This document shows positions 1 to 64,000 of a stretch of 64,000 nt of DNA, piece after piece (positions within the stretch are counted from its first letter, which is position 1; every line of letters begins with the position of its first letter). Source of the DNA: Paraflavitalea sp. CAU 1676 (GTDB lineage: Bacteria; Bacteroidota; Bacteroidia; Chitinophagales; Chitinophagaceae); NCBI RefSeq assembly GCF_029223285.1, contig NZ_JARHUJ010000007.1:124001-188000 (forward strand). The letters are read 5' to 3'. A program made the translations under genes and the position numbers. A model generated the notes under the pieces. It was not told the origin of the DNA. It searched no databases and saw only the letters and a program-made list of their open reading frames with translations.

Positions 1-361
1 CGAAGAAATCGCAGCACAACCTTTCCGTTTTGATAAAGGATAAAAGCTCATCCAAGGTGTTATCACTACCCTCAAATTTGTACATGTAACCGTTCGCCAA
101 TTCCTGTCTGGACAATACTTTCTTTTTGAGCGACGCCATTACCTGCTCCTTTCTTTTCCTTAATTCCAGGCTTGTGAGTTTGCAGGAGACTTCCTTTGTT
201 TTAACCTGGGTGTCCATTTTTACTGATTTTATTAACGTCTTTTTGACGCTGCTATCTTTTGAGCAGCAATCATCGGTACATGTTACTTCTTTTGTTTGCG
301 AAGTGCCAGCGACGGAGCATAGAAGGAAAAATACCACTACACCAATTTTGGAAACGTTCAT
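1..361 (-). CDS. Partial secreted Cys-rich protein (mercury/metal-island hypothetical), runs off left edge
   Basis: An open minus-strand frame starts at the ATG at 361 and reaches base 1 without a stop, so only the N-terminal 120 residues are visible. They begin with a short signal-like segment (MNVSKIGVVVFLLCS), followed by CTDDCC, a basic region with the stretch LELRKRKEQVMASLKKK, and ERLCCDFF at the edge. From memory, this last part resembles a small conserved protein often found next to mercury or arsenic genes in Bacteroidota. Its biochemical role is unknown to me. A MerR-type dyad and -7-like box sit just upstream (387-417), so metal-dependent expression is likely. The name is inferred; the reading frame itself is clear. 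Confidence 0.7.
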   Translation of the reverse strand, partial: MNVSKIGVVVFFLLCSVAGTSQTKEVTCTDDCCSKDSSVKKTLIKSVKMDTQVKTKEVSCKLTSLELRKRKEQVMASLKKKVLSRQELANGYMYKFEGSDNTLDELLSFIKTERLCCDFF

Positions 362-386
362 GGATGCTTTTTTTTTAGGTGCATTA

Positions 387-417
387 CGAAATTACATAGT
401 GGAGTATAGTCCATGGT
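387..417 (-). promoter_or_regulatory. MerR-type operator with -7 box for the partial gene at 1-361
   Basis: On the minus strand ACCATGGACTATACTCC (417 to 401) is followed after 6 bases by TAATTTCG (394 to 387), a near match to the Bacteroidota TAnnTTTG -7 box. The same dyad with the same 6-base gap occurs at 1127-1157 beside the merR-like gene. Control by that regulator is inferred from this match. Confidence 0.6.
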
Positions 418-459
418 AGCCTACGACAATAAAAAAAATTTGAAATATTGAATTTCAAC

Positions 460-789
460 CTATTTCCTCGGTGCAAAAAATATTATATATGCTCCTATCA
501 GGCAGATTATGGTTCCGATAATATCATAGGAATCAGGCTTTATCTTATCAATTTTCCATCCCCAGATCACTGCCATGATGATAAACACACCCCCATAAGC
601 TGCATATACCCGCCCAAAACTTGCAGGTTGCCAAGTTGCCACCACTCCATACAACACAAGGATAATGAACCCTAAAATACCCATCCATAGCGGTTTGCTT
701 TCTCTTAACCAAAGCCATACTAAATAGCCTCCGCCAATTTCACAAAGACCAGCCAGCACGAAAATGAACAATGATTTTATGATCAGCAT
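460..789 (-). CDS. YnfA/UPF0060-family small membrane protein
   Basis: This 109-residue protein is almost entirely hydrophobic, with four predicted membrane segments. It carries the [13 protein letters not shown] and AAYGGVFI stretches typical of the YnfA (UPF0060) family, which is related in fold to small multidrug resistance exporters. The length matches the family, and the start is the ATG at 789. It lies 46 bases downstream of the Cys-pair membrane protein at 836-1105 on the same strand, so both are probably transcribed from the MerR-controlled promoter at 1127. The substrate is unknown. Its place in a metal cluster suggests an accessory export or stress role, which is inference. Confidence 0.85.
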
Positions 790-835
790 TGTAAATATTT
801 TTCCTTAATTTATTGAATATTAGTTAACTAACAGC

Positions 836-1105
836 TTACTTCTGATTTTCAGGCCTACATGAGCAATCTGTACTGCAAGATCTACGATTTTTATACTTTC
901 TAATAAAATCAATACCATAAAGTACCATCGCCAGGCTTAAAAGTAGTATTGCAATTTTCTCTATTTTTCCGAAAAAGGATATAATACCCGTTAATCCTAC
1001 CCCAGCACCTATTATTGGCAAAAGGCAGCAAAGGGCACAAGCAGAAAGGCCAATGATGGCGAGTATCTTACGTTTTCGTTCCGTATTCTTAAATTGAATT
1101 TTCAT
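836..1105 (-). CDS. Small MerT/MerF-like membrane protein with a Cys pair
   Basis: An 89-residue protein with two predicted membrane helices. The first carries ACALCCLLPIIGAGVG, a vicinal Cys pair followed by a Pro, as in the metal-binding first helix of MerT and MerF mercury importers. The tail is Cys-rich (RRSCSTDCSCR). Family knowledge says such proteins pass Hg(II) across the inner membrane, but nothing here proves the metal. The gene is first in a minus-strand unit with the YnfA-like gene and is divergent from the MerR-type regulator at 1189, with a MerR dyad and TAAGTTTG -7 box between them. MerC is an alternative name, but the protein is too short for it. Confidence 0.65.
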   Translation of the reverse strand: MKIQFKNTERKRKILAIIGLSACALCCLLPIIGAGVGLTGIISFFGKIEKIAILLLSLAMVLYGIDFIRKYKNRRSCSTDCSCRPENQK

Positions 1106-1126
1106 TTTTTGTTAAGTTTAAGGATA

Positions 1127-1166
1127 CAAACTTAAACCGAGGAGTATAGTCTATGGTGTAACTTTG
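1127..1166. promoter_or_regulatory. Divergent MerR-type operator-promoter
   Basis: The dyad GGAGTATAGTCTATGGT (1141-1157) contains the near-palindrome ATAGTCTAT. To its right TAACTTTG (1159-1166) fits a -7 box for the merR-like gene starting at 1189. To its left, on the minus strand, TAAGTTTG (1134-1127) fits a -7 box for the gene starting at 1105, and the gap between dyad and box is 6 bases. This is the usual mer-style layout, with one regulator sitting over both promoters. Confidence 0.7.
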
Positions 1167-1188
1167 TAGGGATATAAATTTAAGATTT

Positions 1189-1608
1189 ATGCTTATTGGT
1201 GAATTAGCAAAAAAGAGTGGTTTAACCCGCGATACTATCCGCTTTTATGAAAAACAGGGACTGATTAAAGTAGGATGGCGGGAGAGACGGGAAAATAACT
1301 ACAAAGAATACTCAGCGGGTGTTTTACGACGCCTATTGCTTTTTAAGAAGATAAAGTCCTACGGCTTTACCTTACAGGAATGTGCGGAGATCATATCGTT
1401 AATAGATGCTAACCTGGCATCTTGTGACAGGGTGAGTAAGGCGGCAGATGATAAGATCATAGCTATAGAATCGAAGATACAGGAATTACAGGCGCTAAAG
1501 AACTTGCTGAGAACGAGTGTTGATGCTTGTTTAAGCGGTTGTTGTGCAAACAAGGAGGATGATAATTGCCAGCTTTTTGATCTGGAAGATGCAGCAAAGG
1601 GTCAATAG
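1189..1608 (+). CDS. MerR-family heavy-metal-responsive regulator
   Basis: A 139-residue protein with the MerR winged-helix N-terminus (IGELAKKSGLTRDTIRFYEKQGLI), a central dimerisation helix and a Cys-containing C-terminus (CLSGCC, then DDNC). The Cys in LASCDRV matches the position of the metal-ligand Cys in MerR/ZntR proteins, and the later Cys cluster fits the metal-binding loop. MerR proteins bend promoter DNA with a long spacer and activate it when metal binds. The gene is divergent from the MerT-like gene, with a dyad between them, and a second copy of the dyad occurs at 401-417. The metal could be Hg, Zn, Cd or Pb; the sequence does not decide. Confidence 0.9.
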   Translation: MLIGELAKKSGLTRDTIRFYEKQGLIKVGWRERRENNYKEYSAGVLRRLLLFKKIKSYGFTLQECAEIISLIDANLASCDRVSKAADDKIIAIESKIQELQALKNLLRTSVDACLSGCCANKEDDNCQLFDLEDAAKGQ

Positions 1609-1723
1609 GATTGTGTTTTAAAAGTTGCAATGCTGTATCTTCACCCTTTATTGGTTACCAGGTTAATGCTATAATATTAAAAAATCTACTAAATATGGCC
1701 ATATCATACGTATTGCGGCTGTA

Positions 1724-2044
1724 ATGCGGGCAATAGTGATTATACTATCATGTTTTTGCATTGTGGTTTCTCAATCATTCGTTAAGCCTGTAATTAAAAA
1801 GTCCTCAACTTGCTGTTCAAAGAAAAAAGGAACAAAGAAAACGCTACCTTCCTCGTGTAAGGACAAAAAAAACTGTACCCTCCTTAAATCAGGTGCTGAT
1901 TATACTACAGAAATTGTATCAAAAGATCAGCCTATACATTATTTCACAAGAACAGCTAAGTTCGACTGTACTACTGCCTCATTAGCGCAGTTCTCAGGTA
2001 AGCCCTGGAAACCTCCTAAGCACAATTTTTTATTTCCCGCCTAA
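1724..2044 (+). CDS. Small secreted Cys-rich protein of unknown function
   Basis: A 106-residue protein with a signal-like hydrophobic N-terminus (MRAIVIILSCFCIVVS), then STCCSKKKG and SCKDKKNC in a lysine-rich stretch, and no recognisable domain. An upstream in-frame start is excluded because the ATG at 1695 runs into a stop before 1724. It lies between the MerR-type gene and two redoxins on the same strand, and the next gene starts 32 bases later, so an operon is likely. Cys pairs in an exported basic protein suggest thiol or metal binding, but this is inference only. Confidence 0.6.
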   Translation: MRAIVIILSCFCIVVSQSFVKPVIKKSSTCCSKKKGTKKTLPSSCKDKKNCTLLKSGADYTTEIVSKDQPIHYFTRTAKFDCTTASLAQFSGKPWKPPKHNFLFPA

Positions 2045-2076
2045 TTGTACACAGTTGATTAATCAATAGCAATAAA

Positions 2077-2547
2077 GTGAAAAAGTATTTATTCGCTTTG
2101 GCTTTGCTGTGCTCTATTCACGTGTTTGGCCAGCAAGTAAGTTTGGTAACCTTAGACCAGGTTTGCCAAAGGATTCAACTTGGGAAAGATACCACCTATG
2201 TTATCAATTTTTGGGCAACATGGTGCTCACCTTGCGTTGAAGAATTGCCTTTTTTTGAAAAGTTGGCCGTGCAGTATAAAAGCCAAAAGCTAAAGGTTCT
2301 ATTAATAAGCGTGGATTTTAAGTCAAAGCTGAAAACTTCCGTCGTTCCCTTTGTCAAAAAACATGGATTAAAAAACCAGATTTTTGTCTTGAATGAGCAG
2401 GATCAGCAAGAGTATATTAACCGGATTGATTCAACCTGGTCCGGTGCATTACCCGCGACGCTTATAATTAAAAATCAAACACGTAAGTTCTTTGAAAAAG
2501 AATTTACGTATTCAGAATTAGTAGAAGAATATCAAAAAGTAAAATAA
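2077..2547 (+). CDS. Exported thioredoxin-like protein (TlpA/ResA type)
   Basis: A 156-residue protein with a signal peptide (MKKYLFALALLCSIHVFG) and a thioredoxin fold carrying the redox motif WATWCSPC near residues 46-53, followed by the usual EELPFFEKL helix. TlpA/ResA proteins are periplasmic thiol-disulfide reductases that act on cytochrome c or other exported Cys proteins. The start codon is GTG at 2077, supported by the signal peptide it opens. The stop is two bases before the next redoxin gene, so the two are co-transcribed. The Cys-rich secreted protein upstream is a possible substrate, by inference. Confidence 0.88.
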   Translation: MKKYLFALALLCSIHVFGQQVSLVTLDQVCQRIQLGKDTTYVINFWATWCSPCVEELPFFEKLAVQYKSQKLKVLLISVDFKSKLKTSVVPFVKKHGLKNQIFVLNEQDQQEYINRIDSTWSGALPATLIIKNQTRKFFEKEFTYSELVEEYQKVK

Positions 2548-2549
2548 TT

Positions 2550-3155
2550 ATGAAGCAATTAATAGTTGTATTATTATTGGGGTTAAGCACCATTACCAAT
2601 GCTCAAACCGCCACCATTACTCCGGGAACTAAAGCTCCGGAATTTGAACTAAAAAATGTAGACGGTAAAACTGTTTCATTTAAAAAGTTTGGAAATGTAA
2701 AAGGATATATTGTAGTATTCACTTGTAATACCTGTCCCTATGCAAAAGCCTATGAGCAGCGGATTATTGAGTTGAACACAAAATATACGCCGTTAGGATT
2801 CCCGGTGATTGCCATAAATCCAAACGATCCGGAAGTATCACCTGGTGACAGTTATGAGAAGATGGCGGAGCGGGCAAAATCCAATAAATATGAATTCCCC
2901 TATTTATTCGATGAAGGGCAGAAAATTACAGCTGCCTATGGAGCCAAAAATACCCCTCATATCTTCCTTGTAAAGCATACCAAGGATGGCAACATTATCA
3001 GCTATACCGGTTCAATTGATAACGATCCTGAAAATAATAAAGCTGATAAGACTAATTATCTGGAACACGCTATTGCAGCGGTCACGAGCGGAAAAGATCC
3101 AGAACTTGCGATAACCAAAGCAATTGGATGTACTGTTCGGAGAAAAAAACAATAG
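2550..3155 (+). CDS. Exported redoxin with CNTCP motif (AhpC/TSA-like family)
   Basis: A 201-residue protein with a signal peptide ending near ITNAQ, then a peroxiredoxin/thioredoxin-like domain (TPGTKAPEFELKNVDGK, FTCNTCPYAKAYEQR). The CxxC in CNTCP replaces the usual thioredoxin WCGPC, which is typical of a group of thioredoxin-family proteins common in Bacteroidota. The end, IGCTVRRKKQ, carries another Cys. It directly follows the TlpA-like gene and is followed within ten bases by a strong stem-loop, so it closes the operon. The substrate is unknown. Confidence 0.85.
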   Translation: MKQLIVVLLLGLSTITNAQTATITPGTKAPEFELKNVDGKTVSFKKFGNVKGYIVVFTCNTCPYAKAYEQRIIELNTKYTPLGFPVIAINPNDPEVSPGDSYEKMAERAKSNKYEFPYLFDEGQKITAAYGAKNTPHIFLVKHTKDGNIISYTGSIDNDPENNKADKTNYLEHAIAAVTSGKDPELAITKAIGCTVRRKKQ

Positions 3156-3163
3156 TCTGAGGG

Positions 3164-3196
3164 ATAATAAATCCCGGTTTTGCCGGGATTTATTAT
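3164..3196 (+). terminator. Strong stem-loop terminator after the redoxin operon
   Basis: A perfect 14-base inverted repeat, ATAATAAATCCCGG (3164-3177) and CCGGGATTTATTAT (3183-3196), has a 5-base loop. It begins 8 bases after the stop of the redoxin gene. Confidence 0.88.
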
Positions 3197-3858
3197 TTAC
3201 CAGTTGCGGTATAATAATAACTCATTTGTTTTTCCTTCCTTTCATAGGGAGTCAGAATGGAACAATAACGAACAATCCGGCTAATACTTTTAGATCTTCC
3301 TAATTTCCCTTCCAGCTTTTGATAGCTAACCAAATTTACCACCCAACTTAACCTGAAAAACTATTCAGAGCGGCCTGGGCAGCCTGTTGGGAGTGAGCCG
3401 CAGAATGTCATTCATATCAAGGATAAATTCCATTTTGTCTTTCCAAAAACTTAGCGGTAACTATTGCGGAACTAATGAACAACACAAATTTGGGTAGAAG
3501 ATTTCGGGAATACGGTCCGAATGGCCTGGGTAAAGCCTATGCCATCCATCCGATCAGATAAATGAGTTACAAAGGGCGGTTTTGCAAGGCTAAAATGCTC
3601 TCTGTAACCCGGTCTCGATTCTACCCGCTCCTACAGCTCAGAATTATTGATTCTTCTACGCCCAAAAGCTGTTTAGGCCATTGCAGCGGCAGAAAAGATG
3701 GCCTAGATGAGCACATATATGAGCTGACGATTTGAATACAATCCCCTGTTTTTGCGGGTATTAACATCTTAACCGTTGCAATTATTGCCGTAATTCAAGC
3801 GAGAATGGTAGCTTCCAGTATTCTTACTGAATTCAAATAACTGACAAGAGCAACAAAT
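3197..3858. other. 660-bp stretch without a supportable gene
   Basis: No frame of useful length or recognisable protein similarity is visible on either strand between the redoxin terminator and the stop of the P1B-4 ATPase. A short inverted repeat, AGGCCAT (3674-3680) and ATGGCCT (3698-3704), is the only clear structure. It could be the decayed junction between two cargo blocks. Confidence 0.5.
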
Positions 3859-6333
3859 TTATTCATCCCTATAAGCCAATAATCTTAAACCATTGAAGAC
3901 CACTACCAATGTAGAACCTTCATGAGCAATTACTGCCGGGCCGATAGTGGCCACACCTGATATAGTCAATGGAATAAGCAATACCACAACCCCAAGGCTA
4001 ATAACAAGATTTTGTTTAATAATTTTTCTTGCCTTTCTGCTTAACCCAATAGCAAAGGGCAGGAGATTCAATTTATCGCCCATTAAAGCTATATCTGCCG
4101 TTTCTAATGCAACATCACTTCCTGCTGCCCCCATGGAAATACCGACAGTACTTTTTGCCATAGCCGGGGCATCATTAACCCCATCTCCCACCATAGCCAC
4201 TTTATTTTCCTGTTGCGCCAGCTTTATGATGGCAGCTACCTTTTGTTCCGGCAAAAGGCCTCCCCACGCTTCTGTTATACCAGTTTGGGCGGCAATCGCT
4301 TCGGCCACTTTTTGGTTGTCACCAGTAAGCATAACCATTTTTTTTATTCCTTCCTGTTTTAGTTGTAGCAACGCCTCCTTTGCTTCCGGTCTTGGCGTGT
4401 CCATAACGGCAATCATTCCTATATATTCCTTGTTCTTTCTGATTAACATGGAGGTATTGCCTTCTTCCTCTGCCTTCCTGACTGTGTTTATTATGTCTTC
4501 TGAAGGCTTTGAGTCGTCCAGAGAATCGTATAAGGCAAGGTTACCAGCAAAAATTTCGTCACTTCCCAGAGCAGCTTTGATGCCTTTACCTAAAACTGCC
4601 TCCAAATCATGGGCCTCGGGAATAAGTTCGCCATCTAGTTTCGCTTTACCATCTCGCACAATGGCCTTAGCAAGGGGATGATCACTCAACGCTTCCACAG
4701 CAACTACGATTTTCAATAGTTGAACTTCGGTAATGCCATTTGAAAGCGGAACAACTTTGGTGAGCTTTGGTTTTCCTTCGGTCAATGTTCCAGTTTTATC
4801 GAAAGCCATTGCTGTTAGAGTACCCAAGTCTTCCAGCGGCCTGCCACCTTTTATCAATACGCCCGCCCTAGCGGCTCTTGCTACACCGCTTAAAACGGCG
4901 CTGGGAGTGGAAATCGCCAACGCACAGGGGCTGGCTGCAACCAATACAGACATTGCCCGGTAGAAGCTCTTGCTAAAAGGCTCATCAATTACAAGGAACG
5001 CAAAGCACAAGAGAACAACCAAAATCAACACAGAAGGAACAAAGTATTTTTCAAACTTATCCGTAAACTGCTGAGTGGGCGACTTTTGTGTTTGTGCTTC
5101 ATTCACCATTTTTACCAGCCTGGAGAGCGTGGAATCGTTCGCCTCTTTACTTACTTTCACCTCCAGCAACTCATTTCCATTGATCGTGCCCGCAAATACT
5201 CTGTATTTAGGATCAAGTTTATCCGCTTTAGCTAGGTCAAAACTTGTATCTCCAATTGATTCTTTATCCGCCGGGATGCTCTCTCCTGTAATAGGCGCCT
5301 GATTAACGCTTCCATTACCTTTAACCACGATTCCATCTGCAGATACTTTAGTATTTGGCTTCACTACAATTACATCGCCTTGTTTCAAATCTTCGATCTT
5401 TACTTCTTTTGATATCCCTCCTGTTTTTAGCAATGCTGTTTTGGGTGCAAGCTCTGTCAACGCAGCAATAGATTTCCGGGCTTTCTCCATAGCAAAATGT
5501 TCCAGTGCGTGGCCTAAACTAAATAGAAAAAGCAGTAATGCACCTTCAGCCCATTGTCCTAAAATGGCAGCACCGATGGCCGCTACCAACATTAGGAAAT
5601 CGATTTCAAAATCTCCTTTTGATATAGCTTCGATAGCTTCTTTGGTTGTAAAAAAGCCCCCAAAAAAGTATGCAGCTATATAAAATGACAGCGGAACTAT
5701 GGGAGCCATATCCCGCATAAAGGAAAGACCAAATCCACCACCCAGCATTGCTCCGCAAATAAAACTAAATATCAGTTCCGTATTTTTTCCAAAGATGCCG
5801 CCATGTGTATGCTCCTGGTCATCTTCTTTTTTTCCACCATGTCCATGCTCGTTTTTCTGCACACGCTCATGACCATGAGGCTCATCTACATTCGTAAACC
5901 GCAAACCATTTTTTTTAATGTTTTTGATGACATCTTCTCCATTTGTTTTTGAAAGATCAAATTCAATCCTTATGAAACCATTTCCGGAAACAGAAATATT
6001 CTCCAGACCAGGCATGCTACTGATCTTTTTTTCTAAAAGCCTTGCATGACGTGGATGCCTTATTCCTTCCACGTTTAATAAAAGATGACTGTATTGATTT
6101 GTAATTTCTGCACCTGCTTCTTTGGCTAACTGTTCTACTCTTTCAATAGAAATTTTATCCGGGTAATAATGAAAGCAAAGCTGTACTTCGTTATTCACTT
6201 TGCCGGGGACTAAATGTGCTTTCTCAATTCCTCTCTGTCTTTCCATTGATGAGATAAGGCGTTCAACACAAGCATCCTTTTCATCTGGAATCTTTGGCAA
6301 AACGATATCAAGATCAATCTTTACCTTTTCCAT
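3859..6333 (-). CDS. P1B-4-type heavy-metal P-type ATPase (SPC motif; Co/Zn/Cd class)
   Basis: An 824-residue inner-membrane ATPase that exports metal ions from the cytoplasm. The membrane metal motif is S468-P469-C470 instead of CPC, the phosphorylated aspartate is D512 in DKTGT, and MVGDGVNDAPAM marks the hinge. Near the C-terminus, HEGSTLVVVFNGLR matches the HEGG(S/T)-type signature of the P1B-4 class, linked to Co2+ and other divalent ions. Around residues 150-180 there is a His-rich loop (HGHERVQKNEHGHGG), and the N-terminal region looks like two degenerate ferredoxin-like folds without CxxC. It is the last gene of the minus-strand czc-like block, 83 bases after the NicO-like gene. Zn or Cd remain possible substrates. 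Confidence 0.9.
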   Translation of the reverse strand: MEKVKIDLDIVLPKIPDEKDACVERLISSMERQRGIEKAHLVPGKVNNEVQLCFHYYPDKISIERVEQLAKEAGAEITNQYSHLLLNVEGIRHPRHARLLEKKISSMPGLENISVSGNGFIRIEFDLSKTNGEDVIKNIKKNGLRFTNVDEPHGHERVQKNEHGHGGKKEDDQEHTHGGIFGKNTELIFSFICGAMLGGGFGLSFMRDMAPIVPLSFYIAAYFFGGFFTTKEAIEAISKGDFEIDFLMLVAAIGAAILGQWAEGALLLFLFSLGHALEHFAMEKARKSIAALTELAPKTALLKTGGISKEVKIEDLKQGDVIVVKPNTKVSADGIVVKGNGSVNQAPITGESIPADKESIGDTSFDLAKADKLDPKYRVFAGTINGNELLEVKVSKEANDSTLSRLVKMVNEAQTQKSPTQQFTDKFEKYFVPSVLILVVLLCFAFLVIDEPFSKSFYRAMSVLVAASPCALAISTPSAVLSGVARAARAGVLIKGGRPLEDLGTLTAMAFDKTGTLTEGKPKLTKVVPLSNGITEVQLLKIVVAVEALSDHPLAKAIVRDGKAKLDGELIPEAHDLEAVLGKGIKAALGSDEIFAGNLALYDSLDDSKPSEDIINTVRKAEEEGNTSMLIRKNKEYIGMIAVMDTPRPEAKEALLQLKQEGIKKMVMLTGDNQKVAEAIAAQTGITEAWGGLLPEQKVAAIIKLAQQENKVAMVGDGVNDAPAMAKSTVGISMGAAGSDVALETADIALMGDKLNLLPFAIGLSRKARKIIKQNLVISLGVVVLLIPLTISGVATIGPAVIAHEGSTLVVVFNGLRLLAYRDE

Positions 6334-6416
6334 AAGAATATTTTACTGTATTAAATAAATACGACTAACACGCCAGTCAGTATCAGGCCAATGCCAAGCC
6401 GTTAATTATGCTCTAA

Positions 6417-6965
6417 TTAGCAAAATTTAAATTTATCAATCCCTTTTAAAGCGAGATAGACAAGTTGAAATATCATGCTTACAGTTACTATTATGACTAT
6501 TATTGATACGCTGTAGATTCTCTGCCAGCCAAACTTCCCGGCTTTTAAGTAAGACGATTCCAATTTAATCCAGGGAGGGAAAAACATCCTGACAGCAAGA
6601 GATATAATGAATGCCGTAACAGAAGTTCTGTTCATTCTTTCTACCTGGTTATCATGGTGATGGCGATTGACCATCTTCAAATGAATGATGATATAAACTA
6701 TGCCTAAGGCAATAAGCACTAAAGGAGCCACAATTTCAAAAAGTGAATGATAGCGGATGGCTACTTGCAATCCCATCCAGCCTACGATTAGACCAACAAG
6801 AATAGTGCTGGCTATGTGTGCAAAGCCTATAATCAGCGTAGACCTTAAAGTCAGCAGCTGGCTCCATTTTTCACTTTTGCCAATCGTAACTAGTAGATGC
6901 CAGTGGTTGGAGATAACAACATAACCGACGCTTAGCAAAAATGCGCTGATCAGACGTTGTATCAT
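6417..6965 (-). CDS. NicO/RcnA-like polytopic membrane protein with His-rich loop
   Basis: About 182 residues from the ATG at 6965, beginning MIQRLISAFLLSVGYVVI and followed by NHWHLL, AHIASTILVGLIVGWMG and a cytoplasmic loop with NRHHHDNQ. This pattern of several helices, an early HWH and a poly-His loop is like the NicO (RcnA-type) nickel/cobalt transporters. A longer frame exists from a TTG at 7025, but the extra 20 residues are hydrophilic and unlike the family, so I prefer the ATG. It lies between the CzcB-like adaptor and the P1B-4 ATPase, which fits a role in Co/Ni/Zn export. The assignment is by resemblance only. Confidence 0.65.
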   Translation of the reverse strand: MIQRLISAFLLSVGYVVISNHWHLLVTIGKSEKWSQLLTLRSTLIIGFAHIASTILVGLIVGWMGLQVAIRYHSLFEIVAPLVLIALGIVYIIIHLKMVNRHHHDNQVERMNRTSVTAFIISLAVRMFFPPWIKLESSYLKAGKFGWQRIYSVSIIVIIVTVSMIFQLVYLALKGIDKFKFC

Positions 6966-7133
6966 TTGCCTGCATTTTGAAGTTGTCAGAATTACATTAT
7001 TGTTGCGACGCTCTAGCAGCAGCAATTACAAATTCTCAAAATGGCGAATGAAAAATATTAGTCACTGAAACGAGTCGCCGAATCTTTAAAACCTATTCCC
7101 TAGTACTCATATCAGTTTTACTATATTTTATAA

Positions 7134-8366
7134 TCAATGGTGTTCACCTTCTTCCTCACTATTCTTCATTTTGCTTAATAAGGAATAAGCACCTTTGACA
7201 ACAATTTTTGCTTTGTCAACTCCCTCCGGCAATATCACTTCTGCATAACCAACATCACTGTTACCGAGTTGAATAGCAATCATTTCAAAGTGATATTCCG
7301 ACTCACCGCCCTCTTTTCTATTAATGGTATCAGTTTTCTCTTTTCTATCTGAAGCAACGAATATATATTTCTGGCCCTGGTAGTCAACAATTGCCTCATC
7401 AGGTAGAGCCGGAACCTGCATTTGGCCTGTTTCCACAACAGCTTTCAGGTACATACCGGGCAACAAATGTATATCTTCCTTCTCAATATGACAATGAATA
7501 CGGACGGTGCGATCGGCGCCTATTTCGCGGCCAATCAGGTAAACTTTAGCAATACGCTCCGTAGTTTCATTTGCGAGTGTGAAACGGACTTTTTGCCCAA
7601 TCTCTAATTTTGGAACGTCTTTTTCAAATACTGTTAATTCAGCATGCAAATGTTCTGTATCTACAATTTCAAACAGCACATCTGTTGGATTTACAAACTT
7701 GCCGATATTGGCATTTATCTCTGTAACAAAGCCGTTGATAGGAGAATAAATGTTGATGGAAGACTGGATATTGCCATTTTCTACGGCAGTCAAACTAAGT
7801 CCAGAAACTTTTATCTTTTCTTTCAATCCATTCACTTTTGCACTCAATGTTTGAAAACTGGCTTTGGACTGTTGCAGCGTTTTTTGAGCGTTGATGTTCT
7901 CTTTTCCCAGTTCCTGCTGTCGCCCGTAGTCTGCTTTAGCATATTCCAACTGGCTTTTTGCTTCCAGATAATCCTGTTGCATCCCCACATATTCAGGATT
8001 TTCAATTACTGCGATCATTTCACCTTTTCTTACCCTCTTGCCTTCCAGCAAGCTCGTCTGTTTAAGAAAGCCTCCCATTGCTACTGAAATGCTGACCTTA
8101 TTTTGCGGAGGAACATCCAATACACCATTGGCTTTAAACGTTCCGCTGATTTGTTTAGATTCTATAACACCAAAACTGATGCCTGCAGTTTTGAACTGAG
8201 CCTCTGTCAGTATTACTTCTGAACCTTCTTCTTCATATTTTTCTTCTTCCTTTGATTCTATGTTGGATGGCTTGCCGCTGCTTCCACAGGAAGCAAACAA
8301 TGATATTGCTGCAAACACTATGATACTAAATTTCATTCCTTGTATTGTTTTCATTTTAAAGTCCAT
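7134..8366 (-). CDS. czcB: CzcB-like RND periplasmic adaptor (membrane fusion lipoprotein)
   Basis: A 410-residue adaptor linking the inner-membrane pump to the outer-membrane channel. The N-terminus has a lipobox (LFASC). A lipoyl-like hairpin half lies around GKRVRKGEMIAVIENPEYV, a long helical hairpin follows, and the second half is INIYSPINGFVTEINANIGKFV. The start at 8366 is followed by further in-frame Met codons at 8354 and 8336; the last gives the most compact lipoprotein signal, so the true start is uncertain. The C-terminal end is acidic with two His. It lies 11 bases after the CzcA-TolC fusion, so the three efflux functions are encoded together. Confidence 0.9.
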   Translation of the reverse strand: MDFKMKTIQGMKFSIIVFAAISLFASCGSSGKPSNIESKEEEKYEEEGSEVILTEAQFKTAGISFGVIESKQISGTFKANGVLDVPPQNKVSISVAMGGFLKQTSLLEGKRVRKGEMIAVIENPEYVGMQQDYLEAKSQLEYAKADYGRQQELGKENINAQKTLQQSKASFQTLSAKVNGLKEKIKVSGLSLTAVENGNIQSSINIYSPINGFVTEINANIGKFVNPTDVLFEIVDTEHLHAELTVFEKDVPKLEIGQKVRFTLANETTERIAKVYLIGREIGADRTVRIHCHIEKEDIHLLPGMYLKAVVETGQMQVPALPDEAIVDYQGQKYIFVASDRKEKTDTINRKEGGESEYHFEMIAIQLGNSDVGYAEVILPEGVDKAKIVVKGAYSLLSKMKNSEEEGEHH

Positions 8367-8377
8367 TTAATATCTTT

Positions 8378-11300
8378 TTACTGATTACCGGCCAGGTATT
8401 CTAACCGGATGACACTTTGATTTAACTGGTTAATTGTTTGCAGGTAATTTTCCTTTATCTGCAGGGCATTGCGGGTAGCAAGCAAATATTCTGCATAATC
8501 GGCATCTCCTTCCTGGTACCCCCTTCTTGCCTGATACAAAATTAAATTGGCATTAGGTATAGCAGATGTTTTGTAGTACTCAACGCTGCTTTTATATTTT
8601 TGATATTCTTCTGCAGCCTGCTTCCATTCACTTTTCAACAAGCCTTGATTATAGCTTAGTTGAGTTTCTGCTACGTGCGTGTTTATTTCTGCGGCTTTGA
8701 CCTTTGCCCTCAACGGTTTATTGAAAATGGAAATGGCTATACCCGCATTAAAACCCATAAAACGATCTCCTGCGGTTGCCAATTTTGTTCCACTGCCATT
8801 CAGGGGATTTCCAATTAAGCTTTGATTAAAATATCCTAATGTAAAATCTGGCAGCTTTTGTGCGGCAAATACTTCCCTTTCTTTTGAGGCTACCTGTATC
8901 TGCTGTTTCAGGTAAGCCAAAAACGGATTATTGGAAACAGAAGCTGTGTCGTTTATTATGGTTAAGCCTCTTTCCCGCAGACTATCTTTTACAATGCTTA
9001 CCGGCTCATCGCTTCCTGTCAATTGCTGCAAGGAATAGTAAGATGATTGTATATCGGCCCCGTTCTGTTTCAACAAATTCCTGATTTCATTCAACTGCGT
9101 TTCAGCAGTTGTCTTTTCCAGAAGTTTTGTTTCCCCTGTTTTGAAACGTAATTCTGCAGCTTTCAGAAACTCAGTATAAATACTGTCCTGCTGTTGTAAG
9201 AGTCTTTCTTTATTGTACAGGAAAAGCAATTCATAATATACCTGCTTTACATTCCAGGTCAGTTCATTCACCATCATTATTTTCCGGGCATCAGCCGAGC
9301 CAATCAGGGCATCTCCCAACGCTCTTTGCGTGGAAAAGGTTTTTGGATTGGGAATATTCTGCGAGACAGAAAAATTATTATCGCCCCATTTATAGCTATT
9401 GTACTGACCGATCATTGCGCTGAAATCAGTTTTGCCAATATAACCCACCGCTGACTTTAACTGACGCTGGTATTGCTTTTCCAGTTCGGCAGACTGTATC
9501 AGTTTATTTTGGGCTAATGCCTGCTGAACGGCCTGCTCCAGTGTAATGGGGTGTGATTGCTGTGCTTTAGTCGTTGCAACAAAAAGCATCAATAGCAAAA
9601 TAAAAAAAAGTGAAAGCTTATTCGGGTTCACTCTTTTGAATTTTGTTTTTTCAAAATAGATATATAAACAGGGTAATACTATCAGGGTAAGAAACGTGGA
9701 AGTAATCAACCCGCCAATTACAACCGTAGCCAAAGGTTTTTGAACTTCTGCACCGGCGCTTGTAGCTAGTGCCATTGGCAAAAAACCGAGCGAAGCAACC
9801 GCAGCAGTCATCAGTACGGGTCTTAACCGGATTTTGGTCCCTTTAAGAATAATTTCGTTTAAGTCAGAAATACCTTCTTGTTTCAACCTGTTAAATTCGG
9901 CGATCAACACAATCCCGTTGAGTACAGCTACGCCAAACAACGCAATAAAGCCTACTCCTGCGGAAATACTAAACGGCATTTCGCGAATCAGCAAAGCCAA
10001 CACGCCACCAATGGCTGCCATGGGGATGGCGGTAAATATCAATGCAGCTTGTTTGAGCGAATTGAAGGTAAAGAATAATAGCAGGAAAATGAGTAATAAA
10101 GCAACCGGAACTGCTATTGAGAGTCTTGCATTCGCCTGCTGCAGATTCTCAAATTGGCCGCCATAAGTAGCAAAATAACCTGGCGGCATTTTTACCTGTG
10201 TGGAAATTTTCTCTTTTAGCTCTTTTACAATACTGCTTACATCCCTGCCCCTCGTGTTAAAACCGACAATGATCCTCCGTTTGGCATCTTCCCGCTGTAT
10301 CTGGTTGGGGCCAACCCTGAAATTAACATCGGCAATTTGTTGCAACGGCACCTGGTTGCCGTTAGGAGTAGTTATATACAAGTTCCGTACGTCATCTAAT
10401 TTTTCACGGTTTTCCCGGTTTAACCTGAGCACTAATTCAAAACGTTTTTCTCCTTCAAATATCATTCCCGCCGATTGCCCAGCAAAAGCAGCATTGATTG
10501 TTTGATTAATACTTTTAATATCTAACCCATATTTGGCTATTTCGTCCCGGTTGATATTTATGACGATTTGAGGCAGGCCAGTGACCTGTTCTACATAAAT
10601 ATCTCTTGCACCCTGTACACCGGAAGATATTTTACCAACCTGGTTGGCTAAATCCGCCAATATTTCCAAATCTTCCCCGTATATTTTTACGGCCACATCT
10701 TGTCGTACCCCTGTCATCAGTTCATTAAACCGCATTTGTATCGGTTGCTGAAAACCAAATGTTACTCCCGGAATAGCTTCCAATGATTCTGTCATCATCT
10801 CTGCCAGTTCTTCCCGATTATGTGCCTTTTTCCATTCTTTTTTAGGTTTTAAAATCACCATCATATCCGCTGCTTCAATGGGCATGGGATCGGTAGGAAT
10901 TTCTGATGACCCTATTTTGCCTACCACTTCTATCACCTCATCCGGGTATTCTCTTAATAAAATCGCTGCGCCTTTAGTAGTAGCTTCTACCGTTTGCGAT
11001 AAACTGCTTCCTGTCAACACTCTTGTTTCAACCGCAAAATCACCTTCTTCCAGTGTGGGTAAAAACTCCCCTCCCATTCTCATAAATAGGAGCAGGCTTA
11101 CAACAAACATCACCACTGAAATGAATACTATCAGGAATTTTTTCTTTAAAGCTCCTTTTATTAATGGGGTGTACATTCGCTGGAAGAATTCCATCATTCT
11201 ATCAGAAAAATTTCTCTTGTGCTGCATTTTCTTATTAAGGAATGTGGCACACATCATGGGTACATAGGTAAGTGATAATAAAAAGGCGCCAAGAATAGCA

Positions 11301-12748
11301 AAGGCAACAGTTTGCGCCATTGGCTTAAACATTTTTCCTTCTACACCGACCAATGCCAGAATGGGCAGGTAAACAATAAGAATGATGATCTCACCAAATG
11401 CCGCTGAATTCCGGATCTTAGAGGCAGATTCAAAAACTTCGGCATCCATTTGGGCCTGCGATAATTGTTGTTTGTTTTTGCGTAACCCTAAATGATGCAT
11501 GGTAGCTTCAACGATAATTACCGCACCATCTACGATCAAACCAAAATCTATTGCTCCGAGGCTCATTAGGTTACCGCTTACGCCAAATACCCGCATCATA
11601 GCAACAGCAAATAGCATAGCAAGCGGGATAACCGAGGCAACAATCAAACCTGCCCTGAAATTGCCAAGAAAAAGTACCAATACAAAAATTACAATTAATG
11701 CCCCTTCAATAAGGTTGGTTTCGACTGTGCCAATGGCCCTGCCTACTAATTCACTTCTGTCAAGGAAAGCATCTATTTCCACCCCTTCTGGCAAAGTCTT
11801 TTCAATTTGCTTCATTCGTTCTTTAACCCTGTTTACTACAGCACTTGAATTTTCACCTTTCAGCATCAGTGCTATTGCACCTACTACTTCACCTTTATCA
11901 TTATACGTCATAGCGCCGTAACGTGTAGCATGGCCAAATCCAATAGTCGCTACATCCCTGATTAATACCGGAATTCCCTGAGGAGTATTTTTAATAACAA
12001 TTTTACCAATGTCGGCAGTGGAGCCAATTAATCCTTCGCTACGGATAAAATAAGCATTCGGCTTTTTATCAATGTAGGCGCCCCCTGTATTTTGATTGTT
12101 TTTTTCCAGCGCAGCAAATAGGTCAGCTACACCCAAGTTGTAGCTGCGCAGCCTGTCAGGATCAATAGCAATTTCATACTGCTTCAGGTAACCTCCGAAG
12201 CTGGCGACATCGGCCACCCCCCCAACGCCCAACAATTGGCGACGCACAATCCAATCCTGCATAGTACGCAGATCTGCAGGGGTATATTTATTTTCAAACC
12301 CCTTTTTAGGGCGAATGATGTATTGATATATTTCACCCAAGCCTGTAGTTACAGGTGCAAGCGATGGTGCTCCGACACCTGGCGGTATCAGTTTTTGGGC
12401 CTCATTCAATCGTTCATTCGCCTGTTGCCGCGCCCAATACACATCAATATCATCCTTAAAAACAATAGTTACAACTGACAACCCAAAACGGGAAAAACTG
12501 CGCATTTCCTCGATGCCCGGAATAGTCGCCATTGTTTGTTCCACAGGAAAAGTAACCAGCCGTTCGATATCCAAAGCAGATTGTGAAGGTGCGACAGTAA
12601 TCACCTGCACCTGGTTGTTCGTAATATCCGGAACTGCATCAATGGGCAACCGTGAGGCACTCCATAAACCCCACGCAATAAGGGCGATGGTGAGAATGCC
12701 AATGATGAGTTTGTTTTTTATAGAAAATGAAATGATTCTATTCAGCAT
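8378..12748 (-). CDS. czcA: CzcA-type heavy-metal RND pump fused to a CzcC/TolC outer-membrane domain
   Basis: A 1456-residue protein. Residues 1 to about 1040 form a complete heavy-metal RND pump. The proton-relay helix IDFGLIVDGAVIIVE has D401, D407 and E414, the pattern of divalent-metal (Czc-type) pumps. From about residue 1045 a hydrophobic stretch (LSLFFILLLMLFVATTKAQ) resembles a signal peptide with a cleavage site near residue 1063. The remaining about 390 residues are a TolC-type channel (ITLEQAVQQALAQNKLIQ and paired helical repeats). Such fusions are known in Bacteroidota annotations. Signal cleavage would release the channel to the outer membrane. It is preceded by a 60-residue membrane protein and followed by the adaptor gene. 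Confidence 0.93.
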   Translation of the reverse strand: MLNRIISFSIKNKLIIGILTIALIAWGLWSASRLPIDAVPDITNNQVQVITVAPSQSALDIERLVTFPVEQTMATIPGIEEMRSFSRFGLSVVTIVFKDDIDVYWARQQANERLNEAQKLIPPGVGAPSLAPVTTGLGEIYQYIIRPKKGFENKYTPADLRTMQDWIVRRQLLGVGGVADVASFGGYLKQYEIAIDPDRLRSYNLGVADLFAALEKNNQNTGGAYIDKKPNAYFIRSEGLIGSTADIGKIVIKNTPQGIPVLIRDVATIGFGHATRYGAMTYNDKGEVVGAIALMLKGENSSAVVNRVKERMKQIEKTLPEGVEIDAFLDRSELVGRAIGTVETNLIEGALIVIFVLVLFLGNFRAGLIVASVIPLAMLFAVAMMRVFGVSGNLMSLGAIDFGLIVDGAVIIVEATMHHLGLRKNKQQLSQAQMDAEVFESASKIRNSAAFGEIIILIVYLPILALVGVEGKMFKPMAQTVAFAILGAFLLSLTYVPMMCATFLNKKMQHKRNFSDRMMEFFQRMYTPLIKGALKKKFLIVFISVVMFVVSLLLFMRMGGEFLPTLEEGDFAVETRVLTGSSLSQTVEATTKGAAILLREYPDEVIEVVGKIGSSEIPTDPMPIEAADMMVILKPKKEWKKAHNREELAEMMTESLEAIPGVTFGFQQPIQMRFNELMTGVRQDVAVKIYGEDLEILADLANQVGKISSGVQGARDIYVEQVTGLPQIVININRDEIAKYGLDIKSINQTINAAFAGQSAGMIFEGEKRFELVLRLNRENREKLDDVRNLYITTPNGNQVPLQQIADVNFRVGPNQIQREDAKRRIIVGFNTRGRDVSSIVKELKEKISTQVKMPPGYFATYGGQFENLQQANARLSIAVPVALLLIFLLLFFTFNSLKQAALIFTAIPMAAIGGVLALLIREMPFSISAGVGFIALFGVAVLNGIVLIAEFNRLKQEGISDLNEIILKGTKIRLRPVLMTAAVASLGFLPMALATSAGAEVQKPLATVVIGGLITSTFLTLIVLPCLYIYFEKTKFKRVNPNKLSLFFILLLMLFVATTKAQQSHPITLEQAVQQALAQNKLIQSAELEKQYQRQLKSAVGYIGKTDFSAMIGQYNSYKWGDNNFSVSQNIPNPKTFSTQRALGDALIGSADARKIMMVNELTWNVKQVYYELLFLYNKERLLQQQDSIYTEFLKAAELRFKTGETKLLEKTTAETQLNEIRNLLKQNGADIQSSYYSLQQLTGSDEPVSIVKDSLRERGLTIINDTASVSNNPFLAYLKQQIQVASKEREVFAAQKLPDFTLGYFNQSLIGNPLNGSGTKLATAGDRFMGFNAGIAISIFNKPLRAKVKAAEINTHVAETQLSYNQGLLKSEWKQAAEEYQKYKSSVEYYKTSAIPNANLILYQARRGYQEGDADYAEYLLATRNALQIKENYLQTINQLNQSVIRLEYLAGNQ

Positions 12749-12752
12749 ATTC

Positions 12753-12935
12753 CTATTTATGGTTTGATATAAGACGATAGTATTTAATCATTACTCCTGC
12801 GGTAGCCATTAACATAAAAATGCTAAGCAGAATTATTGCAATGATTCTGACAACCCGCATCCATTTGGGCTTTACAGGATTCTTAATTTTCCCGTAAACT
12901 AGCTTTTTGCGGGTGGATGACTTCTTTCTAGCCAT
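12753..12935 (-). CDS. 60-residue basic single-helix membrane protein upstream of czcA
   Basis: A very basic N-terminus (MARKKSSTRKKLVYGK) is followed by one hydrophobic helix (IIAIILLSIFMLMATAGVMI) and a short tail. The stop is only four bases before the ATG of the CzcA fusion, and the DUF6660-like gene is 70 bases upstream, so it sits inside the operon. No family is recognised. Its position and topology fit a small pump-associated subunit, but it could equally be a short leader-like ORF used for translational coupling. Confidence 0.5.
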   Translation of the reverse strand: MARKKSSTRKKLVYGKIKNPVKPKWMRVVRIIAIILLSIFMLMATAGVMIKYYRLISNHK

Positions 12936-13005
12936 AACCCCATTTTACATGATGTGACAATAAAATAGTAAGTGCATGATCAATGCACAGAAGAAGATGA
13001 ACTTC

Positions 13006-13326
13006 TTAAGAAACTAATTGCGGGGGTTGCCAGATAGGGAGAGAAATCTCGAGAACCTCGGACTGAGAAAAATCTGAATAATGAAAAGAAGAGTATCCAC
13101 CTGGAGTTACTGACACAGAAAATACATATATGAATGTAACACCGGCGCAACAGGCACATTGACAAAAAGGAGAACAGGCATCAGTATGAACTTTGTCGTT
13201 TTGATGTGCGGCCGATTTTGTGGTGGCTATGCCTTTGTCGGCTTTCATGGAAAGAGCATCATCTGCGCATGGCATACAGCTAAGCGACAGAACAATAATA
13301 GACAATATGAAAGCCGCAAATCGCAT
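13006..13326 (-). CDS. DUF6660-like small secreted Cys-rich protein
   Basis: A 106-residue protein with a signal peptide (MRFAAFILSIIVLSLSC), then MPCADD and a Cys cluster CSPFCQCACC near the middle. The rest is a hydrophobic and aromatic tail. This layout matches the small DUF6660-type proteins that I associate with czc/cus operons of Bacteroidota. It is the first gene of the minus-strand efflux block and has a TAnnTTTG-type box immediately in front of its ATG. A role in periplasmic metal capture is plausible but unproven. Confidence 0.7.
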   Translation of the reverse strand: MRFAAFILSIIVLSLSCMPCADDALSMKADKGIATTKSAAHQNDKVHTDACSPFCQCACCAGVTFIYVFSVSVTPGGYSSFHYSDFSQSEVLEISLPIWQPPQLVS

Positions 13327-13330
13327 GGCG

Positions 13331-13338
13331 CAAAAATA
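13331..13338 (-). promoter_or_regulatory. -7 box of the czc-like operon, almost touching the start codon
   Basis: On the minus strand TATTTTTG (13338 to 13331) matches TAnnTTTG and ends four bases before the ATG at 13326. Transcription would start at about the first base of the start codon, which suggests a leaderless mRNA. No good -33 element is visible. Confidence 0.45.
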
Positions 13339-13381
13339 TAGAATTTTATTGCAAAAATTCGAACTTAAAATTAGGCATTAT

Positions 13382-13430
13382 GAGAATATGTTCAAATATT
13401 GGTCATTTTCATCGAGAATGTTCAATATTT
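13382..13430. repeat. Imperfect direct repeat in the divergent czc/arsR intergenic region
   Basis: GAGAATATGTTCAAATATT (13382-13400) and GAGAATGTTCAATATTT (13414-13430) are two near-copies 32 bases apart, upstream of the czc-like promoter. They may be binding sites for a regulator, since they lie 50 to 100 bases ahead of the -7 box. Confidence 0.45.
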
Positions 13431-13571
13431 ACAGTGCTTACGTCAACATAATTCTATTGGTCCAAACTTCAATAAGTAGCGGATTATCAATAGAAACCTG
13501 AAAATTTATGCCGTTAAACGTTCATCGGACATTAGATCGTTACCGACAAGCAAATGGAAATAAGAGTGGAC

Positions 13572-13613
13572 TTATTTAAGCAATTGCTTAAATAAATATC
13601 TTTCCTATATTTG
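13572..13613 (+). promoter_or_regulatory. ArsR operator (24-bp perfect palindrome) overlapping the promoter
   Basis: Bases 13572-13595 form a perfect 24-base palindrome centred on AAGCAATTGCTT. Its right arm contains TTG at 13584-13586, and exactly 19 bases later lies TATATTTG (13606-13613), a canonical -33/-7 pair. The arsR ATG is at 13618, only four bases after the -7 box. Repression of the mer-like operon by its own ArsR protein through this site is the simplest reading. Confidence 0.8.
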
Positions 13614-13617
13614 GTCA

Positions 13618-13995
13618 ATGGAAAAAAATACCTGTGTTCGCCTTTATGCTGATCAAGTCCAGATTGAGGCTTGCAAAGGCAGGCTCAAAACTGCCCAAAA
13701 AACATTTAGCAGCCTATCTAATGTGCTCACATTGGCTGGCAATGAGGTGCGTTTGAAAATCCTTTATTTACTGGAGGAAGAAAATGAGTTGTGTCCTTGT
13801 GATCTGTCAGATATTTTAGGCATGACCATTCCTGCCATATCTCAGCATTTAAGAAAACTCAAAGACGGCGGGATTGTTCATACCAGAAAGGAGGGACAGA
13901 CTATCTACTACTCACTTACCCAGGAAAACCTGAAAATAGTAAAGCCCTTCTTTAAACATATCAACAAAGAAACCGAAAAATTGGAAACGCCATGA
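13618..13995 (+). CDS. ArsR/SmtB-family metal-sensing repressor
   Basis: A 125-residue winged-helix repressor (LAGNEVRLKILYLLEEE, then the recognition helix IPAISQHLRKLKDGG, then the wing VHTRKEGQTIYYSL). The ELCPCDL stretch matches the alpha-3 metal site ELCVCDL of arsenic-type ArsR proteins, and two N-terminal Cys (C6, C19) could add ligands. Proteins of this family leave the operator when thiophilic metal binds. The stop overlaps the start of the MerT-P gene (ATGA), so the operon is self-regulated. The downstream genes point to Hg, though As(III) is not excluded by the motif. Confidence 0.92.
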   Translation: MEKNTCVRLYADQVQIEACKGRLKTAQKTFSSLSNVLTLAGNEVRLKILYLLEEENELCPCDLSDILGMTIPAISQHLRKLKDGGIVHTRKEGQTIYYSLTQENLKIVKPFFKHINKETEKLETP

Positions 13996-15260
13996 ACAAA
14001 GCAAAGACATCCGGTGCTGTTATAGGAACCGGCCTGCTTTCAGCTATTGCCGCTTCACTCTGCTGCATTACCCCGGTGATAGCCATACTTGCCGGCAGCA
14101 GCAGCCTTGCAGCCAACTTCTCATGGTTGGAGCCGGCAAGACCTTACCTGATCGGCTTGTCAATTATCGTACTTGCCTTTGCCTGGTTTCAACAGTTAAG
14201 ACCTGTCAAAACCTCACCAGCGGATTGCAATTGCGAAACGACAAAAAGAACATCCTTTTCACAGTCAAAAGGATTTTTAGGGATGATCACCCTTTTTGCT
14301 ATCCTGATGATGACCTTTCCTCTGTATGCCAAAGTATTTTATCCCCAACCCAAAAGGCAAGCGATGGCCATTGCAGCAGTGGAAGATAAACAACAGGCCA
14401 AATTCACCATTCAGGGCATGACTTGCAAAGGGTGCGAAGATCATGTCAATAATGAACTTTCCAAAGTAGCCGGAGTAATAACTTACATAACCTCTTACGC
14501 CGCTAAAAGCAGCCTGGTAACTTTTGATCCCTCCAAAGTTGATATAAAGGTGATCGCAGCAGCTATCAGTAGAACTGGGTACAAAGTCAAAAATTATGAA
14601 CTTATGGGTTCAACAAATACGGCCGTTTCATTTTATGAAGCGCCATTGGTTTGCCACGCAGCCCCATCTATTGGTTGTGGCAGCAAAGCCAAATTCCTGT
14701 TAGTTGATTTAGAAAAAAATAAGGCGGCAGTAGAAAGTGCTTGGCTGAACAGGAAGGGAACAGTAGTGGCTCTGAAATGGGCTACCAACATTGAAGAAAA
14801 GCAAAAAACAGACCTCATCAAAGCAGTCAGTGCCAGTCATAATATTGAACTTATTGCATTGACTACTACCGAAGCGGCTGATCATGCCAGGACCTTTCCG
14901 GATAACAAAAACTGGTTTAAAGGAAAAGAGGTGGATAAACTAAGTAAAGAAGAAGCCACTATTATTGCCCAAAATACTATTAAAGGTTATAAGAAGGATG
15001 GCCTTGTACAAGCATCTTTTGAAAAACAGTTCCAGGCTGATATTGAAAAGATATACGCCGACCTATTTCTTTCGATTGCTTCCTATCAGGATCTAACCAC
15101 AGAAGCGTACAACAAAGTAGAGGAACAAATTCAAAAAGCTGGTGAGAAATATGTAGGAAAAGGCAAAATGCCGAGAGTGGAGCTTTGTGTTGCTGGCGAA
15201 TCCTGCGAAAAAGAAAAGTCCTGCGCTAAAGGCGGAAAATCATGTTGCGAAACAAATTAA
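13992..15260 (+). CDS. MerT-MerP fusion with an extra C-terminal domain and Cys-rich tail
   Basis: A 422-residue protein in three parts. Residues 1-125 are a MerT-like importer with three helices and the vicinal Cys pair C24-C25 in SLCCITPV. Residues about 135-200 are a MerP-like HMA domain with C145-x-x-C148 in GMTCKGC. Residues about 205-422 are unfamiliar to me: a segment with IGCGSKAKFLLVDLE and AWLNRKGTVVALKW, a helical region, and a Cys-rich end (CVAGESC, SCAKGG, SCC). MerTP proteins of about 200 residues are known, so the length here is roughly doubled. It overlaps arsR by four bases. Mercury uptake and hand-over is the likely role of the first two parts. Confidence 0.88.
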   Translation: MNKAKTSGAVIGTGLLSAIAASLCCITPVIAILAGSSSLAANFSWLEPARPYLIGLSIIVLAFAWFQQLRPVKTSPADCNCETTKRTSFSQSKGFLGMITLFAILMMTFPLYAKVFYPQPKRQAMAIAAVEDKQQAKFTIQGMTCKGCEDHVNNELSKVAGVITYITSYAAKSSLVTFDPSKVDIKVIAAAISRTGYKVKNYELMGSTNTAVSFYEAPLVCHAAPSIGCGSKAKFLLVDLEKNKAAVESAWLNRKGTVVALKWATNIEEKQKTDLIKAVSASHNIELIALTTTEAADHARTFPDNKNWFKGKEVDKLSKEEATIIAQNTIKGYKKDGLVQASFEKQFQADIEKIYADLFLSIASYQDLTTEAYNKVEEQIQKAGEKYVGKGKMPRVELCVAGESCEKEKSCAKGGKSCCETN

Positions 15261-15270
15261 TCCTTCCAAT

Positions 15271-15636
15271 ATGGACACCAAAGTAATACCCGTTTTGCGC
15301 ATTTTTGATTACGACAAAACAGTCGAGTTTTATGTTGATTGGCTTGGCTTCAACATTGATTGGAAGCATCGTTTTAGTGATGATGCACCACTTTACATGC
15401 AGGTTTCAAAAGGGCCGATCCTATTCCACCTTACAGAACATCATGGTGACTGCTGCCCTGGTGCTAAGGTGTATATAGAAACTACTGGGGTACGCGATTA
15501 TCACAAAGAGCTGCTTGGAAAAAAGTATAAATACAACCGGCCAGGTATCGAGCAGGCACCTTGGAATGCCCCCTGCATGACGGTTAATGATCCGTTTGGA
15601 AATACCATTATGTTCACTGAAGAAGGCAAAAATTAA
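15271..15636 (+). CDS. Glyoxalase-superfamily (VOC) protein, bleomycin-resistance-like
   Basis: 121 residues from the ATG at 15271; the longer upstream frame lies inside merTP and is unlikely. The VOC fold is visible in PVLRIFDYDKTVEFYVDWLG, in the metal-ligand-like FHLTEHH, and in MTVNDPFGNTIMFTE. Proteins of this type bind small hydrophobic drugs or metals, or act as lyases. It is the third gene of the ArsR operon, 10 bases after merTP. The HHGDCCPG stretch adds a His pair and a Cys pair not typical of drug-binding members, so a thiophilic ligand is possible. Confidence 0.85.
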   Translation: MDTKVIPVLRIFDYDKTVEFYVDWLGFNIDWKHRFSDDAPLYMQVSKGPILFHLTEHHGDCCPGAKVYIETTGVRDYHKELLGKKYKYNRPGIEQAPWNAPCMTVNDPFGNTIMFTEEGKN

Positions 15637-15644
15637 ATAGAAAA

Positions 15645-15860
15645 ATGCAAACCACATTCGTACTTGAATCAACGATCACTTGTCCGCATTGCGGCTTTCA
15701 GAAAGAAGAAACCATGCCGGTAGATGCCTGCCAATATTTTTATACCTGCACTAACTGCCAAACCCTGTTAAAGCCCAAGCAAGGAGATTGCTGTGTATTT
15801 TGTAGCTACGGAACCGTAAAATGCCCGCCGATACAGATGAACAGATCTTGTTGTGCTTAG
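15645..15860 (+). CDS. GDCC-motif small Cys-rich protein
   Basis: A 71-residue protein with two zinc-ribbon-like CxxC pairs (TCPHCG, CTNCQ), then GDCCVFCSYG and a terminal SCC. The GDCCVFCSYG(S/T)VxCPP pattern is a conserved small-protein signature that I recall from metal-resistance loci. It lacks a signal peptide, so it is cytosolic. It follows the glyoxalase-like gene by 8 bases and ends the ArsR operon. Thiol-metal chelation is a reasonable guess, and no catalytic role is visible. Confidence 0.75.
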   Translation: MQTTFVLESTITCPHCGFQKEETMPVDACQYFYTCTNCQTLLKPKQGDCCVFCSYGTVKCPPIQMNRSCCA

Positions 15861-15935
15861 CGTGACCTATAACGAATTCTCTCCAGCTTATTATTACATT
15901 TTTGCCAGTACCATTTTATCCATGAACTTTAAAAA

Positions 15936-16760
15936 ATGCCAAAGCAATTACAGGTAAAAGATAAAACGGAATCTGCCGAAACCATAAAGATCGTTCCATT
16001 CAGGAAGGAGATCAGGAAAACAGTCCCTCACAAACACAACAATTATTTTGAGATCATTTATCTCTCAGCGGGCAGTGGCTATCATTCTATTGATTCCCGT
16101 AAATATCCTGTAATACCTCCAATCATATTCTTTGTCCGGAAAGAACAGGTACACAACTTTGATCTGGAAGGCGAACCCGATGGCTTCGTGGCCATTATTA
16201 AGAAGGCATTTATTGATAAGAGTTTTGATAATGTATTAAAATCACTGTTAACCAAACTTAGCAGCCACAATTGCCTGAGCATAGCAGACAATAACACCAT
16301 CCATCATTTGTTTGAATTGCTATGCAAAGAAAATAAAATTCAAAATGGAGGCACCTTTCACATCATTGAAGGGTTACTAAAAGCCTTATTTGCAAAAGTC
16401 CTTGAAGTAGCAAAACCATTTATAAAACCTGACGAAATCAGATCAGACTTATACCAGTCCTTTCTTGAACTGTTGAACAACGGGCAGGTTGTTAAAAATT
16501 CCGTACAGCACTACGCAGAATTATTGAATACTACCCCACAAAATCTGAACGCCGTCTGCCGCAAGGCCGTCAATCAGTCTGCTACAGAAGTGTTGGCTGA
16601 ATCCCTTATTGGAGAAGCCAGGCGGTTATTGCACTACACCAATAGTACCGTTTCTGAGATTGCTTTTACCCTTGATTTCACCGATGCCTCCCATTTTGTA
16701 AAATATTATAAAAGAATTACAGGACAAACACCGCAAGCCTACCGGAAAGACTGCGGGTAA
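15936..16760 (+). CDS. AraC-family transcriptional regulator (cupin sensor domain)
   Basis: A 274-residue protein with an N-terminal cupin-like sensor (PHKHNNYFEIIYLSAGSG, then PGPFF-type residues around PVIPPIIFFVR) and a C-terminal double helix-turn-helix (ALLNTTPQNLN-like start, SEIAFTLDFTDASHFVKYYKRITGQTPQAYR). It is alone in its unit, downstream of the mer-like operon and upstream of the DoxX-TolC-RND operon on the same strand, which it may control. The effector is unknown. Confidence 0.9.
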   Translation: MPKQLQVKDKTESAETIKIVPFRKEIRKTVPHKHNNYFEIIYLSAGSGYHSIDSRKYPVIPPIIFFVRKEQVHNFDLEGEPDGFVAIIKKAFIDKSFDNVLKSLLTKLSSHNCLSIADNNTIHHLFELLCKENKIQNGGTFHIIEGLLKALFAKVLEVAKPFIKPDEIRSDLYQSFLELLNNGQVVKNSVQHYAELLNTTPQNLNAVCRKAVNQSATEVLAESLIGEARRLLHYTNSTVSEIAFTLDFTDASHFVKYYKRITGQTPQAYRKDCG

Positions 16761-16808
16761 TTAGTGATCATAAACCGCTAAAACATCTTTATTTTCATAT
16801 ATCCCACA

Positions 16809-16826
16809 CCCGGACCGGGCTTTTTT
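16809..16826 (+). terminator. Small stem-loop with T-tract after the AraC gene
   Basis: CCCG-GAC-CGGG (16809-16819) is followed by C and six T (16821-16826), about 50 bases after the AraC stop. The stem is only four base pairs, so it is a weak candidate. The surrounding CCGGACC and GGTCCGG (16844-16850) could form an alternative pairing. Confidence 0.4.
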
Positions 16827-16942
16827 CAAATATACCATACTAAGGTCCGGCATAATCTCATATTTGCACCCAGCTACTAATTCTGGTGATCGATTCACAT
16901 GATCATTGCTTGTCGTATATACCTATCCAACTTCTATAGTAT

Positions 16943-17374
16943 ATGTTTAAAAAACTGCTTTCAACCGACGAAGCAAAAACTACTATTTTGATCCGCCTCA
17001 TGGTGGGGGCAGTCTTTCTTTCAGAAGGAATACAAAAATTCTTATTTGCCGATAAATTGGGAGCTGGCCGTTTTGCGAAAATTGGTCTGCCAAATCCCGA
17101 CTTCCTCGGTCCCTTTGTAGGAACTTTTGAGATCATATGCGGTGCACTGATTTTGGCAGGCTTGCTCACCAGGCTTGCAGCCATACCACTACTTACTATC
17201 ATGCTCGTAGCAATTATGGCGACCAAAACTAAATTATTAGCCGATAACGGGTTTTGGTCCATGTTGCACGATAGCCGTACAGATTGGGCCATGCTCCTGG
17301 GGTGCATTTTCCTGCTCATCACTGGCGGAGGAAGATGGTCATTGGACAAAACAATAGCGCATCCAAAATTATAA
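16943..17374 (+). CDS. DoxX-family membrane protein
   Basis: A 143-residue protein with four predicted helices and the DoxX pattern (LIRLMVGAVFLSEGIQKF, then GTFEIICGALILAGLLTRLAAIPL). DoxX proteins are small inner-membrane proteins linked to redox or efflux systems, often with unclear function. The ATG at 16943 starts the frame, six bases separate it from the TolC gene, and RND and adaptor genes follow, so a four-gene operon is likely. A possible -7 box, CATATTTG, lies at 16859-16866. Confidence 0.88.
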   Translation: MFKKLLSTDEAKTTILIRLMVGAVFLSEGIQKFLFADKLGAGRFAKIGLPNPDFLGPFVGTFEIICGALILAGLLTRLAAIPLLTIMLVAIMATKTKLLADNGFWSMLHDSRTDWAMLLGCIFLLITGGGRWSLDKTIAHPKL

Positions 17375-17380
17375 TCAGCA

Positions 17381-18781
17381 ATGGCAGCTTACAGCAGCAG
17401 AACCCATCGTTTCCCCCTGGCAATTTTTCATTTCGTATCGCTTTTTTTCTTGACAGGTCTTCAAACAATCTCAGCCCAACCTATCAGGTTGTCGATAAAA
17501 GAGACCTTACAAAAAGTACAGAACAACCTGCCCCAGCTGGAAGCCTACAGGCAGCAAATGGCCGCCTCGAAAGAGAACATACCATTAGCCAAAAACAGCC
17601 TGGTGCCTGACCTTACAGCGGGATACCAGGTCAATATGGCCACTTTCAATAACATCACCGGCATGAGCTATCCCGGTTTTCTCTTGCCCATCAGCGGTCC
17701 ACCCTCCATCAGCAATGAGCTGAACTTTATTCCCGGCACAGCATTGGGGGCACTCATTAAATGGAATCCTTTCACCTTTGGTCAGCGCAATGCAGCGATT
17801 GAAAAAGCCACCGCGCAGTATAAGCAGGCTAATGCTGCCTACAACGAACAGTTGTTTCAATACCAGTACAGCGCGCTTAATCTATACCTGGAGGCCCTGT
17901 ACCTCAAACAGGTTACCAGCATATCACAGGCCGTCATTGAAAGGAACCGGAAAGGTTTGGAACAATCGCTGGTATTGGCTAAAAATGGGTTAAAGCCAGG
18001 TATTGATACCGCTCAGTTCCAATCCGTGATAACACAGGCCGAAATAGACTACCTGCAAACAGAAAGAACATACCTGCAAAAACTAACAGAACTAACCAGG
18101 TTAACCGGTATAATGACAGCCGCCGACAGCATTGAACTAACCGATACCGTTTTTAGATCCTTGTTACTGCCTGCTGCTAATTCCTCCATCGAAAACCACC
18201 CCTTGTACCAATCGATCGAAGCCCAAAGAACCACCACAGCAGCAGGTTTGAAGGAAATACAAAGATCATGGGCGCCTCAGTTGGATATATGGGGCAATGT
18301 GTATGCCCGTGGTTCGGGGGTAAATGCCAGTGGCGAAGTGAACAAAGCCGATGGCTTTAGGTTGTCAAGGACCAATGCCGGTATTGGGCTACAGTTGAGT
18401 ATGCCGGTATTACAATACAGTAAGATCAATATCCGGAAAAAGCAATACCAATACCTACTCAAAGCCGATGAGGCCAGATTGGCACAGGCCAGCCTGGATA
18501 TTTCCAAACAAATAGAGGCCGCAGAATGGCAATACCGGCAGGATGCCAAAATAGCCGCTAAAACACCCGTGCAGTTGAAAGTAGCTACTGATGTATATGA
18601 AGGGTTAAAATTGAGTTATGAAGCTGGCCTCATTGATTATACCAGACTTTACCAATCCCAGTATGAATTAACGAAAGCAGCACTGAACCAGGCCAACGCT
18701 CAGTTACAACTGTCACGTTCATTTTTGGCCATTGCTATAGCAAAAGGAAACCTGGATATTTTTTTAGATCAATTCAACTGA
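17381..18781 (+). CDS. TolC-family outer-membrane channel of an RND pump
   Basis: A 466-residue protein with a signal peptide ending near TISAQP, and two structural repeats of coiled helices that carry the TolC pattern (IKETLQKVQNNLPQLEAYRQ; then QYLLKADEARLAQASLDISKQIEAAEW). It forms the outer-membrane exit duct for the neighbouring RND protein. The stop is four bases before the pump gene. The order TolC-pump-adaptor differs from the adaptor-pump-TolC order common in Proteobacteria. Confidence 0.9.
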   Translation: MAAYSSRTHRFPLAIFHFVSLFFLTGLQTISAQPIRLSIKETLQKVQNNLPQLEAYRQQMAASKENIPLAKNSLVPDLTAGYQVNMATFNNITGMSYPGFLLPISGPPSISNELNFIPGTALGALIKWNPFTFGQRNAAIEKATAQYKQANAAYNEQLFQYQYSALNLYLEALYLKQVTSISQAVIERNRKGLEQSLVLAKNGLKPGIDTAQFQSVITQAEIDYLQTERTYLQKLTELTRLTGIMTAADSIELTDTVFRSLLLPAANSSIENHPLYQSIEAQRTTTAAGLKEIQRSWAPQLDIWGNVYARGSGVNASGEVNKADGFRLSRTNAGIGLQLSMPVLQYSKINIRKKQYQYLLKADEARLAQASLDISKQIEAAEWQYRQDAKIAAKTPVQLKVATDVYEGLKLSYEAGLIDYTRLYQSQYELTKAALNQANAQLQLSRSFLAIAIAKGNLDIFLDQFN

Positions 18782-18785
18782 TTGT

Positions 18786-21700
18786 ATGAAGCTAATTATA
18801 GCCGCTTTACGGCATCCTGTTACTATCCTGGTTTCGGTCATTGCGATCTTATTTTTTTCGTGGTTGAGCATACGCAATACGAAGATTGATGTTTTTCCGA
18901 AACTTGGCCTTCCTACTGTTTATGTAGCGCAGCCCTATGGGGGCTTGTCGCCCGAACAAATGGAAGGTTTTATTACTTCCTATTACGAATACCACTTTCT
19001 GTACATCACCGGCGTAAAATATGTAGATTCTAAATCAATACAGGGTGCTGCACTCATTAAAATAGAGTTCAACGAAGGCACAGATATGAGCCAGGCTATG
19101 GCTGAAGTGGTGGGATATGTAAACAGGTCAAGGGCATTCATGCCTCCTGGCACCGTGCCTCCTTTCATTACCCGCTTCGATGCAGGTAGCGTACCAGTGG
19201 GTCAACTGGTATTCAGCAGCGATAGCCGTTCTTTGGGCGAGATATCTGACCTTGCTTTGTTCCGGGTGCGGCCTATGTTCTCCACCTTGCCCGGTGTATC
19301 GGCACCGCCACCTTTTGGTGGCAACCAGAAAACAGTGTTGATCACAGTAGATCCCGACAAAATAAGGAATTACCACCTTACGCCTGATCAGGTGGTCCAA
19401 TCATTGGTCAAAACCAATACCATTACTCCGGCTGGTAATGTACGCATAGGGGACAGTACCTATATCACCCCACAAAACGGGGTGATCGAAAGCCTGCAGG
19501 AGCTGCAAAACACGCCTTTACAAATGGGTAGCGGCCCCTCAGTTTATGTAAAAGATATTGCAACCGTGGCATTGGGTTCCGATGTAACCACCAGCTATGC
19601 GCTTATTAACGGCAAGCGTTCCGTCTATATACCTGTCACCAAACGGGCAGACGCATCTACCTGGGATGTGGTACAGCGGGTGAAAGCTGCTTTGCCCGAT
19701 ATGCAGGCAGCTATCCCGGAGGATATAAAAGTCTCGTATGAATTTGACCAATCCGGTTATGTGATCAATGCGCTGAAAAGTTTATTATATGAAGGTGGTC
19801 TTGGCGCTATTTTAACAGGGTTAATGGTACTCTTATTCCTGGGTGACAAAAGAGGTGCATTCATTGTTGTACTTACTATTCCGCTGGCCCTGCTTACCTC
19901 CGCAACCCTGCTATACCTTGCCGGCCAAACCATTAATATAATGACGCTCGGCGGCCTGGCTTTATCCGTTGGTATTTTGGTGGATGAGGCAACCGTGACC
20001 ATTGAAAATATTCACCGGCATATGGAAATGGGCAAGAGTAAAGCCAGGGCTATTGCCGATGCCTCCAAAGAAATAGCGCTTCCCAAACTACTAATCCTGT
20101 TAAGCATCCTGGCCGTATTTGTGCCGTCACTTTTTATGAACGGCGTGCCCAAAGCCATGTTCCTGCCTTTATCGCTGGCTGTTGGATTTGCCATGATCGC
20201 TTCCTTCCTGTTGTCCCAAACCTTTGTTCCCGTACTTAGCAATTGGTTCATGAAGCATCATTTGAGTGCTAAAGAAAGAACCCCACATATTAGTTGGTTC
20301 AACCGCTTTAAGAACAGGTATGCAACCTATGGCAATCGTTTACAAAATCGCGGTGGTTTACTGACAACCGTTTTTATTGCGGCGTCCATTGGGCTGGCCG
20401 TCTTATTGTTTTCATTTATTGGAACGGAATTATTCCCCAAAACAGATACAGGACAAACCCAGGTAAGATTGCGGCTACCGGTAGGTACACGGATGGAACG
20501 TACCGAAGATGCCACCCGCAAATTATTGGGACTGGTAAATAATATTGCCGGAAAGGAGAACGTGATGATCACCTCTGCCTTCGTAGGAACACAGCCTTCA
20601 AGTTTTCCAGTAAACTATATTCACTTATGGACCGGCGGACCGCATGAATCGGTGACAAAGATCAAGCTCAAACAGGGAGCTATTGCCATTGATGATTTTA
20701 GGGAACAATTAAGATCTGCCGTTACTAAAGAGATCCCCAATGCAAAAATTTCCTTTGAACCGGGTGATCTGGCGGAGCAGGTATTAAATCTTGGTTCATC
20801 CAATCCGATAGAAATTGCTGTAGTGAATAAGAACCTTGAAGAAGGAAAGAAAACAGCCACCCAATTATACAATCAGCTCTCCCAAATACATTCTCTAAAG
20901 GATATCCAGATTGCTACCCCACTTAATTATCCGGCCATCAAAATTGATGTTGACAGGGTAAAGGCGGGGCAATTAAATCTAACAACAGACCAGGTAGTCC
21001 GTTCCACCGTAGCAGCCACCTCTTCCAGCCGGTTCACATCGCCCGCTTACTGGCTCGACAAGGCTACCGGTACTGCTTATATAATACAAGTCCAATACCC
21101 GGAATACCGGATGAATACTACCACACAATTAGAAATGATCCCGGTTTCATCCGACAAAGAAAATATACACCTCCTGAGTGAAGTGGCTTCCTGGAAACGC
21201 ATCAGCGTGCCCGGCGAATACGATCGGTTAAACCAGCAACGCTATATTACCATCACCGCCAACGTACAGGGTGAAGACCTCGGGAATGCCTTTAAAAAAG
21301 TAAAGCATTTAATGAGTAACACAACCGTTCCCAAAGGCTCAAAAGTACTATTGCGCGGACAACCGGAATTATTGCAGGAAACATTAAGCAGCTTGCAGTT
21401 TGGTTTACTGGTTGCTATTGTGGTGATCTTTTTACTCATGGCTGTTTTCTTTCAGTCTTTCCGAACAGCCTTCGTTATACTGTCTGTTATTCCGGCGGTA
21501 ATTGCCGGTTCATTGCTTTTCCTGTTTCTCACCGGTAAGACTATGAATATCCAATCTTACATGGGCAGTATTATGGCCATCGGCGTCGCCATAGCCAACG
21601 CTGTTTTGTTTATCACATCGGCAGAGATCCGCCGCAAGGAAGGCGATAATGGCACTGCTTACCTGGTCGCCGCTGAAAGCAGGCTGCGCCCCATCCTGAT

Positions 21701-21932
21701 GACCAGCCTGGCTATGATCGCAGGGATGTTACCGATGGCTTTGGGATTGGGCGAAGGCGGAAGCCAGACTGCACCGCTCGGGATCGCTGTAATTGGTGGC
21801 CTGGTGTTCTCTACTTTTAGTGTCCTGTTTTTTCTCCCGCAGGTTTATCACTTCACAACCGGCAAGCGGACATATGTGTCGGCCTCCCTTGATCCGGACG
21901 ATGTGCAAAGCAAAAACTTTAATGAACAATGA
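18786..21932 (+). CDS. RND efflux pump, permease subunit (HAE-like)
   Basis: A 1048-residue, twelve-helix RND transporter. The fourth-helix proton-relay region reads GGLALSVGILVDEATVTIEN, with D-E where multidrug pumps usually have D-D. Porter-domain repeats and the second helix bundle (SIMAIGVAIANAVLFIT; RLRPILMTSLAMIAGMLPMA) are complete. The acidic pattern is not that of Czc or Cus metal pumps, so a drug, dye or organic toxin substrate is more likely, though the surroundings are metal genes. It overlaps the adaptor gene by four bases (ATGA). Confidence 0.92.
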   Translation: MKLIIAALRHPVTILVSVIAILFFSWLSIRNTKIDVFPKLGLPTVYVAQPYGGLSPEQMEGFITSYYEYHFLYITGVKYVDSKSIQGAALIKIEFNEGTDMSQAMAEVVGYVNRSRAFMPPGTVPPFITRFDAGSVPVGQLVFSSDSRSLGEISDLALFRVRPMFSTLPGVSAPPPFGGNQKTVLITVDPDKIRNYHLTPDQVVQSLVKTNTITPAGNVRIGDSTYITPQNGVIESLQELQNTPLQMGSGPSVYVKDIATVALGSDVTTSYALINGKRSVYIPVTKRADASTWDVVQRVKAALPDMQAAIPEDIKVSYEFDQSGYVINALKSLLYEGGLGAILTGLMVLLFLGDKRGAFIVVLTIPLALLTSATLLYLAGQTINIMTLGGLALSVGILVDEATVTIENIHRHMEMGKSKARAIADASKEIALPKLLILLSILAVFVPSLFMNGVPKAMFLPLSLAVGFAMIASFLLSQTFVPVLSNWFMKHHLSAKERTPHISWFNRFKNRYATYGNRLQNRGGLLTTVFIAASIGLAVLLFSFIGTELFPKTDTGQTQVRLRLPVGTRMERTEDATRKLLGLVNNIAGKENVMITSAFVGTQPSSFPVNYIHLWTGGPHESVTKIKLKQGAIAIDDFREQLRSAVTKEIPNAKISFEPGDLAEQVLNLGSSNPIEIAVVNKNLEEGKKTATQLYNQLSQIHSLKDIQIATPLNYPAIKIDVDRVKAGQLNLTTDQVVRSTVAATSSSRFTSPAYWLDKATGTAYIIQVQYPEYRMNTTTQLEMIPVSSDKENIHLLSEVASWKRISVPGEYDRLNQQRYITITANVQGEDLGNAFKKVKHLMSNTTVPKGSKVLLRGQPELLQETLSSLQFGLLVAIVVIFLLMAVFFQSFRTAFVILSVIPAVIAGSLLFLFLTGKTMNIQSYMGSIMAIGVAIANAVLFITSAEIRRKEGDNGTAYLVAAESRLRPILMTSLAMIAGMLPMALGLGEGGSQTAPLGIAVIGGLVFSTFSVLFFLPQVYHFTTGKRTYVSASLDPDDVQSKNFNEQ

Positions 21933-23032
21933 AACGCAATTCAGAACTTATGAGATATGTAGTTGCATCCATGATAATCCTGTTGGCCGGCTGCACAAAC
22001 GATGCCCCGAAACAAACAGCTACAACGGCAGACAATGCGCTCGATACAATACCTGTATTCTTACTGCATGATACCAGCGTGACCAGGAACATAGAGTTGA
22101 CAGCAGAACTATTACCGTATGAAAAGGCAGAGCTGTTTGCAAGAGTGCAGGGGTACGTGAGGGAAATGAAAGTAGATATGGGTGACAAGGTACACCGTGG
22201 TCAGACACTGGCCATTATTGAAGCGCCGGAGTTGCAGACAAAACAGGCAGAGTTCCAGGCTTCCTTGCAAGCAGCCAAAGCAAAATACATGAGCAGCGCG
22301 GATGTTTTTCAACGTTTGTACAAAGCCTCCCAAGCGAAAACACCGGGTATTGTAGCGCCGGTGGATTTAGAACGAAGCCGCAACCAGTACCTGGCAGACA
22401 GCGCATCCTATGAAGCCTCCCGTCAACTGGCCAGGTCCTATCAGGAAGTGGCCGGTTATCTTGTATTGCAGGCACCTTTTGATGGCGTGATCACTGCCCG
22501 CAATGCCGACCGGGGAACACTGGTAGGGAACAACCAGGCCATACTGACCGTCCAGCACAATAACAGGCTTCGGCTCAGGATAGCAGTACCGGAATTATAT
22601 GTTGCAACCGGTACCGTTAATAAAGTGGCCAGCTTCCGCGTGGACGCTTTTCCTGAAAAATTATTCCAGGCAACCTTAACGAGAAAAAGCGAAAGCATAG
22701 ATCCCCAAACCCGTACCGAATTATGGGAGTACCTGTATGACAATAAAAACAATGAGCTAAAGGCCGGTTCTTTTGCGTATGTCAAATTGGGACTGCAACG
22801 TACCGGCAATTCATTTGTCGTGCCACCTACAGCCATCGTTACTAACCAGGAACGGAGGTTTGTAATACGGGTAAAAGATAACAAAGCTGAATGGGTAGAT
22901 GTAAGACAAGGTATGTCCACCGACAAAGGCATTGAGGTATTCGGTAACCTCGCTAATAGTGACACCTTGTTGGTAAGGGCCACCGATGAGAGAAAACCGG
23001 GTAGCGTTGCCTGGTGGAAAATTGCCCGATAA
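21929..23032 (+). CDS. RND periplasmic adaptor lipoprotein
   Basis: A 367-residue membrane fusion protein with a lipobox (ILLAGC), the lipoyl half-motif VDMGDKVHRGQTLAIIEAPEL, a long helical hairpin, the second half-motif LQAPFDGVITARNADRG, and a beta-barrel region. It completes the DoxX-TolC-RND operon, and its start overlaps the stop of the pump gene. It has no metal-binding HMBD segment, unlike the two adaptors in the copper block, which fits a non-metal substrate. Confidence 0.9.
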   Translation: MKRNSELMRYVVASMIILLAGCTNDAPKQTATTADNALDTIPVFLLHDTSVTRNIELTAELLPYEKAELFARVQGYVREMKVDMGDKVHRGQTLAIIEAPELQTKQAEFQASLQAAKAKYMSSADVFQRLYKASQAKTPGIVAPVDLERSRNQYLADSASYEASRQLARSYQEVAGYLVLQAPFDGVITARNADRGTLVGNNQAILTVQHNNRLRLRIAVPELYVATGTVNKVASFRVDAFPEKLFQATLTRKSESIDPQTRTELWEYLYDNKNNELKAGSFAYVKLGLQRTGNSFVVPPTAIVTNQERRFVIRVKDNKAEWVDVRQGMSTDKGIEVFGNLANSDTLLVRATDERKPGSVAWWKIAR

Positions 23033-23294
23033 GTTGCGATGGTTTTCCTTTAGTAGCCGGGTGTCGATGTACTCCTCCTATGCCTCGCGTTCCCTCCGGA
23101 AGCGGGCGGTGTCAGCCCACGGAGAACTGTGCCTATAAGCCCCACGTCTCCCCGAGCCGGTGCCGATACCACCAGTGGCGCGGGCCAGTTGTAGTACGCT
23201 GAGAACAAAATGTATTTGAATAATCATCGCTTTACAAACTCCAGTATGTTTGCAGCATATATAATTCAAAAAGTCGTGAGAAAGCGACACCCAT

Positions 23295-25367
23295 TTATTT
23301 GTTTATCCGCAGCAACTTCGCATTGATGGCCACTATGATGGTACTTAAACTCATAAGTGCCGCACCCATGGCAGGACTGAGCATGAATGTAGGATAAAGT
23401 ATGCCTGCTGCCAATGGTATTGCTATTACATTGTAGCCAACAGCCCAAAACAGGTTTTGGATCATCTTTCGATAAGTAGCGCGACCAAAAGCTATCATAT
23501 GTACCACATCCTTTGGATCACTGTTGACAAGAATAATATCAGCGGTCTCTGCGGCTACATCTGTTCCGGAGCCTACTGCGATCCCCACATCTGCTTGGGC
23601 CAACGCCGGCGCATCATTTACCCCGTCACCAGTCATGGCTACGATCTCTCCTTTATCCTGAAACTCTTTCACTTTGCTTTGTTTTTCATGGGGTAACACA
23701 TTGGCGAGATAACCATCCATTTGCAGCTTTTGTGCTACTGCAGCGGCCACCTTTTCATTGTCGCCCGTTAACAGGAAAGACTTAATGTTCATTTGTTTTA
23801 GGGTTGCTATGGCTTCTGCGGCTGTTTCGCGGATGCTGTCTGCCAGGGTGATAATGCCAACTGGACCATCATCTATCAATACGAAGATAACCGTATCGGT
23901 AGTCTGATCTATCCCTTCAGAAATCGGTGGAACACTTGTTTTCTGTTGTTTAAAGTAGTTGGGGCCCGCAGCCACCACTTTTTTGCCGTTTACAATGCCG
24001 GTGACTCCCATGCCCTGCATGTACTGGAAGTCATTGGATTTCCATAGTTCCAGTTTTTGCTGTGTCAACCGGCGTATGATCCCATGAGCGATATGGTGCT
24101 CTGAGTTTTGTTGGATGGCTGCTGCATATTGCAAAAGCTGGTCGGGAGTAAACTGGTCATTAAGTGAAATAACCAGTTGCACCTCATGGGAACCCTTGGT
24201 CAGGGTCCCCGTCTTATCAAAAATGATGGTCGTTAGCTTTCGTGCATTTTCAAAGGCGGTACGGTTACGGATCAGCAAGCCATGAACAGCAGATAAGGTA
24301 GTGGAAATAGCTACCACCAAAGGAATGGCCACCCCGAGGGCATGGGGACAAGCCGTTACCATCACTGTCACCATTCTTTCCAGGGCAAAAGACAACTCTC
24401 TGCCTGCAGAGAGCCAGGCAATAAAAGTTATGATTCCTATGGTGATGGATACAATGGTCAACCATTTGGCGACCTTGTTAGCCAGGTTTTGGGTTTTGGA
24501 TTTGGTGCCTTGTGCCGACTGCACCATGTTAATCACCTTGTTGAGATAACTATCGCTGCCCGCACCGGTTACCTCTACCTTTAAAACGCCATCCCCGTTG
24601 ACGGCTCCTCCGATTACTTTGTCGTGTTTTTCTTTCTTTACCGGCACACTTTCCCCTGTCAACATACTTTCATTTACGTAAGAGCTGCCTTCCAGTATAT
24701 GGCCATCGGCAGGAATTTTTTCGCCGGGCTTTACAACAACGACATTCTTATTCTCCAGTTCCTTTAATGGAATATCTGTAACCGATCCGTCCCGTTCCAC
24801 ATGAACAACTGCAGGTAACAAGGCTACCAGTGATTCCAAAGCCTGGGAGGCAGCCATTTGCGATTTCATTTCCAGCCAATGGCCTAATAGCATAATGTCA
24901 ATCAGGGTGGCCAGTTCCCAAAAGAAATCCATTCCGGGTAAACCAAAAACAACAGCTACGCTGTACACATAAGCGGTTGTTATCGCAACAGCCACCAGTG
25001 TCATCATGCCTGGATTGCCCCATTTTAGTTCCCGAACCAGTCCAACCAGGAAGGGCCAGCCTCCATAAAAGAAGATAATACTGCTTAAACCCAACAATAC
25101 ATATTTATCTCCTGCAAAGGTGAACGTAAAGCCCAACCATTGCTGAATCATGTGCGATAACAGCAAAACAGGAATGGTAACAACCAGGCAAATCCAGAAC
25201 CGTTTCAAAAAACCTTCCGTATGATGGCCTGCATGTTCATCGTTCATCTGAGGGTTAGTTTCCTTATGCCGTTGGTTATCGGTCTGCTGATTTTCTGCAT
25301 GTGCACGACGTTCATGCGCTTGTCCGGTATTCGGGTCGGCATGATGATGGTGATGTTCATGATTCAT
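23295..25367 (-). CDS. copB: CopB-type copper P1B-3 ATPase (CPH motif)
   Basis: A 690-residue P-type ATPase. The membrane motif is C340-P341-H342 (TACPHALGVAIPL), which defines the P1B-3 class of copper exporters. The phosphorylated aspartate is D384 in FDKTGT, and MTGDGVNDAPAL marks the hinge. The first 55 residues are very His-rich (HEHHHHHADP, HAGHH) and have no HMA domain, as in CopB proteins. It is the last gene of the long minus-strand copper operon, 39 bases after the DUF2911 gene. Cu(II) or Cu(I)/Ag(I) export is expected from the class. Confidence 0.93.
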   Translation of the reverse strand: MNHEHHHHHADPNTGQAHERRAHAENQQTDNQRHKETNPQMNDEHAGHHTEGFLKRFWICLVVTIPVLLLSHMIQQWLGFTFTFAGDKYVLLGLSSIIFFYGGWPFLVGLVRELKWGNPGMMTLVAVAITTAYVYSVAVVFGLPGMDFFWELATLIDIMLLGHWLEMKSQMAASQALESLVALLPAVVHVERDGSVTDIPLKELENKNVVVVKPGEKIPADGHILEGSSYVNESMLTGESVPVKKEKHDKVIGGAVNGDGVLKVEVTGAGSDSYLNKVINMVQSAQGTKSKTQNLANKVAKWLTIVSITIGIITFIAWLSAGRELSFALERMVTVMVTACPHALGVAIPLVVAISTTLSAVHGLLIRNRTAFENARKLTTIIFDKTGTLTKGSHEVQLVISLNDQFTPDQLLQYAAAIQQNSEHHIAHGIIRRLTQQKLELWKSNDFQYMQGMGVTGIVNGKKVVAAGPNYFKQQKTSVPPISEGIDQTTDTVIFVLIDDGPVGIITLADSIRETAAEAIATLKQMNIKSFLLTGDNEKVAAAVAQKLQMDGYLANVLPHEKQSKVKEFQDKGEIVAMTGDGVNDAPALAQADVGIAVGSGTDVAAETADIILVNSDPKDVVHMIAFGRATYRKMIQNLFWAVGYNVIAIPLAAGILYPTFMLSPAMGAALMSLSTIIVAINAKLLRINK

Positions 25368-25406
25368 AATCGGCTCTTTTATGGTGGATAATCGACGACC
25401 TATGCA

Positions 25407-25982
25407 CTATCCTCTGACGGTGATGGGAAATTCAATGCGTAATTTTTCCCAGGCTACAGCAATTCTGCCGGTTCTATTCTTTCCTGGTTCTACAAAATAC
25501 TGCAGTCGTTCAGTCAACGCATGCTTTACCGGTTTGACCTTAATCCGTATTACATCTTCTTGCTGGTCATATTCTGTGGCAAGGTGTTGTTGCCATTTTG
25601 TATTGATAATCACTGTCCATTCTTTTTTACCAGGAATGGTAAAAAGAGCGTACTTGCCTGCAGGGATTTCTTTTCCGCCCACAACAAAGGGGTGCCCGAT
25701 TTCAAGGGTGGTCGCGTCATGAGCGCCGGTCACCCATACCTCATCGTAGGGTACCAGGCCACCCCATATTATCCTGCCTCTTACGCCCGGTGAATGATAA
25801 TTGATTTTAACAGAATCCTGGCCGATCATTCCAAAAGCAGCCGATTTGATACTTCGTTTGGTTGTATCTTTCAGCAGGTTGGGGTTGTAACAAACTGCTT
25901 CTTTTTGTGCCTGTAATTCCAAGGCTCCGGCCAGTAATATAACTACCAGCGAGAGCCTGAATACGAAAGTTGATTGAAACAT
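25407..25982 (-). CDS. DUF2911-domain exported protein
   Basis: A 191-residue protein with a signal peptide (about 25 residues, to LELQAQ) and a single DUF2911 domain: VKINYHSPGVRGRIIWGGLVPYDE, HDATTLEIG, GKEIPAGKYALFTIPGKKEWTVIIN. The function of the domain is unknown. It lies 27 bases downstream of the DUF3347 gene and 39 upstream of copB, so it belongs to the copper operon. Its job there cannot be read from sequence. Confidence 0.88.
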   Translation of the reverse strand: MFQSTFVFRLSLVVILLAGALELQAQKEAVCYNPNLLKDTTKRSIKSAAFGMIGQDSVKINYHSPGVRGRIIWGGLVPYDEVWVTGAHDATTLEIGHPFVVGGKEIPAGKYALFTIPGKKEWTVIINTKWQQHLATEYDQQEDVIRIKVKPVKHALTERLQYFVEPGKNRTGRIAVAWEKLRIEFPITVRG

Positions 25983-26009
25983 ATTGAATGCTGTTTAGTA
26001 GTAGGACGT

Positions 26010-26576
26010 TTATTTAATAGTTTCTTTTACCTCGCCGCAGGTCATCATTTTTTCGCCGAAGTAAGGATTTTTTATTTCTTTGTTAGGGCTGATCCAGGAT
26101 GCTCCCTTATCATTCAAAGCCATCGGGCAATAATCCACATACAGTTCACCGGAATTAAGACCTGATTTTTTTACAAGGGTGATAAAATCATTGCTCAAAG
26201 TAGCATAAGCAGTTCTTTGCACTTCAATATCGGTAGCTGCGGTAATTTTTGCAGCATTGGAGGCAACGGCTTCTGCACCTGGAACCTCTTTTGCTCCTGC
26301 TTCGATCGCATTGCTGGCAACTTTGGCTTCTGCCATATCACCATTTGTCAGAGCAGTTGTCAGGTGTACATAATGCTGATAAACGGCATTGAGTTTGTCA
26401 TCTTTTAGCTTTACAGATGCTGAGGAAGTTTTGCCTTCTTCCATTTTCATCTGATCATGGTCTGTGTGGTTTGCGCTATCTTTTTTATCGGTATCTCCAA
26501 CGGTATTTCCATCACCGCAAGCGGCAAAAAGGATTACAGACAATACAGGAATAGCTGATTTCAGTAACTGTTTCAT
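26010..26576 (-). CDS. DUF3347-domain lipoprotein (copper-binding-like)
   Basis: A 188-residue lipoprotein (lipobox LFAAC) with a His/Asp/Met segment (HTDHDQMKMEEG) and a helical DUF3347 domain ending in VDYCPMALNDKGASWIS and KMMTCGEV. The CPM and MTCG motifs, with Met and Cys close together, fit soft-metal binding. DUF3347 domains also occur at the C-terminus of some CusB-like adaptors, so this may be a free-standing version that hands copper to the pump. It is 33 bases after the CusB-like adaptor gene. Confidence 0.85.
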   Translation of the reverse strand: MKQLLKSAIPVLSVILFAACGDGNTVGDTDKKDSANHTDHDQMKMEEGKTSSASVKLKDDKLNAVYQHYVHLTTALTNGDMAEAKVASNAIEAGAKEVPGAEAVASNAAKITAATDIEVQRTAYATLSNDFITLVKKSGLNSGELYVDYCPMALNDKGASWISPNKEIKNPYFGEKMMTCGEVKETIK

Positions 26577-26609
26577 GTTTTTAATTTTTAGGTAAATATT
26601 CGGGTAACG

Positions 26610-27830
26610 TTAATGTTGATGTGTTGCCATGGGATCAGTGCCTTTCTTCAATACATATTCGCTATACAACAAATAAGCACCGCTGATAACCACTTTATCA
26701 CCTGTTTGTAGTCCTTCAGTGATTTCCACCGATTCAAAATTCTCCATGCCAGTAGTCACCTTACGTGGTTCAAATCTCCCTTTAGCTGTTTCGATCCAAA
26801 CATGGGTTCCCTTTCCGTCCCTGATCACCGCATCTACAGGCAGGGTAAGGGCATCTGTTTTTGCTTTAACCGGTAAAAGGATATTCACCTGTTGCCCAGG
26901 TTGCCACTGATTGCCGGGATTGACAATGGTACCACGCACCTGTAATAGCTGGCTGCCGCCTTGCAGGGAAGGATTGATAAATTGAACGATCATGGTTTGT
27001 GGCTTGTTTTCCCAACCGGCTACAATTACCTGAACGGCCTGGTTCACACGGATAGCGGCTGCTTCGGAAGGGTATATATCCGCCTCCACCCATAATTCAC
27101 CATAACCTTCAAGTTTCATAACAGCACCACCTTCTGCGGTATATTGTCCTGCTGTAATGAAGAGTTCAGCAACGGTACCGCTGCTGGGCGCATAATAAGT
27201 TACATAAGGGCTTATCTTTTGTGCCTGAAGTAACTGGTTGATTTGTGCATCTGATTGATCATACAGCACCAGTTTTTGTCTGGCGGCTTTTTCTATTTGT
27301 TGAAACCGCGCATCTTCCGGGAATTGCCGAGCCTGTGCGGCGGATAATAAGTATTCCTGTTGTAAAGTGGCGAGCTGTTCAGAGTAAATTTTATACAAGG
27401 GTTGGCCTTTATTTACTTTCACACCTGTTTCCCGCACATACAATGTTTCAATCCTGCCTGGCACTCGCGTAGATATGACAACAGTTTTTTCGGGATCTGT
27501 TGCAAGCCTGCCATTCAACTGCTTTACATTGGACAATGCACCAGCACCGATTGTCATGGTACTTACATTAGCCAGTGATACCTGGCTTTCACTAAGGGTC
27601 AGGAAAGCATCTTTATTATTCTTATCAAAGGGCACCAGGTCCATCCCACAGATTGGGCAGGTTCCCGGTTTGTTTTGGACGATCTGCGGATGCATGGGAC
27701 AGGTATATGTCTGAGCCGCCTTAGCCTGCTGTTCCGTATTGTTTTTATTACCCTCTTTACATGCATCTAAAACCAGCATTGGAGCCATAGTGAAAATAGC
27801 AAGGGTCTTTATAAATCGCTTTCTTTCCAT
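26610..27830 (-). CDS. CusB-like RND adaptor with heavy-metal-binding domain (second copy)
   Basis: A 406-residue lipoprotein adaptor (lipobox VLDAC). Near residues 40-70 it carries the HMBD motif YTCPMHPQIVQ with TCPICGMDL, a YHS-like Cys-Met metal site. Lipoyl, hairpin, barrel and membrane-proximal domains follow as in CusB. It ends in a short His pair (THQH). It begins four bases after the stop of a second adaptor gene (27834), so two adaptors lie in tandem. One may serve the split CusA pump and the other a different assembly, or they may mix. Confidence 0.9.
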   Translation of the reverse strand: MERKRFIKTLAIFTMAPMLVLDACKEGNKNNTEQQAKAAQTYTCPMHPQIVQNKPGTCPICGMDLVPFDKNNKDAFLTLSESQVSLANVSTMTIGAGALSNVKQLNGRLATDPEKTVVISTRVPGRIETLYVRETGVKVNKGQPLYKIYSEQLATLQQEYLLSAAQARQFPEDARFQQIEKAARQKLVLYDQSDAQINQLLQAQKISPYVTYYAPSSGTVAELFITAGQYTAEGGAVMKLEGYGELWVEADIYPSEAAAIRVNQAVQVIVAGWENKPQTMIVQFINPSLQGGSQLLQVRGTIVNPGNQWQPGQQVNILLPVKAKTDALTLPVDAVIRDGKGTHVWIETAKGRFEPRKVTTGMENFESVEITEGLQTGDKVVISGAYLLYSEYVLKKGTDPMATHQH

Positions 27831-27833
27831 ATA

Positions 27834-29174
27834 CTACTGTTTGGCTTTGCCATTTACTTTTATGAAACTTTCGCTATCTACGAGATAAGCCGCGTTAGAA
27901 GCTACCTGCCAACCTGCTATTTCAGTAATAACTTGTATGAAACCTTCCGATTCTATCCCGGTTTGAATTTCGGTAGGGCTATATAAGCCATTGTCTTTTC
28001 TGAATACAACAGACTGAGTACCTAATCGCCAGACAGATTTTTTAGGTAGCCACCAGTTTCCGCTGTAAACGACAGGGATAATACCGGTAAGCAATTGCCC
28101 TACCTGGAAATTATTTTTATTCAGATAAACTCGTCCTATCAGGAAGTTCTGTCCGTTGCGAAACACCGGTTCTATTAATCCTATACGGGCAGATTGAATA
28201 GCGTTTTTATTTCCAGCCGGATAGAACAACAGTTTTTGTCCTTTTTTTAATTCTGTGGCCAATGACGGGAGGAAGGCAAATTCTGCCACAAGGTTAGTAG
28301 CCTGATAGATGGTAAAAATCATCTGGCCGGCATTTACATATTGACCTTCGCGTATCATAACCGGAGTGGGGGTGGTTACAGGCAGCAAAACATTGCTATT
28401 ACTGGCAGGACTGCCGCCACCCATCCCCTCCATGCCACTTGCTGCCGCAGCAGGCTGTCCCATGGTTGAGGCGCCTGCCGCCGCAGGCGTAGTGGGAATA
28501 GCTGATTGTTCCAGTATATATCCATTCGCATTGCTATATACCGGAACGCGGTACGAAATTTTTCCAGTTTTTATTACCTGTTCAACCTGATTAGCAGGCA
28601 AACCCAATAATATCAACCGTTGTTTGGCGCCTGCCAACATTTCCGGGCTGTTGTTGGCTACAAAAATCAGCTCCCGCTGGGCGGCAGCCAAGTCCGGAGA
28701 ATAGATCTCCATGATCAGTTGTCCTTTCATTACCGGTTGAAAATTGTATTTAACCAGTAATTTTTCGATGCGCCCGCTTACCCGGCTGGCCAGGCTGGTT
28801 TGATTGCGGGTATCATAAGTAATCCTACCACTTACTTCCACTGAACTGATACGGGTGCCGGTTTCGGCTTTGATGGCAGGAATGCTGGCGATCACCCTTT
28901 CATTGGTAGGTTTGGTAAGCAGGGCCACACTGCTGTCAACGACTAATTCCTTATTGGCATCTTTCAATACCAATTCCATTCCGCAGATGGGGCAGGTTCC
29001 TGGTTGATCCCTGATCACCTGGGGGTGCATGGGGCAGGTATATTGTTGTGCCTGCTTGTGGCCGGCATGAGTAGCCTGACTGCCTGCCTTGTCTTTGCAG
29101 GAGAACAGGCTTACCGATGCCAGCAGTATTGCTGCCAGCATTTTAACGATATAATTCTTTCTCATAATCCACAA
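27834..29174 (-). CDS. CusB-like RND adaptor with HMBD and Gly/Met-rich linker (first copy)
   Basis: A 446-residue lipoprotein adaptor (lipobox VSLFSC) with HMBD motif YTCPMHPQVIR and TCPICGMEL near residues 44-70. Compared with its neighbour it has an insertion around residues 225-270 with MEGMGGGSPAS and Ala/Gly-rich runs, which looks like a flexible Met-rich segment suited to Cu(I). The start overlaps the TolC gene by 32 bases, and alternative Met codons exist at 29165 and further in. It lies between the TolC and the second adaptor gene in the copper operon. Confidence 0.9.
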   Translation of the reverse strand: MWIMRKNYIVKMLAAILLASVSLFSCKDKAGSQATHAGHKQAQQYTCPMHPQVIRDQPGTCPICGMELVLKDANKELVVDSSVALLTKPTNERVIASIPAIKAETGTRISSVEVSGRITYDTRNQTSLASRVSGRIEKLLVKYNFQPVMKGQLIMEIYSPDLAAAQRELIFVANNSPEMLAGAKQRLILLGLPANQVEQVIKTGKISYRVPVYSNANGYILEQSAIPTTPAAAGASTMGQPAAAASGMEGMGGGSPASNSNVLLPVTTPTPVMIREGQYVNAGQMIFTIYQATNLVAEFAFLPSLATELKKGQKLLFYPAGNKNAIQSARIGLIEPVFRNGQNFLIGRVYLNKNNFQVGQLLTGIIPVVYSGNWWLPKKSVWRLGTQSVVFRKDNGLYSPTEIQTGIESEGFIQVITEIAGWQVASNAAYLVDSESFIKVNGKAKQ

Positions 29175-30396
29175 TCATTTCGTATAGTTTCAATTTCTCA
29201 TCCAGCACATTCATTTGCATCATAGTTTGCGCTTCCCAGGCGTCAATGACAGCAGGCAACTGTATTTTATTTTCCTGGTACACCAGGAAAGTGGCATCGA
29301 ATGTTTTTTTAAGGGCAGGAATGATCTTTTCCTCCATGGCAATGATGCGTTTTTGCATTGATTGGATTTCGTACTGCATTCCATACAGCATGCCCTGCGT
29401 TTCCTGGAGCATGGCCGCCCGTTCCTTTTCCATGCCCTGTATGTTATAGTGCATGGCTTTAACTTCATTTTTGTACATTTTGGAAGCCCAAGGCGCTATG
29501 GGTATAGATATCATGCCCATAACACTGAATGCGGTCGGCATGGCAGCATCGAGGGGATACATATGATCAAAGCGGATACGGAAATCTGGTTTTTTTTCTT
29601 TCTGCATACTCTCCACATTTAATTGCATGGAGCGGATGCTTTCATTCATTTTAAAAACATCTTTCCGGACGGCGGCTAACATAGCCGTATCATAGGATGC
29701 AGATGGTGCGAAAGTGGGCTGATATAAGGAATCAATGTCAAATTGCTCACTGCCGGGTGCATTCATCAGGCTATTAAGCCAGGCCCTTGCCTTCGCAATG
29801 GTTCCTTCCTGCATACGGATCATGTTACGGTTTTCCTCTATCCGGGCATCTGCCTTGAATACACTACCTAACTGGGACTGGTTGTAGGGATAACGTACTT
29901 CTTCAATTTTCTTCATCATTACCATGATCCGTTCATTCTCCTCCAACACCCTTATTCGCTGTTTAGCTATGAGCCAGTTGAAGTAAAGTCGTTTGGCCTG
30001 GGCTTTGAAGTCATTCAGGGTGATGTCCCGGTTGGCTCTTTCCACGTTTGCCTGAGAAGCGATGTATTTCTTCCTGGCTTTTAGCTTCGCCGTATTGGGT
30101 ATATCCTGTTCGATGGCCAGCATCAGGTTTCCTTTGTCTCTGCCATCCATAATGATCTGATTGGGATAGGGTGTCATGAAAGTTCCTACACCCACCATTG
30201 GAGCCATCCAGCCGGTAGCTGCTTCTGCACTATATTTATAACTTTCTGCTTTCAGGCCATAAGACTGCAGCAATACATTGTTCCTGGCTATTCTTTGCAA
30301 AATAGTATCCAGCGGTAAAATGGATGGCTGCTGCGCCAATAATTGCAGGGGCACCAGCAGGATTACTAAAAGAATATATTTAATGCTGTGTCTCAT
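29143..30396 (-). CDS. TolC-family outer-membrane channel of the Cus-like pump
   Basis: About 417 residues from the Met at 30396, which gives a clean signal peptide (MRHSIKYILLVILLVPLQLLAQ). A longer frame starts at 30429, but its 11 extra residues would precede the signal peptide, so I reject it. The body is long Met- and Gln-rich helices (MIRMQEGTIAKARAW; SMQLNVESMQKEKK) and the TolC repeat pattern. The Met content is unusual for TolC proteins and would suit Cu(I)/Ag(I). It overlaps the CusA C-terminal gene by 17 bases and the first adaptor by 32 bases. Confidence 0.88.
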   Translation of the reverse strand: MRHSIKYILLVILLVPLQLLAQQPSILPLDTILQRIARNNVLLQSYGLKAESYKYSAEAATGWMAPMVGVGTFMTPYPNQIIMDGRDKGNLMLAIEQDIPNTAKLKARKKYIASQANVERANRDITLNDFKAQAKRLYFNWLIAKQRIRVLEENERIMVMMKKIEEVRYPYNQSQLGSVFKADARIEENRNMIRMQEGTIAKARAWLNSLMNAPGSEQFDIDSLYQPTFAPSASYDTAMLAAVRKDVFKMNESIRSMQLNVESMQKEKKPDFRIRFDHMYPLDAAMPTAFSVMGMISIPIAPWASKMYKNEVKAMHYNIQGMEKERAAMLQETQGMLYGMQYEIQSMQKRIIAMEEKIIPALKKTFDATFLVYQENKIQLPAVIDAWEAQTMMQMNVLDEKLKLYEMIVDYEKELYR

Positions 30397-32314
30397 GGAT
30401 TTCAAGTTTTCCATACTTCCGTAATTCATATTCCTTTGTCATTAAAAATATCAGCGGGGTAACCAGTAATATATGGATGGAAGAAGTAAGTACACCGCCT
30501 ATCATGGGTAATACAATAGGCTTCATAACATCTGTACCAACGCCACTGGCCCATAGAACAGGCACCAACCCGAATAAGGATACACATACCGTCATCAGTT
30601 TGGGACGTAGTCGTTTAGCAGCGCCATGGATCACATACTGGCGAAGATCTTCCTTGGTAATAGTCCCGCTGGAATTACCTTTTTCTGTAGCCAATTGTTT
30701 CATGGCGTCGTTTAGGTAAATAACCATCACAATACCTGTTTCCACGGCTATTCCGAATAAAGCGATAAAACCCACGGCTACCGCAACGGAAAGATTGGTG
30801 CCCCATATCCAGATCATATAAGCCCCGCCAATTAAGGCGAATGGCACAGTGATCAGGCTTAAAAAGGCTTCGCGTAATGAATGAAAGGCTAAATAGAGTG
30901 AAAAGAAAATGATCACCAGTACAATGGGTGCTATCCACAGCAGGGTTTGCTGGCCACGTATCAGGTTTTCATACTGCCCGCTCCATTCCAGGTAGTATCC
31001 CTGTGGCAATACGCCTTTGGCCTGGCTCATTTTCTGGATGGCTTCTGTTACCGTACTGCCGAGGTCCCGATCACGGACATTAAATAAGACTGCGCCTCTC
31101 AACATGGCATTTTCTGAGCTGATCATTGGTGGCCCATCCTCAAAAGCTACGTCTGCCACGGCCGACAAGGGAATTTCTCCGAATGCGGGGCTTGCCAGCG
31201 GAATGCGTTTAATGCGTTCCACACTATTGCGGTATTCCTGCGCCAGGCGAACCGCTATAGAAAAGCGCTGTCTTCCTTCAATGGTGTTACCTATGTTTGA
31301 GCCGCCCAGGGAAGTTTCCACTGTTTGGTTAACATCGTCAACGTTCAGGCCATAGCGGCTTAGGTCAGCGCGGCGAACATTAATGGAAAGGTATTTTCCC
31401 CCGGTCACCGGTTCAACATACAGGTCAGCAATGCCCTTTGTACCTTCCAGCACTTTTTTGACCCGTTCAGAAACCGACGCTATACTGTCAAGGTTCTGCC
31501 CATACACTTTTACGCCTACGTCAGTCCGGATGCCTGTAGACAGCATATTGATGCGGTTAATGATGGGTTGTGTCCACCCATTAACGACGCCCGGTATTTG
31601 TAATTTGGCGTCCAGCTCGTTAACAATATCTTTTTTGGTGAGACCAGCCCGCCATGCGGATTTCGGTTTCAGCATGATGATGGTTTCAATCATGCTGATT
31701 GGGGAATTGTCTGTGGCTGTGCTGGCCCGGCCCGCTTTACCCAATACTTTATCTACCTCGGGAACCGATTTGATAATTTTATCCTGTACCTGTAAAATGC
31801 GTTTGGCCTCAGCGTTGGATACATCAGGTAAAGTAACCGGCATAAACAAAATGCTCTGCTCATCGAGCGGTGGCATAAACTCAGTTCCCTGGCTTTTCAG
31901 CAAAGGAATAGTGACTGCCAAGGCTATGATATTGATGGCCAATGTTGTTTTTCGCCATTTTAAAACAGTTCTTATGATGGGTTCATAGATCCTTTCCAAA
32001 ATCCTGTTAACCGGGTTGGCGTTATCCGGCCTGAATTTCCCTTTCATGAAAAAGGAGATCAATACAGGCGCGAGTGTGATGACCAACAAGGCATCCACGA
32101 TCATAATGAATGTCTTGGTATAGGCCAACGGATGGAACAATTTGCCTTCCTGTCCTGTCAGCATGAACACTGGCAGAAAGGAGGTAATAATGATCACGGT
32201 GGCGAAGAAAACGCCCCGTGATACCTGCTTACTGGATTGTTCGATTATTTTTAACCGTTCTTCTTCCGAAATCCAGTTTGCTGTTTTTTTGTTCTTCTTT
32301 TTGAACCAATTCAT
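30380..32314 (-). CDS. cusA: CusA-like RND pump, C-terminal part (split pump)
   Basis: 644 residues that match the second part of a Cus-type RND pump. It starts MNWFKKKNKK in the cytoplasmic loop after helix 4, then covers helices 5-12 (RGVFFATVIIITSFLPVFMLTG and later helices), with the second porter domain and the Met-containing NRINMLSTGIRTDVGVKVYG region where CusA has its Cu(I)/Ag(I) ligand. Its ATG is two bases after the stop of the N-terminal part (TAGTTATG), and the two ORFs are in different frames. Together they give 1074 residues, a complete CusA. See the finding on the split. Confidence 0.88.
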   Translation of the reverse strand: MNWFKKKNKKTANWISEEERLKIIEQSSKQVSRGVFFATVIIITSFLPVFMLTGQEGKLFHPLAYTKTFIMIVDALLVITLAPVLISFFMKGKFRPDNANPVNRILERIYEPIIRTVLKWRKTTLAINIIALAVTIPLLKSQGTEFMPPLDEQSILFMPVTLPDVSNAEAKRILQVQDKIIKSVPEVDKVLGKAGRASTATDNSPISMIETIIMLKPKSAWRAGLTKKDIVNELDAKLQIPGVVNGWTQPIINRINMLSTGIRTDVGVKVYGQNLDSIASVSERVKKVLEGTKGIADLYVEPVTGGKYLSINVRRADLSRYGLNVDDVNQTVETSLGGSNIGNTIEGRQRFSIAVRLAQEYRNSVERIKRIPLASPAFGEIPLSAVADVAFEDGPPMISSENAMLRGAVLFNVRDRDLGSTVTEAIQKMSQAKGVLPQGYYLEWSGQYENLIRGQQTLLWIAPIVLVIIFFSLYLAFHSLREAFLSLITVPFALIGGAYMIWIWGTNLSVAVAVGFIALFGIAVETGIVMVIYLNDAMKQLATEKGNSSGTITKEDLRQYVIHGAAKRLRPKLMTVCVSLFGLVPVLWASGVGTDVMKPIVLPMIGGVLTSSIHILLVTPLIFLMTKEYELRKYGKLEIHETQH

Positions 32315-32316
32315 AA

Positions 32317-33609
32317 CTACTCCGATTGTTTATTTTGTTTTAACCAGGCTTCATATCGTACGGACAAGTGTTTATAGGCATTTTCACTCATGATAATGCC
32401 GTTGTCCACGATTACACCAATGGCCAGTGCAATGCCGGTAAGTGACATGATATTGGAGGAAATACCAAAGGCATTTAACAAGATAAAACTGGCAGCCAGG
32501 GTAATGGGAATTTGTATAATAATGCTCAGGGCACTGCGCCAATGGAAAAGAAAGATGATCACCACCAGAGAAACTACAATCATTTCTTCAATAAGCGTTC
32601 TTTTTACTGAATCAATGGATTCTGTAATTAGCTCGCCACGATCATAGACAATATCGAATTTTACTTTTTCAGGGAAACCTTTGGCCACTTCCTGCATTTT
32701 GGCTTTTACTTTATCAATGATGGCCGCTGCATTTTCGCCATAACGCATGACCACGATCCCACCAACACGTTCACCCTGGCCATCCTGGTCGAATATGCCC
32801 AGCCTTGTTTCGCCGGTCATTTGTACAGTAGCCACATCTGCCACCCGGATGGGAATGCTATTTTGGTTTTTGACGGCTATATTCTCAATCTCTTGCAGTG
32901 ATTTCAAGTAACCGGATGTTTTAATAATATATCCTATATCACTTAACTCAAATTTTCTTCCGCCTGATTCATTGTTATTGGCCCGGATCGCATTAATGAC
33001 TTCGGGAACCGAAAGTTTATAATACAGTAACTTGTTGGGGTCAAGGGTGACCTGGTATTGCTTTTGAAAGCCGCCAAAGGAAGCGATCTCGCTGACACCT
33101 TCCACATTTTGCAAAGCAAATTTGATATACCAGTCCTGTAAGGCTCTTTGTTCTCCCAAATCCATATTGGGGGCATCGAGGGTATACCAAAGAACATGGC
33201 CTACGCCCGTTCCATCAGGCCCTAATTGCGGTGTGACGCCGGTTGGTAAAGTTCTTGTAACGGTACTCAATCTTTCCAGTACTCTTTCCCTGGCCCAGTA
33301 AATATCCACATCATCATCAAAAATGACATAAATAAAGCTCATGCCGAACATGGAGGTACCCCGTACATATTTGATGCGTGGCAATCCCTGTAGGTTAGTC
33401 ACCAACGGATAAGTAACCTGGTCCTCTATTAACTGCGGGCCTCTGCCCATCCATTCCGTAAAAACGATCACCTGGTTTTCGGATAAATCCGGAATGGCAT
33501 CAATAGGGTTGCGCTTTACCGCAAAAAATCCCCAGACGAATAAGCCTGCCGAGAGCACGAGCACGATAAAGCGGTTTCTAAGAGACCATTCAATTATTTT
33601 ATGAACCAT
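32317..33609 (-). CDS. cusA: CusA-like RND pump, N-terminal part (split pump)
   Basis: 430 residues covering helix 1, the first porter domain and helices 2-4 of a heavy-metal RND pump. The fourth helix is GIALAIGVIVDNGIIMSENAYK, with the single Asp and the SEN pattern of the copper/silver (Cus-type) group, distinct from the two-Asp Czc pattern at 11.5 kb. The protein ends AWLKQNKQSE in the cytoplasmic loop, just where the partner ORF begins. It is 58 bases after the secreted HMA gene. Both halves are otherwise intact, so function as two chains is possible. Confidence 0.88.
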   Translation of the reverse strand: MVHKIIEWSLRNRFIVLVLSAGLFVWGFFAVKRNPIDAIPDLSENQVIVFTEWMGRGPQLIEDQVTYPLVTNLQGLPRIKYVRGTSMFGMSFIYVIFDDDVDIYWARERVLERLSTVTRTLPTGVTPQLGPDGTGVGHVLWYTLDAPNMDLGEQRALQDWYIKFALQNVEGVSEIASFGGFQKQYQVTLDPNKLLYYKLSVPEVINAIRANNNESGGRKFELSDIGYIIKTSGYLKSLQEIENIAVKNQNSIPIRVADVATVQMTGETRLGIFDQDGQGERVGGIVVMRYGENAAAIIDKVKAKMQEVAKGFPEKVKFDIVYDRGELITESIDSVKRTLIEEMIVVSLVVIIFLFHWRSALSIIIQIPITLAASFILLNAFGISSNIMSLTGIALAIGVIVDNGIIMSENAYKHLSVRYEAWLKQNKQSE

Positions 33610-33667
33610 AACTGATTTTAATAAGCTGGTTTATTCTATCCTTCTTCGATCAGATTGCGTGTTTCTT

Positions 33668-34042
33668 CTACCGGTGGTGGCCTGAATGATCAGTTTGTTT
33701 ATCAGTTTTGCCCCTGTCATACAAGCAGCATCCGGGTAATTTGTTATATATGGAATCAGCCGCTTTTTCTTTTTCGGTGTCATGCCCAACGGCTGCAATT
33801 TTTTTCTGGATGGCAGCATTGGAGGTTTTGGCAGGATCATAAACAACTGTCATTATTTTTGTCTCAACGTTCCACTCTGCCTTTGATATCCCCTCACCAG
33901 TAGCAGACTTTTCAATCCTTTTTTTACACATCCCACAATTACCATATACTTTAAAGGTTTCTGTTTTGGAATCCTGCGCCAAAGCTGTTTGATGGGTAAA
34001 TGCAGCGACAACAGCTAATATGAGAAATGCTAACTTTTTCAT
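33668..34042 (-). CDS. Secreted HMA-domain metal-binding protein
   Basis: A 124-residue protein with a signal peptide (to QTALAQ) and one heavy-metal-associated fold with GNCGMCKKRIE (CxxC) near residues 36-39, preceded by FKVYG. The C-terminus adds GCCLYD and HSGHH. HMA domains carry Cu(I) on the two Cys. Being periplasmic, it could pass copper to the pump encoded just downstream. The YncE-like gene is 25 bases upstream. Confidence 0.88.
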   Translation of the reverse strand: MKKLAFLILAVVAAFTHQTALAQDSKTETFKVYGNCGMCKKRIEKSATGEGISKAEWNVETKIMTVVYDPAKTSNAAIQKKIAAVGHDTEKEKAADSIYNKLPGCCLYDRGKTDKQTDHSGHHR

Positions 34043-34067
34043 TGTTCAAGTATTAAGTGTTTAAGAA

Positions 34068-35153
34068 TTATTGTTTGATTACAATTCCATTGGGCTTTTT
34101 GCCTACGGGAATATCTTTGATCTTTGAGTGTTCATTGACATTGATCACAGAAACAGAAGCGGCCATTTGATTAGTAACGTAGGCCGTATTGCCATCAGCG
34201 GTAAATCCCACTGCATGTGCCCCTGCAGCCGTATTGAAGCTACCGGCATGGTTCCACTGATTGCCAACCTGGCCCCACGACCAGTAATGGACCTTGCCAT
34301 TGTCGGGGTCTGTTACCCACAGCTCTTTTTTGGCACTGTTATGAGCAGCACTGCCAGGCATAAATCCTAAGTCAATGGTCTGGACAACGGCATTAGTAGA
34401 CACGTCTATAACACTGATGGTTTTTCCTTCCTCATTGTCTACATACATTTTGCCATCAAAACCAACCCATGCGCCAACCGGTTCCGCACCCACCGCAACC
34501 GTGGCTATAATTGATTTAATTGCAGGATCAATGACGGAAACTGTGTTATCGCCTCCATTGGCTACGTAGGCTTTTGATCCATCAGCAGAAAAAGTTACCT
34601 CGGCAGGTTCCATGCCTACGGCTATATTATTTTTCAAAGCGTAGGTCTGAGCATCATATACGAGCACTTTGCCGGTCATTTCCATTTGCGATACCCATAT
34701 TTCCCGGCCATTGGGAGAATACATAGCGTTGTGGTTAGATACCGGCAAGTCTACCGTTTTCAATATATTGCCTTTAACAGCGTCCATTACCAGGACCTTG
34801 CCTTTCATATCATTCATGCCGCCGGAATGGCCTGCGCTCAGGTCCATGCCCGGTACTCCGATAGCGAGGCGGTGCATATCAAAAATGCCGTATAAAGACA
34901 GGTGATGGGGCCACATGACCATTTCATTGCCTGTTCCCATTAATTCCAGGGTTTCAGTGACGGAGTTTTTATCGAGGTCAATAACTGAAATAGTACTGCT
35001 TTCGCCATTGACGACATAGGCCGCCGGGTAATCAATTTGTTTATCTTCCATTGACATACCGGGTATTTTTTGTTTTCTGCAGGAAAGTATGGATGCAGCA
35101 AGCAGCATTGCTGAACAGGCCGCTGCCAATGCAGGGCGTCTGGCCATGAACAT
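34068..35153 (-). CDS. YncE-like beta-propeller lipoprotein
   Basis: A 361-residue lipoprotein (lipobox SILSC; the third-residue Met is an alternative start). It contains at least six repeats of the YVTN/40-residue propeller type, for example AAYVVNGESSTISVIDLDKN and AYVANGGDNTVSVIDPAIKS. Such propellers bind partners or redox factors, and I cannot see catalytic residues. Met and His occur near the start (GMSMEDKQ). It lies between the HYC_CC_PP-like gene and the HMA gene in the copper operon. Its role is unknown. Confidence 0.85.
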   Translation of the reverse strand: MFMARRPALAAACSAMLLAASILSCRKQKIPGMSMEDKQIDYPAAYVVNGESSTISVIDLDKNSVTETLELMGTGNEMVMWPHHLSLYGIFDMHRLAIGVPGMDLSAGHSGGMNDMKGKVLVMDAVKGNILKTVDLPVSNHNAMYSPNGREIWVSQMEMTGKVLVYDAQTYALKNNIAVGMEPAEVTFSADGSKAYVANGGDNTVSVIDPAIKSIIATVAVGAEPVGAWVGFDGKMYVDNEEGKTISVIDVSTNAVVQTIDLGFMPGSAAHNSAKKELWVTDPDNGKVHYWSWGQVGNQWNHAGSFNTAAGAHAVGFTADGNTAYVTNQMAASVSVINVNEHSKIKDIPVGKKPNGIVIKQ

Positions 35154-35265
35154 AAATGAACATTTAGATTAAAAAATAAGGCTACGTCTGAGCGGTAATG
35201 ATGGCGGGCGATATAGGCTTAGGCTATGAAGTAAAAGAAGAAACAGATACGCCCGTAGCAGGGGA

Positions 35266-35670
35266 TCAGATGCGGAAAGTACAAAGGAAAATATATGGTT
35301 GAACCTTTCCAGTTCGGGGCGGAGCATTGTTTACCGGAAACTCCTGTGTTAATGAACTTATCTGCACCTGCGGCAGTTCAATAAAATTGACGGGTGTTAC
35401 GAGGGAGGTAAATGCCAGGAGCTGAAAAGCTGATTCGGTTGTTTTCTGGTCTTTGTCCAGCTTAATTAGCTTATGTTCATCTTTGCAGCACTTTTTCTTG
35501 CAGGAGCTCTTGCTCTCTTTAGTGCTGCATTTGCTGCACTTTTTGGCTTTCTTTTCATGCCATAGTCCCTGTTCAACCAGTTTACCCATGCAATAATGCA
35601 TGTGAACAGTTGCCCCGGTTGAAGAGCCTATGTAAAGAATAGCTAATATGCAGACAATGAACTTTTTCAT
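35266..35670 (-). CDS. HYC_CC_PP-family secreted protein
   Basis: A 134-residue protein with a signal peptide (about 20 residues), then VHMHYCMGKLVEQG, the Lys/Cys-rich KKCSKCSTKESKSSCKKKCC, and NAPPR towards the C-terminus. HYC, CC and PP are the markers that give this Bacteroidota family its name. The His/Met/Cys set suits copper binding. It is the first gene of the long copper operon, 112 bases upstream of the YncE-like gene, with its own AATTATATAA element and TACTTTTG box in front. Confidence 0.85.
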   Translation of the reverse strand: MKKFIVCILAILYIGSSTGATVHMHYCMGKLVEQGLWHEKKAKKCSKCSTKESKSSCKKKCCKDEHKLIKLDKDQKTTESAFQLLAFTSLVTPVNFIELPQVQISSLTQEFPVNNAPPRTGKVQPYIFLCTFRI

Positions 35671-35677
35671 TCCATAT

Positions 35678-35717
35678 CAAAAGTAGAGGTTATTTTGAGA
35701 AATGGTGTTATATAATT
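35678..35717 (-). promoter_or_regulatory. Copper-operon promoter with AATTATATAA element (site A)
   Basis: On the minus strand AATTATATAA (35717 to 35708) is followed after 22 bases by TACTTTTG (35685 to 35678), a TAnnTTTG -7 box. The ATG is only seven bases further on. The same decamer is seen at three other promoters in the window. A second half-site, TAAAATATAA, lies about 20 bases upstream and is weaker. Confidence 0.6.
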
Positions 35718-35921
35718 TTCCCCTGATTTATATTTTAATGCATTCTATCCCGCTATTTAGTTAAAAATCAATGCTCGTGGGCTGGCCTTCCTTCTTATTC
35801 ACCGGACTTTGTAGTTCCGGATGATTGATCCTTCCTCCCTCTTTGGACGTAAATTGGACAAATACCCTCTAAAAGTTAGAGCAGAGGGTGAGAGTGAGAG
35901 AGCTGGCCGGGGCGTAAATAA

Positions 35922-35944
35922 AAACGGGCGGTAACCGCCCGTTT
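35922..35944 (-). terminator. Stem-loop terminator after the CopZ-like gene
   Basis: AAACGGGCGGT (35922-35932) and ACCGCCCGTTT (35934-35944) form an 11-base inverted repeat just past the stop at 35947. On the minus strand it is followed by a T-rich run (TTTTTATTT). Confidence 0.85.
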
Positions 35945-35946
35945 AT

Positions 35947-36162
35947 TTATTTGACCAATTCTACAGCCTGATAGCCTGCCTTTTCTACCGCCTTTTTAAT
36001 GTCAGTACTATTGGATTTATCTGTGGATACTGTCAGAACTTTATCCGGATTTTGGACATCTACTTCCCAATTGTCTTCACCAGCCACTTCATTCAAAAAA
36101 GGGGTTACGGTGGCTATACAGCCTGAACATTTGATATTTGTTTTAAATTGTACTGTTTCCAT
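35947..36162 (-). CDS. CopZ-like cytosolic HMA metallochaperone
   Basis: A 71-residue single HMA domain with no signal peptide: TNIKCSGCIATVTPFLNEV (CxxC at about residues 12-15), then WEVDVQNPDKVLTVS and the KKAVEKAGYQAVEL end helix. Such proteins carry Cu(I) to CopA-type ATPases. The gene has its own promoter element (site B) and its own terminator, so it can be made separately from copA, which is about 1.1 kb upstream on the same strand. Confidence 0.9.
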   Translation of the reverse strand: METVQFKTNIKCSGCIATVTPFLNEVAGEDNWEVDVQNPDKVLTVSTDKSNSTDIKKAVEKAGYQAVELVK

Positions 36163-36203
36163 AGTTCACTTTTTATAAATTAATATTGTATTGTTTACTG
36201 TAG

Positions 36204-36263
36204 TAAAATTACGTCCGCTTCCTGCTTTGGTGTTACACAATACCAGGAGTGTTTTATATAATT
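36204..36263 (-). promoter_or_regulatory. AraC-type direct-repeat operator and promoter for the CopZ-like gene (site B)
   Basis: On the minus strand AATTATATAA (36263 to 36254) and TATTGTGTAA (36242 to 36233) are 21 bases apart start to start. A TAATTTTA box (36211 to 36204) follows 21 bases after the second half. Repeats spaced by two helical turns are typical of AraC-family sites. Confidence 0.65.
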
Positions 36264-36265
36264 TT

Positions 36266-37318
36266 CTACACATCGATTTCTATGGTCACCTCATCATTAA
36301 GCGGGTAGCTTTGGCAAAGCAGGATCATTCCGGCATCCAGCTCCTCTTTTCTTAAAACATAGTTGGAAACCATAGTGACTGCTCCTGCAGTAAGCCGTGC
36401 GGTACATTTTCCGCAGGTCCCACTGTTGCAGGAATAAGGCAGAGTGATACGATCCTCCAATGCTGATGTTAAAATACTAGTGCCAGGCCGTACTTCTAAA
36501 AGGTTTGATTGCTCATAAAAATGTAGCATCACTTCGTGCATGTCTTGTGGCAATTCAACAGGCTTGGGGTTTTCATCCGGTCTGAATCTTTCCACGAATA
36601 TATTTTCCGAGGGTACAGCAAGTTCTGCCAAAGACTCTTCCTGTATTTTGATAAGCGAGGATGGGCCGCAAATAAAATAATGGGCTTCCGGAAGATGACC
36701 AGGTACATGCTTTTTTATCAGCTTTTTGACAATAATTTTATTTAACCGGCTCAAAACAAGTTCACCAGTGGGCAGTTTCATATCCTGTGCCTGCTGGGAC
36801 AGTGCATGTATAATAGTTATTCTGTTTTTAAAAGTATCTATCCACTTTTCAATCATTCCATTAAAAATAATATACTCCGTTGACCTATTGGCATAAATGA
36901 TGGTAAGTTGGGTGGTTGGCAGGTGATGAAGAACCGATTTTGCAATAGAAAAGCAGGGAGTAAAACCACTTCCCGCTGCCAGTAACACTATGTGTTGGCT
37001 TTTCAAGGGGCGAATAAAGGCACCATAGGGGCCATCTACCTGCCAATGTTGGACGTTTTCCGCATTGTCAACGATATAACTACTCATCAATCCGCCGGGC
37101 ACTTTCTTTATGGTGACAGCCGGCTGTTCGTCAACACCTGGAGCTGAGCTCAAAGAATACGACCTGGTAACAGGAGCGCCATTTACAAGAATGGTAATGT
37201 TGATAAATTGTCCTGCTTTATAGTCAAATTTTTCCGCACCGGTATTAAATTCGATGGTTATTGTATCCGGTGTTTCCTGCACTATCCTTGCTGTTCTCCA
37301 GATATAGAGTTTGTTCAT
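36266..37318 (-). CDS. Ferredoxin-type oxidoreductase (FAD/NAD(P)H plus [2Fe-2S], PaaE/Hmp-like)
   Basis: A 350-residue soluble electron-transfer protein. The FAD-binding barrel shows RSYSLSS near residue 55, the nucleotide-binding part has AAGSGFTPCFSI, and the C-terminal plant-type ferredoxin domain has YSCNSGTCGKC with a final Cys in LLCQSYP, giving the four [2Fe-2S] ligands. Proteins of this build pass electrons from NAD(P)H to partner oxygenases or other acceptors. It is 30 bases downstream of copA and shares its promoter. A link to copper, such as reducing Cu(II) to Cu(I) for the ATPase, is only inference. Confidence 0.88.
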   Translation of the reverse strand: MNKLYIWRTARIVQETPDTITIEFNTGAEKFDYKAGQFINITILVNGAPVTRSYSLSSAPGVDEQPAVTIKKVPGGLMSSYIVDNAENVQHWQVDGPYGAFIRPLKSQHIVLLAAGSGFTPCFSIAKSVLHHLPTTQLTIIYANRSTEYIIFNGMIEKWIDTFKNRITIIHALSQQAQDMKLPTGELVLSRLNKIIVKKLIKKHVPGHLPEAHYFICGPSSLIKIQEESLAELAVPSENIFVERFRPDENPKPVELPQDMHEVMLHFYEQSNLLEVRPGTSILTSALEDRITLPYSCNSGTCGKCTARLTAGAVTMVSNYVLRKEELDAGMILLCQSYPLNDEVTIEIDV

Positions 37319-37348
37319 GGATGCTTCTAAGATTTTCTGTAGGGTAAA

Positions 37349-39622
37349 TCAAATTCGGGCAGCTTTCAGTCGGAGGCTGTTGCTGACCACACTTACTGAG
37401 CTGAGAGCCATTGCCGCGCCTGCTATCATAGGATCCAATAAAAATCCATTGAATGGAAACAGAACGCCTGCTGCTATGGGAATGCCTATGATATTGTAGA
37501 TGAAAGCCCAAAAAAGATTTTGCTTAATGGTACGTACTGTCTTGTGGGACAGATTTAATGCTTTGGGAATGCTGTTCAGATCGGAAGTGATCAGGGTCAT
37601 TTTGGCAACATCCATAGCAATATCTGAACCTTTACCCATAGCAACGCTCACATCAGCCTGAGCCAATGCCTGGGAATCGTTAATGCCATCTCCTACCATA
37701 GCCACTACTTTTCCCTGGCTCTGCAGTTGTTTGGCAAAGTCAGCTTTGAAAGAAGGCATTACTTCAGCATGATAGGATTTGATGCCGACCTTTCTTGCCA
37801 CGGCAGCAGCGGTGTGCGCATTGTCACCGGTAAGCATGTGTACCTCAATCCCCCTTCGTTGCAGGGCCTCAATGGCGGCTTTTGATGATTCCTTTATTTT
37901 GTCGGCAATAGCGATAGTTGCCAATACTTTTCCCTCACCTGCAAAGTAGATAACCGTTCTCGCATCCTCTTGCAGGGCGGCGGCTTTAGCTTCTACTTGT
38001 TGATCAATAGGTATATTGAAATCGTTCAAAAGTTTACTGTTACCTACGAGGTAGGTAATTCCTTCTGCTTCGCCTGTGATGCCTTTACCGGTGATGCTTT
38101 CAAAAAACTGAAGTCTGGGCGGATTGAGGGTGCTATTTTGGAGGTAATTAACAACTGCTTCTGCCAAAGGATGTTCCGAGTGATGTTCAAGACCCAATAA
38201 GATAGATTGATGCAAGGCTCTATTCTCACTATGAGCATTCCACACTAAGTCTGTCACTACTGGTCGTCCTTCAGTAATTGTGCCCGTTTTGTCTAAAATA
38301 ATGGCATTCACCTTATGAGCCAGTTCGAGGCTTTCTGCATCTTTAATAAGGATATTGTTTTCTGCACCTTTGCCCACACCGACCATAATGGCGGTGGGCG
38401 TAGCCAGGCCCAATGCACAAGGGCAGGCTATAACCAGCACAGTCACAGAGGTGATCAATGCATGAGTAAAGGCATTGTCTCCGCCCAATATCATCCAGGC
38501 CGCAAAAGTGAGGACTGCGATGCCAATCACCACCGGAACAAAGATGCCGGCAATTTTATCTACCAACTTTTGTACAGGTGCTTTGCTGCCCTGCGCTTCC
38601 TGTACCATTTTGATAATCTGAGCAAGCAAGGTGTCAGCTCCTACTTTATCAGCCTTGAATCGGAAACTGCCCTTCTGGTTGATAGTACCTGCATATACAA
38701 GATCATTTTCTTTTTTGGCCACAGGTACAGGTTCCCCTGTGATCATGCTTTCATCCACATAAGAATCACCATATACAAGAGTCCCATCCACAGGTATTTT
38801 ATCGCCGGGCTTTACCAGTATAACGTCGCCTGTTCTAACTTGAGCAATAGCTGTTTCAGTTGTATTGCCAGTAGCATCTACCAACAGCACTGTCTTGGGT
38901 TGTAAACCAATCAATTTTTTGATGGCAGAGGAGGTATTGGATTTTGCCTTTTCTTCCAGCAGTTTGCCCAGTGAAATGAAGGCAATGACTACAGCCGCTG
39001 CTTCAAAATATACATGCGCATGGAGGCCGCGCTGATGCCAGAATTGGGCATAAACTGTATTGAATGCACTGAACAGCCAGGCTATACCAGTGCTGAGTGC
39101 AACAAGGGTGTCCATATTCGCCTTCCGGTGCTTTGCCTGTTTCCAGGCATTGATGAAGAAGCTACGTCCCAAAACAAATACAACGGGCGTGGCCAGTATC
39201 ATCATGATCCAATTACCATAGGGCATGTTCATAAAGAACATGCCGATGATGACAATGGGCAGGGACAGGATGGAAGCCAATATTGTCCGTTGCCTTATCA
39301 AGCGGTAATGCCTTTTTTGCGCTTCTTCCCGTACCTCTTCTTGGTTCTCTTTTTCTATTACAAGATCATAGCCTATTGAGCGAATCGTACTGCGCAAGGT
39401 GTCCGGCGAAACCATGGCTTGATCGTATTCAACCCAAGCGGTTTGATTGGCAAAGTTTACACCTGCATTCCGCACACCTTCCACTGATTTAAGCATAGAT
39501 TCCACACTGACAGCGCAGGCGGCACAGGTCATTTCCAGCACGGGATAGGATTCCTTAATGATAGCAGCACTACTATTAGCGACCTTTGGCTTTTTATAGT
39601 GAGTGGAGGCGGTCGTTGACAT
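37349..39622 (-). CDS. copA: CopA-type Cu(I) P1B-1 ATPase
   Basis: A 757-residue P-type ATPase with one N-terminal HMA domain (C33 and C36 in MTCAACAVSVE), the membrane motif C400-P401-C402, the phosphorylated aspartate D444 in DKTGT, and MVGDGINDSQAL. These are the marks of the P1B-1 class that exports Cu(I)/Ag(I) from the cytosol. An extra 20 or so residues precede the HMA. The reductase gene follows 30 bases later. The TAGCTTTG -7 box and a pair of AraC-type repeats lie just upstream. Confidence 0.95.
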   Translation of the reverse strand: MSTTASTHYKKPKVANSSAAIIKESYPVLEMTCAACAVSVESMLKSVEGVRNAGVNFANQTAWVEYDQAMVSPDTLRSTIRSIGYDLVIEKENQEEVREEAQKRHYRLIRQRTILASILSLPIVIIGMFFMNMPYGNWIMMILATPVVFVLGRSFFINAWKQAKHRKANMDTLVALSTGIAWLFSAFNTVYAQFWHQRGLHAHVYFEAAAVVIAFISLGKLLEEKAKSNTSSAIKKLIGLQPKTVLLVDATGNTTETAIAQVRTGDVILVKPGDKIPVDGTLVYGDSYVDESMITGEPVPVAKKENDLVYAGTINQKGSFRFKADKVGADTLLAQIIKMVQEAQGSKAPVQKLVDKIAGIFVPVVIGIAVLTFAAWMILGGDNAFTHALITSVTVLVIACPCALGLATPTAIMVGVGKGAENNILIKDAESLELAHKVNAIILDKTGTITEGRPVVTDLVWNAHSENRALHQSILLGLEHHSEHPLAEAVVNYLQNSTLNPPRLQFFESITGKGITGEAEGITYLVGNSKLLNDFNIPIDQQVEAKAAALQEDARTVIYFAGEGKVLATIAIADKIKESSKAAIEALQRRGIEVHMLTGDNAHTAAAVARKVGIKSYHAEVMPSFKADFAKQLQSQGKVVAMVGDGINDSQALAQADVSVAMGKGSDIAMDVAKMTLITSDLNSIPKALNLSHKTVRTIKQNLFWAFIYNIIGIPIAAGVLFPFNGFLLDPMIAGAAMALSSVSVVSNSLRLKAARI

Positions 39623-39632
39623 CGTTTTTTTT

Positions 39633-39693
39633 CAAAGCTACCATTACATGGCTCCATACTTGTTACATAATTGATGAGCTATTTTATATAATT
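39633..39693 (-). promoter_or_regulatory. AraC-type direct-repeat operator and promoter of copA (site C)
   Basis: On the minus strand AATTATATAA (39693 to 39684) and AATTATGTAA (39672 to 39663) are near-identical repeats 21 bases apart. After 22 bases comes TAGCTTTG (39640 to 39633), an exact TAnnTTTG box. The copA ATG is ten bases further on. Confidence 0.75.
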
Positions 39694-39876
39694 TTTAGAA
39701 TGTTTAGTGATCACCTCAAAACACTCCTACATTTTAAGTGTGAAACAGATAACAAAGTAATGATCAATATGATTGAACAAAATAGAAAAATACATGCCCT
39801 CAAAAAGTGTCTACCTTTTTGAGGGCACATCAAGTTGGCTTTATCCTTACTTAAAACTTGCGTCTTATATGTCGTT

Positions 39877-41292
39877 TTACTTAGACTGCTTTATTTTCAC
39901 AGCAGCAATAATAATTCCAAGCCCACCTAATATAGCTGCCCCTAAAAAGGCTGTTTTAAAACCTGCATTGAGTGCCGTTGTTTCCTCCACCCCATTTATT
40001 AATGAATTTTTCGTGACCGAAGTAGCAATAACTGCAATGATGGCCAATCCTAATGCTGATCCTACCTGATAACTCGTATTGACAATACCCGAAGCTAGTC
40101 CGGTTTCTTCCGGCTTGACGCCAGAAACAGAAATCATCGTTCCGGGTATATAAGCCAGAGACATCCCTAATGCGCCAAGTATGGATGCTGGTAAAACACT
40201 GGATAAAAATGTCCCGTTTACAGATCCCATGCTAAATACTAATAACGAAATAGTAAGAAATATAAGACCTGCCATTAAATTCGCCTTAACCCCGTATTTA
40301 ACTACAAGCTTTCCCGTTACACCTACCATCGTAATCATAATCGTAATTGTCATAGGTAATAATGCCAATCCACTGTGAAATGCATTCAGCTTTAATATTT
40401 GTTGCAAATATAGATTTAGGAAAAACCATAATGGAATCCAAGCGGCTGCCAATAATGCGGTAACAATATTACCTGCTGATAAATTGGGCGCTTTTAGAAT
40501 GTGAAAGGGCAATAATGGGTCTGCGGATTTTCGTTGAGTAAAAATGAATATCACAAATAAAATAACGGCAAAAGCCAATAATCCAATAGTTCGAGAAGAA
40601 CCCCAACCAGCGTTTTCCGCAGACACAATGGCATACACCAAAATTATCAGGGCGGCAGTAGCCAATACAGCGCCTATCCAATCAATCTTACCGGTATTTT
40701 TCCTGCCAGCCTTCAAATATGCCTTACAAAGTGACAACACTACCAATCCCATAGGGATGTTAATATAGAATACCCACCTCCAGTTCGTCCATTCTGTGAT
40801 AACGCCTCCGAGAAACACACCGGCTGAGCCCCCGGCCGCTGCCGAAGCACCCCAAAAACCAAAGGCTTTTCCCAGTTCTTTCGGGTCGGTAAAAGTGGTC
40901 ATCAATAAAGTCATTGCAGCTGGTGCAATCAATGCAGATCCTAATCCTTGCAAAGCTCTGCCGGTATTTAAAGATTCAGGTGACCAGGCCGCACCCGCCA
41001 GCAGTGAGGCGGCAGTCAGAATAACAAACCCGCACATAAATATTTTCCTTGCCCCAAAAAGATCCGACAACCTGCCTCCTAACAGCAGTATACCGGCAAA
41101 AAGCACAACATAAGCATTAAATATCCACTGAAGCCCACTCTGGGCATAACCAAGATCATTTTTAATAGCAGGCAAAGCCACCCCGATTATGGACGTATCC
41201 ATTATCACCATGAATTGAGCCGTGCATAAAAGGGCCAATGCTATCCATCTCTTTTCGTAATAAATATTGGAGACTAAGTTTCTTTCTTGCAT
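39877..41292 (-). CDS. MFS exporter, DHA2 (EmrB/QacA) type
   Basis: A 471-residue protein with fourteen predicted helices and DHA2 motifs (FMVIMDTSIIGVALPAI with the D in helix 1; GRLSDLFGARKIFMCG after helix 2; LGSALIAPAAMTLL). It would export organic compounds such as dyes or drugs using the proton gradient. It is on the same strand as the RND genes upstream but has its own upstream region. TTATACTATA (41341-41350) in that region is repeated in front of the RND adaptor gene. Confidence 0.9.
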   Translation of the reverse strand: MQERNLVSNIYYEKRWIALALLCTAQFMVIMDTSIIGVALPAIKNDLGYAQSGLQWIFNAYVVLFAGILLLGGRLSDLFGARKIFMCGFVILTAASLLAGAAWSPESLNTGRALQGLGSALIAPAAMTLLMTTFTDPKELGKAFGFWGASAAAGGSAGVFLGGVITEWTNWRWVFYINIPMGLVVLSLCKAYLKAGRKNTGKIDWIGAVLATAALIILVYAIVSAENAGWGSSRTIGLLAFAVILFVIFIFTQRKSADPLLPFHILKAPNLSAGNIVTALLAAAWIPLWFFLNLYLQQILKLNAFHSGLALLPMTITIMITMVGVTGKLVVKYGVKANLMAGLIFLTISLLVFSMGSVNGTFLSSVLPASILGALGMSLAYIPGTMISVSGVKPEETGLASGIVNTSYQVGSALGLAIIAVIATSVTKNSLINGVEETTALNAGFKTAFLGAAILGGLGIIIAAVKIKQSK

Positions 41293-41392
41293 AATTTATT
41301 TTTTCGAAGGCAAAAGTATTTACATCATTCTCTGTTGTTATTATACTATAACAGAAAGAATGTATAAGATTATGGCATAAACAACATCTACC

Positions 41393-42751
41393 TTAAAACT
41401 TGGTATGTTCGGCAGCAGTATCAAGTTGCAATATGCCCATAGCGTTTTTCAGTTGTAATGATATCAGGCTAACAGAGTATGCTGCTTGTAGGTCGTTTAA
41501 CCGGGCTTTGGTTAAAGCTAGTTCTGCGTCAGTCAGCTCAAGTCGACTGCTAAGACCAAACCGATATCGCTCGTTTATCATATTGTAATTGAGCTGCGCA
41601 GCGTCAACATTTCGCCGCTGTATATGCCACTGGTCGTAAGCGTTCTTCAAATTGGCATTCAATGAAACGAGTTCGGTTTCAATACTGCTCTTCAAGTCTG
41701 CAAAGGCAATTTCGTTTTGCTTAACAGCAATTGTTGATTGAGCGGTTATATGTTTTAATCTATCGCCAGAATAAATTGGGACGCTAAGCTTTAAACCAGC
41801 AAAAGATGTGCGGGGCAGACTATTATTCCAGAACTCCAGATTATCCGATTGGTTTTGCACTTGGTACTGTGCAATAGCTGTCAACATTGGCTTAAACCCT
41901 GCTTTCACATTCTGCAACTGCACTTTGGATTTTTCAATTTGCAGCGATTGAATCTTCACATCCTTTCTATTGTCTATTGCAATGGAAAGGGCTGCACTGG
42001 TTGCACTAATCGTCTGTTCATTCAATGTGAGACTATCTGTGTATTCAAGTATCACATTGTCTTCCATTCCAATCAATTGCTTTAACTGCACGGATAATAC
42101 ACCAATATTATTTTCCAATGCCGAGATAGCAGCTTTGATGTTCTGCACCGATAGGTAATTGCTGAGGGTGTCTGTCTTCAAGCTTTTTCCTTGCAGGAAT
42201 AATGAACGGGAATCTATCAAGGCCCTTTCGTTCCGTCGCAGGCTTTGCTCCATCACCCTCTTTTGTTCTTTGTTCATCAACGCAGTGAGGTACAAGTTGG
42301 CAATATTCAATGCCAGCCTGTCCTCGGTGTTTTCCATTTCCTGCTTACTAATTCGCTCGTTAATGCTTGCTACCCTGACATTGCTTTTGTAAACAGGATT
42401 CAGAACCGGATAGCTGGCGCTAATATTCCCGTCAAACGAATACCGTCCTCCAAACTTAACATCATTTACTTTGGGTGATCCGGTCTCATTACGAAGATAA
42501 ATGACTGGCCTTTCTGCATAAATGTAATAGGAGCCATTCGCTGTTATTGCAGGCAATGAGAAGCTTTTTGCTTCCTTCACAGCTTCAGCAGATTTCTGAC
42601 TTTCCAACAATTGTATTTGCAACTGGCGATTGCCTTTGACCGCTAATTGTAATGCCTCCCGCAAATTCAACGCCCTCGTTTGTGCATTGCTATTGCTTAC
42701 GCACCAGAATAATACCGTCAGTAGCCATAGTTTCGAATAATATTTGTTCAT
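41393..42751 (-). CDS. TolC-family outer-membrane channel of the second RND pump
   Basis: A 452-residue protein with a signal peptide (to CVSNSNAQ) and two TolC repeats (LNLREALQLAVKGNRQLQIQLLESQ; RYRFGLSSRLELTDAELALTKARLNDLQAAY). It forms the exit duct for the pump whose gene lies 17 bases upstream. It is the last gene of an adaptor-pump-channel operon, the standard order. Confidence 0.9.
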   Translation of the reverse strand: MNKYYSKLWLLTVLFWCVSNSNAQTRALNLREALQLAVKGNRQLQIQLLESQKSAEAVKEAKSFSLPAITANGSYYIYAERPVIYLRNETGSPKVNDVKFGGRYSFDGNISASYPVLNPVYKSNVRVASINERISKQEMENTEDRLALNIANLYLTALMNKEQKRVMEQSLRRNERALIDSRSLFLQGKSLKTDTLSNYLSVQNIKAAISALENNIGVLSVQLKQLIGMEDNVILEYTDSLTLNEQTISATSAALSIAIDNRKDVKIQSLQIEKSKVQLQNVKAGFKPMLTAIAQYQVQNQSDNLEFWNNSLPRTSFAGLKLSVPIYSGDRLKHITAQSTIAVKQNEIAFADLKSSIETELVSLNANLKNAYDQWHIQRRNVDAAQLNYNMINERYRFGLSSRLELTDAELALTKARLNDLQAAYSVSLISLQLKNAMGILQLDTAAEHTKF

Positions 42752-42768
42752 AACACTTCTATTGGTTG

Positions 42769-45700
42769 TTAGGCAATTTGTTTTTGTGCATGTTCCATTG
42801 CCATTGCTTCATCTTCCACTTTTTGTTTCCTTTTACCGGAAGACAAATATGAGTATACAGCTGGTATAATAAACAGAGTTAGAATACCTGCAAATACTAA
42901 TCCCCCGGCAATTACAATCCCAAGTGATTGACGGCTGTTATTGGTCAATGCAATCGGCAGGGCGCCGAATATCATAGCCAATGAAGTCATAAGGATAGGA
43001 CGGAACCGTTGCTCTGCGGCATGAATGGCTGCTTCAAGCCTAGACATGCCCTTGTCCTTCAGGTGATTGGCAAATTCAACGATAAGAATCCCATTTTTGG
43101 TGATCAACCCAACGAGCGTAATAATGCCAACCTGGCTGAATACGTTCAAACTCTGGCCAAACCAATGCAGGCTTAGTAAAGCACCGGTAACTGCCATTGG
43201 CACAGTTAGCATAATGATCAGCGGGTCCCGCAGGCTTTCAAATTGTGCAGCCAGGATCATATAAATGAGCAGTAATGCCAGTATCAAAGTGAAATTGATA
43301 TTCCCCTGACTTTCCTGGTAGTCTCTCGACTGCCCTGCCAGCGTTGCCTTGAAGTTATCACCCAATACTTCTTTTTTGATCCTTTCCATTTCCTGAATGC
43401 CTTCTGCCAAACTCACTCCGGGAGCTATTCCTGCAGATACCGTTGCAGAGGTGTACTGATCATAGCGATAGATGGCGGCCGGGCTAATACCCTCGTCTAT
43501 TGCCACAAGATTATCTAAAGAGATCATTTGTCCATTGGCCGACCGGATATTAATGGAACGCAGATCACTGATATCATTTCTATTGATTCTTTCCACCTGC
43601 CCGATCACTTCGTATTGACGGTCGTTTTGCAGGTAATATCCATAGCGCTGCCCGGAGAAGGAAAGCTGTAAGGCTCTTGCTACTTCCTGGATGGATACGC
43701 CAAGCAATGCCGCTTTCTTGCGATCTATATTGATCCTTATTTCAGGTTTATTGATCTTCAAGTCTGCATCCACAAACATCAAATTCTTACTTTGCCTTGC
43801 TGCTTGCAGGAATTTTGGCAGGATGGATGAGATACTATCCAGACTAGGCGCCTGCAATACATACTGAACCGGCATACCGCCTCCATAACGGGTGCCAATT
43901 GTTGGAGGCAAATAAGGGAACAATAACAGGTTCCTGAATTTTCCGGAAGCCATACCATATTGGTTATACAATTGCTGGATATTGGTCTTCCTTTCTTGGG
44001 GATCCTTCAAATAAATGGACTGTACAGCAAAACTGGTAGGCGCCGGGGCCGGGATAAAGGAAATAGCCACCATGGAATAGGTTTGATATAAGCCTTCGGT
44101 TGAATCATTCACATACTTACCCACTTCCATCATATTTTGCTTCATCTTATCAAATGAAACCCCTTCCGGAGCAATGGCAATCAGGCTCATATTGCTCCGG
44201 TCTTCTACCGGCGCCAGTTCTGAAGGTATTTTCCTTCCAATAAAATAGATAAGGCTGGCTGTTGCAATCAGGAATACCCAGGCCAGCCAGCGATGCATCA
44301 TAAATCCTTTCAACCAGGAAGCATAACCATTATTGAGTTTAACAAAGAAAGGTTCTGTTATTCTGTATAACCAATTGGGTTTGCTTTTCTTTTTTAGCAG
44401 GTAGGCGCTCAGCATGGGCGACAATGTCAATGCTACAAATGCCGATACCAATACAGATCCTGATACCACAATTGCAAACTCCTTAAATAGCTGTCCGCTA
44501 ATGCCCCCCATGAATATGATGGGCATAAATACGGCGGCGAGTGTGATGGTTGTAGAAATGACGGCGAAGTAAATTTCTTTACTACCGGCAAAAGCAGCCT
44601 GTATCGGCGGCATCCCCTCCTCTACCTTCTTATAAATATTTTCCAGCACTACAATGGCATCATCTACCACCAGCCCAATAGCCAATACTAAGCCCAGCAA
44701 GGTTAATACATTAATGGAGAAGCCAGCTACATACATGATGAAAAAAGCAGATAGAATAGATACAGGAATGGCAATAACCGGGATGATGGTAGACCTCCAG
44801 TCGCGCAAAAACAGAAAGATGATGATAACCACCAAACCAAATGCAATAAACAGGGTTTCTTCCACTTCCTTAATTGATTCCCTTACCGGCTTAGTATAAT
44901 CAAATCCAACAATAAGCCTGTAGTCAGATGGGATTTCTTTTTTAAGGCTTTCTAATCTTCTATAAAACTCATCTACAACCTGAATCGCATTGGCGCCACG
45001 TTGAATTTGTATGGCTACTCCCACGCCGATTGCATTTTTACCACCTGTCTCATTGATGATGGCATTCCGTTCATTCATCTCTCCCAATTCGGCATAACCA
45101 ATATTCTTTAATCGAATGGTTGCATCCCCGTATTGTTTGATGATCATTTCGTTGAACTCCTCTGGCGTGGTAAGCCGTCCAAGGGTACGAACACTCAGTT
45201 CGCTGTTGTTTCCTTCGATGCGCCCGGAAGGCAAATCGATATTTTCTTTGGCTAGTGCTATACGAATATCTTCTGGCGTCAACTGGTAGGCCGCTAGTTT
45301 AACCGGATCGAAGCGCAAGCGCATCGCATATTTATGTTCTCCTACAATTGCAACGCGTTGAATGCCGGGGATGGATTGCATTCTGTCTTTAATGATCGTA
45401 GACGCTAGGTGACTTACTTCCTTAATATCTTTGGTATCGCTTTCCACTTCAAGAAAGGCCACGAGATTATCCGGTGAAGTCGCTTTCTCTACTATAGGAG
45501 GATCAACATCAGCCGGTATCTGGTTCTTAGATTTGGCAACTTTATCACGCACGTCATTCAATGCGTCGTTTAGATCAATGTCGCGATTAAATTCAATTGA
45601 AATAATGCTTACCTGCTCTCTGGATTCAGAAGAAATTGTTCTTACACCATTGGCTTCCGCAATGGATTCTTCCATCGGCTTGGTAATTTTGGATGCTATT

Positions 45701-45873
45701 ACATCAGGACTTGCACCTGGATAAAAAGTAACAACGGAAATTACGGGAGGCTCCGTCATGGGAAATTCCCTCACACCAAGATACTTCCAGCCCACTAAAC
45801 CGGCAATTACAATCAACGCCGAAAATACTGCCGCCAGCACCGGCTTTTTTATGCTTAATGATGGTAAACTCAT
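42769..45873 (-). CDS. RND multidrug efflux pump permease (HAE1 type)
   Basis: A 1034-residue twelve-helix RND protein with the classic D-D proton relay (GLVLAIGLVVDDAIVVLEN) and the second bundle (GLITKNGILIVEFANHL; RFRPILMTSLAMIFGALPIAL). This is the multidrug HAE1 group, not the metal group. It is 21 bases after the adaptor gene. Small aromatic or antibiotic substrates are expected. Confidence 0.93.
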   Translation of the reverse strand: MSLPSLSIKKPVLAAVFSALIVIAGLVGWKYLGVREFPMTEPPVISVVTFYPGASPDVIASKITKPMEESIAEANGVRTISSESREQVSIISIEFNRDIDLNDALNDVRDKVAKSKNQIPADVDPPIVEKATSPDNLVAFLEVESDTKDIKEVSHLASTIIKDRMQSIPGIQRVAIVGEHKYAMRLRFDPVKLAAYQLTPEDIRIALAKENIDLPSGRIEGNNSELSVRTLGRLTTPEEFNEMIIKQYGDATIRLKNIGYAELGEMNERNAIINETGGKNAIGVGVAIQIQRGANAIQVVDEFYRRLESLKKEIPSDYRLIVGFDYTKPVRESIKEVEETLFIAFGLVVIIIFLFLRDWRSTIIPVIAIPVSILSAFFIMYVAGFSINVLTLLGLVLAIGLVVDDAIVVLENIYKKVEEGMPPIQAAFAGSKEIYFAVISTTITLAAVFMPIIFMGGISGQLFKEFAIVVSGSVLVSAFVALTLSPMLSAYLLKKKSKPNWLYRITEPFFVKLNNGYASWLKGFMMHRWLAWVFLIATASLIYFIGRKIPSELAPVEDRSNMSLIAIAPEGVSFDKMKQNMMEVGKYVNDSTEGLYQTYSMVAISFIPAPAPTSFAVQSIYLKDPQERKTNIQQLYNQYGMASGKFRNLLLFPYLPPTIGTRYGGGMPVQYVLQAPSLDSISSILPKFLQAARQSKNLMFVDADLKINKPEIRINIDRKKAALLGVSIQEVARALQLSFSGQRYGYYLQNDRQYEVIGQVERINRNDISDLRSINIRSANGQMISLDNLVAIDEGISPAAIYRYDQYTSATVSAGIAPGVSLAEGIQEMERIKKEVLGDNFKATLAGQSRDYQESQGNINFTLILALLLIYMILAAQFESLRDPLIIMLTVPMAVTGALLSLHWFGQSLNVFSQVGIITLVGLITKNGILIVEFANHLKDKGMSRLEAAIHAAEQRFRPILMTSLAMIFGALPIALTNNSRQSLGIVIAGGLVFAGILTLFIIPAVYSYLSSGKRKQKVEDEAMAMEHAQKQIA

Positions 45874-45894
45874 AATAAATTATTTTTGAATGAC

Positions 45895-46962
45895 TTAATG
45901 AGAGGTTACAACAGTTACGGGAATACCATCTGTTGCACGAAGCATGTTTGATACCATCACAGTATCTCCGCTGTTCAATCCTGAACTAATCAAGGCATCC
46001 TTTTCATTACGGCTTCTTATGGTTACCGGTGTGATGCTTGCGGTATTGTTTTTCACAACAAATACACTGTAGCCATTTCCTCCGGGTATTAGTGCTTCTG
46101 TGGGTACCGTAATGGCCTTTGCATTTTCCCGGGAAGTATTGAAATATACTTTAGCAGACATGCCTGCTTTTAATTTTCTACCGGCATTCGTTGTTATCGC
46201 CTGCACCGTAATATTCCTTGATTGCATATCGATCGATGCTTCTGTTGACACAACCTTTGCTGTTATTTTCTCCTTATTGAGCTCTGTACTGAATTGAATA
46301 CTGCTGCCAGCATTGACCAGGGGTAAATATTTTTCAGAAACTGTAAACTGGATTTTTACCACATCTTGCTCCTGGAAGCTAACGAGCGACATGCCCGGAC
46401 TCACCAACGTACCGACATATACTTTTGTAAATCCGGCAACTCCCGGAAAGGGCGCCCGGATAAGAGTTTTCGATAACTCTAACTGGAGAATGTCCTGTGC
46501 AGCTTCTAAAGATTGCAGTTTGGCCAGTGCAATATCATATTCTTCCTGGCGTACTGTTTCTGTTTTTAATAATTCACTCAAACGATGCTCGTCTATCTTT
46601 GCCAAGTTCAAATCAGCCCGAAGCTGGCGGATTTTTGCCTTGACATCTGCATCATCAAGCTCATACAATACCTGTCCCTGACTGACAAAGCTTCCGTCTT
46701 TAAAATAAACAGCAGTCACCTTTTTTGCCAATTCGCTCATAATTTCCACCGTTCGGTTTGGCACAACTGAGCCTGCTACAGCTTCTGTCTGCTCGATCGC
46801 TGCTTCAGTTATGATCTTTACATCGACGGGAAGAGCTGCAGGAACCGATGCTGTAGTATCTTCTGACTTACTATTTTTATTTTCTTCATTTGATGTGCAG
46901 GATGCTACGGAAATGGCAACAAAAATCGTTACCAGCAATAATCTTACTGTATTTATCTGCAT
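45895..46962 (-). CDS. RND periplasmic adaptor lipoprotein of the second pump
   Basis: I place the start at the Met at 46962, which gives the lipoprotein signal MQINTVRLLLVTIFVAISVASC. A longer frame from 46992 adds ten charged residues ahead of it and is less likely. About 355 residues show the lipoyl halves (FKDGSFVSQGQVLYELDDADV; IRAPFPGVAGFTKVYVG) around a short helical hairpin, then barrel domains. There is no metal-binding segment. It heads the adaptor-pump-TolC operon. Confidence 0.9.
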   Translation of the reverse strand: MQINTVRLLLVTIFVAISVASCTSNEENKNSKSEDTTASVPAALPVDVKIITEAAIEQTEAVAGSVVPNRTVEIMSELAKKVTAVYFKDGSFVSQGQVLYELDDADVKAKIRQLRADLNLAKIDEHRLSELLKTETVRQEEYDIALAKLQSLEAAQDILQLELSKTLIRAPFPGVAGFTKVYVGTLVSPGMSLVSFQEQDVVKIQFTVSEKYLPLVNAGSSIQFSTELNKEKITAKVVSTEASIDMQSRNITVQAITTNAGRKLKAGMSAKVYFNTSRENAKAITVPTEALIPGGNGYSVFVVKNNTASITPVTIRSRNEKDALISSGLNSGDTVMVSNMLRATDGIPVTVVTSH

Positions 46963-46992
46963 AATGCTTTTGTATCGTTTAATTATAATCAA

Positions 46993-47660
46993 AAATAGAA
47001 TGGACAGGAGAGATAACTCTTATACTATAGTTCGTGAGATTTATATTATTTTTAGATCAGTTCTACTATGTCTAATTGGGTTTTTAAAATCTGGATGTAA
47101 TGGCAAATATTGTTCGTTTAGCGTTTCTGAAAAATTAAGCAATGAGGGGGACTTCGTGGTACCAATTAATTAATTACCATTAAGTGCTCTAAAACATCAA
47201 TTTGATCTACCATTCATTACGAAAGTGAAAGATTAACTTGGCACGAAATGATATTGTGCCAAAATATGTTTATCTATTTTCATTCCTCTATTGGTCTTGG
47301 CGCTAAAAGTAATAACGAAAGGCAGCAATAATTATAAACGATAATGTGGCGGGTGTAGTCAGTGTGATTACGGAGAATTGAACTAAAATGAAGTCTGAAC
47401 GGATTCTTATGATCGTTTGCGTGAAAAGTTTGCAAAGAAACCTGCAGTTGCTTAGGCCATTTGAGGCACCTATGGATAAAGATGTTTGGGATATTAAAGG
47501 CCATATCCAGGATAGGGCAGAAACCCTTTATAATAATAACATAGATTTATTAGCCAACTTTGTATTTTCATTGCGAGTTAAGGTAATTATTGACGTTAAT
47601 TCATTTTACACAATGCTACCGTCGAATAGAAGCTTGCTGTTAATCAATAGAAAGTAGATG
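46993..47660. other. 668-bp intergenic stretch with inverted repeats, no supportable gene
   Basis: Short frames exist on both strands but show no recognisable protein. Structures seen are TTATACTATA (47020-47029), which also occurs at 41341, and TTGGCAC (47238-47244) with GTGCCAA (47256-47262), 7-base arms around 11 bases. The region holds the promoter of the RND adaptor operon at its left end. Confidence 0.5.
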
Positions 47661-48257
47661 TTAACTAACTTTTCGGATGCTATGCTTGCTGCCCCTAAAT
47701 TGAGATTTATCCTGTCTGATCTTTTTAAAGTGGGACGGGGTAAGACCTGTTTCATTTTTAAATTGGGCAGATAAATGAGCTACACTGCTGTAGCCTAATT
47801 TATAAGCTATGTCAGTAAGCGAATATGAAGAATAAACCAGCATTTCCTTGGCTTTCTCAATGCGGTAGCCAATAATGTATTTTTCGAGCGTTATGCCTTC
47901 AACAGAGCAAAAAATGCTGCTTATAGATACGTAATCTTTGTGAAAAGTAGCAGCTACTAATCCTGAAAACGAAAAACCATCTGTAAAGTCAAAAGATCCT
48001 GCATATACCTTTTCAGCCAGTGATTTCAACTCCTTTACCAATTTTGTATTTTTGTTTTCGAGTAGGGTAAATCCTAATGGCAATAACTGTTCCCCGATGG
48101 CTTTTATATCTGGTGCGGTCAATGCAGAAAGTGTAGTAACTTCTCCCAGTGTAATTTCATTTATAGGAATTTGTAACCCATCCAATTCATTGCGAATTGT
48201 AAGAATACAGCGATCGCAGACCATTCCTTTAATATAGATTTTATACCCGATTTGCAT
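47661..48257 (-). CDS. AraC-family regulator with N-terminal CxxC (HMA-like) metal-sensing domain
   Basis: A 198-residue protein. The N-terminus reads YKIYIKGMVCDRCILTIRNEL, with C14-x-x-C17 in an HMA-like beta-alpha start. A linker of about 70 residues follows, and then an AraC double helix-turn-helix (IEKAKEMLVYSSYSLTDIAYKLGYSSVAHLSAQFKNETG begins its key part, ending GLTPSHFKK). It lacks a cupin. Metal binding to the CxxC is inferred. An AraC-type direct repeat (site D) precedes its own start and matches the sites before copA and the copZ-like gene, so I propose that it controls the copper regulon and itself. Confidence 0.85.
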   Translation of the reverse strand: MQIGYKIYIKGMVCDRCILTIRNELDGLQIPINEITLGEVTTLSALTAPDIKAIGEQLLPLGFTLLENKNTKLVKELKSLAEKVYAGSFDFTDGFSFSGLVAATFHKDYVSISSIFCSVEGITLEKYIIGYRIEKAKEMLVYSSYSLTDIAYKLGYSSVAHLSAQFKNETGLTPSHFKKIRQDKSQFRGSKHSIRKVS

Positions 48258-48305
48258 AGATCAATCGTATAGCTATGCAAGTTGCTGAATCCCCTGAAGG
48301 AATTT

Positions 48306-48336
48306 TTACAGAATTATCGGAAAGAGTTATATAATT
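48306..48336 (-). promoter_or_regulatory. AraC-type direct-repeat operator before the HMA-AraC gene (site D)
   Basis: On the minus strand AATTATATAA (48336 to 48327) and AATTCTGTAA (48315 to 48306) are 21 bases apart. The distal half overlaps the last codons of the decayed upstream paralogue. No strong -7 box is visible at the expected distance. Confidence 0.6.
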
Positions 48337-48900
48337 ATGGCTTCACCTTGTCTAAAGGTTTGCGTTTGTTTTCTTTCAGTTGTCTAAAGTGAGAAGGTGT
48401 AAGCCCGGTGACCATTTTGAATTGTTGGAAAAGGTGTTGCACACGGTTGTAGTTCAGTTTTTCGGAAATTTCGCTTAGACTTAGATCATCGTACATTAAC
48501 AGCTCTTGGGCTTTTCAATTCGTTGGAGAATGACGTATTTTTCGATGGTAATGCCCTCAATCGCAGAAAAGAGACTGGGAGATACATAGTCAAGTTGCAG
48601 TTTATCTCATGCAACCAAACAGACAACTTCTTTGAAAGATCCACATCATCCGCCGCATGTACCAATTGGATAGTACTGTTTTTGTCTTTTCTATACGGGC
48701 TTCTTTCTTATCGTCCAGCATTTCAAAACCCAGGTTATGCAGTGGATCATTTAGTACCTTTAATCGGTTGCAGACGGAGACAAGGTAAGTTCAATTTCTC
48801 CAAGTTGAATGTTTTTGTAGGAAAGTCCTTGTTTTTCCAACTGCTCCCTGACCACCAGGATGCAACGGTCGCAGACTATATTTTTGTTATAAGGCTGCAT
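48335..48900 (-). pseudogene. Decayed paralogue of the HMA-AraC regulator
   Basis: From the ATG at 48900 the frame reads MQPYNKNIVCDRCILVVREQ and on to LSPSATD before a stop. The reading then continues in other frames: NDPLHNLGFEMLDDKKEARIEK, later SLFSAIEGIT and EKYVILQRIEK, and finally GLTPSHFRQLKENKRKPLDK before the stop at 48335. Each piece lines up with the intact gene at 47661, so several small indels have broken it. The CxxC (VCDRC) is kept. It directly follows the sialidase-like gene. Confidence 0.85.
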
Positions 48901-48904
48901 ATTA

Positions 48905-49954
48905 TTATAAAGTAACAACCTGTAATTGTATTTGTTTTTCAGACTCCCAGAGGCAGGCAAAGCTGCTTGCATCTACTGATTTAAGAACCGGATACCTGCC
49001 TTTACCCAAAACTTTTTTGCCTGATTTGGGTAATAAACAGACTACTTGCCCATTTTCCACCCAGGCATAAACAGGTTGATTGTTTACAAGCGTCATAGTA
49101 CATCCTTTTCCTTCTCCGACCTCGGTTTCAGGTTTACTTGCTTGGCAAGAGTATATCTTGCCTTGCCTGCGCCATACTGTTTGAACTGTGAGATCATCCT
49201 GAACGGCAAGAGCACCACCATCCATGGGACAGCCATTAAGTGCCCAGTTCCCGGTGCCCAATTTTTGTGCATTACCAAAGGAGTTGCCACCATCTGATGA
49301 TTGAACAACGTATAGATCTCTGTTGCCGTCCAACCAGTTACGGAACATGATGGAAATTGTATTGTCCTTAACAACAACGGAAGGCTTGCAGCATTCGCAA
49401 ACGGTAGTATCCGGCGAGGCGTAAACCAGTATATTCTTTGACCAGGTTTTACCACCATCCGTTGAGCTAGCTCCAAAAATTTGATTGTGTTTGCTTCTCA
49501 GATCGAGCCAGACGGCGAAAAGACGATCTCCGTTGCCGTCCAGTGCCACAAGACCTTCTTTTGCGGTCGTATCCATATCATTTATCCGTATAGCTGTAGA
49601 CCATTGGCCTGTATTATCCTTTAAGTATGAAAAAATATTACCGGCACCATTACAGGCAATGACAGTAGTTCCGCTTTGGGTTGTAGCAATTTGGGGACCA
49701 CGGGAATGAGAAGCGGCAAGATTGGGCAATACTGCAATCAAAGAGGGCGACGATACCTGGTTATGGAAATTGTAAGGAACATACATTATACTGTCACCGA
49801 TCCCATATACGACCTGAAGGCCGTCTGTAGCCTTCGACATGGCTGGCATACCGCCTCGTCCAATAACAACCTGTATATCTTTTGATTTTTGTTGGTGGCA
49901 GGCCAACACTAACGTTAACACAATAACAAAGATGAAGTATTTGCGATAGGTCAT
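48905..49954 (-). CDS. Sialidase-like (BNR/Asp-box) propeller lipoprotein with Cys motifs
   Basis: A 349-residue lipoprotein (lipobox LVLAC). It has Asp-box repeats (SSTDGGKTWSKN, SSDGGNSFGNA) of the sialidase/BNR propeller fold, but I see no sialidase catalytic set (no clear Arg triad). Unusual features are VCECCKPSVVV and NGCPMDGG, a Cys-rich pair of loops. It is four bases upstream of the decayed AraC gene. I think it is a metal-island lipoprotein and not a sialidase. Confidence 0.75.
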   Translation of the reverse strand: MTYRKYFIFVIVLTLVLACHQQKSKDIQVVIGRGGMPAMSKATDGLQVVYGIGDSIMYVPYNFHNQVSSPSLIAVLPNLAASHSRGPQIATTQSGTTVIACNGAGNIFSYLKDNTGQWSTAIRINDMDTTAKEGLVALDGNGDRLFAVWLDLRSKHNQIFGASSTDGGKTWSKNILVYASPDTTVCECCKPSVVVKDNTISIMFRNWLDGNRDLYVVQSSDGGNSFGNAQKLGTGNWALNGCPMDGGALAVQDDLTVQTVWRRQGKIYSCQASKPETEVGEGKGCTMTLVNNQPVYAWVENGQVVCLLPKSGKKVLGKGRYPVLKSVDASSFACLWESEKQIQLQVVTL

Positions 49955-50300
49955 ATCTTAATTATAAAATAGGTCACTAAATTAGACAATTCTTTTTTAT
50001 AGAATGTCTACCAAAAATTCAATCTAAACAAAGCAAAATTTGACAATTGATCAAATAAATTGAATAATACTATTGAATTAAGAGAAGTCTTGCAATACTA
50101 TGCCTTTGTAAAGGCAAGTAAAATGGCTTAAAAGTTGTCAAAACGGGTACACCTAAAAAGTGCGACATTTAATAGCTCCAAGTAATCAATTATAGGCATG
50201 TTGCTGCTTTAGCAAAGAAGCCCCTTATGACCATGACAATCCCCTTTCTGCAGAATTTTTCTTTCATAGCGCCGAAACTCTCGCTTAGATATTTCATTTG
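49955..50300. other. 345-bp intergenic stretch with an inverted repeat upstream of the sialidase-like gene
   Basis: TAGACAATTCT (from 49983) and AGAATGTCTA (50001-50010) form an inverted repeat with one unpaired base, about 30-55 bases upstream of the sialidase-like start. TGCCTTT-GT-AAAGGCA (50101-50116) is a second small hairpin, possibly a terminator of the porin operon. No gene was seen. Confidence 0.45.
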
Positions 50301-51527
50301 TTAGAAATACGTAGAAAAGCCAATTTGTATCCCGGTTGTTTTAGTTGGCGGGTTGCCTAAAACATCTCTCCGCCATTCGTACCGGTAATTGGCCCTTAAC
50401 ACGGTCTGCGCAGTAGGCCTGAAGCTGATCGCAGGCACGATGGCATAAACGTGGTCGTAAATATTGCCGCCTGTCTGCTTGAAAGTACCCACATTGAAAT
50501 CTGCATATTCTCCACGTACAGCTACATTCAGGGTGGCCCTTTCCCAATCGAACATCTTTCCCTTCAGAATCGGTTGTACAATGTCTATAAAGCCACCTTG
50601 TTGCTTGCGGCCAAACTGTTGCGTATAGGTATCAGGTATATTCACCTTTATCCAGGCCCACTCCGTATTGATAGCCGTATTGGTGTGAGGCAGGCTCGTA
50701 TTGAAATCCAGCGCCAGCACATCCACCCGTCGTTTTTGATCCAGCACAATACCATCTTCTTCAAACTTGTTGTACACGCCTCCCATATAAGACAGGCCCA
50801 GCTCCCCTATCTGCCGGTTCCTGATGGCGAACTTACCGGTTAGCAATGGACTTCCATTAAAGCTCTCTTCAAAACGATCCTTATTCTCCTTACTGGCCGG
50901 TAAAGAAGTTCTGTTGTCTGGGTTGGCAATGATCCTATCATCAAACCCATTGGTCAAATATACTTCATAGGCGTATACCCAATTGTCCGTATATTTTTTC
51001 CCATACAGTCCGAAACCGACATTGCTCCAGGTAGCCGGCAACAATTGAGTGGCTGATATTGGTCGGTCTACAAACTCCCATTTAGGGCCGTCGTGGTTTT
51101 GATTAAAAGCCCCTATCGGGTTCATCACAATCCCGCCCCGCAGGTTCAACAGGGGGGCAAATTCAATATCTACAGAAGCAAACTCGATATTGATCTCTTT
51201 GGTGCCGTCCTCAAACTCTATTTCTGTCAGGAATTTTATCCGCTTGTTGATAGACGAAGACAAGAAGATAGTCAGCCTTCGCATTTGGAACTGGTGGCCT
51301 TCGCTAACACCATTGTTACTGACATACTGATAGTTGCCCTCCACATAACCGCCCACAGCCACCGGCAATTTACCTACCTGCAGAAAGGGCCTGTTGTATA
51401 TGGCATCCATATTAAGTTGAAAAGAATCATTCTTGACAGGCACCCTGCGCAATAGATCAGGATCTATCTGGCAAAAAGCGCTACAGGCCAGTAAGCAGTA
51501 AAGGGTTAGTAAAATAGCTTGTTTCAT
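50301..51527 (-). CDS. Outer-membrane porin (OprP/OprO-like)
   Basis: A 408-residue protein with a signal peptide (to SAFCQ). The body is beta-strand-like alternation typical of phosphate-selective porin-type barrels (VGGYVEGNYQYVSNN; FQMRRLTIFLSS; FLTEIEFEDG; a final FSTYF strand ending in Phe, the usual barrel terminus). It would admit a small solute across the outer membrane. The start overlaps the Rieske gene by four bases. Its place in a redox operon suggests uptake linked to the haem and Rieske proteins. Confidence 0.82.
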   Translation of the reverse strand: MKQAILLTLYCLLACSAFCQIDPDLLRRVPVKNDSFQLNMDAIYNRPFLQVGKLPVAVGGYVEGNYQYVSNNGVSEGHQFQMRRLTIFLSSSINKRIKFLTEIEFEDGTKEINIEFASVDIEFAPLLNLRGGIVMNPIGAFNQNHDGPKWEFVDRPISATQLLPATWSNVGFGLYGKKYTDNWVYAYEVYLTNGFDDRIIANPDNRTSLPASKENKDRFEESFNGSPLLTGKFAIRNRQIGELGLSYMGGVYNKFEEDGIVLDQKRRVDVLALDFNTSLPHTNTAINTEWAWIKVNIPDTYTQQFGRKQQGGFIDIVQPILKGKMFDWERATLNVAVRGEYADFNVGTFKQTGGNIYDHVYAIVPAISFRPTAQTVLRANYRYEWRRDVLGNPPTKTTGIQIGFSTYF

Positions 51528-51961
51528 TGTTTTCGCAGGTCAATAAATAATTGAGAATGGTTTACCGTAACGGGAAAGGTGCGCAGGTCTCTTTCGGCAG
51601 GGCCATTGGTCACTTTTCCCTTGTTGCTGTATTCACTGCCATGGGCGGGGCATTGCAGGTAAGCACCAGCTACCTGTAGCTCTGCCCCCTGGTGGGCGCA
51701 TTGCATCCAGATGGCGCTGTATTCCGTGTCACTGAACCGGTAAATGCAAACCGGAAACTTTAGTTCATCATGGCGCACCACGATATAAGAGCGGTAATCG
51801 TTGTTGTTGATCTTAAAATCGTCCTTGTCCACCAATAGACCATCCTTATTTAAGTGGCCGGTTACATATTGAGTCGACTTACAGCCACTAAGCAGGCCTG
51901 CCATTGCGGAGGCCGACAAACAGGCAGTACAACTGCTGATCAGAAAATCACGACGTTTCAT
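51524..51961 (-). CDS. Rieske [2Fe-2S] protein with lipoprotein/Tat-like signal
   Basis: A 145-residue protein. The N-terminus MKRRDFLISSCTAC has a twin-arginine-like RRDF and then a hydrophobic run ending in LLSGC (a possible lipobox). The Rieske cluster ligands are C-A-H (MQCAHQG) and C-P-A-H (LQCPAHGSEYS). Such proteins move electrons in the periplasm. It overlaps the porin gene and follows the DUF1111 gene by 14 bases, so the three form one operon. Confidence 0.9.
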   Translation of the reverse strand: MKRRDFLISSCTACLSASAMAGLLSGCKSTQYVTGHLNKDGLLVDKDDFKINNNDYRSYIVVRHDELKFPVCIYRFSDTEYSAIWMQCAHQGAELQVAGAYLQCPAHGSEYSNKGKVTNGPAERDLRTFPVTVNHSQLFIDLRKQ

Positions 51962-51975
51962 AAAACAAGACCCTT

Positions 51976-53178
51976 TTAAAGTGATTCAAGAAATTTGATC
52001 AATGTAGCTTTATCGGGTGCAGAAAGCTGCTGGAACTTATTATTACTTTGCTGTCCTTCGCCGCCATGTAAAAGGATGGCATCCTCAATGCTCCTGGCGC
52101 GGCCATCGTGCATTAAGAAATAATTGCTTCCCTGCGAATTCCTGGAAAGTCCTAATCCCCACAGCGGCGGAGTTCTCCACTCATTGGTGTGGGCGCTGCC
52201 TTCCGTGTAGCCATCGTCAAGCTTTGGCCCCATGTCATGCAATAGCAGATCACTATAGGGAAAGAATGTTTTGTCAGACAGTGCACTGATGGACGAATAA
52301 CCGGTATGCAGTTCCGGTGTATGGCATTTACCACAACCGATCGATGTAAATATCTTTTGGCCACTTACTACAGCGGGGTCCGAAGAGGTTCGCTGAATAG
52401 GAGCCTTCAAAGTTTTAAGGTAGGCCACCACGTCTATAACGGTTTGATTGCTTACTTCAGGATCTATTTCTTGACCGTTGTAGGTGTCGTGGGCTTCATA
52501 AGATGAAGCGATGCCCATATCCTGGTTGTAAGCGTTAACGGTTTGATGAAACAGGTCATAGGCGGCCGCTTTCTTGCCAAACCGGCCTATATACTTCCCA
52601 TTGTTAACAATGCTATTAGTTCTTTCACTGAGGTAATCTGGTATTTTTATCCAGTTTGGCCTCCCGGATACGCCATCGCCATTTACATCCTCGGGATCTG
52701 CCAGGGCCATCAAACTGGCGTCAGTCACATTATCCAGGAATCCCAGCCCGGTATTGGCCGGCGGCGTAAACTTCGAGAAGGTGGCGCCGGCAGGGATCTG
52801 TTCTGGCTGGTAAGTATAAATGGCCCGGTCTTGTAACTGCGGGCCGCCGGCATGGAGAAATTTGTTGCCGGTGCTATCAGTTTGGCCAAACCGGGTTAAG
52901 GTGGTAAAGGGGTGCCCTTTGCCATCACGGGCATGGCAGGTACCACAGGAGGTAGCAACAAACAACGGCCCTAATCCTGTTGCGGACGTAAATACCTCAT
53001 CATTGAACGCGACATCGCCTTTTAAAAACTGGGTTAATTGTTCCGGCGTAAGTCCTTCAACCGGACCATCCAGGACGGAATCGTCTGCCGGTGGCTTGGT
53101 CATTAGCTTTTCACAGGAGGCAATGCCCCCCGTAATGCTAACGATCAGTAAAAGCGCGTACCAATGCTTTTTGCCCAT
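51976..53178 (-). CDS. Di-haem DUF1111 oxidoreductase lipoprotein
   Basis: A 400-residue lipoprotein (signal ending GIASC) with two CxxCH haem sites: CGTCHARDGKGHPF near residue 80 and CGKCHTPELHTG near residue 280. The pattern GPLF...CGTCH and the C-terminal LHDMGPKLDD and MHDGRARSIEDAILLHGGE match the DUF1111 di-haem (thiol oxidoreductase/peroxidase-like) family, often found with iron-uptake genes. It is the first gene of the operon and divergent from the DtxR-type regulator. Its substrate is unknown. Confidence 0.9.
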   Translation of the reverse strand: MGKKHWYALLLIVSITGGIASCEKLMTKPPADDSVLDGPVEGLTPEQLTQFLKGDVAFNDEVFTSATGLGPLFVATSCGTCHARDGKGHPFTTLTRFGQTDSTGNKFLHAGGPQLQDRAIYTYQPEQIPAGATFSKFTPPANTGLGFLDNVTDASLMALADPEDVNGDGVSGRPNWIKIPDYLSERTNSIVNNGKYIGRFGKKAAAYDLFHQTVNAYNQDMGIASSYEAHDTYNGQEIDPEVSNQTVIDVVAYLKTLKAPIQRTSSDPAVVSGQKIFTSIGCGKCHTPELHTGYSSISALSDKTFFPYSDLLLHDMGPKLDDGYTEGSAHTNEWRTPPLWGLGLSRNSQGSNYFLMHDGRARSIEDAILLHGGEGQQSNNKFQQLSAPDKATLIKFLESL

Positions 53179-53196
53179 AAGCCAGTTTTAAGCAAA

Positions 53197-53235
53197 TTTA
53201 GCGATATATCTAAACTAAATGTTAGAGTTACCTAA
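53197..53235. promoter_or_regulatory. Candidate DtxR/MntR operator between the divergent genes
   Basis: TTTAG (53197-53201) and CTAAA (53210-53214) form an inverted repeat with an 8-base spacer, and TTAG (53222-53225) with CTAA (53232-53235) forms another with a 6-base spacer. DtxR-type sites are AT-rich dyads built on TTAGG/CCTAA, so these are reasonable but unproven sites for the neighbouring regulator. Confidence 0.5.
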
Positions 53236-53282
53236 TTTTATTTTTAGGACTGCTTTCTATACTTTTATGCAAAATTGGGCAC

Positions 53283-53942
53283 ATGGAATTAAGCCATTCC
53301 GAGGAAAACTACCTTAAAGCGATCTATTCGTTATCTGCCATGAGCGATACCGGCGATGCTGCAACCAATGAAATTGCTGACCGTGTGCAAACCAAGCCTC
53401 CCAGCGTTGTGGATATGTTGAAAAAACTGGCAACGAAAAAGCTGGTAACCTACGAGAAGTACAAAAGGGTTCAACTAACTAGCCAGGGCAAGAAGGTTGC
53501 TATCCAAGTGGTACGGAAGCATCGGCTGTGGGAAACATTTCTATTTGAAAAATTGCAATTTAACTGGGATGAAGTGCACGAAGTCGCAGAACAACTTGAG
53601 CACATACATTCCGAAAAACTAATAGAACGCCTTGATCAGTTCCTCGGTCACCCCGTTTATGATCCACATGGCGACCCAATCCCTTCCGCCAATGGAGAAA
53701 TAAAGACCGCTAAACGATACAAATTATCGGAGATCGAAGCAGGCACCACCTGCCAGGTGGTGGGTGTAAATGATTCATCTTCTGACTTCCTGATGTACCT
53801 GCAACAATTAAGCGTAGGCATCGGCACTAAAATAAAAGTGCTGGAAAGAATAGCCTTTGATCATTCGTTGATGGTGTCTTTCAAAAAAGGTCATCAGACC
53901 GTTGTATCCAAAAAGTTTGCAGATAATGTGCTAGTTACCTAA
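53283..53942 (+). CDS. DtxR/MntR-family metal-dependent regulator
   Basis: A 219-residue protein with the DtxR winged helix (MELSHSEENYLKAIYSL; KPPSVVDMLKKLATKKLV), a dimerisation and metal-binding helix region (VVRKHRLWETFLFEKL; EVHEVAEQLEHIHSEKLIERLDQFLGHPVYDPHGDPIP), and a C-terminal SH3-like FeoA-type domain. Members repress genes when Fe2+ or Mn2+ is bound. It is divergent from the DUF1111-Rieske-porin operon, with dyads between, so control of that operon is likely. Confidence 0.92.
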   Translation: MELSHSEENYLKAIYSLSAMSDTGDAATNEIADRVQTKPPSVVDMLKKLATKKLVTYEKYKRVQLTSQGKKVAIQVVRKHRLWETFLFEKLQFNWDEVHEVAEQLEHIHSEKLIERLDQFLGHPVYDPHGDPIPSANGEIKTAKRYKLSEIEAGTTCQVVGVNDSSSDFLMYLQQLSVGIGTKIKVLERIAFDHSLMVSFKKGHQTVVSKKFADNVLVT

Positions 53943-53986
53943 ATCGGCTTACCTCTACCCTAAACACATTGCTCAACTAAACAAAT

Positions 53987-54367
53987 TCAAGATTGCGCTT
54001 GCCTGCTCTTTTCAATAGAGTCTTTACGAAACAACTCCGAAGCTTTGTGATCAAGCCATTCTATTGCCAGGGAATCTTTTTCAAAAGCATGGAAGAGATC
54101 TCGTTTCTCCTTTGTAATAGGATCTTGCCCAATCCAAATAACATTCCCAAATAAAGGCCAGGACTTCATCAAGTTGCTTTTGAAACCCGGGCTTGGTTTT
54201 AGTAAACAATCAGCGTCAATGATCAAGGCCGTAATGTTTTCCTCAAGAAAAGTAAAGTTTTCTGAGCAGAGGTGTTTTTGTACGGTTTGCCTAAAACCAT
54301 ACAGATCCAGAGGCAAATCAATCTCACTAACTTCTCTTTTGAACACATCAATTAGAATAGCACGCAT
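53987..54367 (-). CDS. Hypothetical protein, 126 residues
   Basis: The frame starts MRAILIDVFKREVSEIDLPLD and shows mixed beta/alpha character with no signal peptide, no membrane segment and no motif I recognise. The N-terminus has a beta-hairpin look like that of small plasmid or ICE proteins (DUF3846-type), but this is only an impression. It is convergent with the DtxR-type gene, and its neighbours on the right are ICE genes. Confidence 0.6.
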   Translation of the reverse strand: MRAILIDVFKREVSEIDLPLDLYGFRQTVQKHLCSENFTFLEENITALIIDADCLLKPSPGFKSNLMKSWPLFGNVIWIGQDPITKEKRDLFHAFEKDSLAIEWLDHKASELFRKDSIEKSRQAQS

Positions 54368-54758
54368 AGTTCTATTTTATTTTCTAAATCGACACATAAC
54401 TTTCGAGGTGTCTGACCAATACACGAAATAAACCAACATGGAGGGAGCTAAACAAACTGTTAAACGAATGATTCAGTGCGCTGATCAAATTGACTAGGAA
54501 GCCAAGTCCGAAAAAATAACGCTAAATGATTAGAGGAACGTTTCACCGTCAGCTTTACAAATATAGGCGAAATGTCAATTTAATTCGACGTTCAAAAACT
54601 CCGAGAACAGTTCATTTCTGGAAATTCCACTTGTCCAGTCAACTATGACTTAGGAACTATTCCCCCTGATTCTGCCCCTTGGGATACATTCAAACGCCAA
54701 AATCGAATTACAAGCTCCCGCTGTCTTTGAGCAGTGGCCTCACCACAACACTTTTTTT
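54368..54758. other. Gene-poor stretch at the cargo/ICE boundary
   Basis: No gene or clear repeat is seen between the small hypothetical gene and the palindrome at 54759. The base composition looks ordinary. The boundary between metal cargo and transfer genes is around here. Confidence 0.4.
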
Positions 54759-54813
54759 ATCCCAGTACTGGGATTCCGCTCCCAAAGAACCCATTTCCAA
54801 GCTCCCATATTTG
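54759..54813 (+). promoter_or_regulatory. ICE palindrome with promoter, upstream of the HTH gene
   Basis: ATCCCAGTACTGGGAT (54759-54774) is a perfect 16-base palindrome. Forty-five bases after its CCCAG (54761) lies CATATTTG (54806-54813), a likely -7 box. The same pair with the same spacing occurs at 61678-61730. Confidence 0.65.
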
Positions 54814-54829
54814 TGATAGAAATAGAAAC

Positions 54830-55150
54830 ATGACTAACACGACATCGCACCCAAATAAACCACAAAATCCAAATCGCCTTGTCACCATGGCCGATTTACA
54901 GGAATTCAAGCAAGATCTTCTCCAAAGGTTTTATGCGATAATTCATCCAAAAGCATCGGAACCTAAAAAATGGCTGAAAACCTACGAGGTTAAAAAAATG
55001 CTGGCACTTTCATCTGGAACCCTACAAACTCTAAGAAACAATGGTACGATCGCTTTCACCAAAATCGGGGGTACACTTTACTATGATGCAGCAGATATCA
55101 CGAAACTCCTGGAAGGCACAAAATCCGGCAATTCACGAAAACGACTATAA
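54830..55150 (+). CDS. Helix-turn-helix DNA-binding protein (excisionase-like, HTH_17)
   Basis: I start at the ATG at 54830 (MTNTTSHPNKPQNPNRLV), giving 107 residues. A longer frame from 54734 would run through the palindrome and -7 box and is unlikely. The domain reads KKWLKTYEVKKMLALSSGTLQTLRNNGTIAFTKIGGTLYYDAADITKLLEG, a typical winged-helix of excisionase-like proteins common in Bacteroidota mobile elements. It may act as the element's excision or transfer regulator. Confidence 0.82.
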   Translation: MTNTTSHPNKPQNPNRLVTMADLQEFKQDLLQRFYAIIHPKASEPKKWLKTYEVKKMLALSSGTLQTLRNNGTIAFTKIGGTLYYDAADITKLLEGTKSGNSRKRL

Positions 55151-55154
55151 CCTT

Positions 55155-55427
55155 ATGAAACCATCAGAAAAAGTAACATGGAGCAAAAACGAGGGTCCGA
55201 GGCTTTTTGAAGTCAAAATCTACTTTTCACAAAAAGAAGAATCTACAGAGAATGCTGAGACCTTTTTTAGATTTTATGAAAAGAAGCGATGGCGGAACAA
55301 AAAAGGTGAGTTATTCAAAAGATGGAAGGTGAAGGCGTTTCAATGGATTCAGAAAAATCGAAGCAAATCGCATTCATCATTGAAAACCCCAAAACGTAAC
55401 ACTTTCCAACCAATTAGCAAGAGTTGA
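55155..55427 (+). CDS. Small basic hypothetical protein of the ICE
   Basis: 90 residues from the ATG at 55155, starting MKPSEKVTWSKNEGPRLFEV, four bases after the stop of the HTH gene. It is strongly basic towards the C-terminus (KKRWRNKKGELFKRWKVKAF), which suggests nucleic-acid contact. No domain is recognised. The position and spacing support a real gene. Confidence 0.5.
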   Translation: MKPSEKVTWSKNEGPRLFEVKIYFSQKEESTENAETFFRFYEKKRWRNKKGELFKRWKVKAFQWIQKNRSKSHSSLKTPKRNTFQPISKS

Positions 55428-55528
55428 ACATTCCGTGATATAATTATCCCACAAGTTGTGGGACCATTTCTTAAAAAAGAAATCGACAATCTCAAATCAA
55501 TCAATAAACCTATAAACTTCAATAGTTT

Positions 55529-55762
55529 ATGTACTACATCTGCAAATTCTCCGAATCCTGGTCTCTGTACAACGCCAGCAGCCGTTCAACTCGTCCCCTT
55601 ACACCTCATGAAATAACAACGGTGAAGGAGCTTTTCCCAGAACTCCTGGTTTCAAATAAGATCCTATCAGCTATCCAAATCAACAGCATCAATCCGAACA
55701 AGCTCGTAGGCCTCGAAAACGGAAGTACTTCAGCCAACGGGAAACCTAAAACGCAGCCCTAA
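55529..55762 (+). CDS. Small hypothetical protein, first of a tandem paralogous pair
   Basis: 77 residues, starting MYYICKFSESWSLYNASS. It aligns along its length with the next gene (MY-I-K----W, a Thr/Leu-rich turn, an acidic helix, then IQINSI). Duplicated small proteins like these are common in ICE modules. Function unknown. Confidence 0.6.
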   Translation: MYYICKFSESWSLYNASSRSTRPLTPHEITTVKELFPELLVSNKILSAIQINSINPNKLVGLENGSTSANGKPKTQP

Positions 55763-55784
55763 TTTTCACTTATACCTTATATAT

Positions 55785-56003
55785 ATGTACATCATCACAA
55801 AATACACTAACTGCTGGATGGTGCTAGACACTGTTACAGGGGGTACTAAAAGCCTCAACGCCACTGAAAAAGAACGAATTAAGAATGAATTTAAGCTCAT
55901 TTCTAACCCGGAAGTGCACGGTATTCAGGTAGAGCAGATAAGATCCATATCAACAGTCACTGGGACCTACCCCGGAAATGAAGGAATAGAAGTTAAAAGC
56001 TAG
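55785..56003 (+). CDS. Small hypothetical protein, second of a tandem paralogous pair
   Basis: 72 residues, starting MYIITKYTNCWMVLDTVTGG. It shares with the upstream gene the MYxIxK start, the conserved W, the acidic helix and the Ile-Gln-x-x-x-Ile pattern (GIQVEQIRSI). The gap is 22 bases, so the two are co-transcribed. Function unknown. Confidence 0.6.
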   Translation: MYIITKYTNCWMVLDTVTGGTKSLNATEKERIKNEFKLISNPEVHGIQVEQIRSISTVTGTYPGNEGIEVKS

Positions 56004-56059
56004 TAACACTAAAGACACTTCCATTAATGCCGCTGATCTTACCGACAGCCTCCGGCCGA

Positions 56060-56105
56060 GTGTGCCGTGAACGCACACAGCAAGATGTAGTGTTGCGGGC
56101 AACAC
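56060..56105. other. Candidate oriT: paired inverted repeats just upstream of the mobilisation genes
   Basis: GTGTGC (56060-56065) with GCACAC (56073-56078), and GTGTTGC (56090-56096) with GCAACAC (56099-56105), are two inverted repeats in a GC-rich patch that ends 35 bases before the RHH accessory gene and some 420 before the relaxase gene. An origin of transfer normally sits here. The nick site is not identified. Confidence 0.5.
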
Positions 56106-56139
56106 GGCTTACGCCTATTCAATAAACGAATAATATCAA

Positions 56140-56544
56140 ATGAAAAAGGGACAAACAAAAGGAGAAAAGGGTCTAAATCATAGGGTGCATACGCGTCTTA
56201 GTAGTAAGGAACTTATTACCCTGAAGTCCATTATTCGACAAACCAAGGACGAAACAATTAGCAGTGCAGTTAGGAAAATCATAATAGGCAAACCAATCAA
56301 GGTCTTCGTTCACGACGAGACAACAGACATTCTAATTGAGTCACTAGCAGCGATCCGATCAGAAATAAATGCAATTGGCGTAAATATTAATCAGTTGACG
56401 AAAAGCTACAACACCTATCCAGAACAAGTAAGAAAGGACTATTTCGCAAAGTTAGCATTTCATCACTATTCCCGTCTGGAACCCTCCATTACTCAACTTT
56501 TAGCCATTATGTCAAAATTGAACGCTAAGTGGTTGCAAAAATAA
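56140..56544 (+). CDS. Mobilisation accessory protein (MobC/ribbon-helix-helix type)
   Basis: 134 residues: a basic N-terminus, then HTRLSSKELITLKSIIRQTKDETISSAVRKIIIG, a ribbon-helix-helix-like DNA-binding segment, then a helical part with AIGVNINQLTKSYN, the INQ-x-x-K pattern of MobC-type relaxosome proteins. They bind oriT and help the relaxase. The gene overlaps the relaxase gene by 16 bases. Confidence 0.85.
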   Translation: MKKGQTKGEKGLNHRVHTRLSSKELITLKSIIRQTKDETISSAVRKIIIGKPIKVFVHDETTDILIESLAAIRSEINAIGVNINQLTKSYNTYPEQVRKDYFAKLAFHHYSRLEPSITQLLAIMSKLNAKWLQK

Positions 56545-57728
56545 AAATAGTAAAATCTGTCACGAAAGCTTTGAACTATAACGAAAACAAAGTTCGTGAG
56601 GGGACCGCTTCGCTCATACTTGCCTCACGGTTCGGTTGTGCCAGTGAGGACTTGGGCTTTTCTCAAAAAGTCAATCGATTTGTAAGACGGAACGCCCTAT
56701 GTCAGAAAACTTCCAATAATACCCTTCACATTTTTTTGAGCTTTTCAAACCAAGATTCCCTAAACAATGAAAAACTACAATCCATCGCCTCCGATTACAT
56801 GAAACGGATAGGATTTGGCGACCAACCATATTTGGTCTATCGTCATGACGACACTGCCAATCCACACGTCCACATCGTCACTACCACTATAAAAGAAAAT
56901 GGAAAAGCAATCAACCTTCACATGATTGCCAAGCGAAAGTCCGAGCCGGCCCGCCTGGCAATAGAACAAACATTTAACCTAATTCCCGCCCAAACCCATA
57001 AAAGGAATCAATCCCATACAATTCTCCCCGGCAAGCCCCAAGGGACAAAATCCGACATCGCCCTGGCAATTTCGTATGCGACCAGAAACTATCGGGTAAG
57101 AAACCTCGACGAACTAAATGCTATTCTTGCTGTGAAAGGAATTTTTGCAGACCCGGGCCTTCCTGGGTCGCGCCGAGCCGCCAACAACGGACTGCTTTAT
57201 TATAAGATTGACCGGGAAGGACAGAAATATTCCGTAGGTATAAAGGCAAGCTCAATCCCGGGCGAACCAACCCTGAAAAATCTACAGAAACTGTTTTTTA
57301 AGAATAAGCTTAGAGTAGCCGAGAACTCCAAGTCTCGTGAAATGTTGGGGGATGCGATTTCAAATTCACAAAACTCAAACCTTTATAATCTCTTCGCCGA
57401 GCTCAACAATCAAGGACTCCAAGTAAAATTCAAAAGTGAAGGCCAAAACCCAATGTCATCAGTCGCATTAATAAACCATGCAAGTAAAACTATTGATATT
57501 CTATACCCCCATCAAGCGACAGACCAAGCATTAATCGAAAAACTAGGAAATCTAACCCAAAAGGTTCGCCATCCCAAAAACACCCAAAAGAATACACCGC
57601 TACAATCTTCCATGAATTCTGGAAATGTACCGGTGCTTTTGGGGAATACACTTTTACCCGACAATAAGTCCGAAGGGATCGCACTTGACTATTCGGAATC
57701 CAAAAAGAAAAAACGAAAAACTCCTTAA
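56529..57728 (+). CDS. Relaxase/mobilisation nuclease
   Basis: 399 residues starting at a GTG at 56529 inside the end of the accessory gene. The Tyr in KALNYNENKV near residue 17 is the likely nicking residue. H106 with the H113-V-H115 pair (NPHVHIVTTT) forms the metal-binding histidine triad. The protein cuts one DNA strand at oriT and stays bound to its 5' end. The C-terminus is basic and ends KKKKRKTP. Confidence 0.9.
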   Translation: MVAKIKIVKSVTKALNYNENKVREGTASLILASRFGCASEDLGFSQKVNRFVRRNALCQKTSNNTLHIFLSFSNQDSLNNEKLQSIASDYMKRIGFGDQPYLVYRHDDTANPHVHIVTTTIKENGKAINLHMIAKRKSEPARLAIEQTFNLIPAQTHKRNQSHTILPGKPQGTKSDIALAISYATRNYRVRNLDELNAILAVKGIFADPGLPGSRRAANNGLLYYKIDREGQKYSVGIKASSIPGEPTLKNLQKLFFKNKLRVAENSKSREMLGDAISNSQNSNLYNLFAELNNQGLQVKFKSEGQNPMSSVALINHASKTIDILYPHQATDQALIEKLGNLTQKVRHPKNTQKNTPLQSSMNSGNVPVLLGNTLLPDNKSEGIALDYSESKKKKRKTP

Positions 57729-57738
57729 CTCTTGAAAT

Positions 57739-59745
57739 ATGGAAACTGGAGAAAATATACAAGCCCTGCGAAAAATCCTGGACTTCCTTAGATTCGGAAG
57801 CATACTTCTGTTATTGAGCCATTTCTATGCTGCCAGCTACGAAACACTATCTGAGGAAAATCTCAACATCATTTTAATCGACAAACTGATATTCAACTTT
57901 TCTGAAAAATCCTTCATGCTAAACGGAATTACCAGATCCAAATGTTTTATCCTCCTTTTACTACTCATCTCTCTTTTAGGGGTAAAGGGTAAAAAAGATG
58001 AAAAACAAACAATTCTGCCGCTTTGCATACTGACTGCCGGAGGACTTGCATTTTACTTCCTTTCGGTCTTTCTGCTTGAAATCGATGCAAACCCTGCAAC
58101 AATAACAAGTTGGTATATTACCACTACCTCTTTAGGTTATGTTGCCATTCTTACCGGTCTGTCTAGAATTAGCAGGATCATTAAAGGGAAACAGAAAAAA
58201 GACATATTCAACGATTTCAACGAATCTTTCCCGCAACAAGAACAGCTCATAGTAAACCAATATTCGGTCAATATCCCCATGGAATATACATTTCAGGGAA
58301 AAATCAGAAAAGGCTGGTTAAACTGGCAAAACCCCTTCCGCGGCACAATCTGCGCCGGAACACCAGGTTCCGGCAAAAGCTTGTTTGTGATCAACACATT
58401 CATTCGCCAATTGGTCGAACGGCAATTCACATTCGGCTTATACGATTTGAAGTTTCCAGAGCAAACCACCATACTATACAATCACCTACTAAAACATGCT
58501 CATAAATATCCAGTCAAACCATCATTCCATATTATAAACTTTGACGACCTATCGAGAACTCACCGCTGCAACGTTCTCTTTCCGGATAATATGACAGACT
58601 TGACTGACGCAACGGATGCAGCCAGAACGCTTATGATGGCCCTCAACCGTCAATGGCAGAGCAAAGAAGGAGATTTCTTCGTAGAATCCCCAATCATCTT
58701 CGTTACAGCAATTTTCTGGTATCTTAAGAAATTTGCAGGAGGTAAATATTGCACGTTACCCCACGCCATCGAGCTTGCGCAAGTAGACTATTTTGATTTG
58801 TTTGAAGTACTCTCTATGGAGCGAGAAATTGAGGTTTTTATCAACCCCTTCTGCAGTGCCCTGATTCGAGGAGCGGCCGAACAACTTGAGGGGCAGATCG
58901 CGAGTGCCAAAATTTCTTTAGCGAGGTTGGTTTCCCCATCCCTTTATTATGTTCTTTCAGGAAATGACTTCTCCCTTGATATCAATAATCCCCAAAATCC
59001 TAAAGTTGTCTGCTTTGGTAACAACCCTTCAAAGGTAGCAACCTATGGTGCAGTCTTAAGCCTTTACGTCGAACGCATGCACAAACTTGTCAACAAGAAA
59101 CATCAGCGTCCCTGCGCCCTAATCTACGACGAGTTCCCTACTCTTACTGCGCAAGTCGATATGCTGATCAGCACCGCCAGGTCCAACCTGATATGCGTAT
59201 TACTAGGCATCCAAGATTTTTCCCAACTAGTCAGAGATTATGGAAAAGAAAAGGCCGAAGTAATCATGAATATCTGCGGAAACATCGTTTCCGGTCAAGT
59301 CCTGGGAGAAAGTTCAAAGTCCCTTAGCGAACGAATCGGCAAAATAAACCAGGAAAAAGAGTCCCTAAGCATAAATACCAACGACGTGTCGGTCAGCAAG
59401 TCAACTCAATTGGAAAGCGCCATCCCAGTTTCCCGGATCAGCAACCTCACTTCCGGGGAATTCGTCGGCGCCTTAGCCGACAGTCCACAGCAGCCAGTAA
59501 AAAACAAAGCCTTTCACTGCAAAATAACAATGGACTTTGACGCCTTGAAAAAGGAACAAGAAGCTTATAAAGAAATCCCAATTATTCGAAACGTAGACGA
59601 CTCAGTCGTTATGCAGAATTTCTACCAGATCAAAGCGGACGTGCAAGAAATAATTCAAAGCGAAAAAGACCGCATCAACAATAACCCTATGGTTAAACAG
59701 CTGCGAGCTAAACAGAAAAAGTCACCTGAAACCGCCAGCAATTAG
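57739..59745 (+). CDS. Type IV coupling protein (TraG/VirD4/MobC-type)
   Basis: 668 residues. Two to four N-terminal membrane segments (to about residue 150) precede an ATPase domain with the Walker A GTPGSGKS near residues 207-214 and Walker B LIYDEFPTL with D464-E465. It docks the relaxase-DNA complex to the transfer channel and drives it through. It follows the relaxase by 10 bases. In Bacteroides elements this protein is called MobC. Confidence 0.9.
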   Translation: METGENIQALRKILDFLRFGSILLLLSHFYAASYETLSEENLNIILIDKLIFNFSEKSFMLNGITRSKCFILLLLLISLLGVKGKKDEKQTILPLCILTAGGLAFYFLSVFLLEIDANPATITSWYITTTSLGYVAILTGLSRISRIIKGKQKKDIFNDFNESFPQQEQLIVNQYSVNIPMEYTFQGKIRKGWLNWQNPFRGTICAGTPGSGKSLFVINTFIRQLVERQFTFGLYDLKFPEQTTILYNHLLKHAHKYPVKPSFHIINFDDLSRTHRCNVLFPDNMTDLTDATDAARTLMMALNRQWQSKEGDFFVESPIIFVTAIFWYLKKFAGGKYCTLPHAIELAQVDYFDLFEVLSMEREIEVFINPFCSALIRGAAEQLEGQIASAKISLARLVSPSLYYVLSGNDFSLDINNPQNPKVVCFGNNPSKVATYGAVLSLYVERMHKLVNKKHQRPCALIYDEFPTLTAQVDMLISTARSNLICVLLGIQDFSQLVRDYGKEKAEVIMNICGNIVSGQVLGESSKSLSERIGKINQEKESLSINTNDVSVSKSTQLESAIPVSRISNLTSGEFVGALADSPQQPVKNKAFHCKITMDFDALKKEQEAYKEIPIIRNVDDSVVMQNFYQIKADVQEIIQSEKDRINNNPMVKQLRAKQKKSPETASN

Positions 59746-59778
59746 TCTCCTATTATTAAACTATAAAAATTAAAAACT

Positions 59779-60567
59779 ATGGATCCAAGAAACTATCAAA
59801 CCCTCAAAGAAGAGGTTTTACCACGAATGGGATTCGGGGGAGTCTTTGACGACCAACTGCAACCTGCCATGCAACAAGGTAAACCCGAGTTCTCCCTACA
59901 GGTCCCCGCCAGTTTTGGAACAGACAAGATGAATTATGAACTTGTCTTCCAGAAAAACAAAAAAGATACTAACGACCAAAGGTATTACCTCAATGAGGTA
60001 AAAGTCGTCCTGGAGAAACCAGAAGCCCCTAAGAAAGAGTACACATTTCAACTCTTTAACCAAACCGGCTTTAATGCCAGCCAAATGTACAATGCCATGG
60101 ACGGTAGATATGTCCATTCAGAGTTTCGGGGAAAATCCAACAACCAGGTCTCGGTCTGGACGACCATTCAAGAAACACAAAAAGAGGGTAAAATCGTAAC
60201 ATCAGACCGACGCGTGTACGAAAACTCCTCCAATTTCAATTTAGTCAAAGCCATGAGCGCTTTGCCTCTTGCAGCCATGAGCCAGGAGCAGAAGGAAAAT
60301 GCCCTGCAAAATATGCGTGATGGTCACAAGGCTTCAGTCATCATAAAAACAGACACAGGCCGAGAATCTGTTACTTTAGTTGCGCAACCCCATGTAGGAG
60401 AAATAGCAGTATTTAATTTAAAGGGGGAACGTCTTCATTTAGACAAAGCGAATGTTCAAGGTGTAGCGCCAGTATTCGAACTTCCACCCTTGACAAAATC
60501 CTTGGTCGAGGCAGCCGATAAAAAGGATAAAACTCAGGAACAGAAGCAAGGTACTAAAGTTAGATAG
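59779..60567 (+). CDS. Hypothetical protein downstream of the coupling protein
   Basis: 262 residues without signal peptide or membrane segment. It begins MDPRNYQTLKEEVLPRMGFGG. The middle is a beta-rich segment (YELVFQKNKK, YTFQLFNQTGFNASQMYNAM) and a helical part with ALPLAAMSQEQKENALQNM. The end is charged and low in complexity. The 33-base gap from the coupling gene and the hairpin after it (60579) suggest it closes the mob operon. It looks similar to proteins of this position in other Bacteroidota ICEs, but I cannot name a domain. Confidence 0.6.
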   Translation: MDPRNYQTLKEEVLPRMGFGGVFDDQLQPAMQQGKPEFSLQVPASFGTDKMNYELVFQKNKKDTNDQRYYLNEVKVVLEKPEAPKKEYTFQLFNQTGFNASQMYNAMDGRYVHSEFRGKSNNQVSVWTTIQETQKEGKIVTSDRRVYENSSNFNLVKAMSALPLAAMSQEQKENALQNMRDGHKASVIIKTDTGRESVTLVAQPHVGEIAVFNLKGERLHLDKANVQGVAPVFELPPLTKSLVEAADKKDKTQEQKQGTKVR

Positions 60568-60578
60568 CGATCTTTCAC

Positions 60579-60604
60579 GGGGAAAAGCTAGCAAGCTTTT
60601 CCCC
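60579..60604 (+). terminator. Stem-loop after the mobilisation operon
   Basis: GGGGAAAAGCT (60579-60589), loop AGCA, and AGCTTTTCCCC (60594-60604) make an 11-base perfect stem 12 bases after the stop. There is no T-tract beyond it. Confidence 0.75.
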
Positions 60605-60871
60605 ATTAACCATTTACGTAATTCGTTTTCTCCAACATAATAAGTTGTCCGTCTCCCAATTCATGGACATTCGCTATATGTGAGATTCAATATCGAACCA
60701 GCTAAAAGGCCAAATCTAACTCTAATACTGGCACAAAGGCGTATTCACGCTCATGGAGTGCTCCTACTTAAAATCTAAGCTTCGCCCCAAAGCAATTTTT
60801 CTATTTTCTCCTATCCAAACGGCAATAAAAATTGATTACACTTCATATAGCAGAAATACAGCATTTCCTCA

Positions 60872-61192
60872 TCAAGACAAGTGTTCCCTCCTCCGCTGCA
60901 TACATCTATAACATTCTAAATCTTCCTTTTGAAGGTGGAAATACTCTAATGCCTTATCGACGGCGTAGTCCGGGAGAAAGGTAATGTCATTTTTTAGTGC
61001 AGAAATAATTTTATCATACCCGTAGAAGAGAACTGCCTCGTCCCATTCCTCATCACTTCCTCGCTCTATGACCCGAGCAATAATTGCCGGCGCATGAGCC
61101 TGCCAGTCAATGGCCTCAAAACGCCAATCCCAAAATAACCGCCTGGGAAGGTTCGGCCCTGAACTGTTTTCTATGGAAAGATCGTCGCCCAT
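60872..61192 (-). CDS. DUF6922-like small protein
   Basis: 106 residues, with NLPRRLFWDWRFEAIDWQAHAPAIIARVIERG followed by an acidic helical half (SDEEWDEAVLFYGYDKII; LPDYAVDKALEYFHL). The pattern matches, from memory, the DUF6922 proteins found near toxin-antitoxin or mobile genes in Bacteroidota. It is the only minus-strand gene in the transfer region. No partner toxin is seen, and the function is unknown. Confidence 0.65.
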   Translation of the reverse strand: MGDDLSIENSSGPNLPRRLFWDWRFEAIDWQAHAPAIIARVIERGSDEEWDEAVLFYGYDKIISALKNDITFLPDYAVDKALEYFHLQKEDLECYRCMQRRREHLS

Positions 61193-61677
61193 AAGTAACC
61201 AAATTTACTAAAATTATCCGGTCTGCTGGCGTTGATCGTTACTGACCAGCTAATCATAATAGCAAAAACAATCTCCTAGACCAGCTCTCAGTCATCGCCC
61301 ACTGTACTTGAATCATTTCCATTTTCGCAAAAGCATTTATAAGTAATCAATGTCGTAACTCTATGCAATTACTCTTACCAATGATTTATCCTAATGGTTC
61401 TCCGACAACTTCCAGTATGTATTCTCTGATCAACTCCAAGCAACCCCCGCCATAATCGCATTGCAGCCTCAACACTCAACCTGATCGATAAAATAGCATT
61501 CCTCCTGGCAGATGAAATACCCTTCCTTATGAAGCAGTAGACCCTATAAATTCTTCCATCACATCTCCAGTTGATGAATAAAGCACATCTCCTATGTCAA
61601 TTGCCTCACCAACCTTTCTTTAGTTGTCATACCCATTCACTACAAAACAGATACACTTCAACTCTCAAACTATTTCA
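61193..61677. other. 480-bp stretch without a recognised gene
   Basis: No frame or repeat of note between the DUF6922-like start and the palindrome at 61678. It may hold a promoter region for the minus-strand gene and a leader for the tra operon. Confidence 0.4.
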
Positions 61678-61730
61678 CCCAGCACTGGGACATGACTGTT
61701 AAAGATCGCCTCTAAAGCATCGCATATTTG
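61678..61730 (+). promoter_or_regulatory. ICE palindrome with promoter, upstream of the tra operon
   Basis: CCCAGCACTGGGA (61678-61690) has one mismatch to the site at 54761, and CATATTTG (61723-61730) follows 45 bases after its start, the same spacing as there. The spacer sequence between the two elements differs, so the spacing is conserved and not just the block. Confidence 0.65.
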
Positions 61731-61760
61731 TTGAGGAATCAAAATTGACAAACTCAAAAA

Positions 61761-62276
61761 ATGTGTGTTATGCTTTTAATCATTCAATGGAACGCAACCA
61801 TAATAATTATTGCGATTGCATTAAGCGCCTACTATTGGTGGTTACTTAAATCAAGAGTTCTACAAACAGCTAAGGCAGCCCCGGCCCCCGATCCCGAACC
61901 TGCTGTAGCGGAAGATTTAATCCCTCGCCAGGTACTCCAAGCTAAACAGCCACCTATGTTTCTGCCACCCGCCATCGAGCGGTTCCCCGATCCAGAAGAA
62001 GAAACCTTCCTCGAACTCCTTGAACAAAAGGAAGGCATCCTCCTCCGTGAAGCTGAACTGGTGGTACATCAAATTCAAAAAACCATCGACAACATTGCTT
62101 CTAATCCACCTAACCCGGAAGAAGTAACCAGTAAGATCCGGGCTATTGTCGAACCCTATCACATTTTTCATGACACCGAATACTATCATTCGATCAACAC
62201 CTATATCGCGCTTGCCCTCGAAAGGGATTGTCAAATCACACTAACGCCGCAAGAGCTTCAGGCACTCTGGAACTAA
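61761..62276 (+). CDS. Membrane-anchored hypothetical transfer protein
   Basis: 171 residues. One N-terminal helix (IIQWNATIIIIAIALSAYYWW) is followed by a Pro/Ala/Glu-rich linker and an acidic soluble domain. It precedes the TraE-like gene, a place held by small accessory proteins in CTnDOT-type transfer regions. No family is recognised. The starts at Met 1 and Met 4 are both possible. Confidence 0.6.
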   Translation: MCVMLLIIQWNATIIIIAIALSAYYWWLLKSRVLQTAKAAPAPDPEPAVAEDLIPRQVLQAKQPPMFLPPAIERFPDPEEETFLELLEQKEGILLREAELVVHQIQKTIDNIASNPPNPEEVTSKIRAIVEPYHIFHDTEYYHSINTYIALALERDCQITLTPQELQALWN

Positions 62277-62494
62277 ACAATCTGACTTTTCTTACCACGG
62301 TGCTTTACCAAACAATTAGGTCTCAAGAAACTGGTACAACCTCTAAAATAAAACGCTCTTTTTCAATCGCTCGTTGCTCCATCCGCTTACCCCTCGGCCC
62401 AGAAGTAGTGCTACCAAATTGGGCCTTGCCATACCCAAGGTAGCCTACTTCTTCCTTTCAAACCATTCCCCCAAACCATAAAACTCAATTGAAC

Positions 62495-62830
62495 ATGTTC
62501 AAAAAGAACAGAAAAGGAAACGCATGTTTCCACAGGAAAACCTTTGCCCTAGCTGTAGCGCTCGCTTTCGCTTCCGCATCATTCGCCCAACAAGGCGACG
62601 GTGGCGCCGGCTTAACCAAAGCAAACGAAATGATTACCGGCTATTTTGAAAACGGCTCCAAACTGATGTATGCCATTGGAGCTATCGTCGGACTCATCGG
62701 AGCGGTAAAAGTCTATCAAAAATGGTCGTCCGGTGATCAGGATACCAGCAAAGTAGCTGCAGCATGGTTCTCTGCCTGCATCTTCTTGGTAGTAGTAGCT
62801 ACAGTCATCAAATCCTTCTTTGGAATTTAA
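62495..62830 (+). CDS. traE: TraE-type DUF4134 transfer protein
   Basis: About 111 residues from the ATG at 62495; a TTG at 62489 would add two residues. The signal-like helix (LAVALAFASASFAQ) and two following helices (KLMYAIGAIVGLIGAVKVYQKW; AAWFSACIFLVVVATVIKSFF) match DUF4134, the TraE of Bacteroidota conjugative elements and a VirB2-like component. It ends before the TraF-like gene. Confidence 0.88.
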   Translation: MFKKNRKGNACFHRKTFALAVALAFASASFAQQGDGGAGLTKANEMITGYFENGSKLMYAIGAIVGLIGAVKVYQKWSSGDQDTSKVAAAWFSACIFLVVVATVIKSFFGI

Positions 62831-62840
62831 TCCCAAGACC

Positions 62841-63203
62841 ATGTACCAGATCAACAAAGGAATAAACAGACCTATCGAATTTAAGGGCATCAAAGCCCAA
62901 TACATCTCCTATTTCGCGGTTGGTCTGGTACTTATCCTTCTCCTGTTTATCGTACTCTACATTTCAGGAGTTTCGATATACCTCACTTTAGGTATTACCC
63001 TTCCTGTCGGCATTGCCTTTTACCTAGTGATTCAGCACTACAGCGGCAAATACGGTGAAACAGGTCTACTCAAAAGAAGTCTTCAACAGAAAAGCTATCC
63101 CAAAATAAAAACCGGATCAAGAACCCCATTTCTTCAACTAAGCCTTAATGATCATGCAGAAGATAAGACAACTGGAGCAGGTCTTTCCAATTTGGAAAAT
63201 TGA
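62841..63203 (+). CDS. traF: TraF-type DUF4133 transfer protein
   Basis: 121 residues from the ATG at 62841; the TTG at 62820 is less likely. MYQINKGINRPIEFKGIKAQYI is the conserved DUF4133 start. Two membrane helices follow, then KYGETGLLKRSLQQK. It is a VirB3-like component, next to TraE and before TraG, in the standard order. Confidence 0.88.
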   Translation: MYQINKGINRPIEFKGIKAQYISYFAVGLVLILLLFIVLYISGVSIYLTLGITLPVGIAFYLVIQHYSGKYGETGLLKRSLQQKSYPKIKTGSRTPFLQLSLNDHAEDKTTGAGLSNLEN

Positions 63204-64000
63204 AAAGAATTGTATCATATCTCGTCAAGGCGATCTCACTATCGCCTTCGAATTGAAGTTGCCGGAACTATTTACACTCTCCGAGGAAGAGTACGATGTC
63301 TTGCACTTCGCCTGGCTAAAGGCTATCCGACTTCTGCCACCTCATTCAATCCTTCACAAGCAGGACTGGTTTTTAGAAGCGAGATATCGTGCTAAACCTA
63401 CGACAGAAGAAAAGCCCTTCTTGACCCAAGCCAGCGATCGACACTTCTTCGAACGCCCCTATCTCGAACATTCCTGCTACCTCTATTTAACCAAACGGGC
63501 AAACCTTCAAAAGAACCTCAACCCTTTAACCATGTTCTCAAACTTAAAATCGCCTATACCCAAAGGGATGCTCGACGCAAGGGAAACAAATCAATTCCTC
63601 GAAGTCACTACCCAGTTCGCGGCAATTCTGCAGGACACTGGTTATATAAAGGTTCGTCGTGTCAAAGATGAAGAACTTGTTAGTAGCATTGAATCCCCAG
63701 GACTTCTTGAGCAATACTGCTTCCTGATGGCCAAAGACGATCAGCCAATTATCAAAGACATACAATTTAACCCCGACTTTCAAATTGGAGAGCAGCATGT
63801 AGAATTATACAGCCTTACCGACATCAACGATCTCCCAAACACATGTGGACCTAAGACAAATTATGAGCGCTACAGCACTGATAAATCGCGATTTCCCGTT
63901 TCTTTTGCTGCGCCTCTTGGACAGTTGCTTCCCGGCAACCACATCGTCAACCAATACCTACTGATAGAAAACACCCCGGAAGTAATTAAGAAACTGGAGA
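63148..64000 (+). CDS. traG: TraG-type VirB4-like conjugation ATPase, N-terminal part (runs off right edge)
   Basis: A frame from the ATG at 63148 (a second ATG at 63154) stays open to base 64000, giving about 284 residues. It starts (M)IMQKIRQLEQVFPIWKIEKNCIISRQGDLT, like the start of TraG (VirB4-like) proteins of Bacteroidota elements, and overlaps the end of traF. The Walker motifs lie beyond the window edge, so the ATPase part is not seen. The order TraE-TraF-TraG supports the call. Confidence 0.85.
   Translation, partial: MIMQKIRQLEQVFPIWKIEKNCIISRQGDLTIAFELKLPELFTLSEEEYDVLHFAWLKAIRLLPPHSILHKQDWFLEARYRAKPTTEEKPFLTQASDRHFFERPYLEHSCYLYLTKRANLQKNLNPLTMFSNLKSPIPKGMLDARETNQFLEVTTQFAAILQDTGYIKVRRVKDEELVSSIESPGLLEQYCFLMAKDDQPIIKDIQFNPDFQIGEQHVELYSLTDINDLPNTCGPKTNYERYSTDKSRFPVSFAAPLGQLLPGNHIVNQYLLIENTPEVIKKLE

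Follow-up and report, generated by a model that had tools for sequence, protein, structure and literature searches.

A predicted copper regulon of 21-bp direct repeats under an AraC-type regulator with a CopZ-like domain

Introduction

Which regulator controls a cluster of copper genes, and through which DNA sites, is the question raised by a 64-kb window (the whole stretch of DNA analysed) of the Paraflavitalea sp. CAU 1676 genome. The cluster holds copA, a CopZ-like gene, an operon with a split CusA (the HYC operon) and the gene of an AraC-type protein, here called HMA-AraC (Table 1). The known bacterial copper sensors are CueR, CsoR, CopY and CusRS. HMA-AraC is predicted to resemble them in controlling copA/CopZ-type genes, but comes from an unrelated DNA-binding family. 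In the case of E. coli AraC, the half-sites araI1-araI2 are spaced 21 bp as a direct repeat. Promoters of Bacteroidota are of the -33/-7 type, with a TTG element at -33 and a -7 box TAnnTTTG.

For another member of the Bacteroidota, Bizionia argentinensis, a 2024 survey of copper genes describes several copper P-type ATPases (PMC11213822). Its MerR and CopY-like candidates were set aside for want of copper ligands, ArsR-type candidates were listed as possible, and the word AraC is absent from its main text (PMC11213822). A search of open-licence PubMed Central yielded no publication that describes an HMA-AraC regulator of copper genes.

Results

Repeated sites in front of the copper genes

The decamer AATTATATAA matches the minus strand of the window at 35717-35708, 36263-36254, 39693-39684 and 48336-48327, with no fifth match; 0.42 matches are expected, and a count of four was reached in 0/100 dinucleotide shuffles. 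At three of these places a second half-site starts exactly 21 bases downstream of the first (36242, 39672 and 48315). In a scan that tolerated up to two mismatches, the pair AATTATATAA-N11-WATTNTGTAA was found three times, each time exactly, against 0.01 expected (a count of three in 0/100 shuffles). A chance origin of the decamer and of the 21-bp pair in the window is excluded. The counts bear out a preliminary description of this DNA, which had placed the decamer at these four positions, a second half 21 bases on in three of them, and a -7-type box at 21-22 bases, as is seen at the copA, CopZ and HYC operators (Table 1). That description had also given the HYC operon a single strong half at 22 bases; the distance stands, but the half is not alone. 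Of its two halves the proximal is strong, the weak distal half lies 20 bp upstream, and in two paralogous HYC promoters of the same genome (L012:10717 and L013:9300) the distal TAAAATATAA lies exactly 21 bp upstream.

Table 1. Genes and candidate operators of the copper cluster, in window coordinates
Feature	Position	Strand	Remarks
Closely packed genes behind the HYC promoter	23295..35670	-	HYC_CC_PP protein, beta-propeller, HMA protein, split CusA, outer-membrane and adaptor genes, DUF3347, DUF2911, P-type ATPase (CPH type, read from sequence)
HYC-operon operator	35678..35737	-	distal TAAAATATAA 35737-35728, proximal AATTATATAA 35717-35708, N22, TACTTTTG; layout repeated at L012:10717 and L013:9300
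CopZ-like HMA protein, 71 aa	35947..36162	-	Pfam HMA 1.7e-5, above cut-off
CopZ operator	36203..36263	-	AATTATATAA-N11-TATTGTGTAA, -7-like TAATTTTA at N21; score 32.1
FAD/2Fe-2S oxidoreductase	36266..37318	-	31 bp behind copA; probably on the copA transcript
copA, copper P-type ATPase with N-terminal HMA domain	37349..39622	-	TIGR01511 616.7 bits (cut-off 397); Pfam HMA 2.2e-12
copA operator and -7 box	39633..39693	-	AATTATATAA-N11-AATTATGTAA-N22-TAGCTTTG; 0 mismatches to composite model; score 32.8
DHA2-type MFS efflux gene	39877..41292	-	TIGR00711 above cut-off
MFS operator and -7 box	41311..41371	-	AATCTTATAC-N11-TATAGTATAA-N22-TACTTTTG; 3 mismatches to composite model
RND efflux operon	41393..46992	-	adaptor 45895-46992, permease 42769-45873 (drug-type RND models outscore the CusA model), TolC-like 41393-42751
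RND operator and -7 box	46990..47050	-	AATAATATAA-N11-TATAGTATAA-N22-TATTTTTG; 2 mismatches to composite model
HMA-AraC regulator gene, 198 aa	47661..48257	-	MVCDRC at residues 12-17; AraC DNA-binding domain 105-179
HMA-AraC operator	48304..48336	-	AATTATATAA-N11-AATTCTGTAA; -7 box degenerate; score 29.9
Relict of a further HMA-AraC gene, broken and of the canonical copA-type; lies upstream of the intact gene	48344..48900	-	profile matches

Two further operators of the same layout, absent from the preliminary description, lie before the RND operon and the MFS gene. The RND operator (C21:171020 in genome coordinates, window 47020) scores 21.6, against a maximum of 20.8 among 40 dinucleotide shuffles. 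The MFS operator, at 17.0, scores below that maximum; it is overlapped by a third half, AATGATGTAA, and is the weakest of the set. Judged by these sites, the regulon is probably larger than first described and takes in both the RND efflux operon and the MFS pump.

The regulator gene's own copy of the decamer was also reported before. Outside the window, 12 of the 13 members of the regulator's clade keep it, and it was found in none of 75 other HMA-AraC upstreams (both at up to 5 of 22 mismatches). The -7 box here is degenerate, AACTTGCA standing at the expected distance and AACTTTGCA in L034 and L075. The relict upstream contains stop codons inside its profile matches (3 TGA and 1 TAA in one, 2 TGA, 1 TAG and 2 TAA in the other), and its final residues match those of an intact paralog in L013. 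The site at 48327 could be read as no more than what is left of a former HMA-AraC > site > copA arrangement; this was set aside because those 12 clade members retain it and because L033 and L034 have an intact tandem pair of HMA-AraC genes on either side of such a site.

Scans of the whole genome (8.84 Mb) used the pair read backward as control. The preliminary description had proposed such a scan, with copper genes expected behind the hits, and this holds at up to two mismatches, where all six matches lie at copper-cluster genes. At up to three mismatches there are 11 matches, eight before copper or efflux genes and three within unrelated ORFs, against 10 in the backward control (mismatch numbers for each control match not being given), and the pair alone is therefore no more numerous than its control. 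A composite model that includes the -7 box gives 21 matches against one in the backward control.

Anatomy of the copA operator in related loci

The arrangement recurs in 80 related loci, selected by similarity to the HMA-AraC of the window. In 49 of them copA begins within 400 bp downstream of the HMA-AraC gene. With up to 3 of 18 positions wrong, AATnnTRYAA-N11-AATnnTGTAACA lies near 36 of 52 copA starts but in only 14 of 719 control upstreams, and the same consensus halves with alternative spacers of 7-15 are found in only 0-8 of the 52. The largest self-similarity peak of the copA upstreams is at offset 21 (7.21 vs 6.40 in the 719 controls), with a smaller one at offset 33 (6.79 vs 6.16). 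The offset-21 peak and the N11 preference point to a direct-repeat operator with the two-turn phase of AraC/XylS regulators.

Downstream, TTTG occupies one fixed position in 36 of 42 sites (up to 4 wrong), is one base nearer in 4 and is elsewhere or absent in 2, so that 40 of 42 carry the TTTG of a Bacteroidota -7 box, TAnnTTTG, at this fixed distance. The DNA between the two conserved half-sites and the -7 box is unconserved, and none of the 42 sites has a TTG starting at its positions 26-35; this empty -33 place is read as activator dependence. The 21-bp phase and TTTG distance that the copA operators of these loci share with the window, together with the linkage of HMA-AraC to copA, favour the earlier proposal of one copper regulon.

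The regulator and its family

The window protein matches HTH_18 (7e-17) and HTH_AraC (3.6e-8), both above cut-off, as expected of the double HTH of AraC-type proteins, and the HMA-AraC proteins tested match AraC-type models only. An AlphaFold2 model (pLDDT 87) predicts an N-terminal domain with the beta-alpha-beta-beta-alpha-beta order of the HMA/CopZ fold. The best Foldseek matches of this model are AraC-type domains; CopZ (2qif) is not a top match, at rank 42 (E 0.026, TM 0.68 by target). As a single sequence the window protein gives no match to Pfam HMA (PF00403) at E<=0.1, whereas an alignment profile of the family reaches HMA chains in the PDB, and family profile A1 matches the HMA domain of B. 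subtilis CopA (1p6t) at 1.5e-5. As in CopZ/HMA domains (PF00403; 2qif, 1p6t), the predicted ferredoxin-like fold carries M-x-C-x-x-C at the start of helix 1; unlike them, the domain is fused to an AraC DNA-binding domain. The MxCxxC metal motif takes the form MVCxRC in 88 of 91 HMA-AraC proteins (another CxxC in two, none in one), and M-V-C-R-C is invariant in all 39 aligned proteins. Proteins of this kind, AraC-type with a CopZ-like domain at the N-terminus, form a widespread family, present in 141 of 296 sampled genomes; a plasmid search also found relatives, all below 60% identity and mostly annotated as AraC family.

The motif occurs in 74 of the 141 genomes with HMA-AraC and in 7 of the 155 without, a comparison in which kinship is a confounder; after stratification into 17 families, 49 are observed against 42.8 expected (z 3.6). 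At up to one mismatch, family f23 has HMA-AraC yet the motif in only 3 of 33 genomes, and f2 has it in 0 of 4. Among the matches listed in the family sample, at least 48 of 150 pattern matches have a listed HMA-AraC no more than 5 kb away. Thirty family loci around pattern matches comprise 13 at copper/HMA genes, two more within 1.5 kb of HMA-AraC and 15 for which no such tie was found.

Discussion

The conserved anatomy and spacing of the sites give good support to a single copper regulon, in which the HMA-AraC gene governs AraC-type direct repeats. They are likely the operators of HMA-AraC itself, a putative Cu(I)-activated class II activator of copper genes. We infer that one AraC DNA-binding domain would read each half-site AATnnTRYAA, two monomers sitting two helical turns (21 bp) apart on the direct repeat. 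The proximal half, ending 22 bp before TAnnTTTG, would lie at the place of the -33 promoter element. On binding cytosolic Cu(I) through the Cys pair of its N-terminal CopZ/HMA-like ferredoxin fold with the MVCxRC motif, the protein would work as a class II activator that substitutes for the -33 contact. The genes switched on would be copA, CopZ, the HYC/Cus/CopB operon and the regulator's own, with the neighbouring RND and MFS pumps as probable further members. HMA-AraC is like E. coli AraC and other class II AraC-family activators in its DNA-binding domain, and its putative sites are like araI1-araI2 in being direct-repeat half-sites 21 bp apart, with the proximal one beside the core promoter. 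Unlike E. coli AraC, the predicted sensor is CopZ/HMA-like rather than a cupin, the entire protein is under 200 aa, and the sites have the half-site AATnnTRYAA and a Bacteroidota -7 box.

HMA-AraC might instead bind the sites in answer to a signal other than Cu(I), such as thiol stress, envelope stress or a different soft metal, for example Ag(I); or it might act as a repressor. In two genomes examined, a sister clade of HMA-AraC with Ser for the first Cys adjoins stress-gene islands bearing the same sites, and the domain is therefore not always a metal sensor; drug-type RND and MFS pumps are also among the candidate targets. The targets in this window, however, are copA, CopZ, CusA-type and HMA proteins, the aligned copA-linked proteins all keep the Cys pair, and a proximal half-site in place of the -33 element is, by analogy, the position of class II activators. 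This alternative is judged unlikely.

Less probable still is that the sites belong to another AraC-type regulator, of the cupin type or a fourth HMA-AraC, the neighbouring HMA-AraC being incidental. Of the 21 composite matches in the genome, four adjoin cupin-AraC genes (C23:149205, C4:41594, C6:113941 and C12:200817) and four surround a fourth HMA-AraC at C21:49212 (desaturase, antiporter); one cupin-AraC gene lies in the window itself (15936-16760). Against this stand the motif between HMA-AraC and copA in many genera and its far higher frequency with HMA-AraC, kinship-confounded as the raw counts are. These same-layout sites do lead to the rejection of a motif exclusive to copper. They also make too strong the earlier statement that the regulator is tied to its targets by sequence alone, because paralogous HMA-AraC proteins, one clade of which has lost the Cys, and some cupin-AraC genes adjoin sites of the same layout.

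An AT-rich element that arose by chance or is inherent to the promoter (UP-like, or a variant of the -33 box) would suit the AT-rich sites and their fixed distance to the -7 box, but is rejected as highly improbable on the shuffles, the 719 control upstreams, the spacer controls and the anatomy of the 42 sites, with two conserved half-sites 21 bp apart and unconserved DNA up to the -7 box.

With HMA-AraC as the preferred owner of the sites, it appears that many Bacteroidota turn on copper-export genes by means of a small switch whose sensing end resembles a copper chaperone. A more tentative and on balance doubtful extension is that the HMA-AraC proteins, as one-component regulators, form a large family in the Bacteroidota and share a single ancestral operator layout, AATnnTRTAA-N11-AATnnTRTAA-N22-TAnnTTTG. 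The Cys-pair forms might then be one of the main cytosolic switches for Cu(I) in the phylum, and the sister MVSxRC clade, which has lost the first Cys and is coupled to PAS/histidine-kinase/CheB/CheR genes, the master regulator of a general stress regulon, replacing an alternative sigma factor.

Should the model be right, the regulator's place in many Bacteroidota would be filled by an AraC protein whose sensor is CopZ-like and whose operator can be read. The operator would give a direct route to reading copper regulons and building copper reporters, and would let one test how a metallochaperone fold turned into a gene switch. The sister clade that lost its Cys would be a testable candidate for stress control in Bacteroidota.

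Operators of the copper cluster

The operators of the copper cluster largely share one anatomy: two half-sites of the AATnnTRYAA type form a 21-bp direct repeat, with a -7 box (TAnnTTTG) further on. The preliminary description located four decamers in the window, three of them paired with a second half-site 21 bases downstream, and these positions are correct and their counts above chance. A scan of the window with a scoring matrix built from 22 outside sites gives the three pairs 32.8, 32.1 and 29.9, and adds operators before the RND operon (21.6) and the MFS gene (17.0, the weakest site); across 40 dinucleotide shuffles of the window the best score is 20.8 and the mean 11.9. In both added operators exactly 22 bp separate the second half from the TAnnTTTG downstream. 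Among relatives, a site of the composite type (half, N11, half, N22, TAnnTTTG) occurs upstream of RND permease genes at loci L058 and L102 (two mismatches each) and L033 and L095 (four each); at five other RND genes of the same size class it is absent or has 4-6 mismatches.

Features of the window, in cluster order where they belong to the cluster, and related sites elsewhere; transcription units are putative, drawn from gene spacing
Feature	Position	Strand	Remark
Window	G000:C21:124001-188000		8.84-Mb Bacteroidota genome
Broken HMA-AraC relict	48344-48900	minus	first in order, then operator
Intact HMA-AraC	47661-48257	minus	next operator follows
Added operator	47018-47050	minus	before RND operon
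RND efflux operon	41393-46992	minus	operator in front
Added operator	41339-41371	minus	before MFS gene
MFS pump	39877-41292	minus	operator in front
copA	37349-39622	minus	operator in front
Oxidoreductase gene	36266-37318	minus	goes with copA
CopZ-like gene	35947-36162	minus	operators in front and after
Closely packed set, HYC_CC_PP gene to CPH-type ATPase	23295-35670	minus	operator in front
CusA-type permease	30380-33609		split into neighbouring ORFs of 430 and 644 aa
RND permease fused to outer-membrane efflux domain	8378-12748		1456 aa, ACR_tran and OEP
DtxR/MntR-type metal repressor gene	53283-53942		with FeoA domain
Relaxase and TraG/VirD4-type coupling protein genes	56529-59745
Reader's pair, up to two mismatches	C17:167130		second CopZ-like gene
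Reader's pair, up to two mismatches	C21:555513		copA behind another HMA-AraC
Reader's pair, up to two mismatches	C23:147474		gene behind third HMA-AraC
MVSNRC protein (Ser for first Cys) and stress-type gene islands	L224, L225 (G283:C24); L226, L227 (G358:C6)		many same-layout operators

The split of the CusA-type permease is probably real, because it recurs (about 430 and 640 aa) at L013, L041, L045, L050, L059 and L090. Given the relaxase and coupling protein genes, the copper cluster may be on a conjugative element.

Across the whole genome, the pair (the reader's pair of the table) at up to three mismatches gives 11 matches against 10 for the reversed pattern. Of the five with exactly three, one is the RND site, one belongs to a third CopZ-like gene (C21:558916) and the other three fall inside unrelated ORFs; the six with up to two all lie at window sites (three of them), CopZ-like, copA or HMA-AraC-linked genes. 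The composite model (up to three mismatches) yields 21 matches against one for the reversed pattern: nine in copper/efflux clusters (two overlapping each other at the MFS gene), four around a fourth HMA-AraC (C21:49212), four beside cupin-AraC genes and four others. The four beside cupin-type AraC genes (C23:149205, C4:41594, C6:113941 and C12:200817) are weaker sites of the same layout and suggest an operator grammar shared among AraC regulators of this genome.

Conservation among relatives

A family-alignment scan returned at least 568 related stretches; the 80 loci kept are a non-random sample, ranked by similarity to the window regulator. In 49 of the 80, the start of copA is no more than 400 bp downstream of HMA-AraC. 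AATnnTRYAA-N11-AATnnTGTAACA (up to three mismatches) is found close to 36 of the 52 strong copA genes, compared with 14 of the 719 control regions upstream of other ORFs at these loci; spacers of 7-10 or 12-15 reach 0-8 of the 52. Motif-free self-similarity has its largest peak at offset 21 (7.21 of 10 versus 6.40 in controls) and a smaller one at 33 (6.79 versus 6.16). At up to four mismatches the site is present in 43 of the 52 upstreams, one of them unreadable through to the -7 box. In the 42 readable sites TTTG occupies one fixed position in 36, is one base nearer in four and is not there in two, and none has TTG starting at site positions 26-35, the place of a -33 box. Several of the remaining nine upstreams carry a weaker form of the layout; others do not. 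Two loci of this group, L103 and L105, have a CopZ-like gene immediately ahead of copA.

Within the window's family (147 genomes), the motif (up to one mismatch) occurs in 97 genomes and HMA-AraC (E≤1e-30) in 112; among the matches listed for both, 48 of 150 motif matches lie within 5 kb of an HMA-AraC. When 30 motif-centred loci are read by their ORFs, 13 fall at copper or HMA genes, two more have HMA-AraC within 1.5 kb and 15 show no discernible tie. In a phylum sample of 296 genomes, HMA-AraC (E≤1e-35) is found in 141 and the composite pattern (up to one mismatch) in 81, 74 with HMA-AraC and seven without (Fisher's p 7.6e-22, a value that kinship between genomes exaggerates); when the comparison is stratified by the 17 families in which both states occur, 49 co-occurrences are observed and 42.8 expected (z 3.6). 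The pattern is scarce in HMA-AraC genomes of two families (3/33 in f23, 0/4 in f2), which counts against a universal operator.

The regulator and its paralogs

Besides its AraC domain, the window protein has a predicted beta-alpha-beta-beta-alpha-beta N-terminal domain, where C14 and C17 sit at the beginning of helix 1 (mean pLDDT 87, pTM 0.64). Pfam HMA does not match the single sequence; a profile built from three members of the family does match the B. subtilis CopA HMA domain (1p6t, 1.5e-5), and Foldseek places CopZ (2qif) at rank 42 (E 0.026), with AraC domains ahead. MVCxRC is present in 88 of 91 proteins, and no NCBIfam equivalog scores above cut-off for three own-genome HMA-AraC proteins.

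In a tree with 122 rows, which include two pairs that duplicate own proteins, the window protein groups with second members of tandem HMA-AraC pairs (support 100/99). An operator before the regulator's own gene is a trait of this clade, found in 12 of the 13 rows that lie outside the window versus 0 of 75 other HMA-AraC upstreams (up to 5 of 22 mismatches). The relict matches the canonical copA-type paralog, whose intact copy lies at C21:555 kb. It lies immediately ahead of the undamaged second-type gene; some relatives have both members of the tandem pair intact.

Several genomes of a single genus (g108 of family f5) are very rich in the composite pattern, with for example 19, 17 and 17 matches against 0, 0 and 1 reversed. 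In two of these, G283 and G358, a gene stretch of about 40-50 kb holds many of the sites; it encodes among others YtxH, ferritin-like, DUF2383, DUF892 and MlaD proteins and adjoins an HMA-AraC-like protein with MVSNRC and PAS, histidine-kinase, CheB and CheR genes. A search with this protein finds relatives in 78 of 149 class genomes; the 30 loci fetched hold 24 MVSxRC, five MVCxRC and one unreadable, and the 25 MVSxRC rows, query included, cluster (100/98). The fourth HMA-AraC of the window's own genome keeps MVCIRC and branches at their base; its region (L194:5201-8583) has sites before a fatty-acid desaturase, an Na/H exchanger and other genes. Since this sister clade has sites of the same layout, operator layout alone is no proof of copper control.

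A probable model of copper-responsive activation

AraC regulators are already known, and so are HMA domains and copper regulons; a search of the open-licence literature gave no paper that combines the three. The sequences themselves show the anatomy of the operators, their spacing and their conservation. Family knowledge points to Cu(I) sensing, DNA binding and activation by HMA-AraC: cytosolic Cu(I) would be taken up by the regulator's Cys pair, two monomers would sit on the 21-bp direct repeat, and the bound regulator would substitute for the missing -33 element by contacting RNA polymerase, leading to activation.
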